This document shows, one piece after another, positions 1-64,000 of a stretch of DNA of 64,000 bases. The DNA lies in contig JBFMHE010000021.1 of NCBI GenBank assembly GCA_040752355.1, forward strand, positions 1 through 64,000, read 5' to 3'. The notes beneath the pieces were generated by a model. It did no database searches and was not told the DNA's origin. It saw only the letters and a list, made by a program, of their open reading frames with translations. Numbering within the stretch: the first letter of the stretch is position 1; each line of letters starts with the position of its first letter. A program made the position numbers and the translations under genes. This DNA comes from Nitrospirota bacterium (GTDB lineage: Bacteria > Nitrospirota > Thermodesulfovibrionia > Thermodesulfovibrionales > Dissulfurispiraceae).

Positions 1-2
1 CC

Positions 3-203
3 CCTCAAAGGCGTGAGATCATCAAGCTTCTTGCGCGTGATGTGTCGCATCCGGGGGCGAGGGATATTTTAAGGAAAGTCAGAAAGGCCGTTCCGCGGAT
101 AAGCATGTCAACGGTCTATTACACCCTGGTGCGGTTTGAATATTACGGTCATTGCAAGGAGTGTCGGGCAAGGAAATACGGATGGGAAGAAGGACCTTTG
201 TAA
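3..203 (+). pseudogene. Fur/PerR-family regulator, 5' end outside window, internally shortened
   Basis: Reading from base 3, the frame gives a typical Fur-family winged-helix half: PQRREIIKLLA, then HPGARDIL, then ISMSTVYYTL, the recognition-helix region. Immediately afterwards it reads FEYYGHCKECRARK, which resembles the extreme C-terminus of PerR/Fur proteins, where a CxxC structural zinc pair follows a Y-G-x-C strand. The middle of a normal protein, with the dimerisation domain and the histidine-rich metal sites (roughly 60-70 residues), is absent without loss of frame. The TAA is at 201-203, overlapping the next gene's start by 22 bases. The missing core should abolish dimerisation and metal sensing, so I call it an in-frame deletion derivative. 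An assembly collapse is the alternative. The true start lies upstream of the window. Confidence 0.6.
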
Positions 204-640
204 TCGTATGCGCTATATGTATCTTAGGCGTCGCGGCTCTCGCATACCGATCTCTTAAGGGCGGCGAACGTGGAGCATCGAATTTCAGCTGGGGTTCCGG
301 CAATCTAAAGGACAGGGTTGTCCAGATTGTTACCGGTACACCGGCGGTTGTGCCTTTCGAGTTTAGCGTCGGCAGCGCCGTATCGGAAATGCGCTTTGAG
401 ATAAAGGATGAGTCACTGCGGATGAAGGGTATCTCTCTCGACGACACTGTCGTTCCGGTAAAAAACGGCATGGTTTCATCAAGAGTAATATTCAACGTTC
501 AATCAGGCGCCGGAATGAAAGCCGGTCACTACGCTCTTACTGTCATAGCCAGAGATACTGCCAGCGGGAAGATTATCCGGGAAGGCGAGATACCCTTTGC
601 TGTTGACTTGCTCGATCTTATCTGGAAATGCTCGTGTTAA
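182..640 (+). CDS. Single-pass membrane-anchored hypothetical protein
   Basis: The protein is 152 residues if it starts at the ATG at 182, which has an AAGGA seven bases upstream; an in-frame TTG at 152 is less likely. Residues 5-22 form one hydrophobic segment (FVIVCAICILGVAALAY) after a basic MGRR start, so it is an N-terminal anchor or uncleaved signal. The remainder is soluble, with alternating beta-type sequence, and probably folds as a small beta-sandwich outside the membrane. I do not recognise the family. It overlaps the end of the shortened Fur/PerR gene and probably shares its transcript. Confidence 0.55.
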   Translation: MGRRTFVIVCAICILGVAALAYRSLKGGERGASNFSWGSGNLKDRVVQIVTGTPAVVPFEFSVGSAVSEMRFEIKDESLRMKGISLDDTVVPVKNGMVSSRVIFNVQSGAGMKAGHYALTVIARDTASGKIIREGEIPFAVDLLDLIWKCSC

Positions 641-935
641 ACTGCCTCACAATACGAGAAAGTTTTATGATGACCCACCTCTATTGTACGAAGTTGCCCA
701 GAAAAAACCCGGTCATATTGAAGAGCTCGCTCTTTCATTCCTCCACGTCCGACCCGATGGACCCCGACTTCAACTACGGCAAAGAATCCAAGAGGCTCGA
801 CCTGGCCGCCTTGTGGAAGCCCGCCTCCGATGCCGGGAACTTGAAGGTTATGGGCCTGGACCGCTTCGATCTGGTTTCGATCTGCCCGGGACATAAATGG
901 CTCGCGAGCTACACCTCCATGCGGGCCAATGCAAA
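641..935 (+). other. Gap with an unexplained coding-like stretch
   Basis: Between the small membrane protein and the hcp terminator no complete gene stands out. One plus-strand frame (in phase with base 628) shows strongly GC-rich third codon positions from about 755 to 935, encoding a stretch containing MDPDFNYGKESKRLDLAALW and VMGLDRFDLVSICPGHKW. The frame has no stop before it runs through the hairpin at 936-971 into antisense hcp, and no convincing ribosome binding site. It may be a fragment of a decayed or rearranged gene. The family is unrecognised. Confidence 0.25.
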
Positions 936-971
936 AGGCGAGAGAGGGGAGATTTCTCTCCTCTCTCGCCT
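936..971 (-). terminator. Intrinsic terminator downstream of hcp
   Basis: A 16-bp stem (AGGCGAGAGAGGGGAG, one G-T pair) closes on a 4-base loop, 31 bases past the hcp stop. On the minus strand it is followed by a short T run (CCTTTTGC). Confidence 0.7.
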
Positions 972-1001
972 CGCTACTTTACGGCAGGCACGGAAGAGCT
1001 G

Positions 1002-2651
1002 CTATGCAGCCTTTCCTGCGGGCTCCCCCAGGATGGCCTTGAGATCGTTGTCCGGGGTGGTGATGGGCATGATGTTGTAATTGTCGACCAGCACCTTCAG
1101 CACGTTGGGCGTAATGAACGCCGGGAGCGAAGGGCCGATGCGGATATTCTTGATGCCCAGGTAGAGCAGCGACAGGAGGATCGCCACCGCCTTCTGCTCG
1201 TACCACGAGAGCACCAGCGAGAGCGGGAGGTCGTTGACGCCGACGCCGAAGGCCTTCGAGAGCGCCACCGCGATCTGGACCGCCGAGTAGGCGTCGTTGC
1301 ACTGCCCCACATCGAGCAGTCTCGGGATGCCGCCTATATCGCCGAGCTCCTTATCGAAGAAGCGGAACTTGCCGCAGGCCAGGGTCAGGACCACGCAGTC
1401 CTTCGGGACCTTCTCGACGAATTCGGTGTAGTAGTTTCTTCCCGGCTTCGCGCCGTCGCAGCCGGCCACGAGGAAGAAGTGGCGGATCTGCTTGTTCTTG
1501 ACCGCCTCGATGACGGCGCCGGCAACGCTCATGACCGCGTTCCTCGCGAATCCGGTCATGACATATTTGCCTTCGACATCCTCGGTGAATCCCGGCAGGG
1601 CGAGCGCCCTCTCGATCACCGGTCCGAAGTTCCTGCCGGTGATATGCTTCACGCCGGGCCACCCGACGAGACCGGTGGTAAAGATATTGTCCTTATAGGA
1701 ATCCTCGGGCTCCTGCAGGCAGTTGGTGGTCATCAGGATAGCGCCCGGGAACTTCGCGAACTCTTTGTGCTGGTTCTGCCACGCTGTCCCGTAGTGTCCG
1801 TAGAAGTGCGGATACTTCTTCAGCTGGGGATAGGCGTGGGTCGGGAGCATCTCGCCGTGGGTATAGACATAAACGCCCTTGCCCTCGCTCTGCTTGAGCA
1901 CCGCTTCGAGATCCCTGAGGTCATGGCCGGAGACGAGGATCGCCTTGCCTTTCTTCGCGCCGAGAGGCACCCTGGTCGGCACCGGATGGCCGTACCGCTC
2001 GGTGTTGGCGGCGTCGAGCAGTTCCATCGCCTTCAGGTTCACCTCGCCGCACTTAAGGGCAAGGCCTACCCAGTCGTTGAGGCCGAGGTCCTTCCGGGTC
2101 ATGGCGGCAAGGGCCTCGTGGATATAGGCATAGACCGCGTCGTCGCTCTTGCCGAGTATCTGCGCATGATCGGCATACGCCGAGATACCCTTTATCCCGA
2201 ACAGGGTCGTGTGCTGGAGCGAAAGGATATCGGGGTCGATGACAGGATCGGACTTCAGCCCCGCCTTCTCTCCCTGCCTGACCATTCCCTCGAGCGAGGC
2301 CTCCGGCTTGAAGACCGCCGGCCCCTCGGAGAATGCGACATTGCCGCCGGCCTTTTCGACCTTTGCAGCAAGGCCCTTCCTGAGCTCGACGGTCTTGTTG
2401 ACGAGCTCGACAAAGCGCGCTGCATCGAAGTTGACGTTGGTCAGCGTCGAGAAGAGCGCCTCTGCCGTGAATTCGTTTACCGCCTTGTCGCTCACGCCGA
2501 CCCTTCTTCCCTCGTTCGCGACAAGGGCGAGCCCCTGGAGCGCGTAGACCAGGAGATCCTGGAGCGCCGCTACATCGGGCTGCTTGCCGCAGACGCTGAC
2601 TGCCGTGCATCCCGTTCCCCGTGAAGCCTGTTCACACTGGTAACAAAACAT
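1002..2651 (-). CDS. hcp: Hydroxylamine reductase / hybrid-cluster protein, class I
   Basis: This 549-residue cytoplasmic iron-sulfur protein belongs to the Hcp family, which acts in nitric oxide and hydroxylamine detoxification. The N-terminus MFCYQCEQ starts a C-x2-C-x8-C-x5-C set typical of anaerobe-type (class I) Hcp that bind a [4Fe-4S] cubane. Ligands of the hybrid 4Fe-2S-2O cluster can be recognised in order: the His in GHDLRDLE, Glu in HGEM, Cys in TNCLQEP, the persulfide Cys in VAGCDGAKPG, Cys in LACGKF, Cys in GQCNDAYS and Glu in YEQKAV. The start at 2651 is chosen because GGAGGAGG lies six bases upstream; an in-frame ATG two codons earlier sits on that Shine-Dalgarno. It is monocistronic, with a terminator behind it and CRP/FNR-like sites in its promoter. 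Confidence 0.95.
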   Translation of the reverse strand: MFCYQCEQASRGTGCTAVSVCGKQPDVAALQDLLVYALQGLALVANEGRRVGVSDKAVNEFTAEALFSTLTNVNFDAARFVELVNKTVELRKGLAAKVEKAGGNVAFSEGPAVFKPEASLEGMVRQGEKAGLKSDPVIDPDILSLQHTTLFGIKGISAYADHAQILGKSDDAVYAYIHEALAAMTRKDLGLNDWVGLALKCGEVNLKAMELLDAANTERYGHPVPTRVPLGAKKGKAILVSGHDLRDLEAVLKQSEGKGVYVYTHGEMLPTHAYPQLKKYPHFYGHYGTAWQNQHKEFAKFPGAILMTTNCLQEPEDSYKDNIFTTGLVGWPGVKHITGRNFGPVIERALALPGFTEDVEGKYVMTGFARNAVMSVAGAVIEAVKNKQIRHFFLVAGCDGAKPGRNYYTEFVEKVPKDCVVLTLACGKFRFFDKELGDIGGIPRLLDVGQCNDAYSAVQIAVALSKAFGVGVNDLPLSLVLSWYEQKAVAILLSLLYLGIKNIRIGPSLPAFITPNVLKVLVDNYNIMPITTPDNDLKAILGEPAGKAA

Positions 2652-2722
2652 TGTCATCCTCCTCCATGGTTATAAACCGCTTGGCTCAAAGCCAATCTTA
2701 TCACTGCGTTTCCTTAAAGTCT

Positions 2723-2765
2723 AGTGTAGCCGTTTCATCAAAAAGAACCCTTGACTTAGATCAAG
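2723..2765 (-). promoter_or_regulatory. hcp promoter with CRP/FNR-type operator at about -41.5
   Basis: A palindrome CTTGACTTAGATCAAG (2750-2765) matches the FNR consensus TTGAT-N4-ATCAA with one mismatch. A -10 box TACACT lies at 2723-2728 on the minus strand. If transcription starts near 2716, the palindrome is centred at about -41.5, the classical class II activator position. Hcp genes of anaerobes are often controlled by the CRP/FNR-family regulator HcpR; no such regulator gene is in the window. Confidence 0.6.
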
Positions 2766-2831
2766 AAGCCGCTGTTTTCAGTATCTCCCTCGATCTTGCT
2801 TTGATTGTATACTGCGGCAGGGGAGCGGTGC

Positions 2832-2847
2832 TTTGACGCAAGTCAAA
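2832..2847. promoter_or_regulatory. Second CRP/FNR-like palindrome upstream of hcp
   Basis: TTTGACGCAAGTCAAA is a perfect 16-bp palindrome, with six-base arms on a 4-base centre. Its centre is 82 bp from the first site, close to a whole number of helical turns, and it sits just past the mutY-like stop codon. Confidence 0.5.
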
Positions 2848-2859
2848 AGTGGCGGAGGC

Positions 2860-3750
2860 TCACGAGACGAGGAACGTGCGCCCCCGTTTCTTGATGAACC
2901 CCTCCTCCCGGAGCTCGACGAGAGCGGCCTTTATCTTCTCGGGCGGCGCACTGATCAGCCGGAGCAGCTTCTGCTCCGAAAGCCCGGGAGCGGCGACAAG
3001 GGCCTTCAGCAGCGCTCCCCGGAGCTGGCGGTTCGAGCCCATGAAGGGAGACTGCTTCTTATAGTGAGCGCTCTTTCTTCCCGGATTGGGATGGAGCGTC
3101 TTGAGCATCACCCCGTAGTCCATCAATGCATTGTACCAGTCGCGCGGGTGCCGGCGGTCGAGCGTCTTCTCGACCAGGGGGAGGATCTCCTTATCCGTGA
3201 TACCGCTCCGGTCATGGAAAAAGAAGTGAATGAAGACCGTTCTGATGTTGGTCTCGATGAGCACCGAGGGCTTGTTGAAGGCGAAGGCGGCAAGTGCGGA
3301 GGCGGTGTACCTGCCGATGCCAGGCAGTGTCATCAGCTCTTCAGGCGATGGCGGGAGCTTTCCCCCGAACCGGTCGACCACGGCCCGTGCGAGCTCCTTC
3401 AGCGCGACGGCGCGGCGGTTGTACCCCATCCCCTGCCACACCGCAAGCACCTTCTGCAGCGGCGCTTCGGCCAGAGCGTTGAAATCCGGAAAGGCGGTGA
3501 TGAACTCCTCGTACTTCTCCTTCACCCGCCCGGTCTGGGTCTGCTGGAGCATGATCTCGGAGACGAGGATACGGTAAGGGTCGCGCGTCCTGCGCCAGGC
3601 GAACGGCCGACGGCGCCGGCTGTAGTAATCGCAGACGATCTCCCGGAACAGGGCGACGGCGCGCGGGGTGACTCCTTTCGTGACAGCGCCCTCGAAGCGG
3701 GCGATGAGGCGCCCGTTTTCATCAGGACCGACGGGGATCGACCGTGTCAT
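2860..3750 (-). CDS. mutY: MutY-like A/G-specific adenine glycosylase lacking the Fe-S cluster
   Basis: This is a 296-residue HhH-GPD DNA glycosylase. It has the MutY signature VSEIMLQQTQ with the catalytic Glu, followed by the helix-hairpin-helix LPGIGRYTASAL. The place of the catalytic Asp in MutY (LDGNV) is taken by IETNIRTVF, so Glu replaces Asp. The four-cysteine loop that binds [4Fe-4S] after the GPD region is absent (NPGRKSAHYKKQSPF has no Cys), and the C-terminal MutT-like 8-oxoG recognition domain is also missing; a short winged-helix-like tail of about 60 residues ends the protein. It probably excises adenine from mispairs, but substrate choice could differ. I use the ATG at 3750, which lies six bases after an extended -10; an in-frame GTG at 3768 is the alternative. 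Confidence 0.75.
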   Translation of the reverse strand: MTRSIPVGPDENGRLIARFEGAVTKGVTPRAVALFREIVCDYYSRRRRPFAWRRTRDPYRILVSEIMLQQTQTGRVKEKYEEFITAFPDFNALAEAPLQKVLAVWQGMGYNRRAVALKELARAVVDRFGGKLPPSPEELMTLPGIGRYTASALAAFAFNKPSVLIETNIRTVFIHFFFHDRSGITDKEILPLVEKTLDRRHPRDWYNALMDYGVMLKTLHPNPGRKSAHYKKQSPFMGSNRQLRGALLKALVAAPGLSEQKLLRLISAPPEKIKAALVELREEGFIKKRGRTFLVS

Positions 3751-3756
3751 CGTTTC

Positions 3757-3765
3757 ATCATACCA
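3757..3765 (-). promoter_or_regulatory. Extended -10 promoter close to the mutY-like start
   Basis: On the minus strand TGG-TATGAT forms an extended -10 ending six bases before the ATG at 3750. No Shine-Dalgarno lies between, which suggests a leaderless transcript. No clear -35 was seen. Confidence 0.45.
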
Positions 3766-3791
3766 CACTGCGTATACATACCCTCACCGAT

Positions 3792-3939
3792 AGCGGAAGG
3801 GGAGCGAGGCGAGTCATTTGCGCTCATTCTCGACGGGCATCCGACCCGTCTCCGAGGCGGGGCATCCCGCTCCCGTCATCCTGACTTCGCCTGAGCTGCC
3901 CATGCCGCTCCAAATGCCTCGCCTCACTCCCCCTCCGCT
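3792..3939 (+). repeat. MITE-like dispersed inverted-repeat element, copy A
   Basis: This 148-bp element is bounded by 28-bp imperfect terminal inverted repeats (3792-3819 and 3912-3939, three mismatches). The core contains smaller palindromes such as GACGGG...CCCGTC. A clearly homologous copy lies in inverse orientation at 61446-61587. The right end runs into the stop codon of the dienelactone hydrolase gene. No ORF or transposase is present. It could be a non-autonomous mobile element or a structured RNA or terminator unit. Confidence 0.8.
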
Positions 3940-4714
3940 ATTTGAATATCTCGGCAAAGAAGACCTTCATCGCGTTCCAGGAGCGGCGGTCCGCCTTCTC
4001 GTTGTAGGCGGTCCCTTTCATCGCATCGTTTCCTGCTGCGGGATTGGTGAAGCTGTGCACCGCGTTGCCGTAGATGTTCATCTGCCAGTCGGCGCCCGCC
4101 TTGCGCATCTCCTCCTGGAATGCCAGGACCTCTTTCATCGGCACAAAGGGATCGTCGGCGCCGTGGAGCACAAGGACCTTGGCCTTTATATTTTTCGCAT
4201 CGTCCGGAGATAGCGTAGCGAGCCCGCCGTGGAAGCTGACCACTCCTGCAACCGGCGCACCGCTGCGCGCCAGCTCGAGCACCGCCGTACCGCCGAAACA
4301 GAAGCCGATGGCGGCCAGATGCCGGGGGTCGGTGTGCTCATTACTGCGCAGGACCTCCAGCCCCGCCATGGTCCGCTCGCGGAGAAGCGCTCGGTTGGAG
4401 CGGTACTTCTCGGCCTGCGCTGCCGCTTCCTTGGGATCCTTCGGCCGCACTCCCTTGCCGTAGATATCTGCGGCAAAGGCCGTGAAACCCATACGGGCCA
4501 GCTGCTCGACCTTCTCTTTAATGAAGGGCGTAATCCCCCACCATTCATGCACCACCAGCACGCCCGGCCGTTTCCCGGGCAGTTTATCGTCGTACGCGAG
4601 ATATCCTTCGAGCACGGTACCGTGGTGGCGATAAGGGATCGTCTGCGTATGGACCTCTGCCCGCACCGCTGCTGCACCGAACAACAAGGCGATCACCGCA
4701 AGAAGATATCTCAT
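3938..4714 (-). CDS. Exported dienelactone hydrolase family protein
   Basis: This 258-residue alpha/beta hydrolase starts with a signal peptide (MRYLLAVIALLFGAAAVRAE, cleavage probably after the A-x-A), so it acts outside the cytoplasm. The family motifs are VVHEWWGIT near residue 50, the nucleophile elbow IGFCFGG with Cys as nucleophile, the acidic residue in HGADDPF and the catalytic His in GNAVHSF. Members hydrolyse dienelactone or other ester and lactone substrates; the substrate here cannot be told. The start at 4714 is supported by GGAGG just upstream. The stop codon coincides with the right end of the inverted-repeat element, so the last residues might be altered by its insertion. It is probably monocistronic. 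Confidence 0.85.
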   Translation of the reverse strand: MRYLLAVIALLFGAAAVRAEVHTQTIPYRHHGTVLEGYLAYDDKLPGKRPGVLVVHEWWGITPFIKEKVEQLARMGFTAFAADIYGKGVRPKDPKEAAAQAEKYRSNRALLRERTMAGLEVLRSNEHTDPRHLAAIGFCFGGTAVLELARSGAPVAGVVSFHGGLATLSPDDAKNIKAKVLVLHGADDPFVPMKEVLAFQEEMRKAGADWQMNIYGNAVHSFTNPAAGNDAMKGTAYNEKADRRSWNAMKVFFAEIFK

Positions 4715-4836
4715 GTCTCCTCCCTCCGGAATTGTGCTATCATTATAGGTACAAAGCCGTAAGTACGGCAGCAATGCTCTGGTACAAGGGTAGCAGGATG
4801 CCGCAGCACTGTCAATCGGCCGAGGATACTCCGCAA

Positions 4837-4866
4837 TTGATTTTTGATGAAAAGGTTTCTTATAGT
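4837..4866 (+). promoter_or_regulatory. Sigma-70-type promoter of the 4874 gene
   Basis: TTGATT (4837-4842) and TATAGT (4861-4866) are separated by 18 bases. The -10 ends seven bases before the ATG at 4874, which has no Shine-Dalgarno, so the transcript may be leaderless. Confidence 0.5.
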
Positions 4867-4873
4867 ACATTCC

Positions 4874-5332
4874 ATGATTGCGCCGCCGTGGAGAAGTAGA
4901 AGCTTCCTCTTGCTGAGTGCGCTCTACTTTTTCGCCTATACCATATCGCCGCTCTCCCTGACGTACACTGACGATACGGTGGAGCTCACCCTGTGCGGTA
5001 CCGACAGCCACGCCGCGAGAAAGGCCGATGTTCGCATCCTGTTCATCGAATATGTCTGCTCCTCTCTTGCCCCGACCGAAAGGACGGGCGATGGCGAGTC
5101 GAGCGTCAGATTCCTCCTGAAAGAGCCGCGGGCGGTATTGACGAAGAATATCGCTCCCGAGTTATTGACCCTGGGCAGCGCCGTTTTTTCCGCGTTCGCC
5201 TTCGTGCTGTGCCGCTCCCTGTTTTGCCGGATGCTGCCCCAGTCCCTGCGCCGGAAAGGCCGGAGCGGCTTCCCTCACCTCTGGTCGGGACGGTCGCCGC
5301 CCCCTCGCCCCGTCATTGTTGCCGCCGTTTAA
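4874..5332 (+). CDS. Hypothetical membrane protein with two hydrophobic segments
   Basis: This protein of 152 residues is of unrecognised family. A hydrophobic segment at residues 10-30 (FLLLSALYFFAYTISPLSL) looks like a signal anchor. A central soluble part of about 70 residues contains two Cys, and a second hydrophobic segment (LLTLGSAVFSAFAFVLC) is followed by a basic Arg- and Pro-rich tail. It therefore looks like an inner-membrane protein with a periplasmic loop. The start at 4874 is preferred over the ATG at 4847 because a promoter lies directly upstream. Pal follows 95 bases downstream on the same strand. Confidence 0.45.
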   Translation: MIAPPWRSRSFLLLSALYFFAYTISPLSLTYTDDTVELTLCGTDSHAARKADVRILFIEYVCSSLAPTERTGDGESSVRFLLKEPRAVLTKNIAPELLTLGSAVFSAFAFVLCRSLFCRMLPQSLRRKGRSGFPHLWSGRSPPPRPVIVAAV

Positions 5333-5427
5333 CATCATTGAGGAAGAGGGCGTCCGGAGTATCATTCCGCGAGGTGGCTCCGGGTGTCCCTTTGTATTTA
5401 CCCGCAGTACCGCCAAAGGAGAAGAAG

Positions 5428-6012
5428 ATGAGACGTATCGTTATGGTCATGGCCGTTATTCTGGGAATAGCACTTATTGCAGGCTGCTCGCAGAGAAAGA
5501 TTGCGCAGTCGCCCGAGCAGCCTCTTGCACAGCAGCCCCCGTCATCCGCTGTTCAGGAACGGGAGGGAGCCGGAGGGATCGGGTCCTCACCGGCTGCCGA
5601 ATCCGTTACGGAGCGTGAGCTCGGCCGGGCGCAGCAGGCGGGCCCTGCCGCGTCGGTAATAGAGATCGAAGAGGCGCTGAAAGACATCCACTTCGATTAC
5701 GATAAGTACGATATCAGGGATGATGCCAAACCGGTACTGAAGGCACTCGCCTCGCGGCTTTCGAAGGACGGGACCTTGGGAGTGATCGTAGAAGGCCATT
5801 GCGATGACCGCGGGACCGGTGAATACAATCTCGCGCTCGGCGACCGGCGGGCGAGCGCGACCAGGACCTACCTGGTGTCCCTCGGCATTCCTTCGAGCCG
5901 GATCCAGACGATCAGCTACGGCGAGGAAAAACCCGCCTGCAGCGATGCGACCGAACCGTGCTGGGCGAACAACCGGAGGGCCCATTTTGTCCTGACGCTT
6001 CCGAAGAAATAG
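5428..6012 (+). CDS. pal: Peptidoglycan-associated lipoprotein Pal
   Basis: This 194-residue outer-membrane lipoprotein has a lipobox ALIAGC giving Cys21 as the lipidation site. A Pro/Gln/Glu-rich linker of about 65 residues comes next, then a complete OmpA-like peptidoglycan-binding domain (IHFDYDKYDIRDDAKPVL, GHCDDRGTGEYNLALGDRRA, NNRRAHFVL). The Asp and Arg residues that hold diaminopimelate in the OmpA fold are present (GHCDDRG, NNRRA). Pal normally works with TolAQRB, but no tol genes are in the window. The ATG follows AGGAGAAGAAG. The gene ends in a strong terminator shared with the convergent Ehr operon. Confidence 0.93.
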   Translation: MRRIVMVMAVILGIALIAGCSQRKIAQSPEQPLAQQPPSSAVQEREGAGGIGSSPAAESVTERELGRAQQAGPAASVIEIEEALKDIHFDYDKYDIRDDAKPVLKALASRLSKDGTLGVIVEGHCDDRGTGEYNLALGDRRASATRTYLVSLGIPSSRIQTISYGEEKPACSDATEPCWANNRRAHFVLTLPKK

Positions 6013-6035
6013 CAGAAGATCCGGATAACACCATT

Positions 6036-6073
6036 AAAGAAGGGAGCCCGAGACTTCTCCGGCTCCCTTCTTT
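6036..6073. terminator. Bidirectional terminator between pal and the Ehr operon
   Basis: Thirteen-base perfect arms (AAAGAAGGGAGCC and its complement at 6061-6073) close on a 12-base loop that can pair further. A and T runs flank both sides, and it sits between two convergent stop codons. Confidence 0.85.
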
Positions 6074-6087
6074 ATAAAGCTCCCTGC

Positions 6088-6603
6088 TTATCGCTTCTCT
6101 TCTATCGCCTTCATGATGCCGCTCAGGATGGCGAAGGGATCCGGAGGACAACCGTGGACAGCGACATCGACGGGGATCACCTTACCGATGCCGCCCCGGG
6201 AGGCGTAGCTTTCTCCGAAGATCCCGCCATTGCAGGCGCAATCCCCCACGGCAACCACCAGTTTAGGAGCGGGCGTCGCCTCGTAGGTCCTCCTGAGGGC
6301 TCTCTCCATATTATGTGTTACGGGACCGGTAACCAGGAGCATATCCGCGAAGCGCGGCGAAGCGGTGAAACGGATGCCGTACCGTTCGCAGTTGTAGAGG
6401 GGATTATTGAGCGCATGGATCTCGAGCTCGCACCCGTTGCAGGAGCCGGCATCCACCTGCCGGATCGTGAGGCTCTTCCTGAACCGTCTTTTGACCGCCT
6501 CCTCGAGCCGCCCGCCCGCCGCTTCGATTCGGGCGTTTATCTCTCGAGGCATAGCTTCCGTGACAATGCCGGTACGGAGTATCTGATACAGTATTCTCAT
6601 CAT
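6088..6603 (-). CDS. Ehr-type complex small subunit (NuoB/HyfI-like)
   Basis: The 171-residue protein belongs to the NuoB/HycG/HyfI 20-kDa family, which carries the [4Fe-4S] cluster (N2 equivalent) next to the large subunit. Its cluster cysteines are in GSCNGCELE, GDCACNGG and HGCPPDP, so the electron-transfer site looks intact. The ATG at 6603 overlaps the TGA of the upstream large-subunit gene (ATGA), as expected for translational coupling, and GGGGAA lies just before it. It is the last gene of the operon and ends at the terminator shared with pal. No ferredoxin-like NuoI/HyfH gene accompanies it, so the electron donor is unknown. Confidence 0.9.
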   Translation of the reverse strand: MMRILYQILRTGIVTEAMPREINARIEAAGGRLEEAVKRRFRKSLTIRQVDAGSCNGCELEIHALNNPLYNCERYGIRFTASPRFADMLLVTGPVTHNMERALRRTYEATPAPKLVVAVGDCACNGGIFGESYASRGGIGKVIPVDVAVHGCPPDPFAILSGIMKAIEEKR

Positions 6604-8171
6604 AGATCGTTCCCCGAATACGACTGATTGAAGCTTTTGTTGCAAAGGGGAAAGTCGGGAACGATATTCCCCGGTATCGCCTGCTCGAGCCCCAGCCAGT
6701 TGATGCTGGAGGGGTCCCTCACCATGCAGCGATTCACTTCCCCGCCCGGTCCTGACTGCAGCCAGTAGATGATCTCGCCGCGCCAGCCTTCGACCGCGGC
6801 AAAGCCGGCACGGTCAGCCTGGGGCGCTGCAACAGGCGCGGCGACCGGCCCGCCGGGGAGCGTTGCGAGCATCTCCCTTATGAGCCTGATAGACTCCCTC
6901 ACTTCCTCGATCCTCACCCATGCCCGTGCATGCACATCTCCCGAGATGAGCACCGGCGCCTTCACCTCGATGCGGTCATACGGCGGAAACGGAACCTGCA
7001 TGCGGCAGTCGAGGTTCAGGCCGCTCGCCCTCGCCACGATGCCGACCGCGCAGAGCTCCCGCGCCTTCTCGGGAGGAAGGGCGCCGGTATCCCGCACCCG
7101 GTCCTCGAGGGAGGAATTGTCGTCATACACCGCGACCAGCCTCTCGAACTCCCTCTCGAGGCACGTCATCTCATCGAGTACCGCCTTCCGGCCCTTTTCA
7201 TCGATATCGGCGGCGACGCCGCCGGGAATGACCCTGTCCATCATGAAGCGGTGGCCGAAGAGCTCGCGGTTCGTGCGGAGGAGCATCTCCTTCAACCGTG
7301 TCATTTGATACAGCATGAAGGCGAAGGCCGCATCGTTGCAGATGGCGCCGATATCGCCTACATGGTTGGCGATGCGCTCGCGTTCGAGGAAGAGCGCCCG
7401 GAGCCAATGGGCCCTGTCAGGAGGCATGCATCCCGTCATCGACTCGAGCGCCCTGCAATAGGCGAGGCTGTGCGCCACCGTGGTATCCCCCGACACCCTC
7501 CCGGCGAGCCTGAAGCCTCCCTCCCATCCCAGGGACTCGAACCGCTTCTCGATCCCCTTATGCACATACCCGAGCCGTTCCTCGAGGTTGATGATATGCT
7601 CTCCCACCGCCTGGAAGCGGAAATGCCCGGGCTCGATGATGCCCGCATGGACCGGGCCGACGGGGATTTCATAGACGCCCTCTCCTTCTGCTCTGGACCA
7701 GCGGTACTCTCCTTTTACTCTCGGCAGCGGGCGCGATGCATCGAACGACTTCCGGAGCGGCCATGCATCCTGGGGCCAATCTTCGAACTTTATCCACGGA
7801 CGCAAGTCCGGATGCCCGGCAGGCGCCACTCCCATGAGGCTGTGCATCTGCCGCTCGAAGCGGTACGCCGGGAGATACCTCTTGGTGAGGCTCGGGAACT
7901 CGGGATTCTCCACTGGCAGCTCCGCCCTCACGATCAGGTACTCGCCGCCCCACCGATAGCAGGCGTAGACACCGTAGCCCCCTCCGAAGGGGGTCTCGTC
8001 TGTCGCCCATTCCGCGGCGAGCAGGGCATAGGCCTTCTTCACTATCCTGGCGGCCTCTGCAAACTTCTCCCGCGGAACCGTGCAGCAGACGACCGAGGGG
8101 GGATACTGCCATTTGTGGAATTGAGCGCCCGTGCCCAGGGCTGCCGTCAACGCATCGATCAGGGTGCTCAT
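6600..8171 (-). CDS. Ehr-type complex large subunit (NuoC-NuoD fusion, nickel ligands lost)
   Basis: This 523-residue fusion has a NuoC-like 30-kDa domain (about 1-150) followed by a NuoD/HycE-like 49-kDa domain (170-523). In group 4 [NiFe] hydrogenases the nickel is held by two CxxC motifs. Here the first motif aligns to RVSGDTTVAHS (225-235), with Ser227 and Thr230 where the cysteines should be, and the C-terminal DPCxxC aligns to FNQSYSG (514-520), again without cysteine. It therefore cannot bind the NiFe centre and is not a working hydrogenase large subunit. This matches energy-converting hydrogenase-related (Ehr) complexes. The quinone or other substrate is unknown. The start overlaps the stop of the upstream gene (ATGA). 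No hydrogenase maturation genes lie nearby. Confidence 0.9.
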   Translation of the reverse strand: MSTLIDALTAALGTGAQFHKWQYPPSVVCCTVPREKFAEAARIVKKAYALLAAEWATDETPFGGGYGVYACYRWGGEYLIVRAELPVENPEFPSLTKRYLPAYRFERQMHSLMGVAPAGHPDLRPWIKFEDWPQDAWPLRKSFDASRPLPRVKGEYRWSRAEGEGVYEIPVGPVHAGIIEPGHFRFQAVGEHIINLEERLGYVHKGIEKRFESLGWEGGFRLAGRVSGDTTVAHSLAYCRALESMTGCMPPDRAHWLRALFLERERIANHVGDIGAICNDAAFAFMLYQMTRLKEMLLRTNRELFGHRFMMDRVIPGGVAADIDEKGRKAVLDEMTCLEREFERLVAVYDDNSSLEDRVRDTGALPPEKARELCAVGIVARASGLNLDCRMQVPFPPYDRIEVKAPVLISGDVHARAWVRIEEVRESIRLIREMLATLPGGPVAAPVAAPQADRAGFAAVEGWRGEIIYWLQSGPGGEVNRCMVRDPSSINWLGLEQAIPGNIVPDFPLCNKSFNQSYSGNDL

Positions 8172-9616
8172 TTCAGTATCTCCACCGCTTTATGGAACCA
8201 CTGGTTGAGGAACCCCGGCATATACAATCCGAGTGCGAGCACGAGGGCCATATGCAGGAGCACCGGGATATGGGCCGCCTTCACGGGTTTCTGGTAAGAG
8301 GGCACTTCCCCCGATACCATTGCCTGCGCCTTCCTGAAGAGAGCGGCAAAGGCGACCCCGAGGCCCAGGAGGAGGAACGGCGTCATGAGCGGCGCGTCCT
8401 TGATGGTTGCGGTCAGGATAAGGAATTCGCTCGTAAAGACGCCGAACGGGGGCATGCCCGCGATCGCCATCACGCCGAGCATGAACCCCCAGCCGACGCG
8501 GGGATTCCCCCTGATGAGCCCCCGTATCCTGTCCATCTCCTGCGTCCGGTGCATCTGGGACGCGTGGCCGACGGTGAAGAAGATCGAGGACTTCGCCAGG
8601 CTGTGGACGAGCATATGGAGCAGCGCGCCGTAGGTCGCGAGGGGACCGCCCAGTCCGAACGCGAAGGTGGCTATGCCCATATGCTCTATCGACGAGTACG
8701 AGAACATCCGTTTTATGTCCTTCTGCCTGAGCAGGGAGAAGGCCGCGACGAGGATAGAGAGAATGCCGAAGCCCATCATGATATCCCCGGCGTGGTGGGA
8801 CTGCGTCGAGCCGTCTACGAGGGCCTTGCAGCGCACCAGGGCGTAGAGGGCGATGTTCAGGAGCAGACCCGAGAGCACAGCCGAAATCGGGGTCGGGCCC
8901 TCGCTGTGCGCATCGGGAAGCCAGTTGTGGAGCGGGACGAGCCCCACTTTCGTGCCGTACCCGACCATCAGGAAAACAAACGCCAGCGAAAGCACGGTCG
9001 GCTCGAGCTTGTCGCTCAATTGGATCAGGTTCGTCCAGAGGAGGGCCTCGCCGCCCTCTCCCAGCACCCGCTCGGCGGCGAAGTACAGAAGGACGGTGCC
9101 GAAGAGCGCCTGCGCAATGCCGACCCCGCAGAGGATGAAGTATTTCCACGCCGCTTCGATCGCGGTCGGCGTGCGGTAGAGCGAGACCAGCAGGACGGTC
9201 GAGAGCGTGGCGAGCTCCATGGCTATCCAGAGGACGCCGACATTATTCGTGAGGAGGCAGAGGAGCATGGCGAATATGAAGAGCTGGAACATGGCGTGGT
9301 AGAAGCGCATCCGCCAATGGCCGACCCTGCCGTGCTCCCGCTCCGTTCTCATGTACCTCCTGCTGAACACGGCGGTGGTCATCGAGACGAACGAGGTGAG
9401 CACCGCGAGATAGACGCTGAAGGCGTCCACGAAAAAGAACTTCTTGCCGGCCAGCAGAGGGCCGCCTGAATACACCTCGAGCGCCAGCAGAACCCCTGCA
9501 ATGAAGGTGGCTGCAGAGCCTGCTATATTGATCTCGGGCGCGCGTCTCCTGTCCCCGACAAAGGCGAGGACGAGCGCGGCAAGGAGCGGGACACCGAGGA
9601 GCACCAGCAGCATCAT
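8168..9616 (-). CDS. hyfF: HyfF-like proton-pumping membrane subunit (NuoN/NuoL family)
   Basis: This 482-residue antiporter-like (proton_antipo_M) subunit has about 13-14 membrane segments. Family landmarks are the charged residue in the helix LLTNNVGVLWIAMELATL (the Glu is the pump-channel residue), TKVGLVPLHNWLPDAHSEGP with the conserved Lys and the PDAHSEGP loop, KDIKRMFSYSSIEHMG and the broken helix GMPPFGVF. All ionisable residues expected for proton translocation appear to be present. It lies second to last in the operon, overlapping the large-subunit gene by four bases and following hyfE by six. It presumably couples redox chemistry of the peripheral arm to ion translocation. Confidence 0.9.
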   Translation of the reverse strand: MMLLVLLGVPLLAALVLAFVGDRRRAPEINIAGSAATFIAGVLLALEVYSGGPLLAGKKFFFVDAFSVYLAVLTSFVSMTTAVFSRRYMRTEREHGRVGHWRMRFYHAMFQLFIFAMLLCLLTNNVGVLWIAMELATLSTVLLVSLYRTPTAIEAAWKYFILCGVGIAQALFGTVLLYFAAERVLGEGGEALLWTNLIQLSDKLEPTVLSLAFVFLMVGYGTKVGLVPLHNWLPDAHSEGPTPISAVLSGLLLNIALYALVRCKALVDGSTQSHHAGDIMMGFGILSILVAAFSLLRQKDIKRMFSYSSIEHMGIATFAFGLGGPLATYGALLHMLVHSLAKSSIFFTVGHASQMHRTQEMDRIRGLIRGNPRVGWGFMLGVMAIAGMPPFGVFTSEFLILTATIKDAPLMTPFLLLGLGVAFAALFRKAQAMVSGEVPSYQKPVKAAHIPVLLHMALVLALGLYMPGFLNQWFHKAVEILK

Positions 9617-9622
9617 CTCAGG

Positions 9623-10297
9623 CTACTCCTCCTTCAGCCGCGCCATCTGATCGACATCGAGACTGTCGAAGGTGGTATTGATATGGAAAAAGAAGATGCC
9701 GAAAATAAAGGCGGCGATCAGGATGTCGATGGCTACGCCCAGCTCCACGACGAGCGGCATGCCGTAGGTGGCGCTCGTCGCCGCGAAAAAGAGGCCGTTC
9801 TCCATCGCCAGGAAGCCGATGATCTGGGTGACGGCGTGGCGCCTCGTGATCATCATCAGGAGCCCGATCATGACCGTCGCGAGCGCGATCGCGAGCACCG
9901 AGCGCGTGACGAACGTCGAGAGCTCGCGCACCGGCGCGGTGAGGTGATAGGAGAAGATAACGAGGCCGACGCCGATGAGCATGGTGACCGGCACCTTCAC
10001 CGCCGTCTCGATCTCCTTGCGGATCTTCAACTTGTGGATGAGGACATGCAGGATGTAGGGAAGCAGTATCACCTTGAGCGAGAGCGTCAGCAAGGAGGAG
10101 AGGTAGAGGTGGCGCCTGTTTGCCATGTACCCGACAACAGCCGTGCTGACCGCGAGGAGGAGCCCCTGCCACGCGAAGAGGTGGATGAGACCGTATATTC
10201 TCCGCTGGACCAGCATGCCGAACGCGGTCAAAAGGACCATGGCCGCAAGGAAGTTCACGATCTGCGCCGTCGCCTGTACATCCACCTGTATACTCAT
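9623..10297 (-). CDS. hyfE: HyfE-like membrane subunit (NuoK/MnhC family)
   Basis: The 224-residue protein is entirely membrane-embedded, with about seven segments. It has the HyfE pattern: a short N-terminal helix, RRHLYLSSLLTLSLKVILLPY with the conserved Lys, RRHAVTQIIGFLAMENGLFF with the Glu found in NuoK, and a C-terminal GVAIDILIAAFIFGIFFF. In group 4 hydrogenases this subunit links the pumping subunits. The ATG at 10297 is used because GGAG lies at good spacing; a TTG four codons upstream is possible. It is separated from hyfC by an unusual AT-rich spacer. Confidence 0.88.
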   Translation of the reverse strand: MSIQVDVQATAQIVNFLAAMVLLTAFGMLVQRRIYGLIHLFAWQGLLLAVSTAVVGYMANRRHLYLSSLLTLSLKVILLPYILHVLIHKLKIRKEIETAVKVPVTMLIGVGLVIFSYHLTAPVRELSTFVTRSVLAIALATVMIGLLMMITRRHAVTQIIGFLAMENGLFFAATSATYGMPLVVELGVAIDILIAAFIFGIFFFHINTTFDSLDVDQMARLKEE

Positions 10298-10407
10298 ATG
10301 AAACTCCAAACTCCGAATTCTAAAAAGTTTGTTTTTTGAAAAATTGGTTGTTGGAATTTATTTGTAATTTCATTATTGGAGCTTGGAATTTGCAGTTACT
10401 ATACATA
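10298..10407. other. AT-rich spacer inside the Ehr operon
   Basis: This is 110 bases of low-GC sequence with repeated AATTT/GGAATTT-like words between hyfE and hyfC, where every other junction of the operon overlaps or is shorter than 10 bases. I see no ORF, promoter or terminator in it. The GGAG serving hyfE lies at its left edge. Confidence 0.5.
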
Positions 10408-11358
10408 TCACTCCAATATAAAGTGAGAGAGCATCCCGAGTGTCGCCAGGAGAAACGCGGACCCCAGGAATTCGGTGACCCGGAAGAGCCGCATCTTTGC
10501 GAGGCCGGTCTCGATCAGCACCAGGACGACTCCCGCGAGCCCGAACTTCATGACGAGATAAACGAGGGCGAGCGGCAGCGCCGCACTATTCCCCGCTTCC
10601 GCAATCCCCCACGGAACAAAAGCCGCCGTACCCAGCGCCATGAAGAGAAAGAGCTTCATCATGCCGGCCCATTCGACCAGGGCGAGATGCCTTCCCGAAT
10701 ACTCGAGGATCATCGCTTCGTGGATCATCGTGAGCTCGAGATGCGTCGCCGGGTTGTCGACCGGTATCCTGCCGGTCTCCGCCAGGGCGATCATCACAAA
10801 CGCGAGAAACGCAAACGCGAGAGAGGGCCTCAGCACCAGGTGCAGATCGCTCCGGCCGATCACCGCCGCGATCTGCGAGAGCGAGGTAGACTTGCCCGCA
10901 AGCGACATGGTAAAGACCGCCATGAGCATCGCCGGCTCCGCAAGGGAGGCGATCATCATCTCGCGGCTCGACCCCATGCCGCCGAATGCGGTGCCGATGT
11001 CCATGCCCGCCAGCGCGGTAAAGAAGCGCGCAATGGCGAAGAGCGCGACGAGCGCGATGACATCGGCGGTCGCTGCCAGGGGCAGGTCGACCGAGAGGAT
11101 CGGGATGATGCCTCCGGCGAGGAGCGTCGCCCCGAATACGAGATAGGGCGTGAAGCGGAAAAGCCACGAGGCGTTCTCCGCGAGCACCACGTCCTTTGCG
11201 AAGAGCTTCGCGATATCGCTGTAGGGCTGGAGCAGGCGCGGCGAACGGCGGCCCTGCGACCAGCACTTCACCATCCTCACCCACCCCGTAAAGAGCGGGG
11301 CGGCTCCGAGGAGGAGTGCGAGCTGCAGTATCTCTATGACCACCGGCGAACGGTTCAT
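10408..11358 (-). CDS. hyfC: HyfC-like membrane subunit (NuoH family)
   Basis: This 316-residue NuoH/HycD-family protein has about eight membrane segments and anchors the peripheral hydrophilic arm. Family motifs include KCWSQGRRSPRLLQPYSDIAKLF after the first helix, GSSREMMIASLAEPA, and LAETGRIPVDNPATHLELTM with the conserved Glu and Asp residues of the loop beside the quinone or ion entry in complex I. The ATG at 11358 overlaps the stop of hyfB (ATGA). The subunit is of normal length and looks intact. Confidence 0.9.
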   Translation of the reverse strand: MNRSPVVIEILQLALLLGAAPLFTGWVRMVKCWSQGRRSPRLLQPYSDIAKLFAKDVVLAENASWLFRFTPYLVFGATLLAGGIIPILSVDLPLAATADVIALVALFAIARFFTALAGMDIGTAFGGMGSSREMMIASLAEPAMLMAVFTMSLAGKSTSLSQIAAVIGRSDLHLVLRPSLAFAFLAFVMIALAETGRIPVDNPATHLELTMIHEAMILEYSGRHLALVEWAGMMKLFLFMALGTAAFVPWGIAEAGNSAALPLALVYLVMKFGLAGVVLVLIETGLAKMRLFRVTEFLGSAFLLATLGMLSHFILE

Positions 11359-13400
11359 CGCACGAAGAGCAACAGCACGATAATCGTTACGAACGAATAA
11401 ATAAGATACGCCTGGATGCGGCCCTGCTGGAGCCTTCCTACTTTCCTGGATATCCAGAAGCTCACGGTCGCGATCGGCGTATAAAGCCATCCCCATACAC
11501 GGTCGCGCACCCGGAGGTAGTACGTGAGCTTCCGGGGGAAAGCGCTATGGCCGGGCTGCGGGCTCAGCCGGACCAGTTCCTTTACGGTGAAGAGATGACC
11601 GAATATCCTCCGGAACGGCATGGCGAAGGAGGTCCCGTTGTACTGCATCCTCCCGGTGAGCTTTTCGAACCCGCAGTCCCAGATCGGTCCGCGCCGGATC
11701 CTCCCCGGTCTGACATGCAGCAGCAGATATGCCGCAATGACGACTGACATGATGCCCAGCAGCACGATGATCCCGGAGTACGACGCCCGGTCAGGAGCGA
11801 CGGGCGTCAGCCAGAGCCAGCCGTGGGTGCCTGCCGATGCGCTTATGGTAGAGCCCACCAGCTGGACCGGAACGGTGTCGAGCCAGCCGATGACAACGGT
11901 CGGCAGGATTCCGAGGAGCAGACAGGTAGCCGCAGCCATCCCCATCCCTATTCTCATGGACCAGCCGGCCTCGCGGACACGGGGCTTGTGCGGTCCCCGC
12001 CAGTGGCCCAGAAAGGTGATGCCGAAGGCCTTTACAAAAGCGGCTGCGGCAAGCGCGCCGGTAAGGGCGAGCAGAGCAGCGCCCACCGGCATGAGCAGTT
12101 TCAGCAGCGGCGCGGGCAGCGACGGCGAGAGCAGAAAGGCCTGGAAGGTGAGCCACTCCGATACGAACCCGTTAAAGGGCGGCAGCGCGGATATCGAGAC
12201 ACACCCGATGAGGAACAGCACCGAGGTCCACGGCATTGCATGAATGAGCCCCCCGAGCCGCTCCATACTGCGCTCGTTGGTGGCATGCAGCACGGCGCCC
12301 GCCCCCATGAAGAGGAGCCCCTTGAACATCGCATGATTGAGCGCGTGGTACACCGCCGCAGTGAGGGCGAGCGCCGCGATGACCGGCATACGGAACGACG
12401 TGAAGATCATGCAGAGCCCTATGCTCATAAAAATGATTCCGATATTCTCGATGCTCGAATAGGCGAGGAGCCTCTTGAGATCATTCTGCATCAGGGCAGA
12501 GAGGACGCCCACGACCGCGGAAATCAATCCCAGCACCACCACCAGCGCACCCCACCACCAGGGAAAGACCTTGATGAGATCGAAGGTTATCCTGATGACG
12601 CCGTATACGGCCGTCTTGAGCATGACCCCGCTCATCAGGGCCGAGACATTGGAGGGCGCCACCGGATGGGCCTCGGGAAGCCACACATGCAGGGGCATGA
12701 TGCCCGCCTTTGCCCCAAAGCCGAACAGGGCGAGAAAGAACGCCGCCGCTGCCCACCCCTCCGGAAATGTCGACGCACGCATGGCGTCGAAGGTATACCC
12801 GCCGAAGTCCCTGAACCCGGTGGCGAGTCCTGCCATCACCCCGAAGGAGAGCAGGAGAGCGACCGCCCCGACATGCGCGATGACGAGGTAAAGAAACGCG
12901 GCCCTCCTGTTTTCAGGCTTTTCATCCTCGTGCAGCACGAGAAAGTACGAAGCCGCAGCCATCACCTCCCAGGAGATGAGAAAAAACAACGCATCGTCGG
13001 CGAGCACCACCATGAGCATGCCCGCGATGAAGAGGCTGTAAAAGACGAGGAGCCCGGTCACCGGCCGGCGCCCCATGAGGCCCTTGACATAGCCGATGGA
13101 ATAGACGGACACGTACAAAGCGAGCAGGCCTACGGCGGTGAGAAAGAGGCCCGAAAGGGGATCGAGCCGGAGATGGAAGGGCAGGTCCGGAAGGCCGAGG
13201 CCGAGCACCGCCTTTTCGGTCGTACCGCTTCCCACTGCCCCGATGCCCGCTGCAACCGCGCACAACGAGGCGGCGGCAGCGAGCGAAAAACCCGCCTTGA
13301 CCATGATTTCCTGGTGTTTTCTGAAAAGAGGGGCGGAAACCGCCAGCACCAAAAAAAGCAGGAGGGAAAGCGATGCGATATCCAGGGGTGAGAAGGTCAT
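11355..13400 (-). CDS. hyfB: HyfB-like proton-pumping membrane subunit (NuoL family)
   Basis: This 681-residue antiporter-like subunit has about 15-16 hydrophobic segments. Landmarks are the glutamate helix ALFFLISWEVMAAASYFLV, KAGIMPLHVWLPEAHPVAPSNVSALMSG with the Lys and loop motif, NDLKRLLAYSSIENIGIIF, a Lys in the later helix, and LPPFNGFVSEWL. The C-terminus extends past the core with an amphipathic segment and a last anchor helix, as in HyfB/HycC. The four-base overlaps with its neighbours put it first among the membrane subunits, directly behind the HTH-EIIA regulator gene. Confidence 0.92.
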   Translation of the reverse strand: MTFSPLDIASLSLLLFLVLAVSAPLFRKHQEIMVKAGFSLAAAASLCAVAAGIGAVGSGTTEKAVLGLGLPDLPFHLRLDPLSGLFLTAVGLLALYVSVYSIGYVKGLMGRRPVTGLLVFYSLFIAGMLMVVLADDALFFLISWEVMAAASYFLVLHEDEKPENRRAAFLYLVIAHVGAVALLLSFGVMAGLATGFRDFGGYTFDAMRASTFPEGWAAAAFFLALFGFGAKAGIMPLHVWLPEAHPVAPSNVSALMSGVMLKTAVYGVIRITFDLIKVFPWWWGALVVVLGLISAVVGVLSALMQNDLKRLLAYSSIENIGIIFMSIGLCMIFTSFRMPVIAALALTAAVYHALNHAMFKGLLFMGAGAVLHATNERSMERLGGLIHAMPWTSVLFLIGCVSISALPPFNGFVSEWLTFQAFLLSPSLPAPLLKLLMPVGAALLALTGALAAAAFVKAFGITFLGHWRGPHKPRVREAGWSMRIGMGMAAATCLLLGILPTVVIGWLDTVPVQLVGSTISASAGTHGWLWLTPVAPDRASYSGIIVLLGIMSVVIAAYLLLHVRPGRIRRGPIWDCGFEKLTGRMQYNGTSFAMPFRRIFGHLFTVKELVRLSPQPGHSAFPRKLTYYLRVRDRVWGWLYTPIATVSFWISRKVGRLQQGRIQAYLIYSFVTIIVLLLFVR

Positions 13401-14083
13401 TCCGCGGCTCCGAATATCTCCGCCTCTTTCCGCGAGACCATAGCGAACAGCTCGGAAGGCGAGGCATGCTTCAGCGCCAGCATTATCTCCTCCTCTTTCA
13501 ACAGGCGCAGCAGCTTGGCCTGGATCCTCAGGAAGCGCCGCTCGCTCTTGGGGAAGATGAAGAAGAGGGTATCGACCTCCTCGTTATCCAATGCTCCGAA
13601 GGGGATCGGTTCCGCGAGGCGGCACAAGGCTATCGAAGAGAGGGGAGCGGTGAACTCTTTAAACGGCCTCGGGTGGGGAAAGGCGATGCCGTGGCCGACG
13701 GCGGTCGAGCATATATGCTCCCGCTTCATGATCGCATCGAAGAGTCGTCCGGTATCGATCTGCGGGATGCGCGTCTTTATCATTTGGAGGCACGAGGCAA
13801 TGGCCTGCTCCTTCGTCCGTCCGCTTATATGAAAGTAAATGCCGCCTCTTTCGAGGGGCCCGGCAAGGGAGATCGACTCCTCACGGGTAAGAGAGGTGTT
13901 CGTGAGCACTGCCTCACGCGGGAACTCCCGCGTATCCTCCACCCACGAGAGGATCTCCCGCCTGTCGAACCGCCACTGCCCGCCGACCCTGAAGCAGGGG
14001 ATCGTTTCGTTCTTTATCATCCGGTATATCGTCTTCTCCGAAACGTTGAGCATCCCGGCAATATCTTTTACCCGTAAATTCAT
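13397..14083 (-). CDS. HTH (excisionase/MerR-like) - PTS EIIA(Ntr) fusion regulator
   Basis: This 228-residue two-domain protein is probably the regulator of the Ehr operon. Residues 1-55 form a helix-turn-helix of the excisionase/HTH_17 type (VKDIAGMLNVSEKTIYRMIK, then FRVGGQWRFDRREILSWV). Residues 75-225 form a fructose/Ntr-type PTS EIIA domain, with the phosphorylatable histidine in GHGIAFPHPRP. No EI, HPr or sugar permease gene lies in the window. In this family the phosphorylation state is thought to tune protein contacts or DNA binding; here it would link a PTS-Ntr phosphorelay to expression of the complex. Its stop overlaps the hyfB start (ATGA), so it is co-translated with the complex. 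Confidence 0.85.
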   Translation of the reverse strand: MNLRVKDIAGMLNVSEKTIYRMIKNETIPCFRVGGQWRFDRREILSWVEDTREFPREAVLTNTSLTREESISLAGPLERGGIYFHISGRTKEQAIASCLQMIKTRIPQIDTGRLFDAIMKREHICSTAVGHGIAFPHPRPFKEFTAPLSSIALCRLAEPIPFGALDNEEVDTLFFIFPKSERRFLRIQAKLLRLLKEEEIMLALKHASPSELFAMVSRKEAEIFGAAE

Positions 14084-14299
14084 TGCGTGTCCATTATTGT
14101 CCTAAATTGGGAAACAATGTCGGTTATTCTCGGCGAAAACGTCGTAGTTTGTCAAGAGCGACTCAGGGCGGCTAATGGGATGAGCAGGGAAAAAGGCGCA
14201 AAGGACCATTACGGAATGATTCGAAAGGCGGATCGGCTCACTGCAGATGCCCTGCGGCCCGATGGCTGCAGGGCGGGGGCTCGGAAGAGAGGGAGGCGG

Positions 14300-14761
14300 C
14301 TACTCCTCCTTTTTCATGATTTTTTGTGCCGTGTCGTGCAGACCCTCTTCCGCAAAGGCGATCGCCGTCATGGCACGCTCGACCTTCTCCTGGAAGGCCT
14401 CCTTGATCTTCGCCACGAGGAGATCGATATCGGCAGGCTTCCTGAGGAAGTCGAACCCGCCGAGCTTCTTCGCCTCGGCCTCATCCTTTTCGGTGCCGTG
14501 GCCCGTAAGGATGATCACCTGGATCTGCTGCTTGACCTTTTTGACTTCACGGAGCACCTCGATGCCGTGCAGTCCCGGCATCTTCAGGTCCAGCACAATG
14601 ACATCGGGCTCGGTCTTCTTTATGAAAGACAGGGCTTGCTCGCCGTCATAAACGGTATCCACGAGCAGATCCCTCATCTTGAGTCTCTGGGCGAGCGTAT
14701 TCACAAAGGCCTCTTCATCGTCTACCAGCAGCACCTTGATGCTTTTCTTCTCTTTCACCAT
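14300..14761 (-). CDS. CheY-like single-domain response regulator
   Basis: The 153-residue protein consists of a receiver domain plus a short helical tail. The acidic pair is in LLVDDEE, the phospho-acceptor Asp in VIVLDLKMPG, the Thr in ILTGHG and the conserved Lys in FLRKPAD. There is no output domain. It lies 50 bases behind the degenerate kinase gene and belongs to the same block. It probably receives phosphate from one of the kinases in the block and acts by protein contact. The 216 bases between it and the next gene (HTH-EIIA) hold only AT-richer sequence with no clear terminator. Confidence 0.88.
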   Translation of the reverse strand: MVKEKKSIKVLLVDDEEAFVNTLAQRLKMRDLLVDTVYDGEQALSFIKKTEPDVIVLDLKMPGLHGIEVLREVKKVKQQIQVIILTGHGTEKDEAEAKKLGGFDFLRKPADIDLLVAKIKEAFQEKVERAMTAIAFAEEGLHDTAQKIMKKEE

Positions 14762-14811
14762 GCCTCCCGTACCCGTTTGATTGTTATAAACAATATAATC
14801 ACCTCACCCTT

Positions 14812-15555
14812 TTATGTCAAGTCTGCCCGCTGCTGCCCTGCCTGGCGGCCGCGATCCCCGCTCCTGCGCGACACCGGCAGCGTTATCCGCACCTCCGAAC
14901 CGCCCGTCTCGCTGACGAGCTCTCCGCCGAGCTCTCCGACCGTCTCTTGGAGCAGCTCGAAGGAGCAGGCAGCGACCGGCGCATCATCAGAGTCCGAGGG
15001 AGAATCCGGGGAGGAGCCGAGGGCCCCGCGGGTGACGAGGGTCACGCTCACCGCACCATTCAGCCCGGCGGTCTTGATGACGATCGTGCCGTTGCGCTCC
15101 AGCCTCTCCATGATCTCTTCCAGGAGGATAAAGATAACGAACTGCAGCCGCAGCGGGTCGCTCTCGAGTACGGGGACGCGGTCGTCGAAATCCCGCTCGA
15201 AGCTGATGCGGCGCTGCCGGGCAGAGCGGCTCATGAGAACGATGAGCTCTTCAACGGTCTCATTGACCCCGAAGGACGACAGGGGGCGGTCCATGCGATG
15301 GGCGAAACGGCCGAGATACCGGCAGAGGGAGGAGCTCCTGTTGACCTGGTGCTCTATGGATTTGAGCGTCTCGATGCTCTGGCGCGTATCGGCGCGGCCC
15401 GACGATCCGCCCATGGCGACAAGGTCGGCCATCAGCCCCGCCGACTCCTTGATCACCGCGAGGTGATTGCTGAGCTCATGGCTGAAGGAGGCGAGGACCT
15501 TCCCTATAAAGCTCAGCTGGCAGCTCCGCAGTCCCTGTCTCCGTTCCCTCGCCAT
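14812..15555 (-). CDS. Degenerate histidine kinase-like protein
   Basis: The 247-residue soluble protein has a HisKA-like helix with SFSHELSNHLAVIKE near residue 25, so the phospho-acceptor His is kept. The ATP-binding half is degraded: the N-box position reads FVIFILLEEIMERL without the Asn, no DxGxG or GTGLGL boxes are visible, and the end keeps only a HATPase-like GGELVSE..VRITLPV. It has no sensor domain or membrane segment. It may be a phosphotransfer or scaffold protein, or a pseudokinase that needs a partner. It lies two bases from the receiver gene 15558-15953, suggesting that the pair works together. Confidence 0.7.
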   Translation of the reverse strand: MARERRQGLRSCQLSFIGKVLASFSHELSNHLAVIKESAGLMADLVAMGGSSGRADTRQSIETLKSIEHQVNRSSSLCRYLGRFAHRMDRPLSSFGVNETVEELIVLMSRSARQRRISFERDFDDRVPVLESDPLRLQFVIFILLEEIMERLERNGTIVIKTAGLNGAVSVTLVTRGALGSSPDSPSDSDDAPVAACSFELLQETVGELGGELVSETGGSEVRITLPVSRRSGDRGRQAGQQRADLT

Positions 15556-15557
15556 CC

Positions 15558-15953
15558 TCAGCGCCTCCTGTCCGGAGCGTTCGTACGCCGCCGTTCGGCG
15601 GCGCTGCCGATCTTCTCCATGAGATCGTTCAGGTCCACCGGTTTGAGGAGGTACTCGAAGGGCACCTCCTTCATCCCCGCGCCGTGCTCATCCACCGCGC
15701 CGTGGCCGGTAAGCAGGATCACCTCTATGCCGGGGTCGAACTGCCTGATCGTATCCCGGATCTCGAGCCCTCCCATGCCCGGCATTCTCAGGTCTACGAG
15801 CACCACATCGGGAGGGTCGCTCTTGATGAGCGCAAAGGCGTCTTCCGCGCAGTAGACGGCCTTCGCATCATAGTTGCGGAGCTGCAGGCGCTCGGCGAGC
15901 GCCGAGACGAATTCGACCTCATCATCGACCAGGAGCACTTTTATCGGATTCAC
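15558..15953 (-). CDS. CheY-like single-domain response regulator
   Basis: The receiver domain protein has 131 residues. It shows LLVDDE, the acceptor Asp in VVLVDLRMPGMGG, Thr in LLTGHG and Lys in LLKPVD, all intact, then a short basic tail and no DNA-binding domain. It starts with GTG overlapping the TGA of the sensor kinase gene by four bases, so that kinase is its likely partner. It is similar to the receiver at 14300-14761, consistent with duplication within this block. Confidence 0.88.
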   Translation of the reverse strand: MNPIKVLLVDDEVEFVSALAERLQLRNYDAKAVYCAEDAFALIKSDPPDVVLVDLRMPGMGGLEIRDTIRQFDPGIEVILLTGHGAVDEHGAGMKEVPFEYLLKPVDLNDLMEKIGSAAERRRTNAPDRRR

Positions 15954-17701
15954 CCATTCCCTCCCTTTTCGCTCTTCGGAACAACCGGTATCTCGATCGT
16001 GAAGGCAGCCCCCTTGCCCTCCTCGCTCGCGACGACAATATCTCCCCCGAGCTTCTTCATGATCCCGTAGGATATGGCGAGCCCCAGCCCGGTCCCCTTC
16101 CCTTTCTCCTTGGTGGTAAAGAACGGATCGAAGATATGCTTCACTTTATCCCGGGGGATGCCGTGGCCGTTGTCGCGCACCACGACCTTTACGGTATAGG
16201 TATCCTTAACACCGGTCGAGACCGTGATCGCCCCTCCGTCCTCCACGGCATCGAGGGCGTTATTGATGATATTGAGCAGCACCTGCTCGAGCTGGGCCTT
16301 GTCGCTCTGGATGCGCGGGAGCTCTTTCAGGAGGTTCAGCTCCAGGCGGATGCTCCGGTAGAGGATCTCCCGCTCGAGGAAGCCGATCACCTCCCTGACC
16401 ACATCGTTGAGATCGATGACCTCGTACACGACCTCCACCTTCCGGGCGAAGCCGAGGAGCCGGTGCGTGATGGTCCGGCAGCGGTTGACGCTTTCGAAAA
16501 TGCCGTTGATCAGGGTGAGGAACTTTTCCCTGTGGGGAAAGTCAGCGGAAAGCTCGATGATATCTTTCATCAGCCCGGCCTTTTCATTGATGATGGCGAG
16601 CGGGTTATTGATCTCATGGGCGATGCCGGTGGCGAGGCGGCCTATCGAAGCGAGCTTGTTGGCGTGCTCCGACTCCGCGATCGCCTCCTCTTTTTTGCGG
16701 TCCGCCTCTTTGATCGAGTTGCCGAGGGTATTGGCCATGCGGACGCTCACCCCGATGCCGAAGACGATGAGCAGCCCCACGAGATAGAGCGCGGGCTGCT
16801 TCTTCCTGAGCAGCTCGTAGATCCTCGTGTTCACCGTCGACTTGATGACGATCCCGAGTATGAAGGGGGAACTGCCGATCGGCACGGAGCCGTACAGGGC
16901 CGGGCTGCCGTCGGGAAGCTCTATTTCCACTGTCGAGACGTTCCGGGCTGCCGGGGAGGCCGCAGGCGATATGCGCTCCACGATCTTGCCGTGGACCCGG
17001 AAAGGGGGCTGCAGCACGCCCCTTCGGCTGATCAGGAACGCATCGTCATTGCCTTCACGCTTCATCCGGACGACATGGCGGTACAGCGCATCCGCTTCGA
17101 TCACCGCCCGGACGACCCAGAACGACTGTTCCGACGCGCCCCTGCCCTTTACGGCGATCGCAAGATGGGGCCGCTCTTCCGGGCCTATGAAGAGATCGCT
17201 GACATGGAGCCCGCTGCTCGCCGCCTCCCGGAACCACTCCGTACGGGAATAATCCGCCTCGTCCGTAACCTGCTGCCCTGCGCGCGCCCGCAGCATGCCC
17301 CTGCCGTCGGTCACTTCGAGCGTCGCCAGCTCGCCGAACTCTTTCTTGAATGTCTGAAAGACCCCGGCCAGCCGGCGCGGGTCCGAGAGCTGCTCATAGC
17401 CGTACACCGACACGAGGAGCTGGTGCTCGGATATCTTCTCCTTGATGAAGAACTCGATCGCCTGCTGTGTATGCTCGATCTGCCCGGTGAGCTGGTGCCG
17501 GAAGTCCTCCTCCATGATGCTCTGGAGCAGCAGGTACCCGATGATCATGACGAGGAGGAGGGGGATACCCGCTATGGCGTTAATGATGAAGAATATCCTT
17601 ATCTTGAGGCTCTTGTAGCGGTCGCTGCCGAGCAGGTCGAGGGAATGATAGGGATGGAGCACCTTCTCGAGCAGCCTGCTCCTTTCGGGTGACACGCTCA
17701 T
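15950..17701 (-). CDS. Membrane sensor histidine kinase (NtrB-like core, periplasmic sensor)
   Basis: This 583-residue kinase has a first membrane helix at about 35-60, a periplasmic Cache-like sensor domain of about 245 residues, a second membrane helix near 308-328 and a HisKA domain with [10 protein letters not shown] (acceptor His near residue 360). A complete HATPase follows, with [35 protein letters not shown]. It senses an unknown small molecule. Its ATG overlaps the TAA of the UspA gene by one base and its stop overlaps the receiver gene, so translation is coupled through the block. The signal may relate to the ion or carboxylate transporters upstream in the same run of genes. Confidence 0.9.
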
Positions 17702-18588
17702 TACGGGACCAGGAGCGTGGGCAGCTCCGACCGTTCCGCCATACGGTGCGATACACTGCCGAGAAAGAATTCATGAAGCCGGTCCTTGCCGGTGGTCCCC
17801 ATGACGATCATGCTCGCATCGAACTCCCGCGAGAGGGAAAGGAGCTCCCGGACCTCGTCGCCCGCCGAAAGGTGCGGTTCCGCATCGATCCCCGCCTCCC
17901 TCAGCATCGCGCAGTACTGTTCGAGCCGCTCCTTGCTCTCCCTCTCGATGCGAAGGAGCTCGGACTGCTCCAGCCCTTTCGAAAGCTTCGAGCCTATGAC
18001 GTGAGCGACGAGCGCCTTTGCCGCCACTCCTTTCAGGGAGAGGATAAACTCGAGGGCCTTTCTCGACGGCCCTGACCAGTCGGTGGCGAGGAGCGGCCGT
18101 TCGAAGATGCGGTCGTTGACACGGCTCACCGTCTCGCCGCTCCGTTCGAACTGGACCATGTACTTGTGGACCAGCACCGGTATCGGGCTCCGCCGCAGGA
18201 TATCCATCGTATGCGAGCCTATGAAAAGGCTCTCCCCCATGGTCAGCCTTTTTCGCCCGACCACAATGAGGTCGACCCGCTCCCGCTGGGCGATGGCGAG
18301 TATCCGGGGCACCGCATCCCCCACCTCGATGACGATGGTGCTCGCTATCCCGGCGGAAGACAGGACCCGCTGCCAATCCTCGAAGCGTATCCTCGCCTCA
18401 TTGCGCAGCCGCTCTTCTTCCTCTTTGAGGTAGCCGCCGAAAGGTACGAAGGCGACCTCCTCACGGGGGATGATATAGCTCAGGACAATCTCCCTGAGCC
18501 CTACGCGCCTGAGGGCCAGGAGCGTCTCGAGCGTATCGAAGGCGAGCTCCTTGAACTGGGTCGGGAAGAGCAGCTTCTCAATGTTCAT
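17701..18588 (-). CDS. Tandem-domain universal stress protein
   Basis: The protein has 295 residues and two UspA domains (about 1-145 and 160-295). The second keeps the ATP-binding pattern G-x2-G-x9-G-S (GTTGKDRLHEFFLGS); the first, VVGRKRLTMGESLFIGSHT, is degenerate. UspA proteins bind ATP or other nucleotides and modulate stress survival or the activity of partner transporters. It sits 23 bases behind the antiporter gene and is translationally coupled to the sensor kinase, so it may be an accessory factor for the transporter or kinase. Confidence 0.88.
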   Translation of the reverse strand: MNIEKLLFPTQFKELAFDTLETLLALRRVGLREIVLSYIIPREEVAFVPFGGYLKEEEERLRNEARIRFEDWQRVLSSAGIASTIVIEVGDAVPRILAIAQRERVDLIVVGRKRLTMGESLFIGSHTMDILRRSPIPVLVHKYMVQFERSGETVSRVNDRIFERPLLATDWSGPSRKALEFILSLKGVAAKALVAHVIGSKLSKGLEQSELLRIERESKERLEQYCAMLREAGIDAEPHLSAGDEVRELLSLSREFDASMIVMGTTGKDRLHEFFLGSVSHRMAERSELPTLLVP

Positions 18589-18611
18589 CGCGCATGCACC
18601 ATCCTTCCATG

Positions 18612-19970
18612 CTACGGCATGAAAAACAAGACCGTCACCAGGATAAAGACCGGGACCAGTATGGTTACGGAATATTTTATCATGTATCCGAAGAAGCTCG
18701 GCATCGGGGTCCCCGATTCCTCGGCGATCGAACGCACCATGAAGTTCGGGGCATTCCCGATATAGGTCGCGGCCCCGAAGAAGACCGCCCCGACCGAGAT
18801 CGCCTGCAGGTAGAGCGGATGCCGCTCGATCAGCAGTCCTATCGCCTCGGCCTCGGGGAGGCCGGGAGAGAAGCTCCCTATGGCGGTGTTCAGGAAGGTG
18901 AGATAGGTCGGCGCATTATCGAGGAAGCTCGAAAGGATGCCCGTAATCCAGAAATAATGGTACGGCTCCCGCACCGTTTCTACGAGGAAGGCGAGCTCTC
19001 CCCTGGCGCCGGCCTGGAGTATCTTGAGAGGGGGCACCATCGTCAGGAAGATGCCCGCAAAGAGAAGGGCGACCTCCTTCATGGGGAACCAGGTGAACTC
19101 GTTCGCCTCGCGAAGCGTACGCGGGGTGGCGATCACCGAGAGCAGCGCTATCAGCACCAGCGCCGCATCCCTGACCACGTCCTGGAGACCGCGGTGGACA
19201 CCGAGCACCGAGACCTCTCCCCACTTCGCTATGCCGCTCACCAGGACAGCCCCGATGATGCCGAGGAGAAAAAAGAGGTTATACCAGCCCTCGATCTTGA
19301 GCGGCTGTTTTACCCCGTCGTCAGGCGGCGCGCCGCCCTCTCTTTTATAAAAATAGGTATCCATAGCAAAGTAGACGACCAGCAGGGCTGCCGCAGCAAC
19401 GGCCATGTGGGGCAGGATAGTGAACGTCCAGAAGAACGGCACGCCGCGGAGGAATCCCAGGAAGAGCGGCGGGTCCCCGAGAGGGGTGAGTGAGCCGCCG
19501 ATATTGGCGACCAGGAAGATGAAAAAGACTACCATGAACGTCCTGTTCTTCCGGTGCGCATTGGCCCTCAGGAAAGGGCGTATGAGCAGCATGGCGGCCC
19601 CGGTCGTTCCCATCCACGAGGCCAGGACCGTCCCGACCGCGATGATCGCCGTATTGACCGCCGGCGTGCCGCGGAGCGTACCCCTGAGCAGGATCCCGCC
19701 CGACACGGCATAGAGCGAGCCGAGGAGGATAATAAAGGGAATATAATCGGCGAGCAGGATGTGGAGCAGCTCGTAAAGGGCGACCTCCCGATAGACGAGG
19801 AGAAAGGGGATAGAGAGCAGCAGCGCCCAGAATGCGGAGACCTTGCCGAAATGGTCGTGCCAGAACTTCGGTGCGAGCAGGGGAAACAGGGCGATGGAGA
19901 GGAGCATCCCCGCAAAAGGGATGGTGCTCCACAGCGGCAACACCTCGCCAATGTTTTCATGCGCGCTCAT
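18612..19970 (-). CDS. NhaD-like sodium:proton antiporter / ion transporter superfamily protein
   Basis: The integral membrane protein has 452 residues and about 12 segments. Conserved stretches are GTVLASWMGTTGAAMLLIRP, NIGGSLTPLGDPPLFLGFLRG, FLDNAPTYLTFLN and ATYIGNAPNFMVRSI. The two Asn-Ala-Pro (DNAPT, GNAPN) repeats in inverted halves are typical of the ion transporter (IT) superfamily close to NhaD and CitMHS. Exchange of Na+ for H+ is the most likely job; carboxylate transport is the alternative. It follows the DASS gene by 64 bases on the same strand and precedes the UspA gene. Confidence 0.82.
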   Translation of the reverse strand: MSAHENIGEVLPLWSTIPFAGMLLSIALFPLLAPKFWHDHFGKVSAFWALLLSIPFLLVYREVALYELLHILLADYIPFIILLGSLYAVSGGILLRGTLRGTPAVNTAIIAVGTVLASWMGTTGAAMLLIRPFLRANAHRKNRTFMVVFFIFLVANIGGSLTPLGDPPLFLGFLRGVPFFWTFTILPHMAVAAAALLVVYFAMDTYFYKREGGAPPDDGVKQPLKIEGWYNLFFLLGIIGAVLVSGIAKWGEVSVLGVHRGLQDVVRDAALVLIALLSVIATPRTLREANEFTWFPMKEVALLFAGIFLTMVPPLKILQAGARGELAFLVETVREPYHYFWITGILSSFLDNAPTYLTFLNTAIGSFSPGLPEAEAIGLLIERHPLYLQAISVGAVFFGAATYIGNAPNFMVRSIAEESGTPMPSFFGYMIKYSVTILVPVFILVTVLFFMP

Positions 19971-20034
19971 ACTCTCACCCTCTTTACTCTATCACGTATT
20001 TTTTCCGCCGGGCCGCCGGTCACCGGCTGATCGC

Positions 20035-21552
20035 TCACCGTGTACCGACCGGCATTCCCAGAAGAGGCCATAGTATAACGACAGCAACACCAATAACCAC
20101 GAGCAGGGCGAGGCTCATCAGCAGCCCGTGCTTGAAGAACTCCCGGGCGGTGAATTGTCCCGATTCGTAAGCGATAGCGTTGGGCGCCGTTCCGATAAGC
20201 AGCATGAAAGGCATCCCCGCGCTCACCAGTGATGTATAAAAGACGATGTCAGGGGAGACCCCCATATAAGGCGCGATTGCCAGCGATACCGGAAGCGAGA
20301 TCGTGACGACCACCACGTTCGTCAGTATATTGGCGGCAACCAGGACGAAAAGCGCTGTGCCGAAAACAAACCCCAGCCAGGGAGCGTTCTGGAACAAGGC
20401 GAGCCACTTCACTGCCATCCATTGGGCTGCGCCCGTCTTCCAGAGGCAGAATCCTATGCTCACGGCGCCCCCGATGAGCAGGATGATATTCCAGGGGATA
20501 TCCTCGAGCTCCTTTACCGTGAGCACCCTGAAGAGAAAGAAGAGCAGCGCTGCACTGAGTATCACGGCAGCCCTGTCCACGCTCTTCAGGGCGGGGACAC
20601 AAGGCTGCAGCGACATAAGGACCACGGTACCGGCCACGATGCCGAGGACGAACCGCTCGGCCCTTGTCATGGGGCCGAGCTGCTGCGCCAATCTCCGGAC
20701 CCGCTCTTTCAGGCCGGGGATACTCTTTTTTTCGGGCTTCAGAAAGAACACGAGATAACCCCAGATAAGGAATACCACGCCCCACCCTATGAGAAACAGG
20801 TATGCCGTAAGCTCGAAGAAATGTATCTCCCTTCCGGTGAACTCCCTGAACAGCGCTGCACCCGCGGCCGCACGGGCGGACCCGAAAAACGTCACGATGC
20901 TCCCGGCGCTCGCCGCATACGCCATGCCGATGAAAAGCGCCTTGCCGAAATTCGTCTGTTTTTCTCCTCCTCCATAGAGGGCGTAAATCGCCATAAGGAC
21001 GGGAAAGACGGTCGCTGCAACAGCAGTGTGGGCCATGATATGGGAGAGCCCTGCGCTCAGCGCCAGGGCGCCGAAGAGAATCATACCGGTCCTTTCGCCG
21101 GCGACTTCGAGCATCTTATAGGCGCAGCGTTTGGTAAGCCCTGTCTTTGAGAACGCAAGCCCGATAATTACCGAACCGAAGATGAACATAACCGATGGAT
21201 CCATGAAGTCCCTGAATGCTTCTCTTGCGGGGCGGATGCCGAACAGGACCTGAAAGACGCCGATGGCAATACTGGTTACGCCGATAGGGACTACTTCAAA
21301 TATCCACCACACCGCGGCAAGCAGAAGCAGGCCGATCGATGCTTTTCCCTCCCTGGACAGGGGGATGGACCGCCCGGCAGGGTCGACGGCGTCCTGCAAC
21401 GGCGGGGCACCGTAGATGAGCAGGAAGGCGGCGAATCCCGCTGCGATAAGCACAACCCTTTTCCGGTCGATCCCGGGTTTCGGAACGGCAATGGTCAACT
21501 CGGGAGGGGCTTCGGGCAAACCGGCATGCATCTTTCTCCGCTTTTCGGTCAT
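20035..21552 (-). CDS. DASS (SLC13) family anion:sodium symporter
   Basis: This 505-residue protein has about 12-13 membrane helices. The N-terminus is a soluble stretch of about 30 residues. The DASS pattern is visible in AVWWIFEVVPIGVTSIA and MFIFGSVIIGLAFSKTGL, but the two canonical Ser-Asn-Thr signatures are altered: the first hairpin reads LSHIMAHTAVAATVFPV and the second LIGTAPNAIAYESG. The changed sites suggest a substrate other than standard dicarboxylates, possibly sulfate or another inorganic anion; this is inference. It lies six bases behind the CBS gene, so the two are surely co-transcribed. Confidence 0.82.
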   Translation of the reverse strand: MTEKRRKMHAGLPEAPPELTIAVPKPGIDRKRVVLIAAGFAAFLLIYGAPPLQDAVDPAGRSIPLSREGKASIGLLLLAAVWWIFEVVPIGVTSIAIGVFQVLFGIRPAREAFRDFMDPSVMFIFGSVIIGLAFSKTGLTKRCAYKMLEVAGERTGMILFGALALSAGLSHIMAHTAVAATVFPVLMAIYALYGGGEKQTNFGKALFIGMAYAASAGSIVTFFGSARAAAGAALFREFTGREIHFFELTAYLFLIGWGVVFLIWGYLVFFLKPEKKSIPGLKERVRRLAQQLGPMTRAERFVLGIVAGTVVLMSLQPCVPALKSVDRAAVILSAALLFFLFRVLTVKELEDIPWNIILLIGGAVSIGFCLWKTGAAQWMAVKWLALFQNAPWLGFVFGTALFVLVAANILTNVVVVTISLPVSLAIAPYMGVSPDIVFYTSLVSAGMPFMLLIGTAPNAIAYESGQFTAREFFKHGLLMSLALLVVIGVAVVILWPLLGMPVGTR

Positions 21553-21558
21553 GGCGCC

Positions 21559-22071
21559 CTAATCCTTCAGGATATCACCCGTCAGTTCCTCGAATATCTC
21601 CACGATCCTGACCATCCCGACAAGCTTCCTCTTGCCGTCCAGGACGGGCAGAAGGGTCAGATCATTGCGCAGCATCACATATGCCGCCTTGGTAACAGGA
21701 TCGTCCGGTCCGACAAAGAACTTTGCCGGGACCATGATCTCGCTCACCGGCCGTTCTGCCGATTCCTTCGACTTGTCCGCATCCCACAGCGAAGAAAGCA
21801 GCGCAGCATCCTCGTCAAGCACCTGGGCTCTGCTCGGCGGCTTCAGGAAGGTCGGCTCCATGCCCCTCAGAATGCTCTTCAGGTTCAGCGTGCCGAGCAG
21901 ATTGTACTTTTCATCGAAGACCAGGATACCCATGGGACTGAAGCACTTTTCATCGCTCGGCATCGTTGCCCTGAATATCCCGATCGCCTGCCTGATCGAG
22001 AACCAGTACGGTATATGGGGAAAGTCGAACACATCGACCATGATGGCGCTGACCACCCGCTCCTGTATCAT
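21559..22071 (-). CDS. CBS-domain pair protein
   Basis: This 170-residue cytoplasmic protein has two CBS motifs: one around residues 8-75 (VSAIMVDVF, then MGILVFDEKYNLLGTLNLKSIL) and one around 110-168 (VSEIMVPAKFFVGPDDPVTKAAYVM, LPVLDGKRKLVGMVRIVEIFEEL). CBS pairs bind adenine nucleotides and often gate a partner transporter or enzyme. With the DASS symporter six bases downstream, a regulatory role on that transporter is likely. The ATG at 22071 follows GGGGG at a good distance; longer in-frame starts upstream have no support. Confidence 0.85.
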   Translation of the reverse strand: MIQERVVSAIMVDVFDFPHIPYWFSIRQAIGIFRATMPSDEKCFSPMGILVFDEKYNLLGTLNLKSILRGMEPTFLKPPSRAQVLDEDAALLSSLWDADKSKESAERPVSEIMVPAKFFVGPDDPVTKAAYVMLRNDLTLLPVLDGKRKLVGMVRIVEIFEELTGDILKD

Positions 22072-22174
22072 AACGAACCCCCTTTCGCCCCCTTCTTCGC
22101 TGCACCACGCACAAGGCCGGCGGGAATACGAATAATGCCCCGGCCTCGGGATACTGCACCATAGCGGTGTTTTC

Positions 22175-22204
22175 ATTATAATGCGCTAAAATTCCAATTA
22201 GCAA
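22175..22204 (-). promoter_or_regulatory. Sigma-70-type promoter of the CBS-DASS operon
   Basis: On the minus strand, -35 TTGCTA (22199-22204) and a consensus -10 TATAAT (22175-22180) are 18 bases apart. This predicts a leader of about 95 bases before the CBS start. Confidence 0.65.
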
Positions 22205-22275
22205 TAGCTATCTTCGCAAGGGTACGCCGCGGCCCCAGGCCGGCAGGATGCATTGTCTTTTTGGGAAAAATACCT

Positions 22276-22283
22276 GATATAAT
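22276..22283 (+). promoter_or_regulatory. -10 element directly before the PEP-synthase-like gene
   Basis: TATAAT (22278-22283) ends five bases before the ATG at 22289. A TTGTCT lies 19 bases upstream. No Shine-Dalgarno precedes the ATG, so a leaderless transcript is likely. Confidence 0.55.
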
Positions 22284-22288
22284 TTCAT

Positions 22289-24844
22289 ATGTTCAATTTT
22301 TTCAAGAAAGGACCTGCCGGGACTCCCCGCGAGCCCGACCGCGGCGAGCTCTTCAGGAAGAAGTACCGTACCTTCCAGGAGCTCCTCGCGCACAACAATA
22401 CGGTGCTCGAGCTCATGGCCGATATGGAAGAGAAGCTTTCCGGAGACTTCCTCTTCGACCGGCAGTATATCAACCGTACGGTCGATGCAACGGTCGGCGG
22501 TGTCCGCAGCATCGTGAACAGCCTGAATGCGCTCTCCGGCAGCGGGTACAGCCTCCTCCATGAGCGGCTCGACACGATAAGCGCCGCGATCAGCAGTGCC
22601 CTCTCCCGCACGGTCGAAATCCCGGTCAGCAGCTACACCGTTCCGTTAGACGAGATTACCAGGGATATGGCGGCGGTCGCGGGCGGCAAGATCGCCAACA
22701 TGGGAGAGATCCGGAACCGCCTGCGGGTGCCCACGCCCGGCGGCTTCGTGATCACCACGTATGCGTACAAGCGCTTCATGGAGCACAACGGCTTCTTCGA
22801 ACGTATCCATGCGCTGCTCAGCGATATCTCCCTCTCGGATGTGGAGGTCCTGGACCGGACGAGCCGGGATATCCAGGAGATGGTCACCGGCGGAACGCTG
22901 CCCGGTGACCTCCTCGCGGAGATTTCCGGCGCAGTCACCCGCCTCTGCAGCGGCAGGGAGAGCCTCAGGGTCTCGGTGCGGAGCAGCGCCCTCCAGGAAG
23001 ACGGCGAGTTCAGCTTCGCGGGACAGTACGCGACATTTCTCAACGTCCCCTGCGCGCTGGTGGTGCAGAAATATAAGGAGGTCATCGCCAGCCTCTTCAC
23101 CCCGCGGGCCCTCTTCTACTACAAGACGAAGGGGTTCAGCGAGAGCGACATGGCCATGGCGGTAGGGGTGCTGCCCATGATCGAAGCGCAGTCGGGGGGC
23201 GTCATGTATTCGCTCGATCCGAACAACCCTGACCGGGATACGGTTATCATCAGCGCCATCATGGGGCTCGGCAAGTGTGTGGTCGAGGGGATCGTGACTC
23301 CCGAAACCTATATCCTGTCGAAACATCCCGAACCGGATATCGTCGAGAAGAAGATCCCCCTGCAGGAGACGATGCTCCTCTGCAGGCCGGACGGCGGCCT
23401 GGACGAGATCCTCGTCCCCGCCGAGATGCGCGGGAAGCCGTCCCTTTCGGATATCCAGGTAAAGACCCTGGCTCACTATGCCCTCATCCTCGAACGCCAC
23501 TACCGTTATCCCCAGGATATCGAGTGGGCGCTCGACAAGAATTTTCAGCCCTATATCCTCCAGACGCGGCCGCTCAGGGTCTTCACCGGGCAGAAGGCGA
23601 AGCCCGTTCCTCCCCGGATCAAGGGATACCATGTTCTCATCGACAAGGGGGTCATCGCCTGCAAGGGCATCGGCATCGGCAGGGCCCATATCGTACGGAG
23701 CGACGAGGACCTCGCCTCCTTTCCCGAAGGCGCCGTGCTCGTGGCGCGGCATACGTCGACGAAATTCGTAACGGTGATGAACAGGGCGAGCGCCATTATC
23801 ACCGATGTGGGCGGGGTGACCGGCCATATGGCATCCCTGGCCCGGGAATTCCAGGTGCCGGCGATCCTCGATACCGAGAATGCGACCGAGGTGGTAAGCC
23901 ACGGACAGGAGATCACCGTGGATGCCTTCAACTGCAACGTCTACGAGGGCCGCGTCAGCGAGCTCGTCGATTTCGTAGACCGCCGCGAGGATCCCCTCAA
24001 AGATACGCAGCTCTTCAGGACCCTCGAGCGGGTGCTGAAGCTGATCGTTCCTCTCAATCTCGTCGACCCCGAGGCGGATAACTTCACGCCCGAGCACTGC
24101 GCGACCCTGCACGATATCACGCGCTTCGCCCACGAAAAGGGCATGTACGAGATGTTCACCATCAGCGACGCGTCGGACGTGAAGCGGGGCGCGGGAGTGC
24201 GGCTGGTCGCGGGCATACCGACGGATATCTATGTGCTCGACCTGGGCGGCGGCATAGAAGAGACGGCGCAGGGGCTCAAGAAGATCATGCCCTCCCACGT
24301 CACCTCCATCCCTCTCCAGGCCTTCCTGAAGGGCCTCACCTCGATGCGGTGGCCCGATGCCGCTCCCCTCGACGCGAAGGGCTTCATGGGGATGATCGCC
24401 CATACCGCGACCATTCCCGAAGCGGACCTGGCAAAGGCGGGAGAGAACAGCTTCATCTTCATCTCGAATAAATACATGAATTTCGCCCTGAGGCTCGGCT
24501 ACCACCTCTCCACGGTCGAAGCCTATGCAGGAGATACCGTCAATAACAACTATATAAAGTTCTTTTTCAAGGGGGGCGGCGCCGTGCGGGACCGCCGGAT
24601 GCGGCGGGTCAGGCTCATCACGGAGCTCCTCAAAGAGATGGACTTTACCGTAACCGTTACGGATGACATCATCGACGCCATGCTGACGAAGTACAAGCGC
24701 TCGACGATCGAGGGGAAGCTGGAGGTCCTGGGCAGGCTTACGGCCTACACGAAGCAGCTCGACATGGTCATGTACAACGACGCCGTGACGGACATGTACA
24801 TAAACGAGTTCATTTCGAAATACCTGCGGAAGCCTTCAGCGTAA
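22289..24844 (+). CDS. PEP-synthase-like ATP-grasp/phosphohistidine protein with unusual C-terminus
   Basis: This 851-residue protein has a helical N-terminal region (1-120), then a PPDK-type ATP-grasp domain (about 130-430: VAGGKIANMGEIRNRL, VRSSALQEDGEFSFAGQ, PQDIEWALDKNFQPYILQTRP) and a swivelling phosphohistidine domain with TDVGGVTGHMASLAREF, where His513 would be phosphorylated. The C-terminal 310 residues are not the PEP/pyruvate TIM barrel: its usual catalytic Cys and IGTNDL motifs are absent. So it should make a phospho-His from ATP, but the acceptor is not pyruvate in the usual way. The layout recalls dikinase-like phosphotransferases such as rifampicin phosphotransferase, with a different acceptor domain. 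Length and order are intact, and it is monocistronic. Confidence 0.8.
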   Translation: MFNFFKKGPAGTPREPDRGELFRKKYRTFQELLAHNNTVLELMADMEEKLSGDFLFDRQYINRTVDATVGGVRSIVNSLNALSGSGYSLLHERLDTISAAISSALSRTVEIPVSSYTVPLDEITRDMAAVAGGKIANMGEIRNRLRVPTPGGFVITTYAYKRFMEHNGFFERIHALLSDISLSDVEVLDRTSRDIQEMVTGGTLPGDLLAEISGAVTRLCSGRESLRVSVRSSALQEDGEFSFAGQYATFLNVPCALVVQKYKEVIASLFTPRALFYYKTKGFSESDMAMAVGVLPMIEAQSGGVMYSLDPNNPDRDTVIISAIMGLGKCVVEGIVTPETYILSKHPEPDIVEKKIPLQETMLLCRPDGGLDEILVPAEMRGKPSLSDIQVKTLAHYALILERHYRYPQDIEWALDKNFQPYILQTRPLRVFTGQKAKPVPPRIKGYHVLIDKGVIACKGIGIGRAHIVRSDEDLASFPEGAVLVARHTSTKFVTVMNRASAIITDVGGVTGHMASLAREFQVPAILDTENATEVVSHGQEITVDAFNCNVYEGRVSELVDFVDRREDPLKDTQLFRTLERVLKLIVPLNLVDPEADNFTPEHCATLHDITRFAHEKGMYEMFTISDASDVKRGAGVRLVAGIPTDIYVLDLGGGIEETAQGLKKIMPSHVTSIPLQAFLKGLTSMRWPDAAPLDAKGFMGMIAHTATIPEADLAKAGENSFIFISNKYMNFALRLGYHLSTVEAYAGDTVNNNYIKFFFKGGGAVRDRRMRRVRLITELLKEMDFTVTVTDDIIDAMLTKYKRSTIEGKLEVLGRLTAYTKQLDMVMYNDAVTDMYINEFISKYLRKPSA

Positions 24845-24863
24845 GCGCATCCCTCCGTTGCAG

Positions 24864-25292
24864 TTACTGCTGTGCCTCTCTGCTCTTCAACTGCTCCCGG
24901 AGCTCTTCGTTTTCCTTCTGGAGCTTCGACCACTTCAGCGCTTTGTCGATCGTCAGGAGTATCTGCTCCTTGCGGAACGGCTTCGTAATGAAGTCGAAGC
25001 AGCCCTTCCCCATCGTCTCCATGGCCGATTCGAGGGTCGCATACGCGGTAATGATGATGACGGGGATATCCTTTCCCTCGGCCTTGAGCGCATCGAGCAG
25101 CTCCGATCCGTCGAGGCCCGGCATCTTCAGATCGGTGATGATGAGATCGTAGTCATCCCGCTTGACGAGCTGGAGGGCCTCCAGCGGGTTATTGGTGGTC
25201 GTCACTTCATAGGGGGTCTTCTCCCTGATGATCAAGCTGAGCAGCTTGAGCATGTCAGGTTCGTCATCGACGATAAGCAGCTTCTCGGGCAT
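24864..25292 (-). CDS. Response regulator with receiver domain and coiled-coil tail
   Basis: The protein has 142 residues. The receiver (1-118) shows LLIVDDEPD, the acceptor Asp in LIITDLKMPGLDGSELL, the Thr in IITAYA and the Lys in FITKPFRKEQI. The last 25 residues form a Glu/Lys-rich coiled coil (SKLQKENEELREQLKS) that could mediate dimerisation or docking. No DNA-binding domain follows. The ATG at 25292 has GGAGG six bases upstream. It lies 138 bases behind the sensor kinase 25431-27650 on the same strand and is its likely partner. The 3' end converges on the PEP-synthase-like gene with a 19-base gap. Confidence 0.88.
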   Translation of the reverse strand: MPEKLLIVDDEPDMLKLLSLIIREKTPYEVTTTNNPLEALQLVKRDDYDLIITDLKMPGLDGSELLDALKAEGKDIPVIIITAYATLESAMETMGKGCFDFITKPFRKEQILLTIDKALKWSKLQKENEELREQLKSREAQQ

Positions 25293-25430
25293 AGAGTCCT
25301 CCATTACGTTTTCAGGCAGATACGTTCCTTACCAAGCATATCCGTATTCTATCACAAGCTACTCCCCCTCCTTCACCGCTCTCGGTCCTCACTCCGCTTT
25401 CCCCACGTATGATCTACCCCGATGAGTGCC

Positions 25431-27650
25431 TCAGGTAATTGCCGGCAGGGTGACGATGAAGGTCGTCCCCGTCTCCCTCGCCTCATCGGCGGTCTTTGTC
25501 CTGAAGGTAATCGACCCTCCGTACTTCGTGACGATGCCGTAGCTGACCGAAAGCCCCAGCCCCGTCCCCTCTCCCACCTTCTTGGTCGTAAAGAGGGGGT
25601 CGAAGATCCTCGAGCGGTGCTCTTTCCTGATGCCGGTGCCGGTATCGGCAATCCTCACTTCGATGCCCCGTCCCTCGTCAACGACCATCCTGGTAGCAAC
25701 GGTGAGCACGCCGCCCTTCTTCATGGCGGCGACGGCGTTATTGATGATATTGATGAACACCTGCTGGAACTCCTCGGGCTCCCCTCGTGCCGCGGGGAGA
25801 TCCCGCGCCAGGTTTTTCACCAGTTTTATTTTATTGACCGAGAGGGTGTTGCCGACGACCGCCAGCACCTCCTCGATGCTCTTGTTGACATCCACATTTT
25901 CTTCACGGTGCTCGGTACGGCGGGCAAAGCTCAGGAGGTTCTCGACCACCCTCTTGGCATTCAGCCCCTGCTTCTCGATCGTCTTCAGCATATCGTGCTC
26001 GTCGGAGCCGGTCGGCGCCTTCTCGAGGAGCAGGTCGGTGAAGCCGAGAATGATCGCGAGGGGATTGTTGATCTCGTGCGCCACCCCGGCAGCGAGCGTT
26101 CCCATCGAGGCGAGCTTCTCCGTATGGCACATCTGCTCGTGCATACTCATCCGCTCGGTGATGTCCCTGCCGATGCCGAGCACTTTATGGATCCCTCCCG
26201 ATTCATCGACGAGGCCGCTGAAGTTGATGCTGAGCCACGAAACCTGCTCCCCTCTCCTGACCGAACAGGTCACCTGCTTGCTGGTGTTCGTATCGAACAC
26301 TTCGTAGATCGCCCTGACGACGAGCTCCGCGTTCTCGCAGGAGAAGAGGTCGGCGATCGGCTCCCCGAGCACCTTGTCGGGCCGCTTCTGGAAGAACTGG
26401 TAGCCGTACCGGTTCATCGAGAGGACATGGCCCTCTCTGCTGAGCGTGAAGATGATGTCGTCGGCATGCTCGACGAGCGACCGGTACTGGTATTCGCGCT
26501 TCCTCAGCTCGCTCGTCTTTTCCTGCACTTCCCGTTTGAGCGAGCTCGACCACCGGAGCATGATGCTCATGATGAGCAGGCCGGACGAGATGATGACGAG
26601 TATGCCCACCCCCTGGAGCCAGAACTGGCGGACCTGTATGCTGTGGATGACCCCCTCGACCTCGCTCACCGGGGCCACGACCGCCACGGACCAGAGCGAG
26701 GCCTCTCGCGTGGCGTCGAGCCTGATAGGAGAGTAGGCGATCAGCTTCCTCATCTCCTCCTCTTTTCCCCGGTGCCATCCCGAAATGTACCAGCTCGTCC
26801 CCTCCTGCCCCTTCAGCATGCGCTCCTTCTGTATCTCGTTGATGCGCGCATAGGAGATGGTCGGTTTCCGCTCCTTCCGCACCTCGAAGGCGTTCTTGCC
26901 GACGAAGACGCGTTCCGGGTGATAGATGAAGGTGCCGTCATGGTCGATCACCCAGGAGTAGCCGGTCTTGCCCGACTGTATTCCCTTCATCACCTTTTGG
27001 GCGAGCGCCGTCACGTCGACGGCAAAGATCAGGACCCCGGCGAATTTGTTTGTCGGGATGCGGTGCGACTCATCGACCGAGCTCTGCCATACGGGAGTGG
27101 CCATCTTCATGATAAGCCGCTGCCCCTCGCCGCAGTCCACAAACGCGATGTCGGACATGGCGATCGTGCCCTTGTTCTCTTTCTTCCTGGCCCACTCGAG
27201 ATAGTCCAGATCATCATGAGCCAGCGCATCGATCCGGTACGCATCGGCATCGGCGAGATGGACCCGGTACGTCTTCTCTTCCACGTACTTGATCCTCACT
27301 CCTCCTTCGTCCTTTATGCTCGAGAAGGTGATCATCATCCGCTTGCCCATGAACACCGCCTCCGAGTACTGCATTGAGGGAGAGAGGCTGAGCAGCAGGA
27401 GCTCGCGTCTGAGCAGGTTGAGGCTGTTCTGAATCTGGCTCGCCGCGTGCCGCGAGAGGACCAGCTGCTGCTGGTTGAAGTCCTCGAGCACGACCTCCTT
27501 CACCTTCTGCGCCGACATCCAGCCGAAGAGCAGAATCATGCCGAGGAAGAGAGCGCTGATGATAAGGGTGAGCTTTTTGTAATGCTTCAGGTAAATGCTG
27601 TGCCAGCATCGCGCAAGGTGCTCGGTTATGGCGGCGAGGAGGACCTTCAT
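25431..27650 (-). CDS. Membrane sensor histidine kinase with dCache and PAS domains
   Basis: This 739-residue kinase has a first membrane helix at about 28-45, a periplasmic double-Cache-like sensor of about 300 residues (SGKTGYSWVIDHDGTFIYHPE is the typical membrane-distal repeat), a second helix near 345-365, a PAS domain (EYQYRSLVEHADDIIFTLS through GIGRDITERM), a HisKA box [10 protein letters not shown] and a full HATPase (FINIINNAVAAM, DTGTGI, FDPLFTTKKVGEGTGLGL). Such dCache sensors bind small organic ligands. A six-codon ORF with a strong Shine-Dalgarno overlaps its start, so initiation may depend on translational coupling. The partner is probably the receiver at 24864-25292. Confidence 0.9.
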   Translation of the reverse strand: MKVLLAAITEHLARCWHSIYLKHYKKLTLIISALFLGMILLFGWMSAQKVKEVVLEDFNQQQLVLSRHAASQIQNSLNLLRRELLLLSLSPSMQYSEAVFMGKRMMITFSSIKDEGGVRIKYVEEKTYRVHLADADAYRIDALAHDDLDYLEWARKKENKGTIAMSDIAFVDCGEGQRLIMKMATPVWQSSVDESHRIPTNKFAGVLIFAVDVTALAQKVMKGIQSGKTGYSWVIDHDGTFIYHPERVFVGKNAFEVRKERKPTISYARINEIQKERMLKGQEGTSWYISGWHRGKEEEMRKLIAYSPIRLDATREASLWSVAVVAPVSEVEGVIHSIQVRQFWLQGVGILVIISSGLLIMSIMLRWSSSLKREVQEKTSELRKREYQYRSLVEHADDIIFTLSREGHVLSMNRYGYQFFQKRPDKVLGEPIADLFSCENAELVVRAIYEVFDTNTSKQVTCSVRRGEQVSWLSINFSGLVDESGGIHKVLGIGRDITERMSMHEQMCHTEKLASMGTLAAGVAHEINNPLAIILGFTDLLLEKAPTGSDEHDMLKTIEKQGLNAKRVVENLLSFARRTEHREENVDVNKSIEEVLAVVGNTLSVNKIKLVKNLARDLPAARGEPEEFQQVFINIINNAVAAMKKGGVLTVATRMVVDEGRGIEVRIADTGTGIRKEHRSRIFDPLFTTKKVGEGTGLGLSVSYGIVTKYGGSITFRTKTADEARETGTTFIVTLPAIT

Positions 27651-27667
27651 AGCGTTCCATCGTTCAT
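27647..27667 (-). CDS. Six-codon leader ORF overlapping the sensor kinase start
   Basis: ATG at 27667 is preceded by AGGAGGA with seven bases between, and reads MNDGTL then TGA. The TGA overlaps the kinase ATG at 27650 as ATGA. The kinase ATG has only a weak GGA of its own. This looks like a translational-coupling leader; it is too short for any protein function. Confidence 0.4.
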   Translation of the reverse strand: MNDGTL

Positions 27668-27743
27668 CGCGGTATCCTCCTTATGATAAGGAAAGCTCCG
27701 GCAAACTATCAAGCGCCGGCGCTTCAGGACCGCGCCAAAGAAG

Positions 27744-27771
27744 AGGGCGGGAGAGTGGATACTCCCGCCCT
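27744..27771 (-). terminator. Hairpin between the sensor kinase and UspA genes
   Basis: Ten-base perfect arms AGGGCGGGAG/CTCCCGCCCT enclose an 8-base loop, 20 bases past the UspA stop at 27791. On the minus strand CTTCTTT follows. It terminates the operon 31024 to 27791. Confidence 0.7.
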
Positions 27772-27790
27772 TCGGTTATCTCACCCCGTG

Positions 27791-28228
27791 CTACAAGGGG
27801 AGCTTTACGACACAGACGGAGCAGGGGCTGTGGGTGACCACGCTCGAGGCGACGCTCCCGAGCCTGAGCCGTGATGAGGGGCCGAGCCCTCTGCTGCCGA
27901 TAATGATCAGGTCCGCCTTCTCCCGTTCGGCATAATCGACAATGGTGTCGGGAATGGAGGTCGAGTCGACCACGAGGTTGCATGCCGAAGAGAGCTTATC
28001 CTTTTCCAGCACTGCTGAGGCCTCCTGGATGACCGCTTCAGCCCGCTTGCTCATGCGCGCCTTCACCCGCTCCCGCTCCCCGGCCGTAATCTCGAGATCG
28101 ACCGCTTCGATGTAGGGCACGATGCTGATCAGGCAGACCTTCGCGTTCTTCGCCTTCGCATAGTCCGCGGCGAGCTTCACTGCTTCTCTCGAATGGATGG
28201 AGCCGTCAACCGGCACTATTATCTTCAT
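27791..28228 (-). CDS. Single-domain universal stress protein
   Basis: The UspA-family protein has 145 residues and all the ATP-binding features: IIVPVDGS at the N-terminus with the conserved Asp, and G-x2-G-x9-G-S (GSRGLGPSSRLRLGS) near residue 112. It is soluble and cytoplasmic and probably forms a dimer that binds ATP. AGGAG precedes the ATG at 28228. It closes the GntR-TauE-membrane protein operon and is followed by a terminator. A UspA gene also closes the second TauE module, so the association recurs. Confidence 0.9.
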   Translation of the reverse strand: MKIIVPVDGSIHSREAVKLAADYAKAKNAKVCLISIVPYIEAVDLEITAGERERVKARMSKRAEAVIQEASAVLEKDKLSSACNLVVDSTSIPDTIVDYAEREKADLIIIGSRGLGPSSRLRLGSVASSVVTHSPCSVCVVKLPL

Positions 28229-28249
28229 CGCTTCTCCTTTGGCGCGTGA

Positions 28250-28951
28250 TTAGTGTTTCGCCTTGCTCGTCGAAAGTCCTATACCCTCGAACAGGTAGTA
28301 GATGGCAAAGCCCCACCACATGGTATAGGCGACGTAGAAGATCAGCAGCCCCGTCATGAGCCCCGCCTTTTCGGTGACCTTCACTGCCGGGATGCCGTAG
28401 AAGTTATGCGACGTCTCGACCGCCTTCTTCATGACATCCGAGACGATCTTGGCCTCCTCGATCTTCCCGTCTTTCTTGAGCTGCTTGTCGAGCACCTTCA
28501 TCACATTCCACCAGGTCACCATCACCTCTTTCTCGTCGAAGCCGTAGCGGCCCGAGACTGCGGCCCCGTCGTTCTTGAACATGGCGTCGGAGTCTTTGAG
28601 GGCAGCGTCCATGAGCCTGCCGAGATCGGCGTTTATCTTCAGCTCCGCGCCGGCGGCCTCGACCTGTGCGCCGGCGGTGCTGAGCACTTTGACCGCCTTG
28701 TCAGCCTGCTCGGGCTTTTCGAGCGCCACCGTCGTCGCTATGCCGGCACCCATGAACTTCTTGTTGCTCTCCGCGACCTTCGGGATGAAATAGGACGAGC
28801 CTTTGGAGAGCTTGTTGAACATATCGTCCGAGAAGACGAGCCCGTTCTTGCCGTCGCCGAAGACCGGCGAGAAGATGAGGATGAGCACGCCGAAGAACGA
28901 GAGGGCGAGGAACATCCCGATCGACAATGATTTCTTATTCGTCGTTGCCAT
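28250..28951 (-). CDS. Hypothetical two-pass membrane protein linked to TauE
   Basis: The 233-residue protein has a membrane helix at about 10-32, an extracytoplasmic helical domain of about 160 residues rich in Lys, Ala and Asp, and a second helix near 205-225 (GLLIFYVAYTMWWGFAIYYLF). No cysteines or cofactor motifs occur. I do not recognise the family. Its stop is 21 bases before the UspA start and its own start lies directly behind the TauE/SafE gene. This points to an accessory subunit or periplasmic sensor of the exporter. Confidence 0.7.
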   Translation of the reverse strand: MATTNKKSLSIGMFLALSFFGVLILIFSPVFGDGKNGLVFSDDMFNKLSKGSSYFIPKVAESNKKFMGAGIATTVALEKPEQADKAVKVLSTAGAQVEAAGAELKINADLGRLMDAALKDSDAMFKNDGAAVSGRYGFDEKEVMVTWWNVMKVLDKQLKKDGKIEEAKIVSDVMKKAVETSHNFYGIPAVKVTEKAGLMTGLLIFYVAYTMWWGFAIYYLFEGIGLSTSKAKH

Positions 28952-28952
28952 G

Positions 28953-30257
28953 TTATGCTCCCTCCTTCATATTCGCTACCGCCACTTTTGCCTTTGCGTG
29001 CGCCACGCTTTCGTCTTCGCCGCGCAGGATCCCGATATTCGCGAAGAACTTCCCGATAACCCAGACACCGAAGATGCCGACCACCACCCAGAAGACGATA
29101 TTGCCGACGAATTCGATGGTGCCTACGGCAGACTTCGACATGGTGACGTACTCGAGCTCGACGAGCTTCTTGGGAAGCGTGCTCGCCCTGTTGATGAAGC
29201 CGGCGATGATCGAAATCGCATAGAAGCCGAGGATATGCGTCCCTTTGACGACCTTCGTCACGAGCGCGCCGACCTGGATGCCGATGAGCGAGCCGATGAG
29301 CATGCCCATGGCCAGGGTGTAGAAGACGTAGCCGTAGATTGCGTACTGGGCGATAGAGGCCAGCCCGGCGGTAAAGATGATCTGGAGGATGTCGGTGCCG
29401 ACCGTCGTCGTCGCCGAGACGCCGAAGAGATAGACGAACATGGGGAAGGTGATGAAGCCGCCGCCGACTCCCATGATGGCGGCGAGCACGCCGACGACCA
29501 GGCCGCCCATGGCGACGAAGACGCCCGAGATCTTCCTGCCGCCGCCGACGAGGTGCTCATCGAAGGTGATCATGGGAGGAAGGTTGACCGACTGGAGCTT
29601 TACCGCCAGCGCCGGCATCGTGTCAGGGCCGCTGTGCGCGCCGCCGCCGCTGCTGCTCTTTCTCGAACGCAGGAAATCGGCAAGGGCATAGAAGCCCAGG
29701 AACCCGAGCAGGACCGCGTAGACGAGGCTGATGAAGGCCTCGCTCAGGAGCGGGTCCTTGTTGTAGAGCGCCTTGTTGATGGCGCCGCCGATGAACGTCC
29801 CGACGCCCGAGCCGACGAGAAAGCCGACCGCGAGCTTCGTCGATACATTCCCCAGCTTCTTGTGCACTGTCGTGCCCATAATCGCCTTGGCAAAGATATG
29901 GAAGACGTCCGTTCCCACGGCGAGGATTCCCTTGACGCCCGCAGCCATCAGGGCGGGGGTGATGATGAAGCCGCCGCCCGCGCCGATGCAGCCGGTGATG
30001 AGCCCGGCAGCGAGGCCGATGGCGATCGAGACCAGGAAGATGGTGGTGGAGTAGAACGCAGGCGCATACGCCGTCTTGCCGCCGAGCATCGAGCCGGCTT
30101 CCGAAAAGCTTACCGCAAAAATGGGGAGAAGCAGGATAAGCAGGATGAGGAGCTTCTTGCGGGTCCGTACGATGTTCATCGAGACCTCATAGTCCCATTT
30201 GGCATACGCCATCGACCCGGCCATGAGAAATTCATAAAGCCTTCTTGGGTAACTCAT
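28953..30257 (-). CDS. TauE/SafE family sulfur-oxyanion-type exporter (long form)
   Basis: This 434-residue integral membrane protein has two TauE halves with the family's Gly-rich hairpins (GLITGCIGAGGGFIITPALMAAGV and VLAAIMGVGGGFITFPMF), each followed by TD-containing helices (VGTDVFHIF, VGTDILQIIF). About nine or ten membrane segments are present, with an N-terminal extension of about 60 residues that contains one extra helix and a cytoplasmic loop near 215. TauE/SafE proteins are linked to export of sulfite, sulfoacetate or related anions, or to sulfur uptake; the substrate here is not defined. It lies 23 bases behind the GntR regulator. Confidence 0.85.
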   Translation of the reverse strand: MSYPRRLYEFLMAGSMAYAKWDYEVSMNIVRTRKKLLILLILLLPIFAVSFSEAGSMLGGKTAYAPAFYSTTIFLVSIAIGLAAGLITGCIGAGGGFIITPALMAAGVKGILAVGTDVFHIFAKAIMGTTVHKKLGNVSTKLAVGFLVGSGVGTFIGGAINKALYNKDPLLSEAFISLVYAVLLGFLGFYALADFLRSRKSSSGGGAHSGPDTMPALAVKLQSVNLPPMITFDEHLVGGGRKISGVFVAMGGLVVGVLAAIMGVGGGFITFPMFVYLFGVSATTTVGTDILQIIFTAGLASIAQYAIYGYVFYTLAMGMLIGSLIGIQVGALVTKVVKGTHILGFYAISIIAGFINRASTLPKKLVELEYVTMSKSAVGTIEFVGNIVFWVVVGIFGVWVIGKFFANIGILRGEDESVAHAKAKVAVANMKEGA

Positions 30258-30280
30258 TGTCTTTGACCTCCCGGATGTTG

Positions 30281-31024
30281 TTAATGTCCTTTGATTCGTT
30301 CGAATTCAGTCTGAATCTTGTATTTTGTGCCGCTCCCGTACAGCCGTGTATACGCAATCGGGGTCCCGTCCGAACCGATGAGGAGCCGGTGCAGGAGCAG
30401 TCCCGGGGCGTTCTCGGGCACTCTCAGGATGTCCGCCACATTCCCTCTCAGCTCGGTCACTCCTATCGTCTGTATTACCTTATAGATTTTTCTTACCGCC
30501 TTTTCCTGTATCAGATCGTAGAACGAGGTCCTGCAGATATCCTCATCCTCGATGCCGGGAAACATGGGTAAGGGAATAAACGATTCCTCGATGTAGGCCG
30601 GCTCGCCTTCGACCATGCGTTTGCAGAGAATATAATAGATCGCCTCCGCTGCCCCGAGGTACGGCGTGACATCCTCCGTTGATTCCATCACTCCCCGTGC
30701 CAGTAGTTCTCGCTCTGTCTTCACCCCCTCTCCGAACATGTCTTCCGTGAGTCTCGTCTTCATCGCCACCCCCAGGTGAGGGGTAGACGGCGTCACAAAG
30801 GTCCCCTTTCCCTGCTGGCGCTTCAGGTATCCATCCCTGACCAGCTCTGCTATCGCGATCCGGATAGTGGCCTTGCTGACATCATAGGTTCTGCAGAGCT
30901 CGTCCTCGGTAGGGATCTGGACGCCGCCGGGCCATTCACCCTTCTCGATTTTCCCCCTTATTATCGAGTAGATCTGGACATACAGTTTCTGCTGGCTATC
31001 TCTGTCTACCGTTTCTCCTATCAT
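30281..31024 (-). CDS. GntR-family (HutC/UTRA) transcriptional regulator
   Basis: The 247-residue protein has a GntR winged helix at 10-78 (LYVQIYSIIRGKIEKGEW, QIPTEDELCRTYDVSKATIR, DGYLKRQQGKGTFV) and a UTRA ligand-binding domain at about 95-243 (YYILCKRMVEGEPAYIEESF, GLLLHRLLIGSDGTPIAYTR). UTRA domains bind small effectors. It is a clear paralogue of the regulator at 35151-35912, with the same RLTEDMFGE segment. Being the first gene, just before tauE, it probably controls its own operon. No clear palindrome was found at its start. Confidence 0.92.
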   Translation of the reverse strand: MIGETVDRDSQQKLYVQIYSIIRGKIEKGEWPGGVQIPTEDELCRTYDVSKATIRIAIAELVRDGYLKRQQGKGTFVTPSTPHLGVAMKTRLTEDMFGEGVKTERELLARGVMESTEDVTPYLGAAEAIYYILCKRMVEGEPAYIEESFIPLPMFPGIEDEDICRTSFYDLIQEKAVRKIYKVIQTIGVTELRGNVADILRVPENAPGLLLHRLLIGSDGTPIAYTRLYGSGTKYKIQTEFERIKGH

Positions 31025-31069
31025 CAGGTGTATATCCTCTTAGGTCTTTATAATGATCCGCTTCATAAA

Positions 31070-31103
31070 AAAAATTAATGTGCAGGGCTGCACATTAATT
31101 TTT
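31070..31103 (-). terminator. Perfect 16-bp intrinsic terminator of the 31278 small gene
   Basis: Arms AAAAATTAATGTGCAG and its exact complement are separated by two bases, with an eight-base A run that becomes a U tract on the minus strand. It lies seven bases after the stop of the 55-residue gene. Confidence 0.85.
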
Positions 31104-31110
31104 CTTCCGC

Positions 31111-31278
31111 TCAGACTGTCTTCAAAACCGCCCTGGAGTCGGCCAAGGCCGTCTCACGCTCGATCTCCTCCTCGTTTAACGCCTCTTTGACGAGGCGCCG
31201 TGCGGTCTCGAGCTCTCCGGCTTCGGCAAAGGTAACGGATACCATCATGTCTTCGACCATCTTCATGAGCTTCTTCAT
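31111..31278 (-). CDS. Small acidic hypothetical protein (55 aa)
   Basis: The reading frame encodes MKKLMKMVEDMMVSVTFAEA and continues with GELETARRLVKEALNEEE, a charged alpha-helical sequence without Cys or membrane segment. The ATG at 31278 is preceded by GGAAGCGAGG, a fair Shine-Dalgarno. It is flanked by an AT-rich promoter-like region (31400-31490) and by a perfect terminator, so it is an independent transcription unit. The family is not recognised with certainty. Its size and charge suggest a regulatory or adaptor peptide. Confidence 0.65.
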   Translation of the reverse strand: MKKLMKMVEDMMVSVTFAEAGELETARRLVKEALNEEEIERETALADSRAVLKTV

Positions 31279-31492
31279 AGCATCCTCGCTTCCTTAGTGG
31301 TTAAGCGTCTGCCCTTACCTCTACCGTTCTGAAAAGCAAGCTGCGTGCCAGAATCGATCTGATTGAAAAATATTGATTTTTAGAGAGACGAGCTAAGCGA
31401 GCAGCAATTTTTTAATGCAGGCTTGAGAGAGACACTAATAATAATCAATATAAATCAATTTGTTTAAAGCAACATTTTATTTCACAGAAACA

Positions 31493-32770
31493 TCATGTTG
31501 CTATCTTCAGCTCTTTGATCTTGCGCTGGAGCTGCTGGCGATGGATGCCGAGCTCTTCGGCAGCCTTCGATATGTTGCCGCGGGTCTTCTGGAGGGCTGA
31601 CCATATCAGCTCGCGCTCGACATTCGAGAGGGCGTCCCTGAGGTGAGGCACCGTGGTCCTCCTCCGGGAGGGCGCCTGGAGCAGGGAGGGGGGCAGGTCG
31701 GCAGGGAGGATCGAGGGGCTCTGCGCAAAGGATATGGCCCGTTCGATGATATTCTCGAGCTCCCGCACGTTGCCCGGATAAGCGTGCTTGAGCAGAACAG
31801 CCATCGCGTCGTCGGTGATGGACTTGATCAGGATATCCTTCCGCTTCGGTGCGTGCTTCTCTATGAAATGCTCGACGAGGAGCGGGATATCGTCGGTCCG
31901 CTCCCTGAGCGCCGGGAGGTGAATATTGATGACATTCAGCCTGAAGAACAGGTCCTCCCTGAAGGTGCGGCGTCCGCACTCTTTCTTGATATCCTTGTTC
32001 GTCGCCGCGATGATGCGCACATCGATCTTTATCGGCCGCTTCCCCCCTATCCTCATGATCTCATTCTCCTGGAGCACCCGCAGGATCTTCACCTGGAAGA
32101 GCGCAGAAACGTCGCCGATCTCGTCGAAGAATACCGTCCCCCCGTCGGCGAGCTCGAAGAGCCCCATCTTGGTATAGTTCGCGCCGGTGAACGCGCCCTT
32201 CTCGAAGCCGAAGAGCTCCGATTCGAGGAGCGTATCGGGAATGGCGCTGCAGTTGATCGTCATGAACGAGCGCTCGCTCCGGGGGCTCCAGCGGTGGATC
32301 GCCCGGGCAACGAGCTCCTTGCCCGTACCGCTGTCGCCGGTGATGAGGACGTTGCTCTCGCTCACGGCCGCCTTCTTTATCAGGCCGAAGACCTCCTGCA
32401 TGGGGGCGCTCGTGCCGATGATCTCGTCGAAGCCGTATTTGTTGGTGAGTATGGTCCTTTTATACCTGCCGATAACCTCGCTTACCACATCGGCGGTGAG
32501 CGGCTTTTCGAGAAAATCGCTCGCCCCGAGCTTCAGCGCCTCGACGGCATGCTTTATGCCGCCGCCGGAAAAAGCGATGACCGGCATCTGCTGGCGGAGG
32601 TCGAGCAGCTTCTGCTGCCAGCCCTCGGTATCGAGATCGAGAAACGCTATATCGTAGGCATAGCCATCGGCTTTCTGTTTCGACGAGTGCGCTTCGGGTG
32701 CGAACCCGCGCTGCCTGAAAAGCTCGTAGATCGCCTTGGCTTCATTCGAGACGACTACTATATTAAGCAT
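31493..32770 (-). CDS. Sigma-54-dependent activator with atypical receiver domain
   Basis: This 425-residue NtrC-type protein has a receiver-like domain (1-110) that lacks the usual acidic pair (VVVSNEAK instead of VDDE) but keeps the Asp in IAFLDLDT and the Lys in LEKPL. The AAA+ domain (about 118-345) is complete: GDSGTGKE Walker A, GAFTGA for sigma-54 contact, GGTVFFDEIGD Walker B and FREDLFFRLNV. A Fis-type HTH (GNISKAAEELGIHRQQLQRKI) ends the protein. It activates sigma-54 promoters; the input may be non-canonical. A -10-like TACAAT lies six bases before the ATG and no strong Shine-Dalgarno is present. A possible terminator separates it from the UspA gene. Confidence 0.9.
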   Translation of the reverse strand: MLNIVVVSNEAKAIYELFRQRGFAPEAHSSKQKADGYAYDIAFLDLDTEGWQQKLLDLRQQMPVIAFSGGGIKHAVEALKLGASDFLEKPLTADVVSEVIGRYKRTILTNKYGFDEIIGTSAPMQEVFGLIKKAAVSESNVLITGDSGTGKELVARAIHRWSPRSERSFMTINCSAIPDTLLESELFGFEKGAFTGANYTKMGLFELADGGTVFFDEIGDVSALFQVKILRVLQENEIMRIGGKRPIKIDVRIIAATNKDIKKECGRRTFREDLFFRLNVINIHLPALRERTDDIPLLVEHFIEKHAPKRKDILIKSITDDAMAVLLKHAYPGNVRELENIIERAISFAQSPSILPADLPPSLLQAPSRRRTTVPHLRDALSNVERELIWSALQKTRGNISKAAEELGIHRQQLQRKIKELKIAT

Positions 32771-32809
32771 AGACCTATTGTAATATAAGGAGGAGACGGG
32801 AGGAAAGGA

Positions 32810-32837
32810 GGAGAGGAGCCGGCCGCGCCTCCTCTCC
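32810..32837 (-). terminator. Possible terminator between UspA and the sigma-54 activator
   Basis: GGAGAGGAG and CTCCTCTCC form nine-base arms around a GC-rich 10-base loop, 18 bases after the UspA stop. It is followed on the minus strand by a pyrimidine-rich stretch rather than a pure T run. Confidence 0.45.
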
Positions 32838-32854
32838 CCGCATGCAGCAAACGC

Positions 32855-33715
32855 TTACGAGGTCTTGGCGACGAGCACCGCCGCGGGAGAGAGCGCGATA
32901 ACGCGCTCGGCAACGCTCCCGATGAGGAGGCGGTCGACGCCGGTCCTCCCGTGCGTGCCCATGATCGCCATATCGATGCCTTTCTGCCTGATCGTCTCGA
33001 CAATCACGTCCTGGGGCCTTCCGACCGCGGTCATTATCTCGACGGCGAGACCTTCCCTGTCCGCATCCCGCCTCACCTTCTCGACATTCTCCTCGGCCCG
33101 CCCGAGCCGGTCCTCCCTCTGCGCTACCGAAAGGGCGACGATCGTCTTGAACTGCCGGCACCGCCTGCCCATGCTGAGCATCTCGCGCTCCGCCGCCTCG
33201 CTGTACCTCGAGCCGTCGGTGGCGAGCAGTACATGCTCACCGCGCATCGTTGCGTCCTTCGGGACGACCAGCACCTTGCAGGGAGCATAGCCTATCACCT
33301 TGGCGGTGACGCTTCCCATGAGCATCTTCTTCAGCCCGGTCATGCCGCGCCTGCCCATGACAATGACGTCGACCCTCCTCTTTTCCGCCTCCTCGATAAT
33401 CGCCCTGTCCGGACGGTCATGCCTCCGTACGATCGCCTCGCACTCGATGTTCTCTTCTGCGGCGGCTTCCCGGATCAGGTCGAGGTGGGCGCGGGCTTCG
33501 CTCTCTATCTGGGCCACCACCTTCTGCCCCTCGGTCTCGAATTCGGGATTGAACTCCAGAACGCGCAGCGCCGTAAGCTTGATGGTGCCGCATTCGCGGG
33601 CGAGGTTGATCGCCGCCCTGATGGCCCCGGCGCTGTAGTCCGATCCGTCGGTGCAGAGCAGGATCGATTTGAGCTCACCCATGAAATGGGGAGTGCCGCT
33701 CTCCTGGCCTCCCAT
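32855..33715 (-). CDS. Tandem-domain universal stress protein
   Basis: The protein has 286 residues and two complete UspA domains (about 14-155 and 160-285). Both keep the nucleotide pattern: GRRGMTGLKKMLMGS and GTHGRTGVDRLLIGS. Each begins with an Asp-containing first strand (LLCTDGS, LLATDGS), so both halves should bind ATP. The ATG at 33715 follows the stop of the membrane protein gene by one base, with GGGAGG upstream. It closes the second GntR-TauE module, as the single-domain UspA closes the first. Confidence 0.92.
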   Translation of the reverse strand: MGGQESGTPHFMGELKSILLCTDGSDYSAGAIRAAINLARECGTIKLTALRVLEFNPEFETEGQKVVAQIESEARAHLDLIREAAAEENIECEAIVRRHDRPDRAIIEEAEKRRVDVIVMGRRGMTGLKKMLMGSVTAKVIGYAPCKVLVVPKDATMRGEHVLLATDGSRYSEAAEREMLSMGRRCRQFKTIVALSVAQREDRLGRAEENVEKVRRDADREGLAVEIMTAVGRPQDVIVETIRQKGIDMAIMGTHGRTGVDRLLIGSVAERVIALSPAAVLVAKTS

Positions 33716-33716
33716 A

Positions 33717-34133
33717 CTAGTGGCCTCCCGACTTCAGGAGACCCGATGCGGCGAGCACCAGCACCAGGACCTCGAGGATCGCCAGGACGCCGTATACCGT
33801 ATCCTTGTTCCTGAAGAGTATCGGCACTATGCGTATGTAGCAGAGAATGGTCACGCCCGCGAGAAAGGCGATCCCGATGAAGTTGAGGAAATCCCCCTTG
33901 CCGAGCATGCCGAGCCACGCCCACCCGGGATGAATTCCGGTCGCCTCAAGGTACTTGTGCACCGGCATGCCCCAGTAGTTCGGGAGATCGTTCACCGGGA
34001 TATAGGGAGTGAGTATCCCTGACACATACACAATGAAGGTGATGACCAGCATCACGAGCCCCAGCTTCATCCCCAGGTCGAGGAGCTTTGCATAGGCAAG
34101 CTGTTCTTCGGTCGCTTTCAATTTATTATTCAT
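33717..34133 (-). CDS. Small integral membrane protein linked to TauE
   Basis: The 138-residue protein has three predicted membrane helices (LGLVMLVITFIVYVSGIL, FLNFIGIAFLAGVTILCYI and VLAILEVLVLVLAASGLL) and a loop containing NYWGMPVHKYLEATGIHPGW. I do not recognise it with certainty; small membrane proteins of this kind commonly accompany TauE/SafE exporters. The ATG at 34133 has GGAGGAG upstream. It lies 16 bases behind the exporter gene and abuts the UspA gene, so it is probably an accessory subunit. Confidence 0.75.
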   Translation of the reverse strand: MNNKLKATEEQLAYAKLLDLGMKLGLVMLVITFIVYVSGILTPYIPVNDLPNYWGMPVHKYLEATGIHPGWAWLGMLGKGDFLNFIGIAFLAGVTILCYIRIVPILFRNKDTVYGVLAILEVLVLVLAASGLLKSGGH

Positions 34134-34149
34134 GAATAGTTCTCCTCCT

Positions 34150-35118
34150 TCAGTTCCAGATGCCGAGACCCTTGAGCAGCGCGCGGCCCCCGGCAAAGAG
34201 CAGCATGACTATGACGATGTACCGCACCGCCGCCGGCTTCGTCTTCGCGAGGATCCTCACGCCGACGATAGAGCCGAGCATGATGCCGATGATCGACGGC
34301 ACCACCATCATCGGCAGCACGGCGCCGTTGTTGACATAGATCCATGCAGCCGACGTGTCGGTGATCGAGAGAAGGAACTTGCTCGTGGCGACCGACACCT
34401 TGAGGGGAGCGCCCATCATGAGGTTCAGCACCGGCACATTCGCCCACCCGGCGCCGAGACCGAACATGCCCGCCATAACGCCGATGATGACGAACGTCGC
34501 CAGCCCCTGCTTCGTCCGGTGCACCTGCCAGTTTACCGACTGGCCGGTGGACGCTTCGTAGTAGATGCCGTTGATCCTGAGCGCCGTCGAAAGCGCGTCC
34601 GGTTGTTTGACCTCGGGATACTCCGACTTCTTGGCCATGAGCATGATGCCGACGATGCCGAGGATCGTCGCCCCCAGCGCGGTCTGGACCACGTTCGTGG
34701 GCAGCGCGAGGCCGAGCATAGCGCCGACGATAGCGCAGGCCGAGGCTATGAGTGCAACCGGCAGCGCCAGCCTCAGATCGGCCATCCCCTTTTTCAGGAG
34801 GCCGGGGCCGGCGGCAAGCGCTCCCGCGAGGGCGACGAGGAGTCCCGCCCCCCTCACGAAATCGAGATGAAAAGGAAAGAATCCCCCGATGATCGGGACG
34901 AAGAGAACACCGCCGCCGACGCCTCCCAGGACGGCGACGATGCCGAGCAGGAAGGTCACGACGAAGAGAACCAGCGGCCACCCCCACCACGGCATTGACG
35001 ACGATGCAGCCGGTGCGGCGGAAGCGGCCTCGGGCGACGCCATTGCCGGGCCGGCCGTGAAGAGCGCTGCCGCCGCAATGGTCACGACGAGAATGAAGAG
35101 TGCATAGCGTTGTAACAT
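34150..35118 (-). CDS. TauE/SafE family sulfur-oxyanion-type exporter
   Basis: The 322-residue protein starts with a signal-peptide-like helix and a short Ala/Ser-rich periplasmic linker, followed by eight membrane segments in two halves. The Gly-rich hairpins are GIVAVLGGVGGGVLFVPI and GMFGLGAGWANVPVLNLMMG, and the helix VATSKFLLSITDTSAAWIYV follows the second. The sequence is clearly different from the longer exporter at 28953-30257, so the two are distant paralogues with perhaps different substrates. It is 32 bases behind its GntR regulator and 16 before the membrane partner. Confidence 0.87.
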   Translation of the reverse strand: MLQRYALFILVVTIAAAALFTAGPAMASPEAASAAPAASSSMPWWGWPLVLFVVTFLLGIVAVLGGVGGGVLFVPIIGGFFPFHLDFVRGAGLLVALAGALAAGPGLLKKGMADLRLALPVALIASACAIVGAMLGLALPTNVVQTALGATILGIVGIMLMAKKSEYPEVKQPDALSTALRINGIYYEASTGQSVNWQVHRTKQGLATFVIIGVMAGMFGLGAGWANVPVLNLMMGAPLKVSVATSKFLLSITDTSAAWIYVNNGAVLPMMVVPSIIGIMLGSIVGVRILAKTKPAAVRYIVIVMLLFAGGRALLKGLGIWN

Positions 35119-35150
35119 GGCGTACGTCTTTCCTCCTCCATAGTATGGTT

Positions 35151-35912
35151 TTATCGTATCCTCTCGAAGTCCGTCTGAAACTTGTAGCGGTCGCTCCTGC
35201 CGAGGAACCGCGTATACGCCACCGGCGTGCCGTCCGAGCTGAGCATGAGACGGTGGACCACCAGCACGGGAACGCCCTCGGCGAGATCGAGGTAGCGGGC
35301 AGCGTCTCCCGACGCCTGGGCGACCTCTATGGTCTGTATGACTTTAAATATCTTTTTTACGCCCTTTTCCTGCAGCACCGCGTACAGCGAGCTGTTCTTC
35401 ATATCCACCAGCGCGATATCGGGGAGCATTTCCTGGGGAATGAACGATTCCTCCAGGTATGCCGCCTCGCCCCCCACCATGCGCCTGCAGAGGACGTGAT
35501 ATATTCTATCATCAGTCTTGAGATAGTGCTGCGCATCGCGAAGGCCTTCGCGAATCTCTTTAAAAAGCACCTCTTTCTCGACCCTCACCTCCTCTCCGAA
35601 CATGTCTTCCGTCAGGCGCGTCCTCATCGCGAGCCCGACGCCCGGCAGGACAGAATGGACGAAGGTCCCCTTGCCCTGCACCTTCATAAGATAGCCGTCG
35701 GCAACGAGGTTGTTAATCGCCTGCCTGACTGTAATCTTGCTTACGTTATAGCGTTTGCAGAGCTCCTCTTCTGTCGGGATCTGCCGGCCGAGCTCCCATG
35801 TCCCCGAGTGGATTTCGTCGAGAAATATCCTCGTGAGCTGGATATAGAGCTTCTCCTGGTTGAACCGGTCGACTGCTTTGTTGTGAAGCGGAAATGTTTC
35901 ATTTTGCATCAT
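35151..35912 (-). CDS. GntR-family (HutC/UTRA) transcriptional regulator
   Basis: The 253-residue protein has a GntR winged helix at 18-85 (QIPTEEELCKRYNVSKITVR, GYLMKVQGKGTFV) and a UTRA effector domain at 100-250 (RIYHVLCRRMVGGEAAYLEE, SSDGTPVAYTRFLG). It is paralogous to the regulator at 30281-31024 across its length, including RLTEDMFGE. The ATG at 35912 lies within a perfect 16-bp palindrome and six bases after a -10 box, so autorepression from an operator covering promoter and start codon is likely. It heads the GntR-TauE-membrane protein-UspA operon. Confidence 0.93.
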   Translation of the reverse strand: MMQNETFPLHNKAVDRFNQEKLYIQLTRIFLDEIHSGTWELGRQIPTEEELCKRYNVSKITVRQAINNLVADGYLMKVQGKGTFVHSVLPGVGLAMRTRLTEDMFGEEVRVEKEVLFKEIREGLRDAQHYLKTDDRIYHVLCRRMVGGEAAYLEESFIPQEMLPDIALVDMKNSSLYAVLQEKGVKKIFKVIQTIEVAQASGDAARYLDLAEGVPVLVVHRLMLSSDGTPVAYTRFLGRSDRYKFQTDFERIR

Positions 35913-35947
35913 GACGACATGATATTATAATGACCTTATCAAGTCAA
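35908..35947 (-). promoter_or_regulatory. Promoter and operator of the second GntR-TauE operon
   Basis: On the minus strand, TTGACT (35942-35947), a 17-base spacer and TATCAT (35919-35924) are followed after six bases by the ATG. The perfect palindrome ATCATGACGACATGAT (35908-35923) covers the -10 and the start codon. No Shine-Dalgarno is present, so the transcript is probably leaderless. Confidence 0.65.
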
Positions 35948-36028
35948 GGAAATTCGCTCTTTTCCGCTATTAATAATGGTGATACCTGTATAAAAGGCTC
36001 TGCAATACAGCAGCAGCGGCTATTTTCA

Positions 36029-36057
36029 TTGATTTTTTTATGCATTTAAGGTAAATT
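36029..36057 (+). promoter_or_regulatory. Promoter of the PhnD-like gene
   Basis: TTGATT (36029-36034) and TAAATT (36052-36057) are 17 bases apart. The -10 ends seven bases before the ATG at 36065, which lacks a Shine-Dalgarno; the transcript is possibly leaderless. Confidence 0.55.
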
Positions 36058-36064
36058 CATCGTC

Positions 36065-36931
36065 ATGGTGAGAAGGACGCTCCTCTGCGCACTCCTGGCA
36101 GCTGCAGCAGTGCTGCTCCTTTGCCCTCTGTCCTTTTCTGAAGAGAGAGCAGACACTACAAGCGTGCATATAGGGATCGTCCCTTTCTACACACCCGAAT
36201 CCATCTGGCGCTCCTACTCGCCGCTCGTACGCTACCTCAATGAGACAACAGCCCTTCAATGGAAGCTGAAGCTCTTCAATAGCCACAACGCGATCATCAA
36301 CGGCATATGCTCCGGCGAGATCGACATCGCCTTTCTCGGCCCGGTCCCCTTCGGACGCGCCAGCACGCAGTGCGGCGCCCGGCCCCTCCTGGTGGCGATC
36401 GGCAAAAACGGCAAACCCTACTACCACTCCGTCATTGTAACCGCCCGCACCTCGATCGAAACCATCGGCGATGTCCGGGGGAAGAGATTCGCCCTGTACA
36501 AGCATTCCACTGCATCGTATGTGCTTCCCCTGAAGATGCTGGAGGACGAGGGCATCGCTCTCGAGGAGATCACGCCCGTCTATTACACAAGCCAGGACAG
36601 GATCGTCGATGCGCTCATCAGGCACGAGGCAGATGCCGCGGGGGTCAAAGAGAGCCTCTACGAGAAATTCAAAAAGCTCAATCTCAGGAAGCTCAAGATC
36701 TCCGAACCGCTCCCCAACTTCGTCTTCTGCACTGCGCCGAATACCGGACCGGAAATTGCCGAGGCGTTTTCGACGGCGCTCCTCAGGCTCAAGCCGCGCT
36801 CCCGTAAAGCCGATAAGAAGATTACGGGCGAATGGGACGAAGAGATCAGGTACGGCTTCATGAAACCGCCTGCGACCTTTCTCCGTGACATAGCACGCAT
36901 ACAGGAGCTGGACAACCGGTACCGTCAATGA
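36065..36931 (+). CDS. PhnD-like periplasmic phosphate/phosphonate-type binding protein
   Basis: This 288-residue protein starts with a signal peptide (RRTLLCALLAAAAVLLLCPLSFS) and belongs to the PhnD family of type II binding proteins. It shows VHIGIVPFYTPESIWRSYSP, the ligand-loop region NGICSGEIDIAFLGPVPFGRA, the hinge VRGKRFALYKHSTASYVLPL and DAAGVKES. There is no phosphonate ABC permease or ATPase nearby. Instead its TGA overlaps the ATG of a hybrid histidine kinase, so it most likely serves as the ligand-binding part of that sensor. The ligand could be phosphonate, phosphite, phosphate or another oxyanion. Length is normal. Confidence 0.85.
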   Translation: MVRRTLLCALLAAAAVLLLCPLSFSEERADTTSVHIGIVPFYTPESIWRSYSPLVRYLNETTALQWKLKLFNSHNAIINGICSGEIDIAFLGPVPFGRASTQCGARPLLVAIGKNGKPYYHSVIVTARTSIETIGDVRGKRFALYKHSTASYVLPLKMLEDEGIALEEITPVYYTSQDRIVDALIRHEADAAGVKESLYEKFKKLNLRKLKISEPLPNFVFCTAPNTGPEIAEAFSTALLRLKPRSRKADKKITGEWDEEIRYGFMKPPATFLRDIARIQELDNRYRQ

Positions 36932-39615
36932 GGATTGCAAAGAACAGCCTGGTCTTCAAGATCCTTGTCCCCTCTCTTCTCTTCATCGCGCTCGTTGCCC
37001 TCTGCATGCTCTTCTTCGCGGAGAGCATAATAACCGGCATCCTCGAGGACTATCATGCGTTTGGGACGCTGATGCACTCCCGCGAGGTGCAGCGTATTCT
37101 CGACAGGACCGTCACCGAGCTGGTCTCCGCGCACCTCCTCGACAACGAGATCGTCGTCGAGGCCAAGAAGGGCATAGTCATCGAAGAGATTCTCTCCTAC
37201 TGGGCGCGGAACAATCTCAAAGGATTTGTCCTGGATACGAAAGGGGCGGTCGTCGTCTCCTCCCATAAGGACCTTCCCCTCGCTCAGCTGGCCCCCCCCG
37301 CGGCAAAGCCGGGAGGCTTCCATGTCGATGAGGGCGGCTCGCACCTGCAAGGGTATGCCCTGGAGTTCCCTGCATGGCAATGGATGGTCGTCACGGTCTC
37401 GTCGCCGAAAACGCTCCTGTCGTACAATAAAAACACCGTTCTCCTGGTCCCCCTCATCGGCATAGGCTCTCTTCTCATGCTGGTCAGCATCGCCTTCGTG
37501 CTCAACCGGAACCTGCGGCGGCCCATTCAGGCCATCACCGCCGATATCAGGGACGGCAGCGCGATCAGGACAACCGGCATCGCCGAGCTCGATACCATCG
37601 CTTCGGCCACCAACGAGGCGTTCAGGAAACTCTCGAAAAAGACCGAGCAGTGCCAGACACTGCACAGCATCGCCCTCTCGCTCAACGAGTTCTCGGAGAC
37701 GGAGACGCTCCTCGAGCTGGTCATCGACAGTGCGCATACCCTCATCGATGCCGAATGCGCGGCACTGGTCCTCTTCACCGATACCGGTGAGGTAAAGAGG
37801 CTCATCACGAGGGGGAACTGCCCCGCCGACGCAGAGGGATTCTCCCTGAGCGGAGACGTCCCCGCCTTTCCGCAGCTCTCCCTGCTGCCCCAGCGCATGA
37901 ACGGCTTCCCGGACAGCTCCCTCCCGGCAGGGACGCCTCCCGGGGGACCGCTGCCGCTGCGCCATCTCCTCTCCCATCCCCTCCTCTCCGATACCGGGAA
38001 GGCCCTCGGCACGCTCCTCTTCATCAACAAGGAAGGGGGATTTACGGATGACGACGAGAACATACTCGCGGCGATCGCTGCGGATGCCTCGGTCGCGCTG
38101 AATAAGTCCGAAGGCCTGGCGCAGCTGAAGCGCTTCAAGGACGTGATCGACTCGGCCTTCGATATCATCATGATCACCAATACCGACGGCGCCATCACCT
38201 ATGTGAATCCGGCCTTCGAGCAGGTGACGGGCTATGAGGCAAAGGAGGTGCTGGGCAAGGACACCAGCATCCTCCACAGCGGGTTTCACGACGAGACGTT
38301 CTACCGGGAGCTCTGGAGCGGCATCAGGGCAGGCAACATCTGGAAGGGAGAATTCGTCAACAGGAAGAAGAGCGGGGATATCTACCATACGTCCGCCGTT
38401 ATCTTCCCCATTCAGACGGAAGGGGGCCCAAACTACGCCTCGATCCAGCGGGACGTTACCCAGGAGAAGCGGCTCTACGAGCAGCTTCTGCGCGCCCAGA
38501 AGATGGAGGCGATCGGCACTCTCGCCGGCGGCATCGCCCACGATTTCAACAATCTCCTCACCGCCATTCTCGGGTACTCGGAAATCATACTGCACACGGC
38601 AAAGGAGGGGGATCCCTTCTTCAAGCCGGCGTCGATCATTCACCATGCCGCCGAACGAGGAGCCGATCTCGCCCGGAAGATACTTACGATATCGAGGAAG
38701 GAGAAGCTCGAGACGAAGCCGCTCCAGGTAAACGAGATCATCAGCAGCTGCATGGAGCTGCTCCAGCGCAGCTTCCCCAAAAACATCGACATGGTGGTGA
38801 CACTCGCGAAGGATATTCCGCTGATAAAGGCGGACCCCTCACAGATGCAGCAGGTCATCATGAACCTCGCCGTGAATGCACGGGATGCGATGCCCCAGGG
38901 GGGCGTCCTGATCATCGAGACCGCGCTCGTGGGCGCCGAAAACGGCGCTGCCGCGGTGCTGCCGTCGGAGCAGGCCGGCTTCATCAAGATATCGGTCTCC
39001 GACACCGGCACAGGTATGGATAAAGATACACAGCGAAAGATATTCGATCCCTTCTTCACCACCAAGGCCACGGGGCAAGGGACGGGCCTCGGCCTCTATA
39101 TCGTCCATTCGGTCACGAGCAACCACGGCGGTTACATCAACCTCTACAGCGAGCCCGGCAAAGGGACGCGGTTCACCCTCTATCTGCCGGTCACCCGTGA
39201 GCGGGAAGTGGAGCAGCTCTACGAGGCAGAGGACCTCCGGGGTTCGGGGACCGTGCTCGTCATCGATGACGAGGCCCATATCAGGGAGCTCTGCAGGGAC
39301 CTGCTCGTCCCCCTCGGGTACACGGTGCTCACCGCAGGAAACGGCAGTGAGGGGATAAGCCTCTTCAGGCAGAACCAGGACGACGTGGCGCTCGTCATCC
39401 TCGACATGATCATGCCGGGGATGGGCGGCAATGAGGTCTTCCAGACGCTGAGGACTATCAATCCCTCCGTCAAGGTCGTGCTCTGCTCAGGCTACAGCTA
39501 CAACGGCTTTGCCGGCATCGATACGCTGCTCAAGAGCGGCGCGCAGTCCTTCATCCAGAAACCCTTCACCCGCATCTCCCTCGCCAGAACCGTCAGGACC
39601 GTCCTCGGAAGCTGA
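36928..39615 (+). CDS. Hybrid sensor histidine kinase (membrane, GAF, PAS, kinase, receiver)
   Basis: The protein has 895 residues, a first membrane helix at 10-32, a periplasmic domain of about 135 residues and a second helix near 172-190. A GAF-type domain follows (about 245-395, [20 protein letters not shown]), then a PAS domain with its C-cap (405-520, [20 protein letters not shown]). HisKA carries [14 protein letters not shown], the HATPase has [17 protein letters not shown] and GQGTGLGL, and the C-terminal receiver has VLVIDDEAH, acceptor Asp in [13 protein letters not shown] and FIQKPF. The pairing with a PhnD-like protein through a four-base overlap implies ligand sensing by protein contact at the periplasmic domain. 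The output partner is not in the window. Confidence 0.92.
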
Positions 39616-39630
39616 CCGACTCCGTTTCAA

Positions 39631-39659
39631 TTGATAAACGCTGTCCCTTGAGCTAAGAT
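39631..39659 (+). promoter_or_regulatory. Probable promoter of the copper chaperone gene
   Basis: TTGATA (39631-39636) and TAAGAT (39654-39659) are 17 bases apart, giving a leader of about 100 bases that contains a small GGAGTC...GACTCC hairpin. Confidence 0.5.
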
Positions 39660-39767
39660 AATATTATTATTTAGAGGATCTGACGTAATGAGGAAGGGAG
39701 TCGGACGAGGCAGACTCCAAGCTCTTTCATTTCGTTAGAGACTTCTCTATTCTCCGGGAGGGTTACC

Positions 39768-39974
39768 ATGGCCGAAGCGACCATAAAGATCGAGGGCATG
39801 AGCTGCCAGCACTGCGTTATGAGAACGAAGAAAGCGATCGATGCCGTTGCAGGAGTGACGAAGTCGGATGTCGCCGTAGGGAGCGCGGTGGTGACGTATG
39901 ACGAAGGCACGGTAAAAAAAGAGGAGATCGAAGCAGCCATCGAAAAAGCAGGATATAAAGTCATCCGCTCGTAG
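39768..39974 (+). CDS. copZ: Heavy-metal-associated (CopZ-like) chaperone
   Basis: The protein has 68 residues and is a single HMA domain of ferredoxin-like fold. The metal site is GMSCQHC (Cys13 and Cys16), which binds Cu(I) or a similar soft metal. The remainder follows the family pattern (KKAIDAVAGVTKSDVAVGSAVV, EEIEAAIEKAGYKV). GGGAGGG lies upstream of the ATG. No copper ATPase or regulator gene is adjacent, so its partner is elsewhere. A short CAGCNNT repeat array directly follows the stop codon. Confidence 0.9.
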   Translation: MAEATIKIEGMSCQHCVMRTKKAIDAVAGVTKSDVAVGSAVVTYDEGTVKKEEIEAAIEKAGYKVIRS

Positions 39975-39977
39975 TAT

Positions 39978-40004
39978 TCAGCTATCAGCTATCAGCGATC
40001 AGCT
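39978..40004 (+). repeat. Short heptamer array (CAGCNNT units)
   Basis: Four consecutive seven-base units, CAGCTAT, CAGCTAT, CAGCGAT and CAGCTTA, occur between copZ and pheT. The same unit occurs in larger arrays at 51758-51897. Confidence 0.6.
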
Positions 40005-40035
40005 TAGAGCCTCCAAAAAAACATCGCAGCATGGA

Positions 40036-42153
40036 CTACGAGCGTAAGGCGCCTTTCGTTTTATCAGTGATGTAGGCGACGAGGGCAGTGTGCACGGGAT
40101 CGATCTCTTCGTCGGTGAGGGTCCGGTCCGCTGCCCGATACCGTACGGTAAAGGCGATGCTCTTCTTTCCTTCAGGAATATTCTTGCCCTGGTACACATC
40201 GAAGAGAGCGACCTCTTCGATCAGGTCCGCAGGATAGGACCGCAGCCAGTCCAGAACCGCTGCGGCCTCGAGGCCGGCATCGACAATGAGCGCCGTATCG
40301 CGTTCGATATACGGGAACCGCGGCAGGGGACGGTACTTCAGCATCTGTACCGTGAAGGGCAGGAGCAGGTCGATATCGAGCTCCATCACGACGACAGCGG
40401 GCTTCTGCGCCTTGATCTCGAGCGCGTCCCGCACCACCGGAGAGAGCGTCCCGATATACCCGACTTTGCTCCCCTCTATCATGATATCGGCCGCCTGTCC
40501 CGGATGGAGAAAGGGTTCGGCAGACCTGACGAAGGTGTATTCACGAATCTTCAGGTCATCGAAGAGCGCCTCGACAGCTCCCTTGACGACGAAGAACTCC
40601 TGCGTCTCCTCCCGGTAAAGGGACTTGGTCTTTTCACGGTAGAGCAGAGCGGCGCCATGATGCCGCTCGAGCGGAAGCGTGCCGTCGGCCCCTGCGACAA
40701 AGACACGGGAGAGCTCGAACAGCCTGAAGTCCCTGTTGCCGTGGGAGGCGTTATGCGCCATGTTCCGCAGCAGGGAGGGGACGAGCGTAGTACGGAGCAA
40801 CGATTCCTCGGTCCGCAAGGGATTCTTTATACGGACGCACTTCCTCCGCCGGTCCGGGGCGGCGATTCCCAGAAGATCGAGGTCCTGCTCGCCCATGAAG
40901 CTGAGGTTGATCACCTCGGTGAAACCGGTCTTCAGCAACGACTGCTTCACTTCGTGGAGCGCCCTCTCGTAGAACCTCTTCCCGGTCGCTCCCTCACCCT
41001 CAACGAGGCGCTCACTGGCAGCATCGGAGATGCCGAGGGTCGCTTTCGGCAGGACCGCGGGGATGCGCTCATAGCCGCAGGTCCGGGCAACCTCCTCGAT
41101 GATATCCGCATCCCTCTTCACGTCGCCCCGGTAGACGGGAGGACGCACCGACATGAGGCCCCCTGACTCCTCAATGGAGAATCCCAGCTTCTCGAGCGAG
41201 GCGACCATCTCGGTTGTCGACAGCGACAGTCCCAGGACCCTGTTGACCTTATCGGCCGAAAGGGATATCTCCGCAGGGACATGCTTCCGGGGATAGATAT
41301 CGATCTTGCCGTAGATCATCCCGTCGGCGACCTCTTTCATGAGATAGGCGGTCCTGTCGAGGGCCTTCTTGAGCATCTTGATATCCGTGCCCCGCTCGAA
41401 GCGGTACGACGCCTCGGTCTTGAGCCCCAGCGTCTTCGAGGTCTTCCGCACCGAGACCGGATCGAAATACGCGCTCTCGATGAAGATATCCACGGTCGTC
41501 CCGCTCACCTCGGTCTCCTGCCCGCCCATAACGCCGGCCACTGCCACCGGCCGAACCGCGTCCCATATGAGCAGGGCGTCCCCCGGGATCTCGCGCTCGA
41601 CGCCGTCGAGTGTGGTCAATTTCGCCGTCGCGCCCTTCCCCATGGCCGTTGCGGGCGTCGCGACGCGAATGCGGTGGCCCTTGAGCGTCGCGAGGTCGAA
41701 GGCATGGAGAGGATGGCCGAGCTCGAGGAGCACATAATTCGTCACATCGACGACGTTGTTGATCGCCCTCAGGCCGCACTTCTCGAGGCGGCGTTTCAGC
41801 CAGTCGGGGGATTCCCCTATGGTGAGGTTTCTGACGATCCTCCCGGCATAGCGGTGGCAGAGATCGACGTCCAGGATATCGACATTGAAGTCGAGCTCCC
41901 CCGGTTCCGCCATGATGTCATGCTCGGGGATGGTCAGCTCCATGTCGTAGGCGGCGGAAAGCTCACGCGCAATACCCACGACGCTGAGGCAGTCCGGCCT
42001 GTTGGGCGTCACGTTCACCTCGAAGATCGCATCGCCGTCGACCCGCTCGACAGCCTCTATTTCGAGGCCGAGCATCGTCAGCCGGTGGGCGATCTCATCC
42101 GCGTCAGCGGTAAGGGGAATGAACTCTTTCAGCCAATCAAGGGAAATACGCAT
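40036..42153 (-). CDS. pheT: Phenylalanyl-tRNA synthetase beta subunit, short form without tRNA-bind domain
   Basis: This 705-residue subunit charges tRNA(Phe) together with PheS. The N-terminus MRISLDWLKEFIPL is typical, but the EMAP/OB-type tRNA_bind domain (about 100 residues) that normally follows the first 40 residues is absent: the sequence passes from LGLEIEAVERV directly to FEVNVTPNRPDCLSVVGIAREL. The B3/B4 editing region, the B5 domain (YRFERGTD upstream, GYERIP at its end) and the C-terminal anticodon-binding fold (LPRFPYIERDTALIVD, YRAADRTLTDEEID) are present. The ATG at 42153 follows GGAGAG. It is the last gene of the thrS-infC-rpmI-rplT-pheS-pheT order, separated from pheS by 157 bases. 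Confidence 0.95.
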   Translation of the reverse strand: MRISLDWLKEFIPLTADADEIAHRLTMLGLEIEAVERVDGDAIFEVNVTPNRPDCLSVVGIARELSAAYDMELTIPEHDIMAEPGELDFNVDILDVDLCHRYAGRIVRNLTIGESPDWLKRRLEKCGLRAINNVVDVTNYVLLELGHPLHAFDLATLKGHRIRVATPATAMGKGATAKLTTLDGVEREIPGDALLIWDAVRPVAVAGVMGGQETEVSGTTVDIFIESAYFDPVSVRKTSKTLGLKTEASYRFERGTDIKMLKKALDRTAYLMKEVADGMIYGKIDIYPRKHVPAEISLSADKVNRVLGLSLSTTEMVASLEKLGFSIEESGGLMSVRPPVYRGDVKRDADIIEEVARTCGYERIPAVLPKATLGISDAASERLVEGEGATGKRFYERALHEVKQSLLKTGFTEVINLSFMGEQDLDLLGIAAPDRRRKCVRIKNPLRTEESLLRTTLVPSLLRNMAHNASHGNRDFRLFELSRVFVAGADGTLPLERHHGAALLYREKTKSLYREETQEFFVVKGAVEALFDDLKIREYTFVRSAEPFLHPGQAADIMIEGSKVGYIGTLSPVVRDALEIKAQKPAVVVMELDIDLLLPFTVQMLKYRPLPRFPYIERDTALIVDAGLEAAAVLDWLRSYPADLIEEVALFDVYQGKNIPEGKKSIAFTVRYRAADRTLTDEEIDPVHTALVAYITDKTKGALRS

Positions 42154-42310
42154 ACACTCTCCGGGCAAGTCCTGAATTCGAAGCCTTAACCACGAAACAA
42201 AAGCAATGCACTAACCACGCTCTTCAACGGAGCAGACACTCCTCGTTCTGATTTCGGGCCGTTCGAAACTGTTTAGAATTTCGATATTCGAACCTGGAGA
42301 CCTGCATTTG
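42154..42310. other. Spacer between pheS and pheT
   Basis: This 157-base, AT-richer gap contains TTCGAA-type palindromic words (for example TTCGATATTCGAA near 42279) and two AACCACG repeats. No ORF, clear promoter or terminator is visible. pheS and pheT are usually adjacent. Confidence 0.5.
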
Positions 42311-43318
42311 TCAAAACTGCTTCAAGAATCTTATATCGTTCTCGAAAAAGAGCCGTATATCGTCGATGGAGTACTTCAGCAGGGCCAGGCGCTCGACGCC
42401 CATGCCGAAGGCAAACCCGGTGTACTCTTCCGTGTCATAGCCTACATAGTCGAAGACCGCGGGGTTGACCATGCCTGCGCCGAGCACTTCGAGCCAGCCC
42501 GTTCCCTTGCAGACACGGCATCCGGCGCTGCTGCAGAGGATGCAGCCGATGTCCACCTCGGCGGAGGGCTCGGTGAAGGGGAAGAAGCTCGGCCTGAAGC
42601 GGACCGGCGTGTCGGGGCCGAACATCTGGCGGAGAAAGATCTCGAGAATGCCCTTAAGATTGCTGAACGTGATATCCCGGTCCACCATAAGCCCTTCGAC
42701 CTGGTGAAACATGGGTGAGTGCGTAATATCGGCATCGCACCGGTAGACCTTCCCCGGAGCGATGAACCTGACCGGCGGCTTCCGCTTCTCCATGCCGCGG
42801 ACCTGGACCGGTGAGGTATGCGTGCGCAGCACGATATCGCTGCTCACGAAGAAGGTGTCCTGCATATCCCTGGCGGGATGCTCTTTCGGGAAATTCAAGG
42901 CCTCGAAATTATAGTAGTCGAGCTCGACCTCGGGGCCCTCTTCGACGCTGAATCCCATCCTGACGAAGATAGCGACGATCTCGTCGAGCGTCCTGCTCAG
43001 GGGATGCTCCCTGCCGAAGGGGGTGAACTTTCCCGGCAGCGTAACGTCGACCGCTTCTTTCAGAAGCTGCGTCCGGAGCTCCTCTCTTTTCAGGTCCGCC
43101 TCGCGGGCGTCGAGCTCGGTCTCGATAAGCTGCTTCAGGTCGTTGATCTGCTTGCCGAAAAGCGGACGCTCTTCAGGGGAGAGCGACGACAGTGATTTCA
43201 ATTGTGCAGTGATGACGCCCTTCTTACCGAGGTACTTGACCCTGAGCCGGGCGATATCGTCGGTTGTGGCAGCGGACGCTGCATCACGGTGAAACGCTTT
43301 TTTCAGATCATCTATCAT
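42311..43318 (-). CDS. pheS: Phenylalanyl-tRNA synthetase alpha subunit
   Basis: The class II synthetase subunit has 335 residues. It has an N-terminal coiled coil (1-90) and a catalytic domain with motif 2 ([19 protein letters not shown]), the Phe-binding [17 protein letters not shown] and motif 3 ([16 protein letters not shown]). A cysteine set in [18 protein letters not shown] matches the zinc-like knuckle found in many bacterial PheS. The ATG at 43318 is used; a TTG five codons upstream is possible, and neither has a strong Shine-Dalgarno. It follows rplT by 77 bases. Confidence 0.96.
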
Positions 43319-43395
43319 GATACGTGTTGTCAAGGAGAAGCGGCAGAAGCCGGCGTATGCCGGGCGCCTGCCGCTCCGTCATCTGATGCGTCCTT

Positions 43396-43749
43396 CTACT
43401 TGTGCTGCGCGACTTGCTTGACGAGCTCGCTGAAGCTCTTGAAGTCGTGATAGGCCAGGTCAGCCAGGGCTTTCCTGTTCATCGAGATATTCGCCTTTTT
43501 AAGTCCGTTCATGAACTGGCTGTAAGTCATATCGAGCGAACGGACCGCGGCATTGATACGGGCGATCCAGAGAGCCCTGTATTCGCGCTTTTTGAATTTC
43601 CTGTCCTTGTATGCTGCAACGAGCGCCTTATCGACCGCCTGAGCGGCAACCTTGTAGAGCCGGCTTCGCGCACCGTAGTACCCCTTCGCTCTCGCGACGA
43701 CCTTCTTGTGATATCGTTTTGTCTTGAAGCCACCTTTTGCCCTCGGCAT
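43396..43749 (-). CDS. rplT: Ribosomal protein L20
   Basis: The protein has 117 residues with the typical highly basic N-terminus [17 protein letters not shown] followed by the globular domain ([20 protein letters not shown]). It binds 23S rRNA early in 50S assembly, and in several bacteria it also represses its own operon by binding the mRNA leader. GGAGGAGATC precedes the ATG. Unusually, 274 bases with strong secondary structure separate it from rpmI. Confidence 0.98.
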
Positions 43750-44023
43750 GATCTCCTCCTTTTGCTATCCTTAAACGCAGTAACGCGCTCTATTCCCGGC
43801 ACTTCCGAGCTCTCTCTACCGTTGCGCCAAAAACTTCCCTTTAAAATAGAAGAGCTTACATTTTAAAAAATCGGCGCAGCGCACGTCAAGTCTCCCGTAC
43901 CGATCGCGAGCATACTTCTGCCGCATTGGATTCCCTGCGGCAGGACCGCAGGGGAGCTCAATGCGTTCTTCCGAAAGCGGACAATGTGCGGAGACGGGGA
44001 GACTGCGAACAGCTCAGGGCCGT
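43750..44023 (-). promoter_or_regulatory. Structured intercistronic region between rpmI and rplT
   Basis: This 274-base gap, where rpmI and rplT are normally close together, contains a long two-part stem. The inner arms CCCTGCGG/CCGCAGGG (43933-43940 and 43946-43953) are enclosed by the outer arms CGCATTG/CAATGCG (43922-43928 and 43959-43965). Further along in the direction of transcription a TTTTTT run (43862-43867) precedes rplT by about 115 bases. It could be an L20-type leader or attenuator. No ORF is convincing. Confidence 0.45.
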
Positions 44024-44224
44024 CTAGAACATATACGGCAGCAGCTTCTTGACATTGTCGAACTGTGCCTCGGGCACAAGGGTTCCTTTTCTCAGGTTCC
44101 GGGTGCGCTTGGAAGCCTTCCCGGTCAAAAGGTGACTCTTGTACGCCTTGTTCCTCTTTATCTTGCCGCTGCCCGTTACCTTGAATCGTTTGGCAGCGCC
44201 GCGGTGGGTCTTGAGTTTCGGCAT
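44024..44224 (-). CDS. rpmI: Ribosomal protein L35
   Basis: The protein has 66 residues and is very basic, beginning [20 protein letters not shown] and ending in the conserved LRKGTLV and LLPYMF stretches. It is a 50S subunit protein encoded between infC and rplT as in most bacteria. GGAGGAG precedes the ATG. The position 50 bases behind infC fits co-transcription. Confidence 0.98.
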
Positions 44225-44274
44225 GACGGTTTCTCCTCCTTTCTCCTCTATGACTGCGCTTTATGCTCTCCGTA

Positions 44275-44784
44275 TCACTTGCTGCTCGGGGCAACGACCA
44301 TGGTGATGTGGTTGCCTTCGAGCTTCGGCTGTTGCTCTATGTTGAACTTCAGCTCGGATGCGTTAAGAAGCTCGATGATCTTTCCGAAGACCTTCATTCC
44401 TATCTCGGGCCGGACGATCTCTCTTCCCCGGAAATACATCAGGACCTTCGCCTTATCCCCGTCTTCCAGGAACCGTCTGATGTTCTTCACCTTCAGCTCG
44501 AGGTCATGCTCGCCGATCTGCGGACGTATCTTCATCTCCTTGACGTCTATGGTCTTGCGCGCGGAGTGCTTCTTGCTCATCTGGTACTTGTACTTGCCGA
44601 AGTCCATCACCCTGCAGACCGGCGGTGATGCGTTCGGCGCCACCTCGACGAGATCGTACCCGCGCTCTCTCGAGAGCCGGAGCGCCTCCTGAATGGGAAC
44701 GACGCCGAGCTGTTCGCCCTCCTCGCCGATGAGCCGCACCTCTCTGGTCCTGATTTCCTGGTTGACTCTGATATCTTTGCTTAT
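44275..44784 (-). CDS. infC: Translation initiation factor IF-3, AUA start
   Basis: The protein has 169 residues with the N-domain (KDIRVNQEIRTREVRLIGEE), the linker and the C-domain (KMKIRPQIGEHDLELKVKNI region and FRGREIVRPEIG). IF3 binds the 30S subunit and rejects non-AUG start codons. The start is most likely ATA at 44784, because GGAGGT (44791-44796) lies exactly six bases upstream and other IF3 proteins start at the same point (SKD-x-VN). The GTG two codons earlier touches the Shine-Dalgarno. Rare AUU/AUA/AUC starts are the known basis of IF3 autoregulation. It follows thrS by 69 bases. Confidence 0.95.
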   Translation of the reverse strand: MSKDIRVNQEIRTREVRLIGEEGEQLGVVPIQEALRLSRERGYDLVEVAPNASPPVCRVMDFGKYKYQMSKKHSARKTIDVKEMKIRPQIGEHDLELKVKNIRRFLEDGDKAKVLMYFRGREIVRPEIGMKVFGKIIELLNASELKFNIEQQPKLEGNHITMVVAPSSK

Positions 44785-44853
44785 GTTCACACCTCCATAA
44801 TATAATTGCCTCCAGGGGAGGCATATCGGGCAATTGCTCTGGCAGAGCGCCGT

Positions 44854-46746
44854 TCACGAACGGGCGTCTATTTCTTTTCTTATTATCGCTATAAACTCGT
44901 CTGTTGTAAATGGACCGGTATTCTCCCCGGACCGCTTCCGCACCGTTACGTTCCGTTCGGCCGATTCTTTATCCCCTATTATAACCAAGTACGGCACTTT
45001 CTTCATGGTGGCCTGGCGTATCTTGTACCCTATTTTCTCGTTATCCAGGTCGAGCTCCGAGCGTATGCCGGCCCGGCGCAGCGCCGTATGGACCTCTCGG
45101 GCATAGCCGTCGTGCCGTTCGGCGATCGTCAGGACCGCCACCTGGACGGGGGAGAGCCAGAGGGGGAACACTCCCGCGTAATGCTCTATGAGCACCCCGA
45201 AGAACCGCTCCAGCGAGCCCATCAGCGCACGGTGGATCATGATCGGCCGGTGCTCCTTGCCGTCGCTCCCCCGGTAGACGGTATCGAACCGCTCGGGGAG
45301 GTTGAAATCGACCTGGATCGTGCTGCACTGCCACGACCGGTTCAGGACATCTTTTATCTTTATGTCGATCTTCGGGCCGTAAAAAACCCCTTCGCCCGGG
45401 TCGACCTCATAGGCGAGTCCCTTTTTCTCGAGCGCCTGCTTCAGCGCGTTCGTCGCACGATCCCAGTTTTCGAGGCTCCCCACGTACTTTTCCGGCCGGG
45501 TCGAGAGATAGATATCGTACGCCGAGAAGCCGAAGGTCTTGAGAACGAAGAGGGTAAAGTCGAGGATGTTCAGGATCTCCTCCTCGATCTGGTCCTCCCG
45601 GCAGAAGATATGCGCATCGTCCTGCGTAAAGCCCCTCACGCGCATGAGCCCGTGGAGCGTTCCCGAGCGTTCGAACCGGTAGACCGTGCCGAGCTCGGCG
45701 AACCGCAGGGGGAGGTCACGGTAGCTCCTCAGGGCGTTCTTGTAGATCGCGATGTGAAAGGGGCAGTTCATCGGCTTCAGCTCATACGCGACCTCTTCCA
45801 CTTCCATGGGCGAATACATGCTGTCGCGGTAGAAGTTCCAGTGGCCGCTCGTCTCCCAGAGATGGAGCCGGGCTATATGCGGGGTGAAGAGGATCTTGTA
45901 GTCCGCCTTTTCGTGCTCGTTCCTCCAGAAGTCCTCGATCGTCTTCCGGATGATCGCGCCGTTGGGATGCCACAGGATGAGCCCGGGGCCGATCTCCTCG
46001 TTGATGCTGAAGAGGTCGAGCTCCTTGCCGAGCCTCCGGTGGTCGCGCCGCTTTATCTCCTCGAGAAAGTCGAGGTAGGCCTTGAGCTCCTCTTTCGTCT
46101 CGAAGGCAGTGCCGTAGATCCTCTGGAGCATCTTGTTCTTTTCATCGCCCCGCCAATAGGCGCCGGCGATGCTCAGGAGCTTGAAGGCCCTCACCCTTCC
46201 GGTCTTCGGGAGGTGCGGCCCCCTGCAGAGGTCGACAAACCCGTCCTCCTCGAAGAGCGACACCGTCTCGTCCGGAATCTCTTCGAGCAGCTCCACCTTG
46301 TACTGCTCGCCCCTGCTCCTGAAAAATTCGATCGCCTCGCTGCGGGAGAGCTCTTTCTTGACGAACGGAGCGTTCTTCTTGACGATCTCCTTCATCTTCT
46401 TCTCGATCTTCTCGAGGTCCTCAGGCGTGAAAGGGGTGGCCCTGTCGAAATCGTAGTAGAACCCCTCCTCCGTGGAAGGGCCTATGGCCATCTTCACTTC
46501 GGGGAAGAGCTCCTTGACCGCATGCGCCATGATATGCGACGTGCTGTGCCGGTAGATATCTTTTCCCGGCTTCGAATCGAAGGTGACCAGCTCTACCGTA
46601 TCCTGCGGCGCAGGGGAGTCGAGAGAGGCGAGGCCCCTCAGGTCGCCGTTGATTCTCACGGCAACCGCCTTGGATGAATCTATGTACCGTCCCAGGTCCG
46701 ATACGTCAGCGTCTTTATGCGTGCCGTCGGGCAATATGAGTTTAAT
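44854..46746 (-). CDS. thrS: Threonyl-tRNA synthetase, probable AUU start
   Basis: The class II synthetase has 630 residues, with an N-terminal TGS domain, an editing domain (HSTSHIMAHAVKELFP with the zinc-like HxxxH, DLCRGPH), a catalytic core (motif 2 FRFAEL..YRFERSG, the zinc Cys in ELKPMNCPFH, motif 3 HRALMGSLERFFG) and an anticodon-binding domain (VAVLTIAERH to the end). The conserved TGS start is MIKITLPDGS-like. Here the matching frame begins ATT-AAA-CTC-ATA-TTG-CCC-GAC-GGC, and GAGGAGGA lies six bases before the ATT at 46746. The nearest conventional start is the TTG at 46734, 18 bases from that Shine-Dalgarno. It heads the translation operon. Confidence 0.93.
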   Translation of the reverse strand: MKLILPDGTHKDADVSDLGRYIDSSKAVAVRINGDLRGLASLDSPAPQDTVELVTFDSKPGKDIYRHSTSHIMAHAVKELFPEVKMAIGPSTEEGFYYDFDRATPFTPEDLEKIEKKMKEIVKKNAPFVKKELSRSEAIEFFRSRGEQYKVELLEEIPDETVSLFEEDGFVDLCRGPHLPKTGRVRAFKLLSIAGAYWRGDEKNKMLQRIYGTAFETKEELKAYLDFLEEIKRRDHRRLGKELDLFSINEEIGPGLILWHPNGAIIRKTIEDFWRNEHEKADYKILFTPHIARLHLWETSGHWNFYRDSMYSPMEVEEVAYELKPMNCPFHIAIYKNALRSYRDLPLRFAELGTVYRFERSGTLHGLMRVRGFTQDDAHIFCREDQIEEEILNILDFTLFVLKTFGFSAYDIYLSTRPEKYVGSLENWDRATNALKQALEKKGLAYEVDPGEGVFYGPKIDIKIKDVLNRSWQCSTIQVDFNLPERFDTVYRGSDGKEHRPIMIHRALMGSLERFFGVLIEHYAGVFPLWLSPVQVAVLTIAERHDGYAREVHTALRRAGIRSELDLDNEKIGYKIRQATMKKVPYLVIIGDKESAERNVTVRKRSGENTGPFTTDEFIAIIRKEIDARS

Positions 46747-46776
46747 GGCTGCTCCTCCTCAAAAAAGTCGGCTTTT

Positions 46777-46806
46777 ATCATAACCGATCTCTAGTGGTTA
46801 CTTCAA
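46777..46806 (-). promoter_or_regulatory. Probable thrS promoter
   Basis: On the minus strand, TTGAAG (46801-46806) and TATGAT (46777-46782) are 18 bases apart. This gives a leader of about 25 bases that holds the strong Shine-Dalgarno before the ATT start. Confidence 0.5.
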
Positions 46807-46820
46807 TAAAATCAATAAAG

Positions 46821-46863
46821 AGCTGCGCCCGTTCCGGCGAGCTCCGGCAGACCGGGCGCAGCT
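46821..46863. other. Strong hairpin between divergent thrS and mpgP
   Basis: Eleven-base perfect arms AGCTGCGCCCG/CGGGCGCAGCT enclose 21 bases that can pair further (TCCGG/CCGG). AT-rich sequence flanks both sides. It lies upstream of the predicted thrS promoter, so it is not a thrS leader structure. It may be an insulator or operator-like palindrome, or part of an mpgP leader. Confidence 0.5.
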
Positions 46864-46908
46864 GTATTTATTCTAGCAAATATCCTACAATTATTCTAAA
46901 CGGCGCTC

Positions 46909-47736
46909 ATGAAACATCCTGTCATCTTTACCGATCTCGACGGCACCCTGCTGGACGCCCGCTCCTACTCCTTCGAGCGTGCCGTGCCGGCCCTGACCCT
47001 CCTCCGTCAAAGGAACATACCTCTCGTTATCTGCTCGAGCAAAACAAGGAGAGAGATCGAGCACTACCGGGAGCTGCTCTATAACGACCACCCGTTCATA
47101 GCCGAAAACGGCGGCGGCGTCTTCATCCCCCGGTACTATTTCACCCCCGAAACGCTCGCGATATCCCCCCCGCCGGAAGAGAGCGGCCCGTACCTGCTGC
47201 TGCGGCTCGGGGCGTCCTACCGCGACCTCCGCAGGGCGATAGGGGAGCTCCGTGCCGGGGGATTCGCCCTGAGAGGCTTCGGCGATATGACGGCAGCCGA
47301 GGTGGCGGCGCTCACCGGGCTCACTGCCGGCGAAGCGGCGATGGCTCAAGAGCGGGAGTTCGATGAGCCCTTCGTTGCCGAAGGCCCCCTCGACGAGGAA
47401 GCGCTCAATCGCGCCGTAGCCTCGAAAGGGCTCTCTACCACGAAGGGAGCGTTCTTTCATCTCCTCGGCAAGAGCGATAAGGGGAAAGCGGTAGCGCTCC
47501 TCGGGGCGCTCTACGCCCGCCAGTACGGCCAGCTCTTCACGGTCGCCCTCGGCGACAGCCCCAACGACCTCCCGATGCTCGAACGGGTCGATTGCCCGGT
47601 CGTGGTCCGGAAGCCGGACGGAAGCTATGATTCCCGGATTGCGGTTCCGGGCTTACTGCGGGCCGAGGGAGCGGGACCGGAAGGATGGAACAGAGCGGTT
47701 ATGAGTATCCTCGAGAGCCTGGATATCCGGAACTGA
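46909..47736 (+). CDS. Mannosyl-3-phosphoglycerate phosphatase family HAD hydrolase
   Basis: This 275-residue HAD superfamily enzyme is of the Cof/IIB type. Motif I is FTDLDGTLLD (nucleophile and acid/base Asp), motif II is the Ser/Thr of ICSSKTRREI, the Lys is in LLGKSDKGKAVALL and motif III is LGDSPNDLPML. The spacing and the extra cap (residues 85-185) match mannosyl-3-phosphoglycerate phosphatase, which makes the compatible solute mannosylglycerate; the family also includes glucosyl-3-phosphoglycerate phosphatases. No matching synthase gene is in the window, so substrate assignment is tentative. No clear Shine-Dalgarno precedes the ATG. Confidence 0.8.
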   Translation: MKHPVIFTDLDGTLLDARSYSFERAVPALTLLRQRNIPLVICSSKTRREIEHYRELLYNDHPFIAENGGGVFIPRYYFTPETLAISPPPEESGPYLLLRLGASYRDLRRAIGELRAGGFALRGFGDMTAAEVAALTGLTAGEAAMAQEREFDEPFVAEGPLDEEALNRAVASKGLSTTKGAFFHLLGKSDKGKAVALLGALYARQYGQLFTVALGDSPNDLPMLERVDCPVVVRKPDGSYDSRIAVPGLLRAEGAGPEGWNRAVMSILESLDIRN

Positions 47737-47756
47737 GAGAAGCCCGGTCAGCAGCT

Positions 47757-48500
47757 CTACGGCTGCCGGTTCGCGAGCCTGCCGTCGCGCATCTCGAGCG
47801 TCCGGTGGCACCGCCGGGAGAGCGATTCGTTGTGCGTGACGATAATGAACGTCACGCCGCTGCGCTCGTTGACGTCGAGGAGGAGCTTGAAGAGCTCTTC
47901 ACCGGTTGCTGAATCGAGATTCCCGGTCGGTTCGTCGGCGAGGATCACCCGGGGGTCGAGGAGGAGCGCACGGGCAACGGCTACCCGCTGCTGTTCGCCT
48001 CCCGAGAGCTCTCCCGGTTTGTGGAAGCGCCGCTCATAGAGCCCGAGCTCCCGGAGGAGGGCTTCCGCTTTATCGAGATGCTCTTTCCGGGAGGCGGTGC
48101 GATTGCCCTGGGCCTGCGCGATCAGCCCGGGCATGACGACATTCTCGAGAGCGCTGAACTCCGGCAAAAGGTAGTGGAACTGGAAGACGAAGCCGATCAT
48201 CCTGTTCCTGAATATCGCGAGCGCGGTGTCGTCGAGAGAGAAGGGATCGATGTAGGCGCCGGCCTCGCTCTGCGCAGCGGCCCCTGAATGCGCCTGCTTG
48301 TAGAGAACGGCCCCTGCCGTAGGCCGGTCCAGGGTTCCGAGGATATGAAGAAAGGTGCTCTTCCCGGCGCCGGACATGCCCACGATACTGACCATCTCTC
48401 CCTCACGGAACACCGTATCGATGCCCTTCAGGACAGAAAGCGTTCCGGCGGGAGTAACAAAGGACTTCTTGAGCCCCTCTATGCGTATAAGCTCGCCCAT
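47757..48500 (-). CDS. lolD: Lipoprotein-releasing ABC transporter ATPase LolD
   Basis: The cytoplasmic ATPase has 247 residues. Walker A is GMSGAGKST, the Q-loop FVFQFHYLLPEFSALENV is typical of LolD/MacB, the signature is LSGGEQQR, Walker B is RVILADEPTGNLD and the switch His is in IVTHN. An insertion of about 20 residues (AHSGAAAQSEAGAYIDPFSL) lies between Walker A and the Q-loop. With LolC/E it extracts outer-membrane lipoproteins from the inner membrane. The ATG at 48500 overlaps the TGA of the small membrane protein gene by one base. Confidence 0.93.
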   Translation of the reverse strand: MGELIRIEGLKKSFVTPAGTLSVLKGIDTVFREGEMVSIVGMSGAGKSTFLHILGTLDRPTAGAVLYKQAHSGAAAQSEAGAYIDPFSLDDTALAIFRNRMIGFVFQFHYLLPEFSALENVVMPGLIAQAQGNRTASRKEHLDKAEALLRELGLYERRFHKPGELSGGEQQRVAVARALLLDPRVILADEPTGNLDSATGEELFKLLLDVNERSGVTFIIVTHNESLSRRCHRTLEMRDGRLANRQP

Positions 48501-48919
48501 CACCGTGCGTCTTCCTTTTTCAAATCCTTCGCTAGTCCGGCGATCTTCTGCCACCAGGAGCGGAGTGTCGCTATGAAAGACTTCTCTTCGGCAGCGGCAT
48601 CACCGGATTGCCCCCCGGCCTTCGCGCTCTTCTTTTTCGGGGAGGGGTCATCGGCATGCCGGCGCTCGTCGGTCTTCTTTCCCTCAATCGCCTCTTCGGC
48701 CTTTCCGGTCCACTCCTTGAGCTTCTTCTCGGTAGCGTCCCTCTTCCCTTTGATCGCGTCCGCGCGCTCGCCGAGTTCTTCGGTGCTCTTCTGAATCGCG
48801 CCTCCTGTCTTCTCCCCGAACCAGCGGAACCTCTCCCCGCCGCTCCAGAGGGCAAGTGCCACGAAGGCGATGCCGCCGACTATCGCGAAGCAGAGGACCC
48901 GTTTAACCAGCCCGCACAT
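48500..48919 (-). CDS. Small single-pass membrane protein between lolC/E and lolD
   Basis: The protein has 139 residues with a membrane helix at 5-25 (VKRVLCFAIVGGIAFVALALW) followed by a long, highly charged, Lys/Glu-rich helical or disordered region and a short C-terminal amphipathic helix (IATLRSWWQKIAGLAKDLKK). No family was recognised. It overlaps both neighbours by one base (TGATG at each junction), so it is translated together with the Lol transporter. It might be a coiled-coil accessory. The start is at 48919; a GTG at 48922 is an alternative. Confidence 0.65.
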   Translation of the reverse strand: MCGLVKRVLCFAIVGGIAFVALALWSGGERFRWFGEKTGGAIQKSTEELGERADAIKGKRDATEKKLKEWTGKAEEAIEGKKTDERRHADDPSPKKKSAKAGGQSGDAAAEEKSFIATLRSWWQKIAGLAKDLKKEDAR

Positions 48920-50148
48920 CACTCGTACCTCAACGGCTCGACCGGATTGAGCTTTGCCGCATGGTAGGACGGATAGAGCGTCGAGAGAAAGCTGATCGTC
49001 ACCGCCGAGACCGAGACGACGAGAAAGTCGATGAATTTCATCTTCACCGGCAGCTTGCTCAGGTAATACACATCGGCGGGGAGCTTGATGATCTCGTAAT
49101 TGTTGAGCACCACGCCGAGCGCGTAGCCGCCCGCTATGCCGATCGTCGTACCGATGATACCTATGAAGAGCCCCTGGAACACGAAGACCAGCATGACGCC
49201 CCGGTTGGTGGCGCCCATCGCCTTCAGGATGGCTATCTCCCGCTGCTTCTCCATCACATTCATCATAAGCGTGCTGACGATATTGAACGAGGCGACGAGC
49301 ACGATGAGGATCAGGATGACGAACATGGCGAACTTCTCGAGCTTCAGCGCCGAGAAGAGGTTCTTGTTCATCTGCATCCAGTCCTTCGCATAGAAGGGGA
49401 AGCCCAATGCGCTGGTTACCGAGGTGCGCACCTCCGGCGCACGGTAGATGTCGTCGAGCCGGAGCTCGATCCCCGAGACGGTATCGCCGTAGCCGAAGAA
49501 CTCCTGGGCCGCCTTCATATCCGTGAGCACGAGACTGGTGTCGTACTCGAACATCCCCACCTCGAAGATCGCCCCTACCCTGAACTGCTTCACCTTCGGG
49601 AGCATGCCGAGGGGCCCTACTTCGCCCACCGGGGAAATGACATTGATCGTATCGCCGACCATGGCGCCGATCATCGACGCCAGCTCCTTTCCTATGACGA
49701 TCCAGGGCAGGTCGCCTCTCTTCGCGAGATCCTCGATGCTCCCCTCCTTGATATGTCCCAGGATATCGGTCGTCTTTGCTTCGGACTGGAGCTGTATGCC
49801 CCGCATGAAGACGCCGTGCGCCCTCTTGCCGGAAGAGACCATAACCTGTCCCATGACAAAGGGCGAGACCGAAGTGACATGCGGCTCGTCCTTCAGCTTC
49901 GAGAGCACCTCCTGGTAATCGGCGATCGCACCCCGGTAGTTGAGCACCACCGCATGGGCGTTGGCCCCGAGGATCTTCTTCTGGAGGTCCTCGTGGAAGC
50001 CGCTCATCACCGAGAGGACGACGAGGAGCGCCATCACCCCGACGGCAACGCCGCTGATCGAGATGATCGCGTTGAACGATATGCCCTTATGCTTCTTTTT
50101 CGACTTGAGATAGCGCAGGGCGATGAACAGCGAATAGGACAGGTTCAT
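48919..50148 (-). CDS. lolC: Lipoprotein-releasing ABC transporter permease LolC/LolE
   Basis: The 409-residue MacB/FtsX-type permease has a first membrane helix at about 25-47 after the basic IALRYLKSKKKHKGISFNAI, a large periplasmic domain (50-270) and three membrane helices at the C-terminus (about 275-390). Family landmarks are VLSVMSGFHEDLQKKILG and MMNVMEKQREIAILKAMGAT. It forms the inner-membrane pore that passes lipoproteins to LolA. Only one permease gene is present, so it may act as a homodimer (LolF-like), as in many bacteria outside the gammaproteobacteria. Confidence 0.92.
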   Translation of the reverse strand: MNLSYSLFIALRYLKSKKKHKGISFNAIISISGVAVGVMALLVVLSVMSGFHEDLQKKILGANAHAVVLNYRGAIADYQEVLSKLKDEPHVTSVSPFVMGQVMVSSGKRAHGVFMRGIQLQSEAKTTDILGHIKEGSIEDLAKRGDLPWIVIGKELASMIGAMVGDTINVISPVGEVGPLGMLPKVKQFRVGAIFEVGMFEYDTSLVLTDMKAAQEFFGYGDTVSGIELRLDDIYRAPEVRTSVTSALGFPFYAKDWMQMNKNLFSALKLEKFAMFVILILIVLVASFNIVSTLMMNVMEKQREIAILKAMGATNRGVMLVFVFQGLFIGIIGTTIGIAGGYALGVVLNNYEIIKLPADVYYLSKLPVKMKFIDFLVVSVSAVTISFLSTLYPSYHAAKLNPVEPLRYE

Positions 50149-50228
50149 AGTTCTATGATAAAGGATAGCGTGGGGTTACGCTCAAGAATAAAAAATATAC
50201 GCCCATTCTGTCAAACGTCAAGGTACGC

Positions 50229-51704
50229 TTACGCCTCTGGTTTCAACTGCGGGAAGAGCACCACGTCGCGTATGGAGGGGGAATTGGTGAGCAGCATGAC
50301 GAGACGGTCGATCCCGATGCCCTCTCCGGCAGCCGGCGGCATGCCGTACTCGAGGGCCCTGACGAAATCCTCGTCCATCCAGTGCGCCTCCTCATCGCCC
50401 TTCTTCTTCGCCTCGACCTGCTTCATGAAGCGCTCTCTCTGGTCTACAGGGTCGTTCAGCTCGGAGAAGGCGTTGGCGATCTCCCGCGAGGCGATGAAGA
50501 GTTCGAACCGCTCCACTAATTCCGGGGCGTCGGCCTTTCTCTTGGCGAGCGGCGACAGCTCCACCGGGTAATCAATGATAAAGGTCGGCTGCACCAGCTC
50601 GGGCTCGACAAACTCCTTGAATATCTCGTCGAGGACCTTTGCATGCGACGAGCCGGTGGGGATATCGAGCTTCTGCGAGCGCGCCCAGGCAACGGCTTTC
50701 TCCGGGTCCGATACCACCTCTTCGGGCACGCCCTTCTGCTTCAGGGCGTCGAGCATCGGGACCTTCGGCCAGGGGGGCGTCAGATCGATTACCGTATCGT
50801 TGTAGGGGACGCGCAGGGTACCGATCGCCCGCTGGGCGACATACGAGAATATCTCCTCGGTAAAGGTCATGAGATAGCGGTAATCCTTGTAGGCCATATA
50901 GAATTCGAGCATCGTGAATTCCGGGTTGTGCTTCGTCGAGATGCCTTCGTTCCTGAAGTTCTTGTTCAGCTCGAAGACCCGCTCGTAGCCGCCCACCAGG
51001 AGCCGCTTCAGGTAGAGCTCGGGGGCGATCCTGAGATACAGCTCGATATCGAGGGCGTTGTGGTGCGTCTTGAAGGGCCGCGCCGTGGCGCCTCCGGGGA
51101 TCTGGTGCATCATCGGCGTCTCGACCTCGATAAACCCGCGGGACTCGAGGAAATCCCGTATCGACTTGATGATGGCGCTCCTCTTGGCGAAGACCTCCTT
51201 CACCTCGGGGTTCACGATCAGGTCGACATAGCGCTGGCGGTACCTGATCTCTATATCCCGCAGGCCGTGCCACTTCTCGGGGAGCGGGCGGAGCGACTTG
51301 CTCAGGAGGACGATATCCTTCACCTCGATCGTCAGCTCGTCGGTCTTCGTCCTGAAGAGCCTTCCCGCTACGCCGACGATGTCGCCGATATCGAGCTTCT
51401 TTACCAGGCCGTATTTCTCGCCGAGGACATCCTTCTTGAGATAGATCTGGATCCTCCCGCTCGCGTCCTGGATATGCGCGAAAGAGGCCTTGCCGAAGTC
51501 CCTCATCGCGACGATCCGGCCTGCAACGGAAGTGTTCACCGTCTCCTCTTCGAGCTTCTCCTTCGAAACAGACTGATAGGTCTCCTTGAGCGCGGCAGCA
51601 TGCGCTTCGGGCGAGAACCTGCCGTCATACGGGTTGATCCCGCCCTCCTGCAGATCGCCGAGCTTCTTAAACCGTTGTTCTATAAGTTCGTTCGTTTCTT
51701 CCAT
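50229..51704 (-). CDS. lysS: Lysyl-tRNA synthetase, class II
   Basis: The synthetase has 491 residues with an N-terminal OB-fold anticodon-binding domain (about 55-150, VAGRIVAMRDFGKASFAHIQ) and a class II catalytic core: motif 1 in FLESRGFIEVETPMM, motif 2 FRNEGISTKHNPEFTMLEFY and motif 3 GIGIDRLVMLLT. The ATG at 51704 fits the usual short N-terminal helix. It lies 12 bases after a consensus -10, so the leader is very short and lacks a Shine-Dalgarno. It precedes the lolC/E gene by 80 bases on the same strand and may be co-transcribed with it. Confidence 0.96.
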   Translation of the reverse strand: MEETNELIEQRFKKLGDLQEGGINPYDGRFSPEAHAAALKETYQSVSKEKLEEETVNTSVAGRIVAMRDFGKASFAHIQDASGRIQIYLKKDVLGEKYGLVKKLDIGDIVGVAGRLFRTKTDELTIEVKDIVLLSKSLRPLPEKWHGLRDIEIRYRQRYVDLIVNPEVKEVFAKRSAIIKSIRDFLESRGFIEVETPMMHQIPGGATARPFKTHHNALDIELYLRIAPELYLKRLLVGGYERVFELNKNFRNEGISTKHNPEFTMLEFYMAYKDYRYLMTFTEEIFSYVAQRAIGTLRVPYNDTVIDLTPPWPKVPMLDALKQKGVPEEVVSDPEKAVAWARSQKLDIPTGSSHAKVLDEIFKEFVEPELVQPTFIIDYPVELSPLAKRKADAPELVERFELFIASREIANAFSELNDPVDQRERFMKQVEAKKKGDEEAHWMDEDFVRALEYGMPPAAGEGIGIDRLVMLLTNSPSIRDVVLFPQLKPEA

Positions 51705-51716
51705 CACAAGCTTTTG

Positions 51717-51746
51717 ATTATACTCGTCACCCTTTGTACAAGTCAA
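51717..51746 (-). promoter_or_regulatory. lysS promoter
   Basis: On the minus strand, TTGACT (51741-51746) and TATAAT (51717-51722) are 18 bases apart. The predicted start leaves a leader of only about five bases before the lysS ATG. Confidence 0.7.
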
Positions 51747-51757
51747 ATGAAGGAAGC

Positions 51758-51897
51758 CCTCAGCGCTCAGCCGTCAGCTATCAGCCCTTAAAACTGCGGC
51801 TTTCAGCCTTCAGCGCTCGGCTTTCAGCAGCGGATCCTTCATTATTTGCTAACGCTGAGAGCTGGTAGCTGATAGCTGAATGCTGATGGCTGAAAGC
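51758..51897. repeat. Heptamer (CAGCNNT) arrays in two orientations
   Basis: From 51758 to about 51831, CAGC-based units are tandemly spaced at seven bases (CAGCGCT, CAGCCGT, CAGCTAT and others). From 51852 to 51897 the complementary units (GCTGAGA, GCTGATA, GCTGAAT, GCTGATG, GCTGAAA) run in the opposite sense. Together they can form an imperfect large hairpin between divergent lysS and tpiA. A short array of the same unit lies at 39978-40004. Confidence 0.7.
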
Positions 51898-51904
51898 TTA
51901 ATCC

Positions 51905-51933
51905 TTGACAGGATGGTGAAAATACACTAAATT
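51905..51933 (+). promoter_or_regulatory. tpiA promoter
   Basis: A consensus TTGACA (51905-51910), a 17-base spacer and TAAATT (51928-51933) lie directly before tpiA. The -10 ends six bases before the ATG, which lacks a Shine-Dalgarno, so the mRNA is probably leaderless. Confidence 0.7.
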
Positions 51934-51939
51934 ATAAAA

Positions 51940-52689
51940 ATGCGCACGCCCTTCTTGGCCGCAAACTGGAAGATGAACAAGACCATCGGGGAGACGGAAT
52001 CCTTCCTCAGGGAGTTCGCGCCGCTCGTAGCCGGCGCCGCCGGCAGGGAGGTCGTCATCGCCCCTCCCTTCACCGCGCTCGCGGCAGCGGCAGCGCTCAT
52101 TAAGGGCACGGCGATCCAGCTCTGCGCGCAGGATGTGTTTTACGAGGAGAAGGGGGCATATACCGGCGAGGTTGCGCCGGGCATGCTTGCCGACGCAGGC
52201 TGCTCCCAGGTCATCATCGGCCATTCGGAGCGGCGCCAGTACTTCAAAGAGACGGACGGTATTCTCAACAAGAAAGTGAGAGCGGCGCGGAGCCATACTC
52301 TGAAGGTCATCTTCTGCATCGGCGAATCCCTGGAGGAGCGGGAGGCGGGAAAGACCTTCGAGGTGCTCAAACGCGAGCTGGCAGAGGGCTTGAAAGAGAC
52401 CTCGCCCGAGGGAATCGTCGTCGCCTACGAGCCGATATGGGCCATCGGCACCGGGAAGACCGCGACGACCGAGCAGGCCCAGGAGGCGCATTACTACATC
52501 CGCGAACAGCTCGCCGGGCTCTACGGCGCTGCCGCGACTGCCATGAGAATTCTCTACGGCGGCAGCGTGACGCCGGAGAACATCGACGCGCTCATGGCCT
52601 GTCCCGACGTGGACGGCGCGCTCGTCGGCGGCGCGAGCCTCAAGCCGGACAGTTTCGCCCGCATAGTGAACTATAGTAAAATAGGATAA
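51940..52689 (+). CDS. tpiA: Triosephosphate isomerase
   Basis: The TIM-barrel enzyme has 249 residues and interconverts dihydroxyacetone phosphate and glyceraldehyde 3-phosphate. Catalytic residues are visible: Lys in AANWKMN, His in IIGHSERR, Glu in VVAYEPIWAIGTGKTAT (the flexible loop) and the phosphate-binding ILYGGSV and LVGGASL. Length is normal. It is followed by secG after 27 bases, a common pair in many bacteria. The start ATG is unusually close to the promoter. Confidence 0.97.
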   Translation: MRTPFLAANWKMNKTIGETESFLREFAPLVAGAAGREVVIAPPFTALAAAAALIKGTAIQLCAQDVFYEEKGAYTGEVAPGMLADAGCSQVIIGHSERRQYFKETDGILNKKVRAARSHTLKVIFCIGESLEEREAGKTFEVLKRELAEGLKETSPEGIVVAYEPIWAIGTGKTATTEQAQEAHYYIREQLAGLYGAAATAMRILYGGSVTPENIDALMACPDVDGALVGGASLKPDSFARIVNYSKIG

Positions 52690-52716
52690 ACGAACCGTAC
52701 GTATGAGGAGGAGAGA

Positions 52717-53064
52717 GTGGCAACGTTAATCATCATCATACATGTCCTGGCGAGCTTGTTTCTCATCGCCATCGTCCTGCTGCAGAGCGGTAAGGGAGCG
52801 GAGATCGGGGCCGCCTTCGGCGGGTCGAGCCAGACCCTTTTCGGCAGCAGAGGCGCCGCAACGTTCCTGAACAAGCTCACCACGATATCGGCGGTGGTCT
52901 TCATGCTGACGTCTCTTACGCTCACCATGGTTACTACCAAGAGCGCATCAGTCATCCAGCAGACCGCGCCCGCCGACCAGAAGAAGGCGATCCCGCAGCA
53001 GCAGGTGCCGCAGCAAGTGCCCCAGCAGCCGCAGCAGCCGTTACAGCAGCCACTCACGAAATAA
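52717..53064 (+). CDS. secG: Preprotein translocase subunit SecG
   Basis: The protein has 115 residues and two membrane helices (about 2-22 and 55-75) joined by the conserved loop LQSGKGAEIGAAFGGSSQTLFG. It belongs to the SecYEG channel and assists export. The C-terminal 30 residues form a Gln/Pro-rich tail (QQQVPQQVPQQPQQPLQQ), longer and more repetitive than usual. The start is GTG with GAGGAGAGA just upstream. The terminator following it lies inside the 5' part of the next ORF. Confidence 0.93.
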   Translation: MATLIIIIHVLASLFLIAIVLLQSGKGAEIGAAFGGSSQTLFGSRGAATFLNKLTTISAVVFMLTSLTLTMVTTKSASVIQQTAPADQKKAIPQQQVPQQVPQQPQQPLQQPLTK

Positions 53065-53068
53065 GCGC

Positions 53069-54697
53069 ATGATCCATAGAGTCCCAGTCCCGGAAAGGAG
53101 AGCCTCTGCTCTCCTTCTCCGGGTTTTCTTGCTTGCCGTTCTCGCCCTTGCCGTCGCAGGATGTTCCCGGGCGCCCGAGATCAAGTCCCCCCGGGCGATC
53201 ACCGTAGGCTCGCTGGGAGAAGCCAAGCGTCTCATCCCCTTTCTTGCATCTGACGGCCCATCAGCGGAAATCAGCGGATTGATATTCAACGGCCTCGTAA
53301 AATACGATAAAAACATAAATTTAGTCGGCGATCTCGCTGAATCGTGGGAGGTGAGCCCCGATGGCCTCACCATCACCTTCCATTTACGAAGAGGGGTGAG
53401 ATGGCATGACGGGGCAGAATTCACTGCCGAGGATGTTCTCTTCACCTATCAAAAAGTGACCGACCCGAACGTCCCCACCCCCTACAGCAGCAACTACGGT
53501 CCGGTGGCTGCGATTGCTGCACCGGACACCTATACGGTCAAGGTTACCTATAAAGAACCCTTTGCACCGGCCCTTGAGTCATGGGGCATGGGGATCGTGC
53601 CGAAACACCTCCTCGAGGGCAAGGATGTGGCGTCTCCGGAAGTGAACAGAAATCCCGTCGGTACAGGCCCCTATAAACTTAAAGAGTGGATTACCGGCCA
53701 GAGGATCGTTCTCGAGGCGTTCGATGGTTACTTCGAGGGGCGGCCCAATATCGATCGGTTTATCTCGAGGGTGATTCCCGATCAGTCGACCATGTTCCTG
53801 GAGTTGAAGTTCGGCGGCATCGATATCACCAGCGTAACGCCGGCGCAGTACAAACTCCAGGTCAATACCGATTTCTTTAACACCTATTTCCAGAACTTCC
53901 GCTATCCTGCGTTCCAGTATACTTATTTGGGATATAACCTCCTGAACCCGCTCTTTCAGGACAAACGGGTCCGGCAGGCGATTGCGCATGCAGTCAACAA
54001 GAAGGAAATAATAGCGGGAGTTCTCCTGGGTTATGGCACTCCCGTTACGGGACCGTTCTCTCCGGAGTCATGGGCGTACAATCACGATGTCAAAGATTTT
54101 GAGTACAGTCCCGAGAAAGCGCTGCAGCTGCTCTCGGAGGCGGGGTGGACTATGAATTCTTCGGGACTGCTCGAAAAAAACGGGCGGGTCTTCTCTTTCT
54201 CAGTAATTACCAACCAAGGCAATGAGTCACGGCTCAAGGCCGCACAGATACTCAGAGAGCAACTGAGGCGAGTCGGTATCGATATGAACATAAAGGTCCT
54301 CGAGTGGCAGGCCCTTCTCAATGAGTTCATCCACAAGAAACAGTTTGAGGCGGTTATTTTGGGATGGTCGATGGGCAGAGATCCCGATAACTACGATGTA
54401 TGGCATTCATCAAAGACCAAGGAGGGAGAGCAGAATCACGTCTCGTATAAGAATGAAGAGGTCGATAGACTGCTCATAGAAGGCCGACAGACGTTCGATA
54501 AGGAAAGAAGAAGAGAACTCTACAATAAAATGCACGCGATACTCTCCGAGGAACAGCCCTATTTGTTCCTCTATGTCCCCGATGCGCTCCCGGTGCTCCA
54601 TAAGCGCTTCAAGGGAGTCGAGAAAGCGCCAATCGGCATCTGGCACGACTTCATCCACTGGTATGTGCCGAAGAACAAGGCCGAGTGGTACCAGTAA
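53069..54697 (+). CDS. Peptide/oligopeptide ABC-type substrate-binding lipoprotein
   Basis: The 542-residue family 5 extracellular solute-binding protein (DppA/OppA-like) has an N-terminal signal with lipobox LAVAGC, placing lipidated Cys32 at the membrane. Domain landmarks are GLVKYDKNINLVGDLAESWE, ITFHLRRGVRWHDGAEFTAE, NPVGTGPYKLKEW and DKRVRQAIAHAVNKKEI. No permease or ATPase genes of the Opp type follow. The next genes are an unrelated ABC-2 exporter, so this binding protein may work with a distant transporter or in sensing. Codons for residues 7-20 overlap a strong terminator-like hairpin. The start at 53069 gives the basic n-region expected of a signal peptide. Confidence 0.88.
   Translation: MIHRVPVPERRASALLLRVFLLAVLALAVAGCSRAPEIKSPRAITVGSLGEAKRLIPFLASDGPSAEISGLIFNGLVKYDKNINLVGDLAESWEVSPDGLTITFHLRRGVRWHDGAEFTAEDVLFTYQKVTDPNVPTPYSSNYGPVAAIAAPDTYTVKVTYKEPFAPALESWGMGIVPKHLLEGKDVASPEVNRNPVGTGPYKLKEWITGQRIVLEAFDGYFEGRPNIDRFISRVIPDQSTMFLELKFGGIDITSVTPAQYKLQVNTDFFNTYFQNFRYPAFQYTYLGYNLLNPLFQDKRVRQAIAHAVNKKEIIAGVLLGYGTPVTGPFSPESWAYNHDVKDFEYSPEKALQLLSEAGWTMNSSGLLEKNGRVFSFSVITNQGNESRLKAAQILREQLRRVGIDMNIKVLEWQALLNEFIHKKQFEAVILGWSMGRDPDNYDVWHSSKTKEGEQNHVSYKNEEVDRLLIEGRQTFDKERRRELYNKMHAILSEEQPYLFLYVPDALPVLHKRFKGVEKAPIGIWHDFIHWYVPKNKAEWYQ
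53089..53130 (+). terminator. Terminator-like hairpin inside the start of the binding-protein gene
   Basis: CCCGGAAAGGAGAG pairs with CTCTCCTTCTCCGGG (14 pairs, one bulged base, six-base loop), followed by TTTTCTT. It lies 25 bases past the secG stop and within codons 7-20 of the next gene, so it could act as an attenuator. Confidence 0.65.
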
Positions 54698-54725
54698 GCC
54701 GGCGTAATAGGGTAAACTTAACCGT

Positions 54726-55712
54726 ATGCCTGCAATCACCGTAGAACACCTCTCGAAAAAGTTCGGCGCTGTCGCCGCTGTCGACGATGTCTCGTTCGAG
54801 GTCGACGAAGGCGCGATCTTCGGCTTCCTCGGTCCGAACGGCGCCGGGAAGACGACGACGATCAACATCCTCTGCACCCTGCTCTCTCCCACCTCGGGCA
54901 GCGCCCGCATCGACGGCCACGACTGCATGCGGGAATCGGCGGCGGTGAGGAAGAAGATCGGGATCGTCTTCCAGGACAACACGCTCGACAAGGAGCTTAC
55001 CGCCTACGAGAATCTCCTCTTCCACTCCTATCTCTACAGCATCCCGAGGGCCGAACGGAAGCGGAACATCGAGCAGGCGCTCCATTTCGTAGGCCTCTAC
55101 GACCGGAGAGGGGAGCAGGTCAAGCGCTTCTCGGGCGGGATGAAGCGGCGTCTCGAGGTGGCGCGCTCCCTTATCCATCAGCCCAGGGTGCTCTTTCTGG
55201 ACGAACCGACGCTCGGCCTCGATCCCCAGAGCAGGACCAATTTATGGGAGTTCATCGCGACCCTGCCGGAAAAGCAGGGCGTCACCGTCTTCATGACCAC
55301 GCACTATATGGACGAAGCCGAAATATGCGACCGGATCGCGATCATCGATCAGGGAAAGATCATCGCCGAGGGCTCTCCCGACGACCTGAAAAAAATGGTG
55401 GGCGGCGATGTCATTTACCTGAGGACCACGGATAATGCGAAGGCGATGCGCGACCTGAAGGCGCTCCTCGATCTCGATGCCGAGGAACGGGAAGGCGAGG
55501 TATTCATCTCGACGGCGCGGGGCGACGCCTGCATCCCCCGGCTCATCACCGCCCTCGCCGACATGGTCGTCTCGGTGCGGCTCCAGCGCCCGACTTTGAA
55601 CGATGTCTTTCTGAAGCTCACGGGCAAAGCCATCCGTCCCGAGACCATGTCGAGCAGCGACGAGTTCAAGGCGTCGATCCGTTCGTATCGAAGAAAGTTC
55701 GAGAAGGGGTAG
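54726..55712 (+). CDS. ABC-2 type exporter ATPase (DrrA-like)
   Basis: The ATPase has 328 residues: Walker A GPNGAGKTTT, Q-loop VFQDNTLDKELTAYENL, signature FSGGMKRRLEVARSL, Walker B VLFLDEPTLGLDP and switch His in MTTHYMDEAE. The 90-residue C-terminal extension (GDVIYLRTTDNAKAMRDLKA onward) is typical of DrrA/CcmA-like subunits. The GLDPQSR and GMKRRLE sequences place it with the drug or polysaccharide ABC-2 exporters. The permease gene follows six bases later, giving a two-gene exporter of unknown substrate. Confidence 0.92.
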   Translation: MPAITVEHLSKKFGAVAAVDDVSFEVDEGAIFGFLGPNGAGKTTTINILCTLLSPTSGSARIDGHDCMRESAAVRKKIGIVFQDNTLDKELTAYENLLFHSYLYSIPRAERKRNIEQALHFVGLYDRRGEQVKRFSGGMKRRLEVARSLIHQPRVLFLDEPTLGLDPQSRTNLWEFIATLPEKQGVTVFMTTHYMDEAEICDRIAIIDQGKIIAEGSPDDLKKMVGGDVIYLRTTDNAKAMRDLKALLDLDAEEREGEVFISTARGDACIPRLITALADMVVSVRLQRPTLNDVFLKLTGKAIRPETMSSSDEFKASIRSYRRKFEKG

Positions 55713-55718
55713 GAGCGC

Positions 55719-56486
55719 ATGAGCGCAAGTCTGAACGCAATCTACGTCGTCGTCGCCCGCGAGCTCATAAAGTTCTTCAGGGAGCGGGGGCGGCTCGTCT
55801 CGACCCTCGCCCGTCCCGTCATCTGGCTCTTCCTCGTCGGCGGCGGCATGTCGCGGCTGGTCTCTCCCGACATGGGCATGCCCTACATGCAATTCATCTT
55901 TCCGGGCATCATCGGGATGACCATTCTCTTCAGCTCCATCTTTTCCTCGATTTCCATAATATGGGACAAGGAATTCGGTTTCATGAAAGAGATGCTCGTC
56001 GCGCCGGTGCCGCGGTTTTCGCTCGTAGTCGGCAAGGCGCTGAGCGGCACCGTCGTCTCGACGCTCCAGGCCCTTGTCATCCTGCTGCTCTTCCCCTTCG
56101 TCGGCCTCGAACTGGGAGTGCTCCAGATCATCCTCATCCTCGGCATCTCCCTGCTCCTCTCCTTCTGCATCTCCTCGCTCGGCATTCTCATCGCCTCTTT
56201 CTACGAAAGCTTCGAGAGCTTCAGCGTCATCATGAACTTCATCATCATGCCGATGTTCTTCCTTTCGGGAGCGATGTACCCGGTGAAGCTGCTGCCGCCG
56301 GTGCTCGGCCTCTTCACCCGGATCAATCCCCTTACCTACGGCATCGACGCGCTGAAATATATGGTCTTCCCCGAGCGGAAGCTGCTTACGCACGACTTTC
56401 CGCTCAGCCTGGATATCGCGGTCATTGTACTTGCCTCGGCGGTCTTTGTTGTCGTGGCAGGATATGTATTCGAAAAGCGGAAATAA
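55719..56486 (+). CDS. ABC-2 type exporter permease (DrrB-like)
   Basis: The membrane protein has 255 residues and six helices. The N-terminus (YVVVARELIKFFRERGRLVSTLARPVIW) is a cytoplasmic coupling helix, followed by MQFIFPGIIGMTILFSSIFS, the conserved DKEFGFMKEMLVAPV loop and FFLSGAMYPVKLLPPVLGLFTRINPLTYGIDALKYM near the end. It forms the export channel with the ATPase encoded six bases upstream. The substrate cannot be told from sequence. Confidence 0.92.
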   Translation: MSASLNAIYVVVARELIKFFRERGRLVSTLARPVIWLFLVGGGMSRLVSPDMGMPYMQFIFPGIIGMTILFSSIFSSISIIWDKEFGFMKEMLVAPVPRFSLVVGKALSGTVVSTLQALVILLLFPFVGLELGVLQIILILGISLLLSFCISSLGILIASFYESFESFSVIMNFIIMPMFFLSGAMYPVKLLPPVLGLFTRINPLTYGIDALKYMVFPERKLLTHDFPLSLDIAVIVLASAVFVVVAGYVFEKRK

Positions 56487-56501
56487 CGGAGCACCCCTGC
56501 A

Positions 56502-57269
56502 GTGAATCCCGTAGAGCTCTATAAACAGCTGCCGAAAAAGAATTGCGGCGACTGCGCGCAGAAGACCTGCATGGCCTTCGCCATGGCGGCCCTACGGGGG
56601 GAGACCGATCTTTCCGGATGCCCCCATCTCGACGGCGAGGCGCTCCAGGCCCTCAAGGGCTCGCTCACGACCTCCGACTGGCGTGAAGAGCTCGCCGGGA
56701 AGCTCCGTGAAGAGGTCAGGCAGGTCGACTTCCCCCGCATCGCCGAAGGACTCGGCGCCCGGCTGCAGGGAGGGTCTCTGGTCCTTACCTGCCTGGGGAG
56801 AGAATTCACCGTTACGGCGGACGGCGTCATCGTGACGAAGGGGCCGATGACGCCGTGGATAAAGATATTGCTGCTCCACTACATCAGGACCGCCGGCAGA
56901 GAGAAGCTCTCCGGAAAGTGGGTCTCGTACGCCGAGCTCAAGAGCGGCATGGTCAAAGCGACGTCGTTCGCACGTGAGTGCGAGGAGCCGCTGAGGGAGC
57001 TCTTCGACCGGGATGCGGAGCAGGCGGCTTCCGCGCTGCTTCGCATGGGCGCGGAACAGCGAGGGGACTTTCCGACCTCCTGTGCATGGCGGCTCCTCCT
57101 TCTTCCCAAGCTGCCCGTCATGGTCCTCTACTGGCCTCCGGACGAGGAGTTTCCCTCGAAGCTGAGCATTCTTTTCGACGCTACGGCGGACCGGTTTCTC
57201 GACGCCGAATCGCTCATCTTCCTGCTGGAGGGGCTGGTAAAAAACGTCGAAAGGAATTTTATTTCTTGA
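56502..57269 (+). CDS. Fe-S motif protein with DUF3786-type domain
   Basis: The 255-residue protein has at its N-terminus KKNCGDCAQKTCMAFAMA followed by LSGCPHL, a four-Cys pattern (CxxCxxxxC...C) like the [4Fe-4S] domain of the corrinoid iron-sulfur protein large subunit (AcsC/CdhE). The remaining 200 residues resemble DUF3786, with VTKGPMTPWIKILLLHYI and WPPDEEFPSKLSILFDATA. The reaction is unknown; links to anaerobic C1 or corrinoid metabolism are inference. It starts with GTG 15 bases after the exporter permease. A consensus promoter for the next gene overlaps its stop codon. Confidence 0.75.
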   Translation: MNPVELYKQLPKKNCGDCAQKTCMAFAMAALRGETDLSGCPHLDGEALQALKGSLTTSDWREELAGKLREEVRQVDFPRIAEGLGARLQGGSLVLTCLGREFTVTADGVIVTKGPMTPWIKILLLHYIRTAGREKLSGKWVSYAELKSGMVKATSFARECEEPLRELFDRDAEQAASALLRMGAEQRGDFPTSCAWRLLLLPKLPVMVLYWPPDEEFPSKLSILFDATADRFLDAESLIFLLEGLVKNVERNFIS

Positions 57270-57294
57270 CAAGAAAAATCGTATATGGTATTAA
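57266..57294 (+). promoter_or_regulatory. Consensus sigma-70-type promoter of the Pro-Ala lipoprotein gene
   Basis: TTGACA (57266-57271), a 17-base spacer and TATTAA (57289-57294) start within the stop region of the preceding gene. The predicted leader is about 75 bases, ending in AAGGAGGTGA. Confidence 0.8.
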
Positions 57295-57374
57295 TTGAGA
57301 TGACGTATTATTCCCCAATTTTTGGCACGTTTTGGCGAACGTCATAACAAACTATGTAAGGAGGTGACCACCGA

Positions 57375-57569
57375 ATGAAGAGAATCTTAGCTTTAATACT
57401 TTCTTTACTGCTTGTCGTAGCTTTCACCTTCGCAGTCGGCTGCAAGAAGGCTGAAGAGCCCAAGCCCGAGCCCGCGCCTGCGCCCGCTCCGGCACCGGCT
57501 CCTGCTCCGGCACCCGAGCCGGCACCGGCTCCTGCTCCGGCTCCTGCTCCGGAAGCTCCCAAGAAGTAA
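57375..57569 (+). CDS. Small Pro-Ala-repeat lipoprotein
   Basis: The 64-residue protein has a signal peptide ending in lipobox FAVGC (Cys23), then KKAEEPKPE and about 30 residues of Ala-Pro and Glu-Pro repeats before EAPKK. The mature part is only about 42 residues of extended polyproline-like chain, which could span from a membrane into the periplasm much like the rigid linkers of TonB. The ATG has a near-perfect AAGGAGGTGA. With a consensus promoter and a strong terminator it forms a single-gene unit that is probably highly expressed. The repeat codons (GCTCCTGCTCCGGC) are themselves a DNA repeat. Confidence 0.7.
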   Translation: MKRILALILSLLLVVAFTFAVGCKKAEEPKPEPAPAPAPAPAPAPAPEPAPAPAPAPAPEAPKK

Positions 57570-57581
57570 TTTCCTTAAACG

Positions 57582-57624
57582 ACACCATGAGAGCGGCATC
57601 CCCGCTCTCATGGTGTTGCTTTTT
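57582..57624 (+). terminator. Strong terminator of the Pro-Ala lipoprotein gene
   Basis: A 15-bp perfect stem (ACACCATGAGAGCGG at 57582-57596 with its complement at 57602-57616), five-base loop and a TTTTT run (57620-57624) follow 12 bases after the stop. Confidence 0.92.
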
Positions 57625-57677
57625 AAAACCGATACCTGATATATTTTAAGTATATTATTGTGCGTCGTTCTCTTTCG

Positions 57678-57708
57678 AAGAGTGGGTAGTCCCACTCTTT
57701 TGTTTTAG
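57678..57708 (+). promoter_or_regulatory. rimP leader hairpin
   Basis: A nine-base perfect stem AAGAGTGGG/CCCACTCTT with a TAGT tetraloop is followed by TTTGTTTT, 17 bases before rimP. Similar terminator-like hairpins precede rimP-nusA in other bacteria (rimP leader). It may act as an attenuator responsive to NusA. Confidence 0.6.
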
Positions 57709-57715
57709 GAGCCCT

Positions 57716-58192
57716 ATGGAGCAGAATGCGCTGAAACAGAAGATACACACCCTGGCCGCTCAGGCAGCCGAGGACGAAGACCTCGAGCTGGTGAATATCG
57801 ACCTTCGCGGCAAGGGCAAGAGCATGCTCCTCCGCGTCGTCGTCGACAAGGAGAGCGGGGTGACGATCAGCGACTGCGAACGCATGAGCAGGAGCCTCGA
57901 AGCGCTCCTCGACGTCGAGGACCCGATCAAGGGCTCCTATACCCTCGAGGTCTCCTCGCCGGGGCTCGACCGGCCGCTCGCGACCCAGCGGGACTTCGAG
58001 CGGAACATAGAGAAACTGGCCCGGGTCGTAACGGCGGAGAAGATCGACAACCAGACCTTTTTTGTCGGACGCATCATCGATGTCGGCGAGGGCTGGATAC
58101 GGATGCGGATCGAACAGAAGGGCGGGGACAGGGATATATTTATTCCCATGGACAAGATCTCGAAGGCGCGCCTGGAAATTGAAATAAAATAG
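57716..58192 (+). CDS. rimP: Ribosome maturation factor RimP
   Basis: The protein has 158 residues and two domains: the N-terminal alpha/beta domain (LVNIDLRGKGKSMLLRVVVD, GVTISDCERMSRSLEALLD) with the conserved LEVSSPGLDRPL, and a C-terminal Sm-like barrel. It assists 30S assembly. AGGAG precedes the ATG. It is the first gene of rimP-nusA-recG. Confidence 0.95.
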   Translation: MEQNALKQKIHTLAAQAAEDEDLELVNIDLRGKGKSMLLRVVVDKESGVTISDCERMSRSLEALLDVEDPIKGSYTLEVSSPGLDRPLATQRDFERNIEKLARVVTAEKIDNQTFFVGRIIDVGEGWIRMRIEQKGGDRDIFIPMDKISKARLEIEIK

Positions 58193-58202
58193 GGGAGAGA
58201 CC

Positions 58203-59315
58203 ATGACCAAAGAGCTTTGTTTCGTGATAGATCAGATCAGCAGGGAGAAGGGCATCCCCCGGGATGCCTTGCTGAAGGTGCTCGAAGCGGCGCTCCTCTC
58301 GGCTGCGCGCAAGCGCTTCGGCGACCGGAGCAATATCAATCTCCGCATCGACCCCAAGACCTGCGCCATTCATGCCTTTGAGGCGAAGCGGGTGGTCGAG
58401 CAGGTTGCCGATAAGAACGAGGAGATATCGCTCGACGAGGCCGGCGCCGTAGCTCCCGGCAGCGTTCTCGGCGACACGGTCGAGATACCGGTGCCGCTCC
58501 CCGACTTCGGCAGGATCGCGGCGCAGACCGCGAAGCAGGTGATCTTCCAGCGGGTCAGGGAAGCGGAGCGGGACATTATATTCGAGGAGTTCAAGGACAA
58601 AGCGGGCCAGATCGTGAGCGGGACGGTGCTCAGGAAAGAGAAGAACCTCTATTACGTCAGCCTCGGCAAGACCGAGGCAGTGCTCCCGCAGCGCGAAACG
58701 CTTCCCAACGAGACGCTGAAGCGCGGCGATCTCGTCAAGGCCTACCTCTCAGAGGTGCGGCAGACCGCGAAAGGCCCGATGATCATGCTCTCCCGTACGG
58801 ATCCGAATTTCGTGATCGGGCTCTTCAAGATGGAGGTCCCCGAGATCAACGACGGCGTCGTCATCATCAAGAGCATCGCGCGCGAGCCGGGCGAGCGGAC
58901 GAAGATCGCCGTCTTCTCGAAGGACAACTCCGTCGATGCCGTCGGCGCCTGTGTCGGCATGAAGGGGACGAGGGTGCAGTCGATCGTGAGAGAGCTCAGG
59001 GGAGAACGGATCGACATCATCCCCTGGAGCGACGACCCCCGCATCTTCATCGCCAGGGCCCTCACCCCGGCGGCGGTCGACCGGGTCGGCGTCAACGAGG
59101 ACGAGAAGACGGCCATGGTCATCGCCGACGACCAGCAGCTCTCCCTCGCCATCGGCAAGCGGGGCCAGAACATTAAGCTCGCCACGAAACTGACGGGCTG
59201 GGAGATAGAGATCCTCAGCGAGTCGGAATACTCGAAGATAAAGATGGAAGAAACGGAACGGTCGCTCGACAAGGCGCTCTCTGAAACACGACAGTCTCAA
59301 AGCGATGAGTCATGA
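58203..59315 (+). CDS. nusA: Transcription termination/antitermination factor NusA
   Basis: The protein has 370 residues with an N-terminal RNA-polymerase-binding domain (1-125), S1 domain (about 135-200, GQIVSGTVLRKEKNLYYVSL) and two KH domains (GACVGMKGTRVQSIVREL and LAIGKRGQNIKLATKLTGW). It ends about 25 residues after the second KH domain, so the acidic C-terminal repeats of enterobacterial NusA are absent, as in most other bacteria. Its last codons overlap recG by 11 bases. infB, which usually follows nusA, is not here. Confidence 0.96.
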   Translation: MTKELCFVIDQISREKGIPRDALLKVLEAALLSAARKRFGDRSNINLRIDPKTCAIHAFEAKRVVEQVADKNEEISLDEAGAVAPGSVLGDTVEIPVPLPDFGRIAAQTAKQVIFQRVREAERDIIFEEFKDKAGQIVSGTVLRKEKNLYYVSLGKTEAVLPQRETLPNETLKRGDLVKAYLSEVRQTAKGPMIMLSRTDPNFVIGLFKMEVPEINDGVVIIKSIAREPGERTKIAVFSKDNSVDAVGACVGMKGTRVQSIVRELRGERIDIIPWSDDPRIFIARALTPAAVDRVGVNEDEKTAMVIADDQQLSLAIGKRGQNIKLATKLTGWEIEILSESEYSKIKMEETERSLDKALSETRQSQSDES

Positions 59316-61425
59316 CCGTTCCCCTTCGCTCCAATACATAAAAGGCGTCGGGCCCCAAAAGGCCCGGCTCCTCTCCCGCCTCGGCATCACCACCGTGCAG
59401 GAGGCCCTGTACCACCTGCCCTACCGCTACGAGGACAGGAGCTCCCTCAAAAAGATCGCCCAACTCACCTATGACGAGCTGCATGCCGTAACCGGTACCG
59501 TCGCAAGCGCCGATGTTGTCACCCCCAATCCCCGGAGGCCGCGCTTCAAGCTCTTCGAGGTCGTCATTACCGACGGGAGCGGGGCGCTCAAGGCAAAGTG
59601 GTTCAACCAGACCTTTCTGAAAAAGATTTTTGCGCCGGGACGCCGGGTGGTGCTGTACGGCATGGTGAAGCGCACCTATTGGGGAGCGGGGTTCGAGATC
59701 GTCAACCCCGACTATGAGCTGCTCGACGACGGGGAGGACGATGCGCTGCAGATCCATACAGGCCGCATCGTTCCTGTCTACCACTCTACGGACGGGCTGA
59801 GCCAGAAGCAGCTCAGGACGATCATGCACGCTGTCGTCACCGGCGCTTCGACCGGCGCTCTGAACGGCGAGGATGCGATCCCCCCTGCCATAATCGACCG
59901 CTGCCATCTCCCCGGTCTGCGGGAAAGTCTCATGAACGTCCATTTCCCCTCCGATCCTTCCGAGCCGGGCGCCTCCTGCTCGCTCGACGAGCTCAACCGG
60001 GGGACGAGCCGGTACCACCAGCGGCTCGCGTTCGACGAGCTCTTTACGCTCCAGCTCGGGCTCGCGGCGATGAAGAAGCGGGAGGTCCTCGAAAAAGGCA
60101 TCGCCTTTCATCCCGACGGACGCTTCGTCAACACGCTCATCGGCGCCCTGCCGTTCAGGCTCACCGGGGCGCAGGAGCGGGTCTTCGAGGACATACTGCG
60201 CGATATGCGCTCCCCCTACCCCATGAACCGGCTCATTCAGGGCGATGTGGGATCGGGAAAGACCATAGTCGCCCTTCTCTCGATGATCGCCGCCGTGGAA
60301 TCGGGATACCAGGCCGCGCTCATGGCGCCGACCGAGATCCTTGCAGAGCAGCACTACCTCACGATTCACCGGCTGGTAGAGGACCTCGGCCTCACCATAC
60401 ACCTCCTCACCGGCAGCAGAAAGAACAAGCGCGGCGATGCCGCCGCATCCCTCGACGCGCATATTATCGTCGGCACCCATGCCCTCATCCAGGAGGGGGT
60501 TTCATTCGGAAAGCTGGGGCTCGTCGTCATCGATGAGCAGCACCGCTTCGGCGTCCTCCAGCGCGCGGCGCTCCGGCGCAAGGGGACCAATCCCGATACC
60601 CTGATCATGACCGCAACGCCGATCCCGAGGACCCTCGCTCTCACGCTCTACGGCGATCTCGACTACTCGATCATCGACGAGCTCCCGCCGAACAGAAGCC
60701 CTATCATTACGCGGCACCTCGGGGAGCAGCAGAAGCACGCCATTTACCGGCTCATCGAAGACGAGACGCGGCAGGGCCGGCAGGTCTATGTGGTGTATCC
60801 CGCCATCGAGGAGACGGACAAGACCACCCTCAAGGCGGCGATTACCGGCATGGAGGCGCTCCAGCTGAAGTTCCCCCGCCTCAAGGTCGGTCTCATGCAC
60901 GGAAAGATGAAAACGGCCGAGCGCGAAGAGGTGATGCGCGCGTTCAAGGGCGGCCTCCTCGATATCCTCGTCTCGACTACGGTGATCGAAGTGGGGGTGG
61001 ATGTGCCGAACGCCACGCTCATGGTCATCATCCATGCAGAGCGGTTCGGCCTTGCGCAGCTGCACCAGCTCCGGGGCCGCGTGGGCAGGGGCGGGGCGCA
61101 GTCCTCCTGCATACTGCTGAGCTACGGCACGACCGAGGACGCGCGGAAGAGGCTCGACGTAATGGTCGGGACTACGGACGGTTTCAGGATCGCCGAAGAG
61201 GATCTCACCATCCGCGGCCCCGGAGAGTTCTTCGGCACCAAGCAGTCGGGCCTGCCCGATCTCAAGGTGGCGAACCTCGTGCGGGACGTGAAGCTGCTCG
61301 AGATCGCCCGCAAGGAGGCCTTTGCGCTCATCGAAGAGGACCCGTCGCTCAAACACTATCCGGCGCTGCGGGCCGCGCTCGAGGCGTTCTGGGGAGAGCG
61401 GATCGAGCTCTTCAAAACAGCGTAA
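59305..61425 (+). CDS. recG: ATP-dependent DNA helicase RecG
   Basis: The helicase has 706 residues and remodels stalled forks and Holliday junctions. It has an N-terminal helix-hairpin-helix-like start (YIKGVGPQKARLLSRLGI), a wedge OB domain (about 60-160), helicase motif I GDVGSGKTIVAL, motif II DEQHRFG, motif III TATPIPRT and motif VI QLRGRVGRG, then the RecG C-terminal TRG region. All motifs look intact. It overlaps nusA by 11 bases and is followed by the second copy of the inverted-repeat element. Confidence 0.97.
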   Translation: MSHDRSPSLQYIKGVGPQKARLLSRLGITTVQEALYHLPYRYEDRSSLKKIAQLTYDELHAVTGTVASADVVTPNPRRPRFKLFEVVITDGSGALKAKWFNQTFLKKIFAPGRRVVLYGMVKRTYWGAGFEIVNPDYELLDDGEDDALQIHTGRIVPVYHSTDGLSQKQLRTIMHAVVTGASTGALNGEDAIPPAIIDRCHLPGLRESLMNVHFPSDPSEPGASCSLDELNRGTSRYHQRLAFDELFTLQLGLAAMKKREVLEKGIAFHPDGRFVNTLIGALPFRLTGAQERVFEDILRDMRSPYPMNRLIQGDVGSGKTIVALLSMIAAVESGYQAALMAPTEILAEQHYLTIHRLVEDLGLTIHLLTGSRKNKRGDAAASLDAHIIVGTHALIQEGVSFGKLGLVVIDEQHRFGVLQRAALRRKGTNPDTLIMTATPIPRTLALTLYGDLDYSIIDELPPNRSPIITRHLGEQQKHAIYRLIEDETRQGRQVYVVYPAIEETDKTTLKAAITGMEALQLKFPRLKVGLMHGKMKTAEREEVMRAFKGGLLDILVSTTVIEVGVDVPNATLMVIIHAERFGLAQLHQLRGRVGRGGAQSSCILLSYGTTEDARKRLDVMVGTTDGFRIAEEDLTIRGPGEFFGTKQSGLPDLKVANLVRDVKLLEIARKEAFALIEEDPSLKHYPALRAALEAFWGERIELFKTA

Positions 61426-61445
61426 GTACCATAATGCGCGAGACC

Positions 61446-61587
61446 GGAGAGGGGTCGAGGCAAGGCATTTGGAGCGGCTTGGGCAGCCCAAGCGAAGCCA
61501 GGGATGGCGGAGTGGGCTGCCCCGCCTCGGAGACGGGCTGGATGCCCGTCGAGAATGAGCGAAAATGCCTTGCCTCGACCCCTCTCC
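61446..61587 (-). repeat. MITE-like dispersed inverted-repeat element, copy B
   Basis: This 142-bp element has perfect 25-bp terminal inverted repeats (61446-61470 and 61563-61587). Read on the minus strand, its core matches copy A (3792-3939) nearly throughout, including CTCATTCTCGACGGGCATCC and CCCGTCTCCGAGGCGGGGCA. No coding sequence. It lies 21 bases past the recG stop. Confidence 0.85.
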
Positions 61588-61694
61588 TTAGCTTTATAGC
61601 ATGCTTCTATGTACTGCGTAATGCGTGAGGGGCGGCAAGTATGCTAGAATCTTTTGGCGGTGCGTCGCTTACGCCTCACGAATGAGGGAGGATC

Positions 61695-62006
61695 ATGCTG
61701 AGCAGGATAAAAAAGGACTTTGACGAAGGCGTGCGTAAAGTGAGGTGGTTCGCCTCGCTCCTCTCCGAGCGGCTGCGGATCGAGATCGCCATCTTCAAGC
61801 TCCTCTACAAGGCGGAGGAGCTGAAGAAGCGGCGGGACGAGCTGCTGAAGCAGATCGGCGAGGAGGTCTACGCGATGAGGGGCAAAGACAAGAATGTCTA
61901 CGCGAACGCCGGCGTCATGAGCGCCGTGAAGGAGCTCGAGCAGCTCGAGCCCGAGATACAGGAGACCATCGACAGGACAGCGGAGATCAGCAGATTAACG
62001 TCATGA
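61695..62006 (+). CDS. Small coiled-coil hypothetical protein
   Basis: The protein has 103 residues and is almost entirely alpha-helical and charged (RIEIAIFKLLYKAEELKKRRDE, VKELEQLEPEIQETIDRTAEI). There is no membrane segment or catalytic motif. GGGAGGATC precedes the ATG. Its TGA overlaps the ATG of the prepilin peptidase gene (ATGA), so the two are translated together, but no functional link is known. The family is not recognised. Confidence 0.7.
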   Translation: MLSRIKKDFDEGVRKVRWFASLLSERLRIEIAIFKLLYKAEELKKRRDELLKQIGEEVYAMRGKDKNVYANAGVMSAVKELEQLEPEIQETIDRTAEISRLTS

Positions 62007-62812
62007 GCTCCCTGGCCCTGGTTCTCCTGCTCGCCGGAATCTTCGGCCTCGTCATCGGGTCCTTTCTCAATGTCTGCATCTACCGTCTGCCCCGTGGAAA
62101 GTCGATCGTGAGCCCGCCCTCGGCATGTCCCCGCTGCAGTACGCCCCTGCGGCCCTGGGAGAATATCCCGGTGGTCAGCTATCTCTTCCTGCGGGGCAGA
62201 TGCCGCGGCTGCGGGGAACCCATCTCGCTGCGCTATCCCCTCGTTGAGCTCCTGAACGGGGCACTCTACGTGCTCGTCGTGTACACCTTCGGCACGGGGT
62301 GGCATCTGCCGCTCCTCTTCGCCTTCATCTCCGCTCTGGTGGTCATCACCTTTATCGATCTCGACTTCCAGATCATCCCCGATGTCATCACCCTGCCGGG
62401 AATCGTCATCGGCCTTGCCGCCGCCTCGCTGGTTCTGCCCGACCCTTTTGCCCTCGGCTCCGTCACGCCGCAGGACGCGCAGATCGTGGGCATAACAAAC
62501 GCTGCCATCGGCTTTCTGCTCGGCGGCGGACTCTTCTATCTCATCGCCGTGCTCAGCAGAGGCGGCATGGGGGGCGGCGACATAAAGATGATGGCGATGG
62601 TGGGCGCCTTCATGGGATGGAAGGCGGTGCTGCTGACGACCTTTCTCGGGAGCCTCGCGGGCTCGCTCATCGGCGTATTCCTGATCCTCTTCAAGGGTAA
62701 GGGAAGGAAGACCAGGATCCCCTTCGGCCCCTTCCTCGCCCTCGGCGCAGTGATCACGCTCTTTCTCGGGGAGCCTCTCCTCCGCTGGTATTTCACCCTC
62801 TCAATGAGGTAA
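62003..62812 (+). CDS. pilD: Prepilin peptidase (type IV leader peptidase/N-methyltransferase)
   Basis: The 269-residue integral membrane aspartic protease matures type IV pilins and type II secretion pseudopilins. GSFLNVCIYRLPRGKSIV, the zinc-type cytoplasmic loop CPRCSTPLRPWENIPV with CRGCGEPIS (two CxxC), and the catalytic Asp residues in ITFIDLDFQIIPD and GMGGGDIKMMA are present. About eight helices follow the usual topology. Both the methylase and peptidase halves look complete. No pilin genes are in the window. Confidence 0.96.
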   Translation: MSSLALVLLLAGIFGLVIGSFLNVCIYRLPRGKSIVSPPSACPRCSTPLRPWENIPVVSYLFLRGRCRGCGEPISLRYPLVELLNGALYVLVVYTFGTGWHLPLLFAFISALVVITFIDLDFQIIPDVITLPGIVIGLAAASLVLPDPFALGSVTPQDAQIVGITNAAIGFLLGGGLFYLIAVLSRGGMGGGDIKMMAMVGAFMGWKAVLLTTFLGSLAGSLIGVFLILFKGKGRKTRIPFGPFLALGAVITLFLGEPLLRWYFTLSMR

Positions 62813-62896
62813 AATATTCAGTTCTGCATCGGCACGTTCACGATACCTTATCTGAGGAATGTCGAAATACGAGTCAGAAAAGATAACGAGGTTTTT

Positions 62897-64000
62897 ATGC
62901 GACAGGAGAGTTTGAGGAACATAGCGATCATCGCCCACGTCGACCACGGGAAGACGACGCTCGTCGACGGCATGCTGAAACAGGCGGGGACATTCCGCGT
63001 CAACGAGAGGGTACAGGAACGGGTCATGGACAACATCGATCTCGAGCGGGAGCGCGGGATCACCATCATGGCCAAGAACACCGCCGTGGATTACAACGGG
63101 ACAAAGATCAATATCGTCGATACCCCCGGTCATGCCGATTTCGGCGGCGAGGTCGAGCGGACGCTCAAAATGGTCGACGGGGTGCTCCTCCTCGTCGATG
63201 CGTCGGAGGGACCGCTGCCCCAGACGAGATTCGTGCTCAAGAAGGCGCTCGAGCTCAACCTGCCGCCCATCCTGGTCATCAACAAGATAGACCGGCCCGA
63301 CGCCCGGATCCAGGGCGTCCTCAACGAGGTCTACGACCTCTTCATCGACCTCGACGCAACCGAGGAGCAGCTCGAATTCCCGATCGTCTACACGAACGCA
63401 AAAAAGGGAACGGCGCAGCGCACCCTCGAGGATGACGCGGAAGACCTGCGGCCCCTTTTCAACCTCATCCTCTCCACCATCCCCGCGCCGAAGGGCGACG
63501 CCGGCGGTACGCTCCAGCTTCTCGTGACGAACATCGATTACAGCGATTATGTCGGCAGGCTCGCTATCGGCAGGATATTCTCGGGGACGGTCCGCGTCGG
63601 GGACGCAGTGGCGATGGTCAACAGCAGCGACGAGACCATCAAGACCAAGGTGACCTCGCTCTATACGTTCCAGGGCCTCGAGAGGAGAGAGGCGAAGGAG
63701 GCGGCTGCCGGTGACATCGTCGCGCTCGCCGGGATCGAGGGCATCAGTATCGGCGATACCATCACCGATGTCGAGATGCCGAAGCCCCTCCCCCGGATAA
63801 CGGTCGATGAGCCGACCATCTCGATGGTCTTCTCCGTAAACACCTCTCCCTTCGCCGGCAAGGAAGGGAAGTATGTCACGTCGCGCAATCTGAGGGAGCG
63901 GCTCGAAAAGGAGCTCCTCTACAACGTGGCGATCAAGGTAGACTTCAGCGCCACCGATTCGTTCAAGGTCATGGGCCGGGGAGAGCTTCAGCTCGCCATC
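62897..64000 (+). CDS. typA: GTP-binding protein TypA/BipA (3' end outside window)
   Basis: The first 368 codons of this translational GTPase are present. G1 is AHVDHGKTT, the switch I Thr is in [13 protein letters not shown]3 is [12 protein letters not shown] and G4 is NKIDRPDAR. Domain II begins near residue 205 ([20 protein letters not shown]) and the EF-G-like domain III has started at the window edge ([13 protein letters not shown]). TypA is a ribosome-associated GTPase involved in stress and 50S assembly. A GAGG lies about six bases before the ATG at 62897. Confidence 0.96.

Follow-up and report, generated by a model that had tools for sequence, protein, structure and literature searches.

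A gene of a Nitrospirota bacterium encodes a protein, named PEPSL here (PEP-synthase-like phosphohistidine enzyme), in which the ATP-grasp and swivelling phosphohistidine domains of a PEP synthase are followed by a conserved C-terminal domain (CTD) that is unlike the PEP/pyruvate barrel. The gene lies in the window, which is the whole stretch of DNA that was analysed (64,000 nucleotides, positions 1 to 64,000 of contig JBFMHE010000021.1, assembly GCA_040752355.1). We favour the reading that PEPSL transfers phosphoryl groups from ATP to His513, that its CTD is the acceptor domain and binds a small anion, and that the enzyme acts as effector of a transport/sensor module; we put the probability of this reading at about one half. 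The boundaries of the open reading frame were exact (ATG at 22289, stop at 24842-24844), and the gene is made up as follows.

22289-24844, plus strand: PEPSL gene, 851 amino acids plus stop
22334-22618, plus strand: N-terminal domain, residues ~16-110, a helical hairpin with helices at 18-49, 58-83 and 89-105
22634-23608, plus strand: ATP-grasp domain (PPDK_N), residues 116-440, with K134, R231, E237, E412, Q425 and R427 invariant
23624-23956, plus strand: swivelling phosphohistidine domain (PEP-utilizers), residues 446-556
23825-23827, plus strand: codon of the predicted catalytic His513, in TDVGGVTGHMAS
23981-24841, plus strand: CTD, putative acceptor domain, residues 565-851, matching no known family
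24098-24136, plus strand: CTD motif C604-x-T606-x-H608-D609-x-x-R612-x-x-H615-E616
24548-24583, plus strand: second conserved CTD segment, N754-Y755-I-x-F-x-F-x-G762-G763-G-A765

PEPSL has the ATP-grasp and swivelling His domains of PEP synthase (PpsA, TIGR01418) in the same order, and in an alignment of 440 columns it is 33% identical to the PEP synthase encoded by its own genome. PEP synthase, which converts pyruvate and ATP to PEP, AMP and Pi, differs in having the PEP/pyruvate barrel (Arg/Glu/Asn-Asp/Cys motifs), where PEPSL has the CTD, and in lacking the added N-terminal hairpin. Pfam matched PPDK_N at residues 130-440 (E=2.3e-88) and PEP-utilizers at 478-547 (E=6.8e-21), with nothing significant beyond residue 547, while NCBIfam TIGR01418 (PEP_synth) covered residues 119-574 alone, with positions 4-469 of its 784, and its score of 360.5 bits fell short of the equivalog cut-off, 739.75. 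PDB matches, both by sequence and by structure, stopped at about 555-580. An AlphaFold2 model of full-length PEPSL (69 sequences, mean pLDDT 86.3) aligned with the PEP synthase of N. meningitidis (2OLS) over residues 115-555 (Z 40.2), as well as with the grasp and swivel domains of rifampin phosphotransferase (RPH), and a full-length family profile aligned with the genome's own PEP synthase across grasp and swivel alone (E=2.5e-66). Homology to PEP synthase thus ends at about residue 556-574. The family keeps the PEP synthase order but swaps the last domain, and by the two features tested (barrel and cut-off score) it is not a PEP synthase.

Both catalytic domains appear intact, as the initial annotation had held, since the six ATP-grasp residues were invariant across 69 homologues and His513 was retained in 68 of them. 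The N-terminal domain also had near-invariant positions (F29, L33, N36, L40 and D45); it had no Pfam match, and its profile matches in the PDB were only to coiled-coil-like chains.

The same annotation had the barrel replaced by 310 residues devoid of its motifs. The replacement stands but the length does not: the swivel domain takes in residues 541-556 as well, so that the CTD proper begins at ~565 rather than ~540 and comprises 287 residues. Full-length homologues in other Nitrospirota, with the CTD covered, were 50-62% identical through the entire protein, which indicates a conserved domain and not debris. Mean column identity of the CTD was 47% (83 sequences). In 69-83 sequences from the two main phyla, C604, T606, H608, D609, R612, H615 and E616 were invariant or nearly so, as were G682, H739, Y755, G762, G763, R769, R773 and D825. 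More distant paralogues kept H608, D609, R612, H615 and E616, with Y755, R769 and C604 variable. Judged by these alignments, the CTD is a conserved domain with its own near-invariant motif and a GG-R-R region, and has not decayed. In a predicted helix (607-627), H608, D609, R612, H615 and E616 occupy positions i, i+1, i+4, i+7 and i+8, and so would lie on one face. This face is likely a binding or catalytic site, and possibly binds a metal. An invariant Cys/His/Asp/Arg/His/Glu motif of this kind is more usual at catalytic or ligand sites than on docking surfaces.

By homology, we infer that the ATP-grasp domain would phosphorylate His513 and release AMP and Pi as by-products, probably through a pyrophosphoryl transfer like that of PEP synthase and RPH. 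The swivel domain would then take the phosphoryl group from the ATP-grasp site over to the CTD, where the Cys/His/Asp/Arg/His/Glu cluster may bind and activate the acceptor with the aid of R769/R773, H739 and the GG loop; a small anionic metabolite is the likeliest acceptor. Intact catalytic residues together with the invariant CTD motif support the earlier proposal that something other than pyruvate would be phosphorylated in a dikinase-type reaction. Also in favour are the position of the CTD, which stands where the second-substrate domain would be, and the presence in this genome of a normal PEP synthase and a PPDK.

Recruitment of these domains to other acceptors has precedents. RPH combines ATP-grasp and a phosphohistidine swivel with an acceptor domain for a substrate other than pyruvate, and carries out dikinase chemistry that yields AMP and Pi; its acceptor domain is central and its His domain C-terminal (PMC4844700), whereas in PEPSL the His domain is central and the putative acceptor domain C-terminal. 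Neither sequence profile nor fold search listed a match between the CTD and RPH chains, including the RIF-binding domain. In the phenolic dikinases HpeHI and CreHI and in phenylphosphate synthase PpsAB, ATP-grasp/swivel pairs have been recruited to new small molecules, and grasp and swivel may occupy separate chains (PMC12167813); a third, 24-kDa subunit of unknown function stimulates phenylphosphate synthase (PMC6114531). These two-chain enzymes have an RPH-alignable acceptor domain fused before the swivel, to which the PEPSL acceptor domain showed no detected relation, while PEPSL is a single chain of different order, yet has grasp-less relatives (see below). PPDK and PTS enzyme I share the swivelling His domain with PEPSL, but they are PEP/pyruvate users with a PEP barrel and no CTD, and PEPSL has no such barrel. 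Discovery of the acceptor would reveal a new phosphotransfer reaction and correct central carbon annotations in sulfate reducers.

The neighbours of PEPSL in the window, all of them conserved in relatives, suggest a setting for such a reaction.

20035-21552, minus strand: DASS/SLC13-type sodium:anion symporter, 505 amino acids
21559-22176, minus strand: CBS-domain protein, 205 amino acids, one CBS repeat above cut-off, divergent from PEPSL
24864-25304, minus strand: receiver-only response regulator, 146 amino acids, convergent with PEPSL
25431-27650, minus strand: dCache-PAS-HisKA-HATPase sensor kinase, 739 amino acids

In Nitrospirota the usual order was DASS symporter, CBS protein, often a GntR/UTRA regulator, and PEPSL, followed on the opposite strand by the receiver-only regulator and the dCache-PAS kinase. 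In Desulfobacterota the DASS, CBS, PEPSL, kinase and regulator genes were consecutive and co-directional, and some PEPSL and kinase genes overlapped. Sensor kinase and receiver-only regulator were both found within 4 kb at 26 of 44 family loci and at none of 18 PPS/PPDK loci (Fisher P about 7e-6). Such P values serve for orientation only: the neighbour HMMs were derived from genes that flank family members, which inflates the contrast to some degree, and the loci have a common ancestry. Over the same distance, DASS (19/44) and CBS genes (20/44) were likewise enriched at family loci and absent from the 18 PPS/PPDK loci. This association is consistent with a module of an anion symporter, a CBS protein that could sense AMP/ATP, a Cache sensor kinase and a receiver-only regulator, the last of which would most likely contact the enzyme protein rather than DNA. 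Such a module may exemplify a two-component system with an enzyme, and not a transcription factor, as its output.

Other genes recurred nearby, namely TauE/SafE-type exporters, universal stress proteins (Usp) and LCIB-type carbonic anhydrases. The last adjoin the DASS symporter at several Nitrospirota loci (L037:411-1151, L038:641-1396), which hints that the transported anion is bicarbonate or a carboxylate. Some family loci carried MshEN and DUF202 proteins (L140:8974-10179, L132:11862-13001); MshEN domains are able to bind c-di-GMP.

The family is widespread in bacteria of the sulfate-reducer type. A scan of one-per-species genomes with HDI[TLI]RFxHE gave at least 575 confirmed loci, the best 80 of which were chiefly from Nitrospirota and Desulfobacterota, with a few from Bacteroidota and Zixibacteria bins. 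With a CTD profile, members were found in 55 of 198 Nitrospirota genomes, in 78 of 198 genomes of Desulfobacterota (the phylum of Desulfobulbus elongatus), with up to 12 copies per genome, and in 3 of 100 genomes from the class of one Bacteroidota bin. The isolate D. elongatus DSM 2908 has seven copies, which rules out a binning artefact. More than a quarter of the Nitrospirota and more than a third of the Desulfobacterota genomes searched thus carry a family that current models match only as "PEP synthase-like", and its place beside anion transporters and environmental sensors suggests an unrecognised small-molecule or signalling phosphotransferase. A literature search, with subscription papers largely outside it, returned no description of the family.

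The genome of the window has three members, of 851, 1065 and 1061 amino acids, besides its ordinary PEP synthase and PPDK. The two longer paralogues (C1, in L024/L138, and C8, in L025/L137) carry a C-terminal extension of ~200 amino acids that weakly resembles concanavalin/LamG-type domains, which is unexpected in a cytoplasmic enzyme. The C1 paralogue (L138:7260-10454; region 4257-13982) is flanked on one side by the PPDK gene of the genome, and on the other by genes for a phosphonate-binding-type protein, a sensor kinase and a receiver-only regulator. Family genes of unlike sequence were frequently found in tandem or close together (L040, L048, L082, L095, L104, L132, L133, L134 and L174), as if two versions cooperate.

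In every intact member inspected, the CTD followed the swivel domain. Two related species of one genus encode proteins of 543-547 amino acids that consist of the N-terminal domain, the swivel domain with its His, and the CTD, without ATP-grasp. Both genes adjoin a sensor kinase gene, and one also a gene for a receiver-only regulator. The dN/dS values between the two proteins (0.14 for the swivel, 0.17 for the CTD) indicate purifying selection on both domains and therefore functional proteins. Glu616 is replaced by Gln in both. Retention of swivel and CTD under selection after loss of the ATP-grasp domain marks them as the functional core pair, in line with the favoured reading, and indicates that use of ATP in cis is not always needed and that another protein can supply the phosphoryl group. 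On the other hand, grasp-less members and a member with H513Y (L068:4288-6852) mean that the full ATP cycle is dispensable in some proteins, which counts against a transferase. The genome bin with H513Y has a second copy that keeps the His (L075). A third grasp-less case, more truncated (L129), may be decaying.

A possible but doubtful alternative is that PEPSL is a protein phosphotransferase, an ATP-fuelled phosphorelay in which the phosphoryl group on His513 is given to, or taken from, an Asp of the receiver-only regulator (or is given to the CBS protein or the transporter), while the CTD docks or regulates. The strong link of the family to sensor kinases and receiver-only regulators, frequently transcribed in the same direction, fits this, as do the grasp-less proteins near sensor kinases (one with a response regulator), which on paper resemble an HPt-type relay partner. 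Several copies per genome are also usual for signalling genes, and the numbers found here (up to 12), with the kinship to two-component genes, fit a signalling protein as well as they fit a metabolic transferase. However, the invariant CTD motif looks like a catalytic or ligand site and less like a docking surface, the C8 paralogue in the same genome has neither sensor nor regulator adjoining, and we know of no protein acceptor for PPS-type swivel domains. A more specific version, more doubtful again, is a phosphohistidine relay built from PEP-synthase parts and powered by ATP that serves a two-component system as partner or effector; the regulator of that system would exchange phosphoryl groups with, or switch, the swivel/CTD protein and so set the uptake of an anion (sulfate, dicarboxylate or bicarbonate). 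If correct, this would be a PTS-like regulatory system with ATP in place of PEP.

It is unlikely that the CTD is regulatory or sensing only, and that a separate protein, phosphate or water receives the phosphoryl group. The sensor-rich neighbourhood (CBS, Usp, Cache kinase) would agree with a sensing domain, but PEPSL has no other candidate domain to hold an acceptor, the CTD occupies the second-substrate position, and it stays together with the swivel when ATP-grasp is lost.

Sequence searches with the CTD gave no match in Pfam, NCBIfam or, by profile, the PDB. An AlphaFold2 model of the domain (83-sequence alignment, mean pLDDT 82.4) predicted N-terminal helices, a mostly antiparallel sheet (721-761) and a beta-alpha-beta-beta-alpha end, rather than a (beta/alpha)8 barrel. 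Foldseek against the PDB returned no match at E<=0.001 (best E 0.011, 2plg). A BFVD match to a phage G protein (E 0.002) was at noise level, and nothing was concluded from it. The same applies to the VIA matches, led by the MotA C-terminal domain (Z 7.0) and followed by red chlorophyll catabolite reductase (Z 6.5) and coproporphyrinogen oxidase (Z 6.2); Z 7.0 is the level expected between unrelated folds, and such weak scores do not prove a new fold.

That the C-terminal part is instead a strongly diverged, still catalytic PEP/pyruvate barrel, making PEPSL an aberrant PEP synthase, is very improbable: one short similarity of the CTD segment VPLNLVDPEADNFTPEHCATLHDITR to a PPDK motif (hhalign E=0.019, a single PPDK) weakened with a PPDK barrel profile (E=0.074, probability 0.8%), no relation was seen to a PPS barrel profile (E=0.22; both barrel profiles from related genomes), the phosphate-binding Arg of the barrel corresponds to Asn590 and its other motifs are missing, and the model is not a barrel. 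As a positive control, the PPS and PPDK barrels found each other at E=4.3e-30. The fold search that the initial annotation had named as a possible refutation was negative, and its view of a replaced barrel is well supported.

Several further candidates were considered and set aside. A role in defence was dropped, as PADLOC did not match the PEPSL protein, and an Rfam scan of 20000-28500 gave no match. Control by the PEP synthase regulatory protein at Thr511 was rejected, with PF03618 absent from the genome and Thr511 variable among homologues. The best plasmid matches finish by residue ~596 and are ordinary PpsA. Four Desulfobacterota members flagged "1 TAG" for pyrrolysine have ordinary stop codons, with no PylS above cut-off, and the seeming fusion in L168, an open frame of 1833 aa, resolves into an ordinary family member preceded by what appears to be an antisense open frame. 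Split or short members (L130, L131, L169, L172 and L173) appear to result from frameshifts or from contig ends, while a 253-aa fragment (L035) and a stand-alone N-terminal domain (L142:2452-2820) look like deletion relics. In the genome of the latter, enzyme body and regulator are gone, apparently by one deletion, and the relic lies between intact kinase, GntR, CBS and DASS genes.

PEPSL stands alone on its strand, with the CBS and DASS genes divergent and the regulator and kinase genes convergent, in keeping with the monocistronic gene described before; the suggestion of a leaderless promoter also gained from comparison with relatives.

22253-22283, plus strand: promoter-like element, TTGTCT at 22253-22258, a 19-nt spacer, and an extended -10, TGATATAAT, with TATAAT at 22278-22283

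The TATAAT ends 5 nt upstream of the ATG, and the full TTGTCT/extended -10 pattern occurs once in the window. Among 32 Nitrospirota family genes tested, 21 had a TATAAT-like box 3-9 nt upstream of the start (17 perfect), compared with 10 of 141 for the remaining genes at these loci and a rate of 13% in shuffled upstream sequences. From its position, the PEPSL box would place the transcription start on the A of the ATG or on an adjacent nucleotide, giving a leaderless mRNA. All three perfect boxes among the control genes belonged to the neighbouring kinase gene, where TATAAT lies 5-6 nt upstream (L037:7773-10016, L038:7288-9531, L051:7275-9488), and this sensor kinase gene may be leaderless too.
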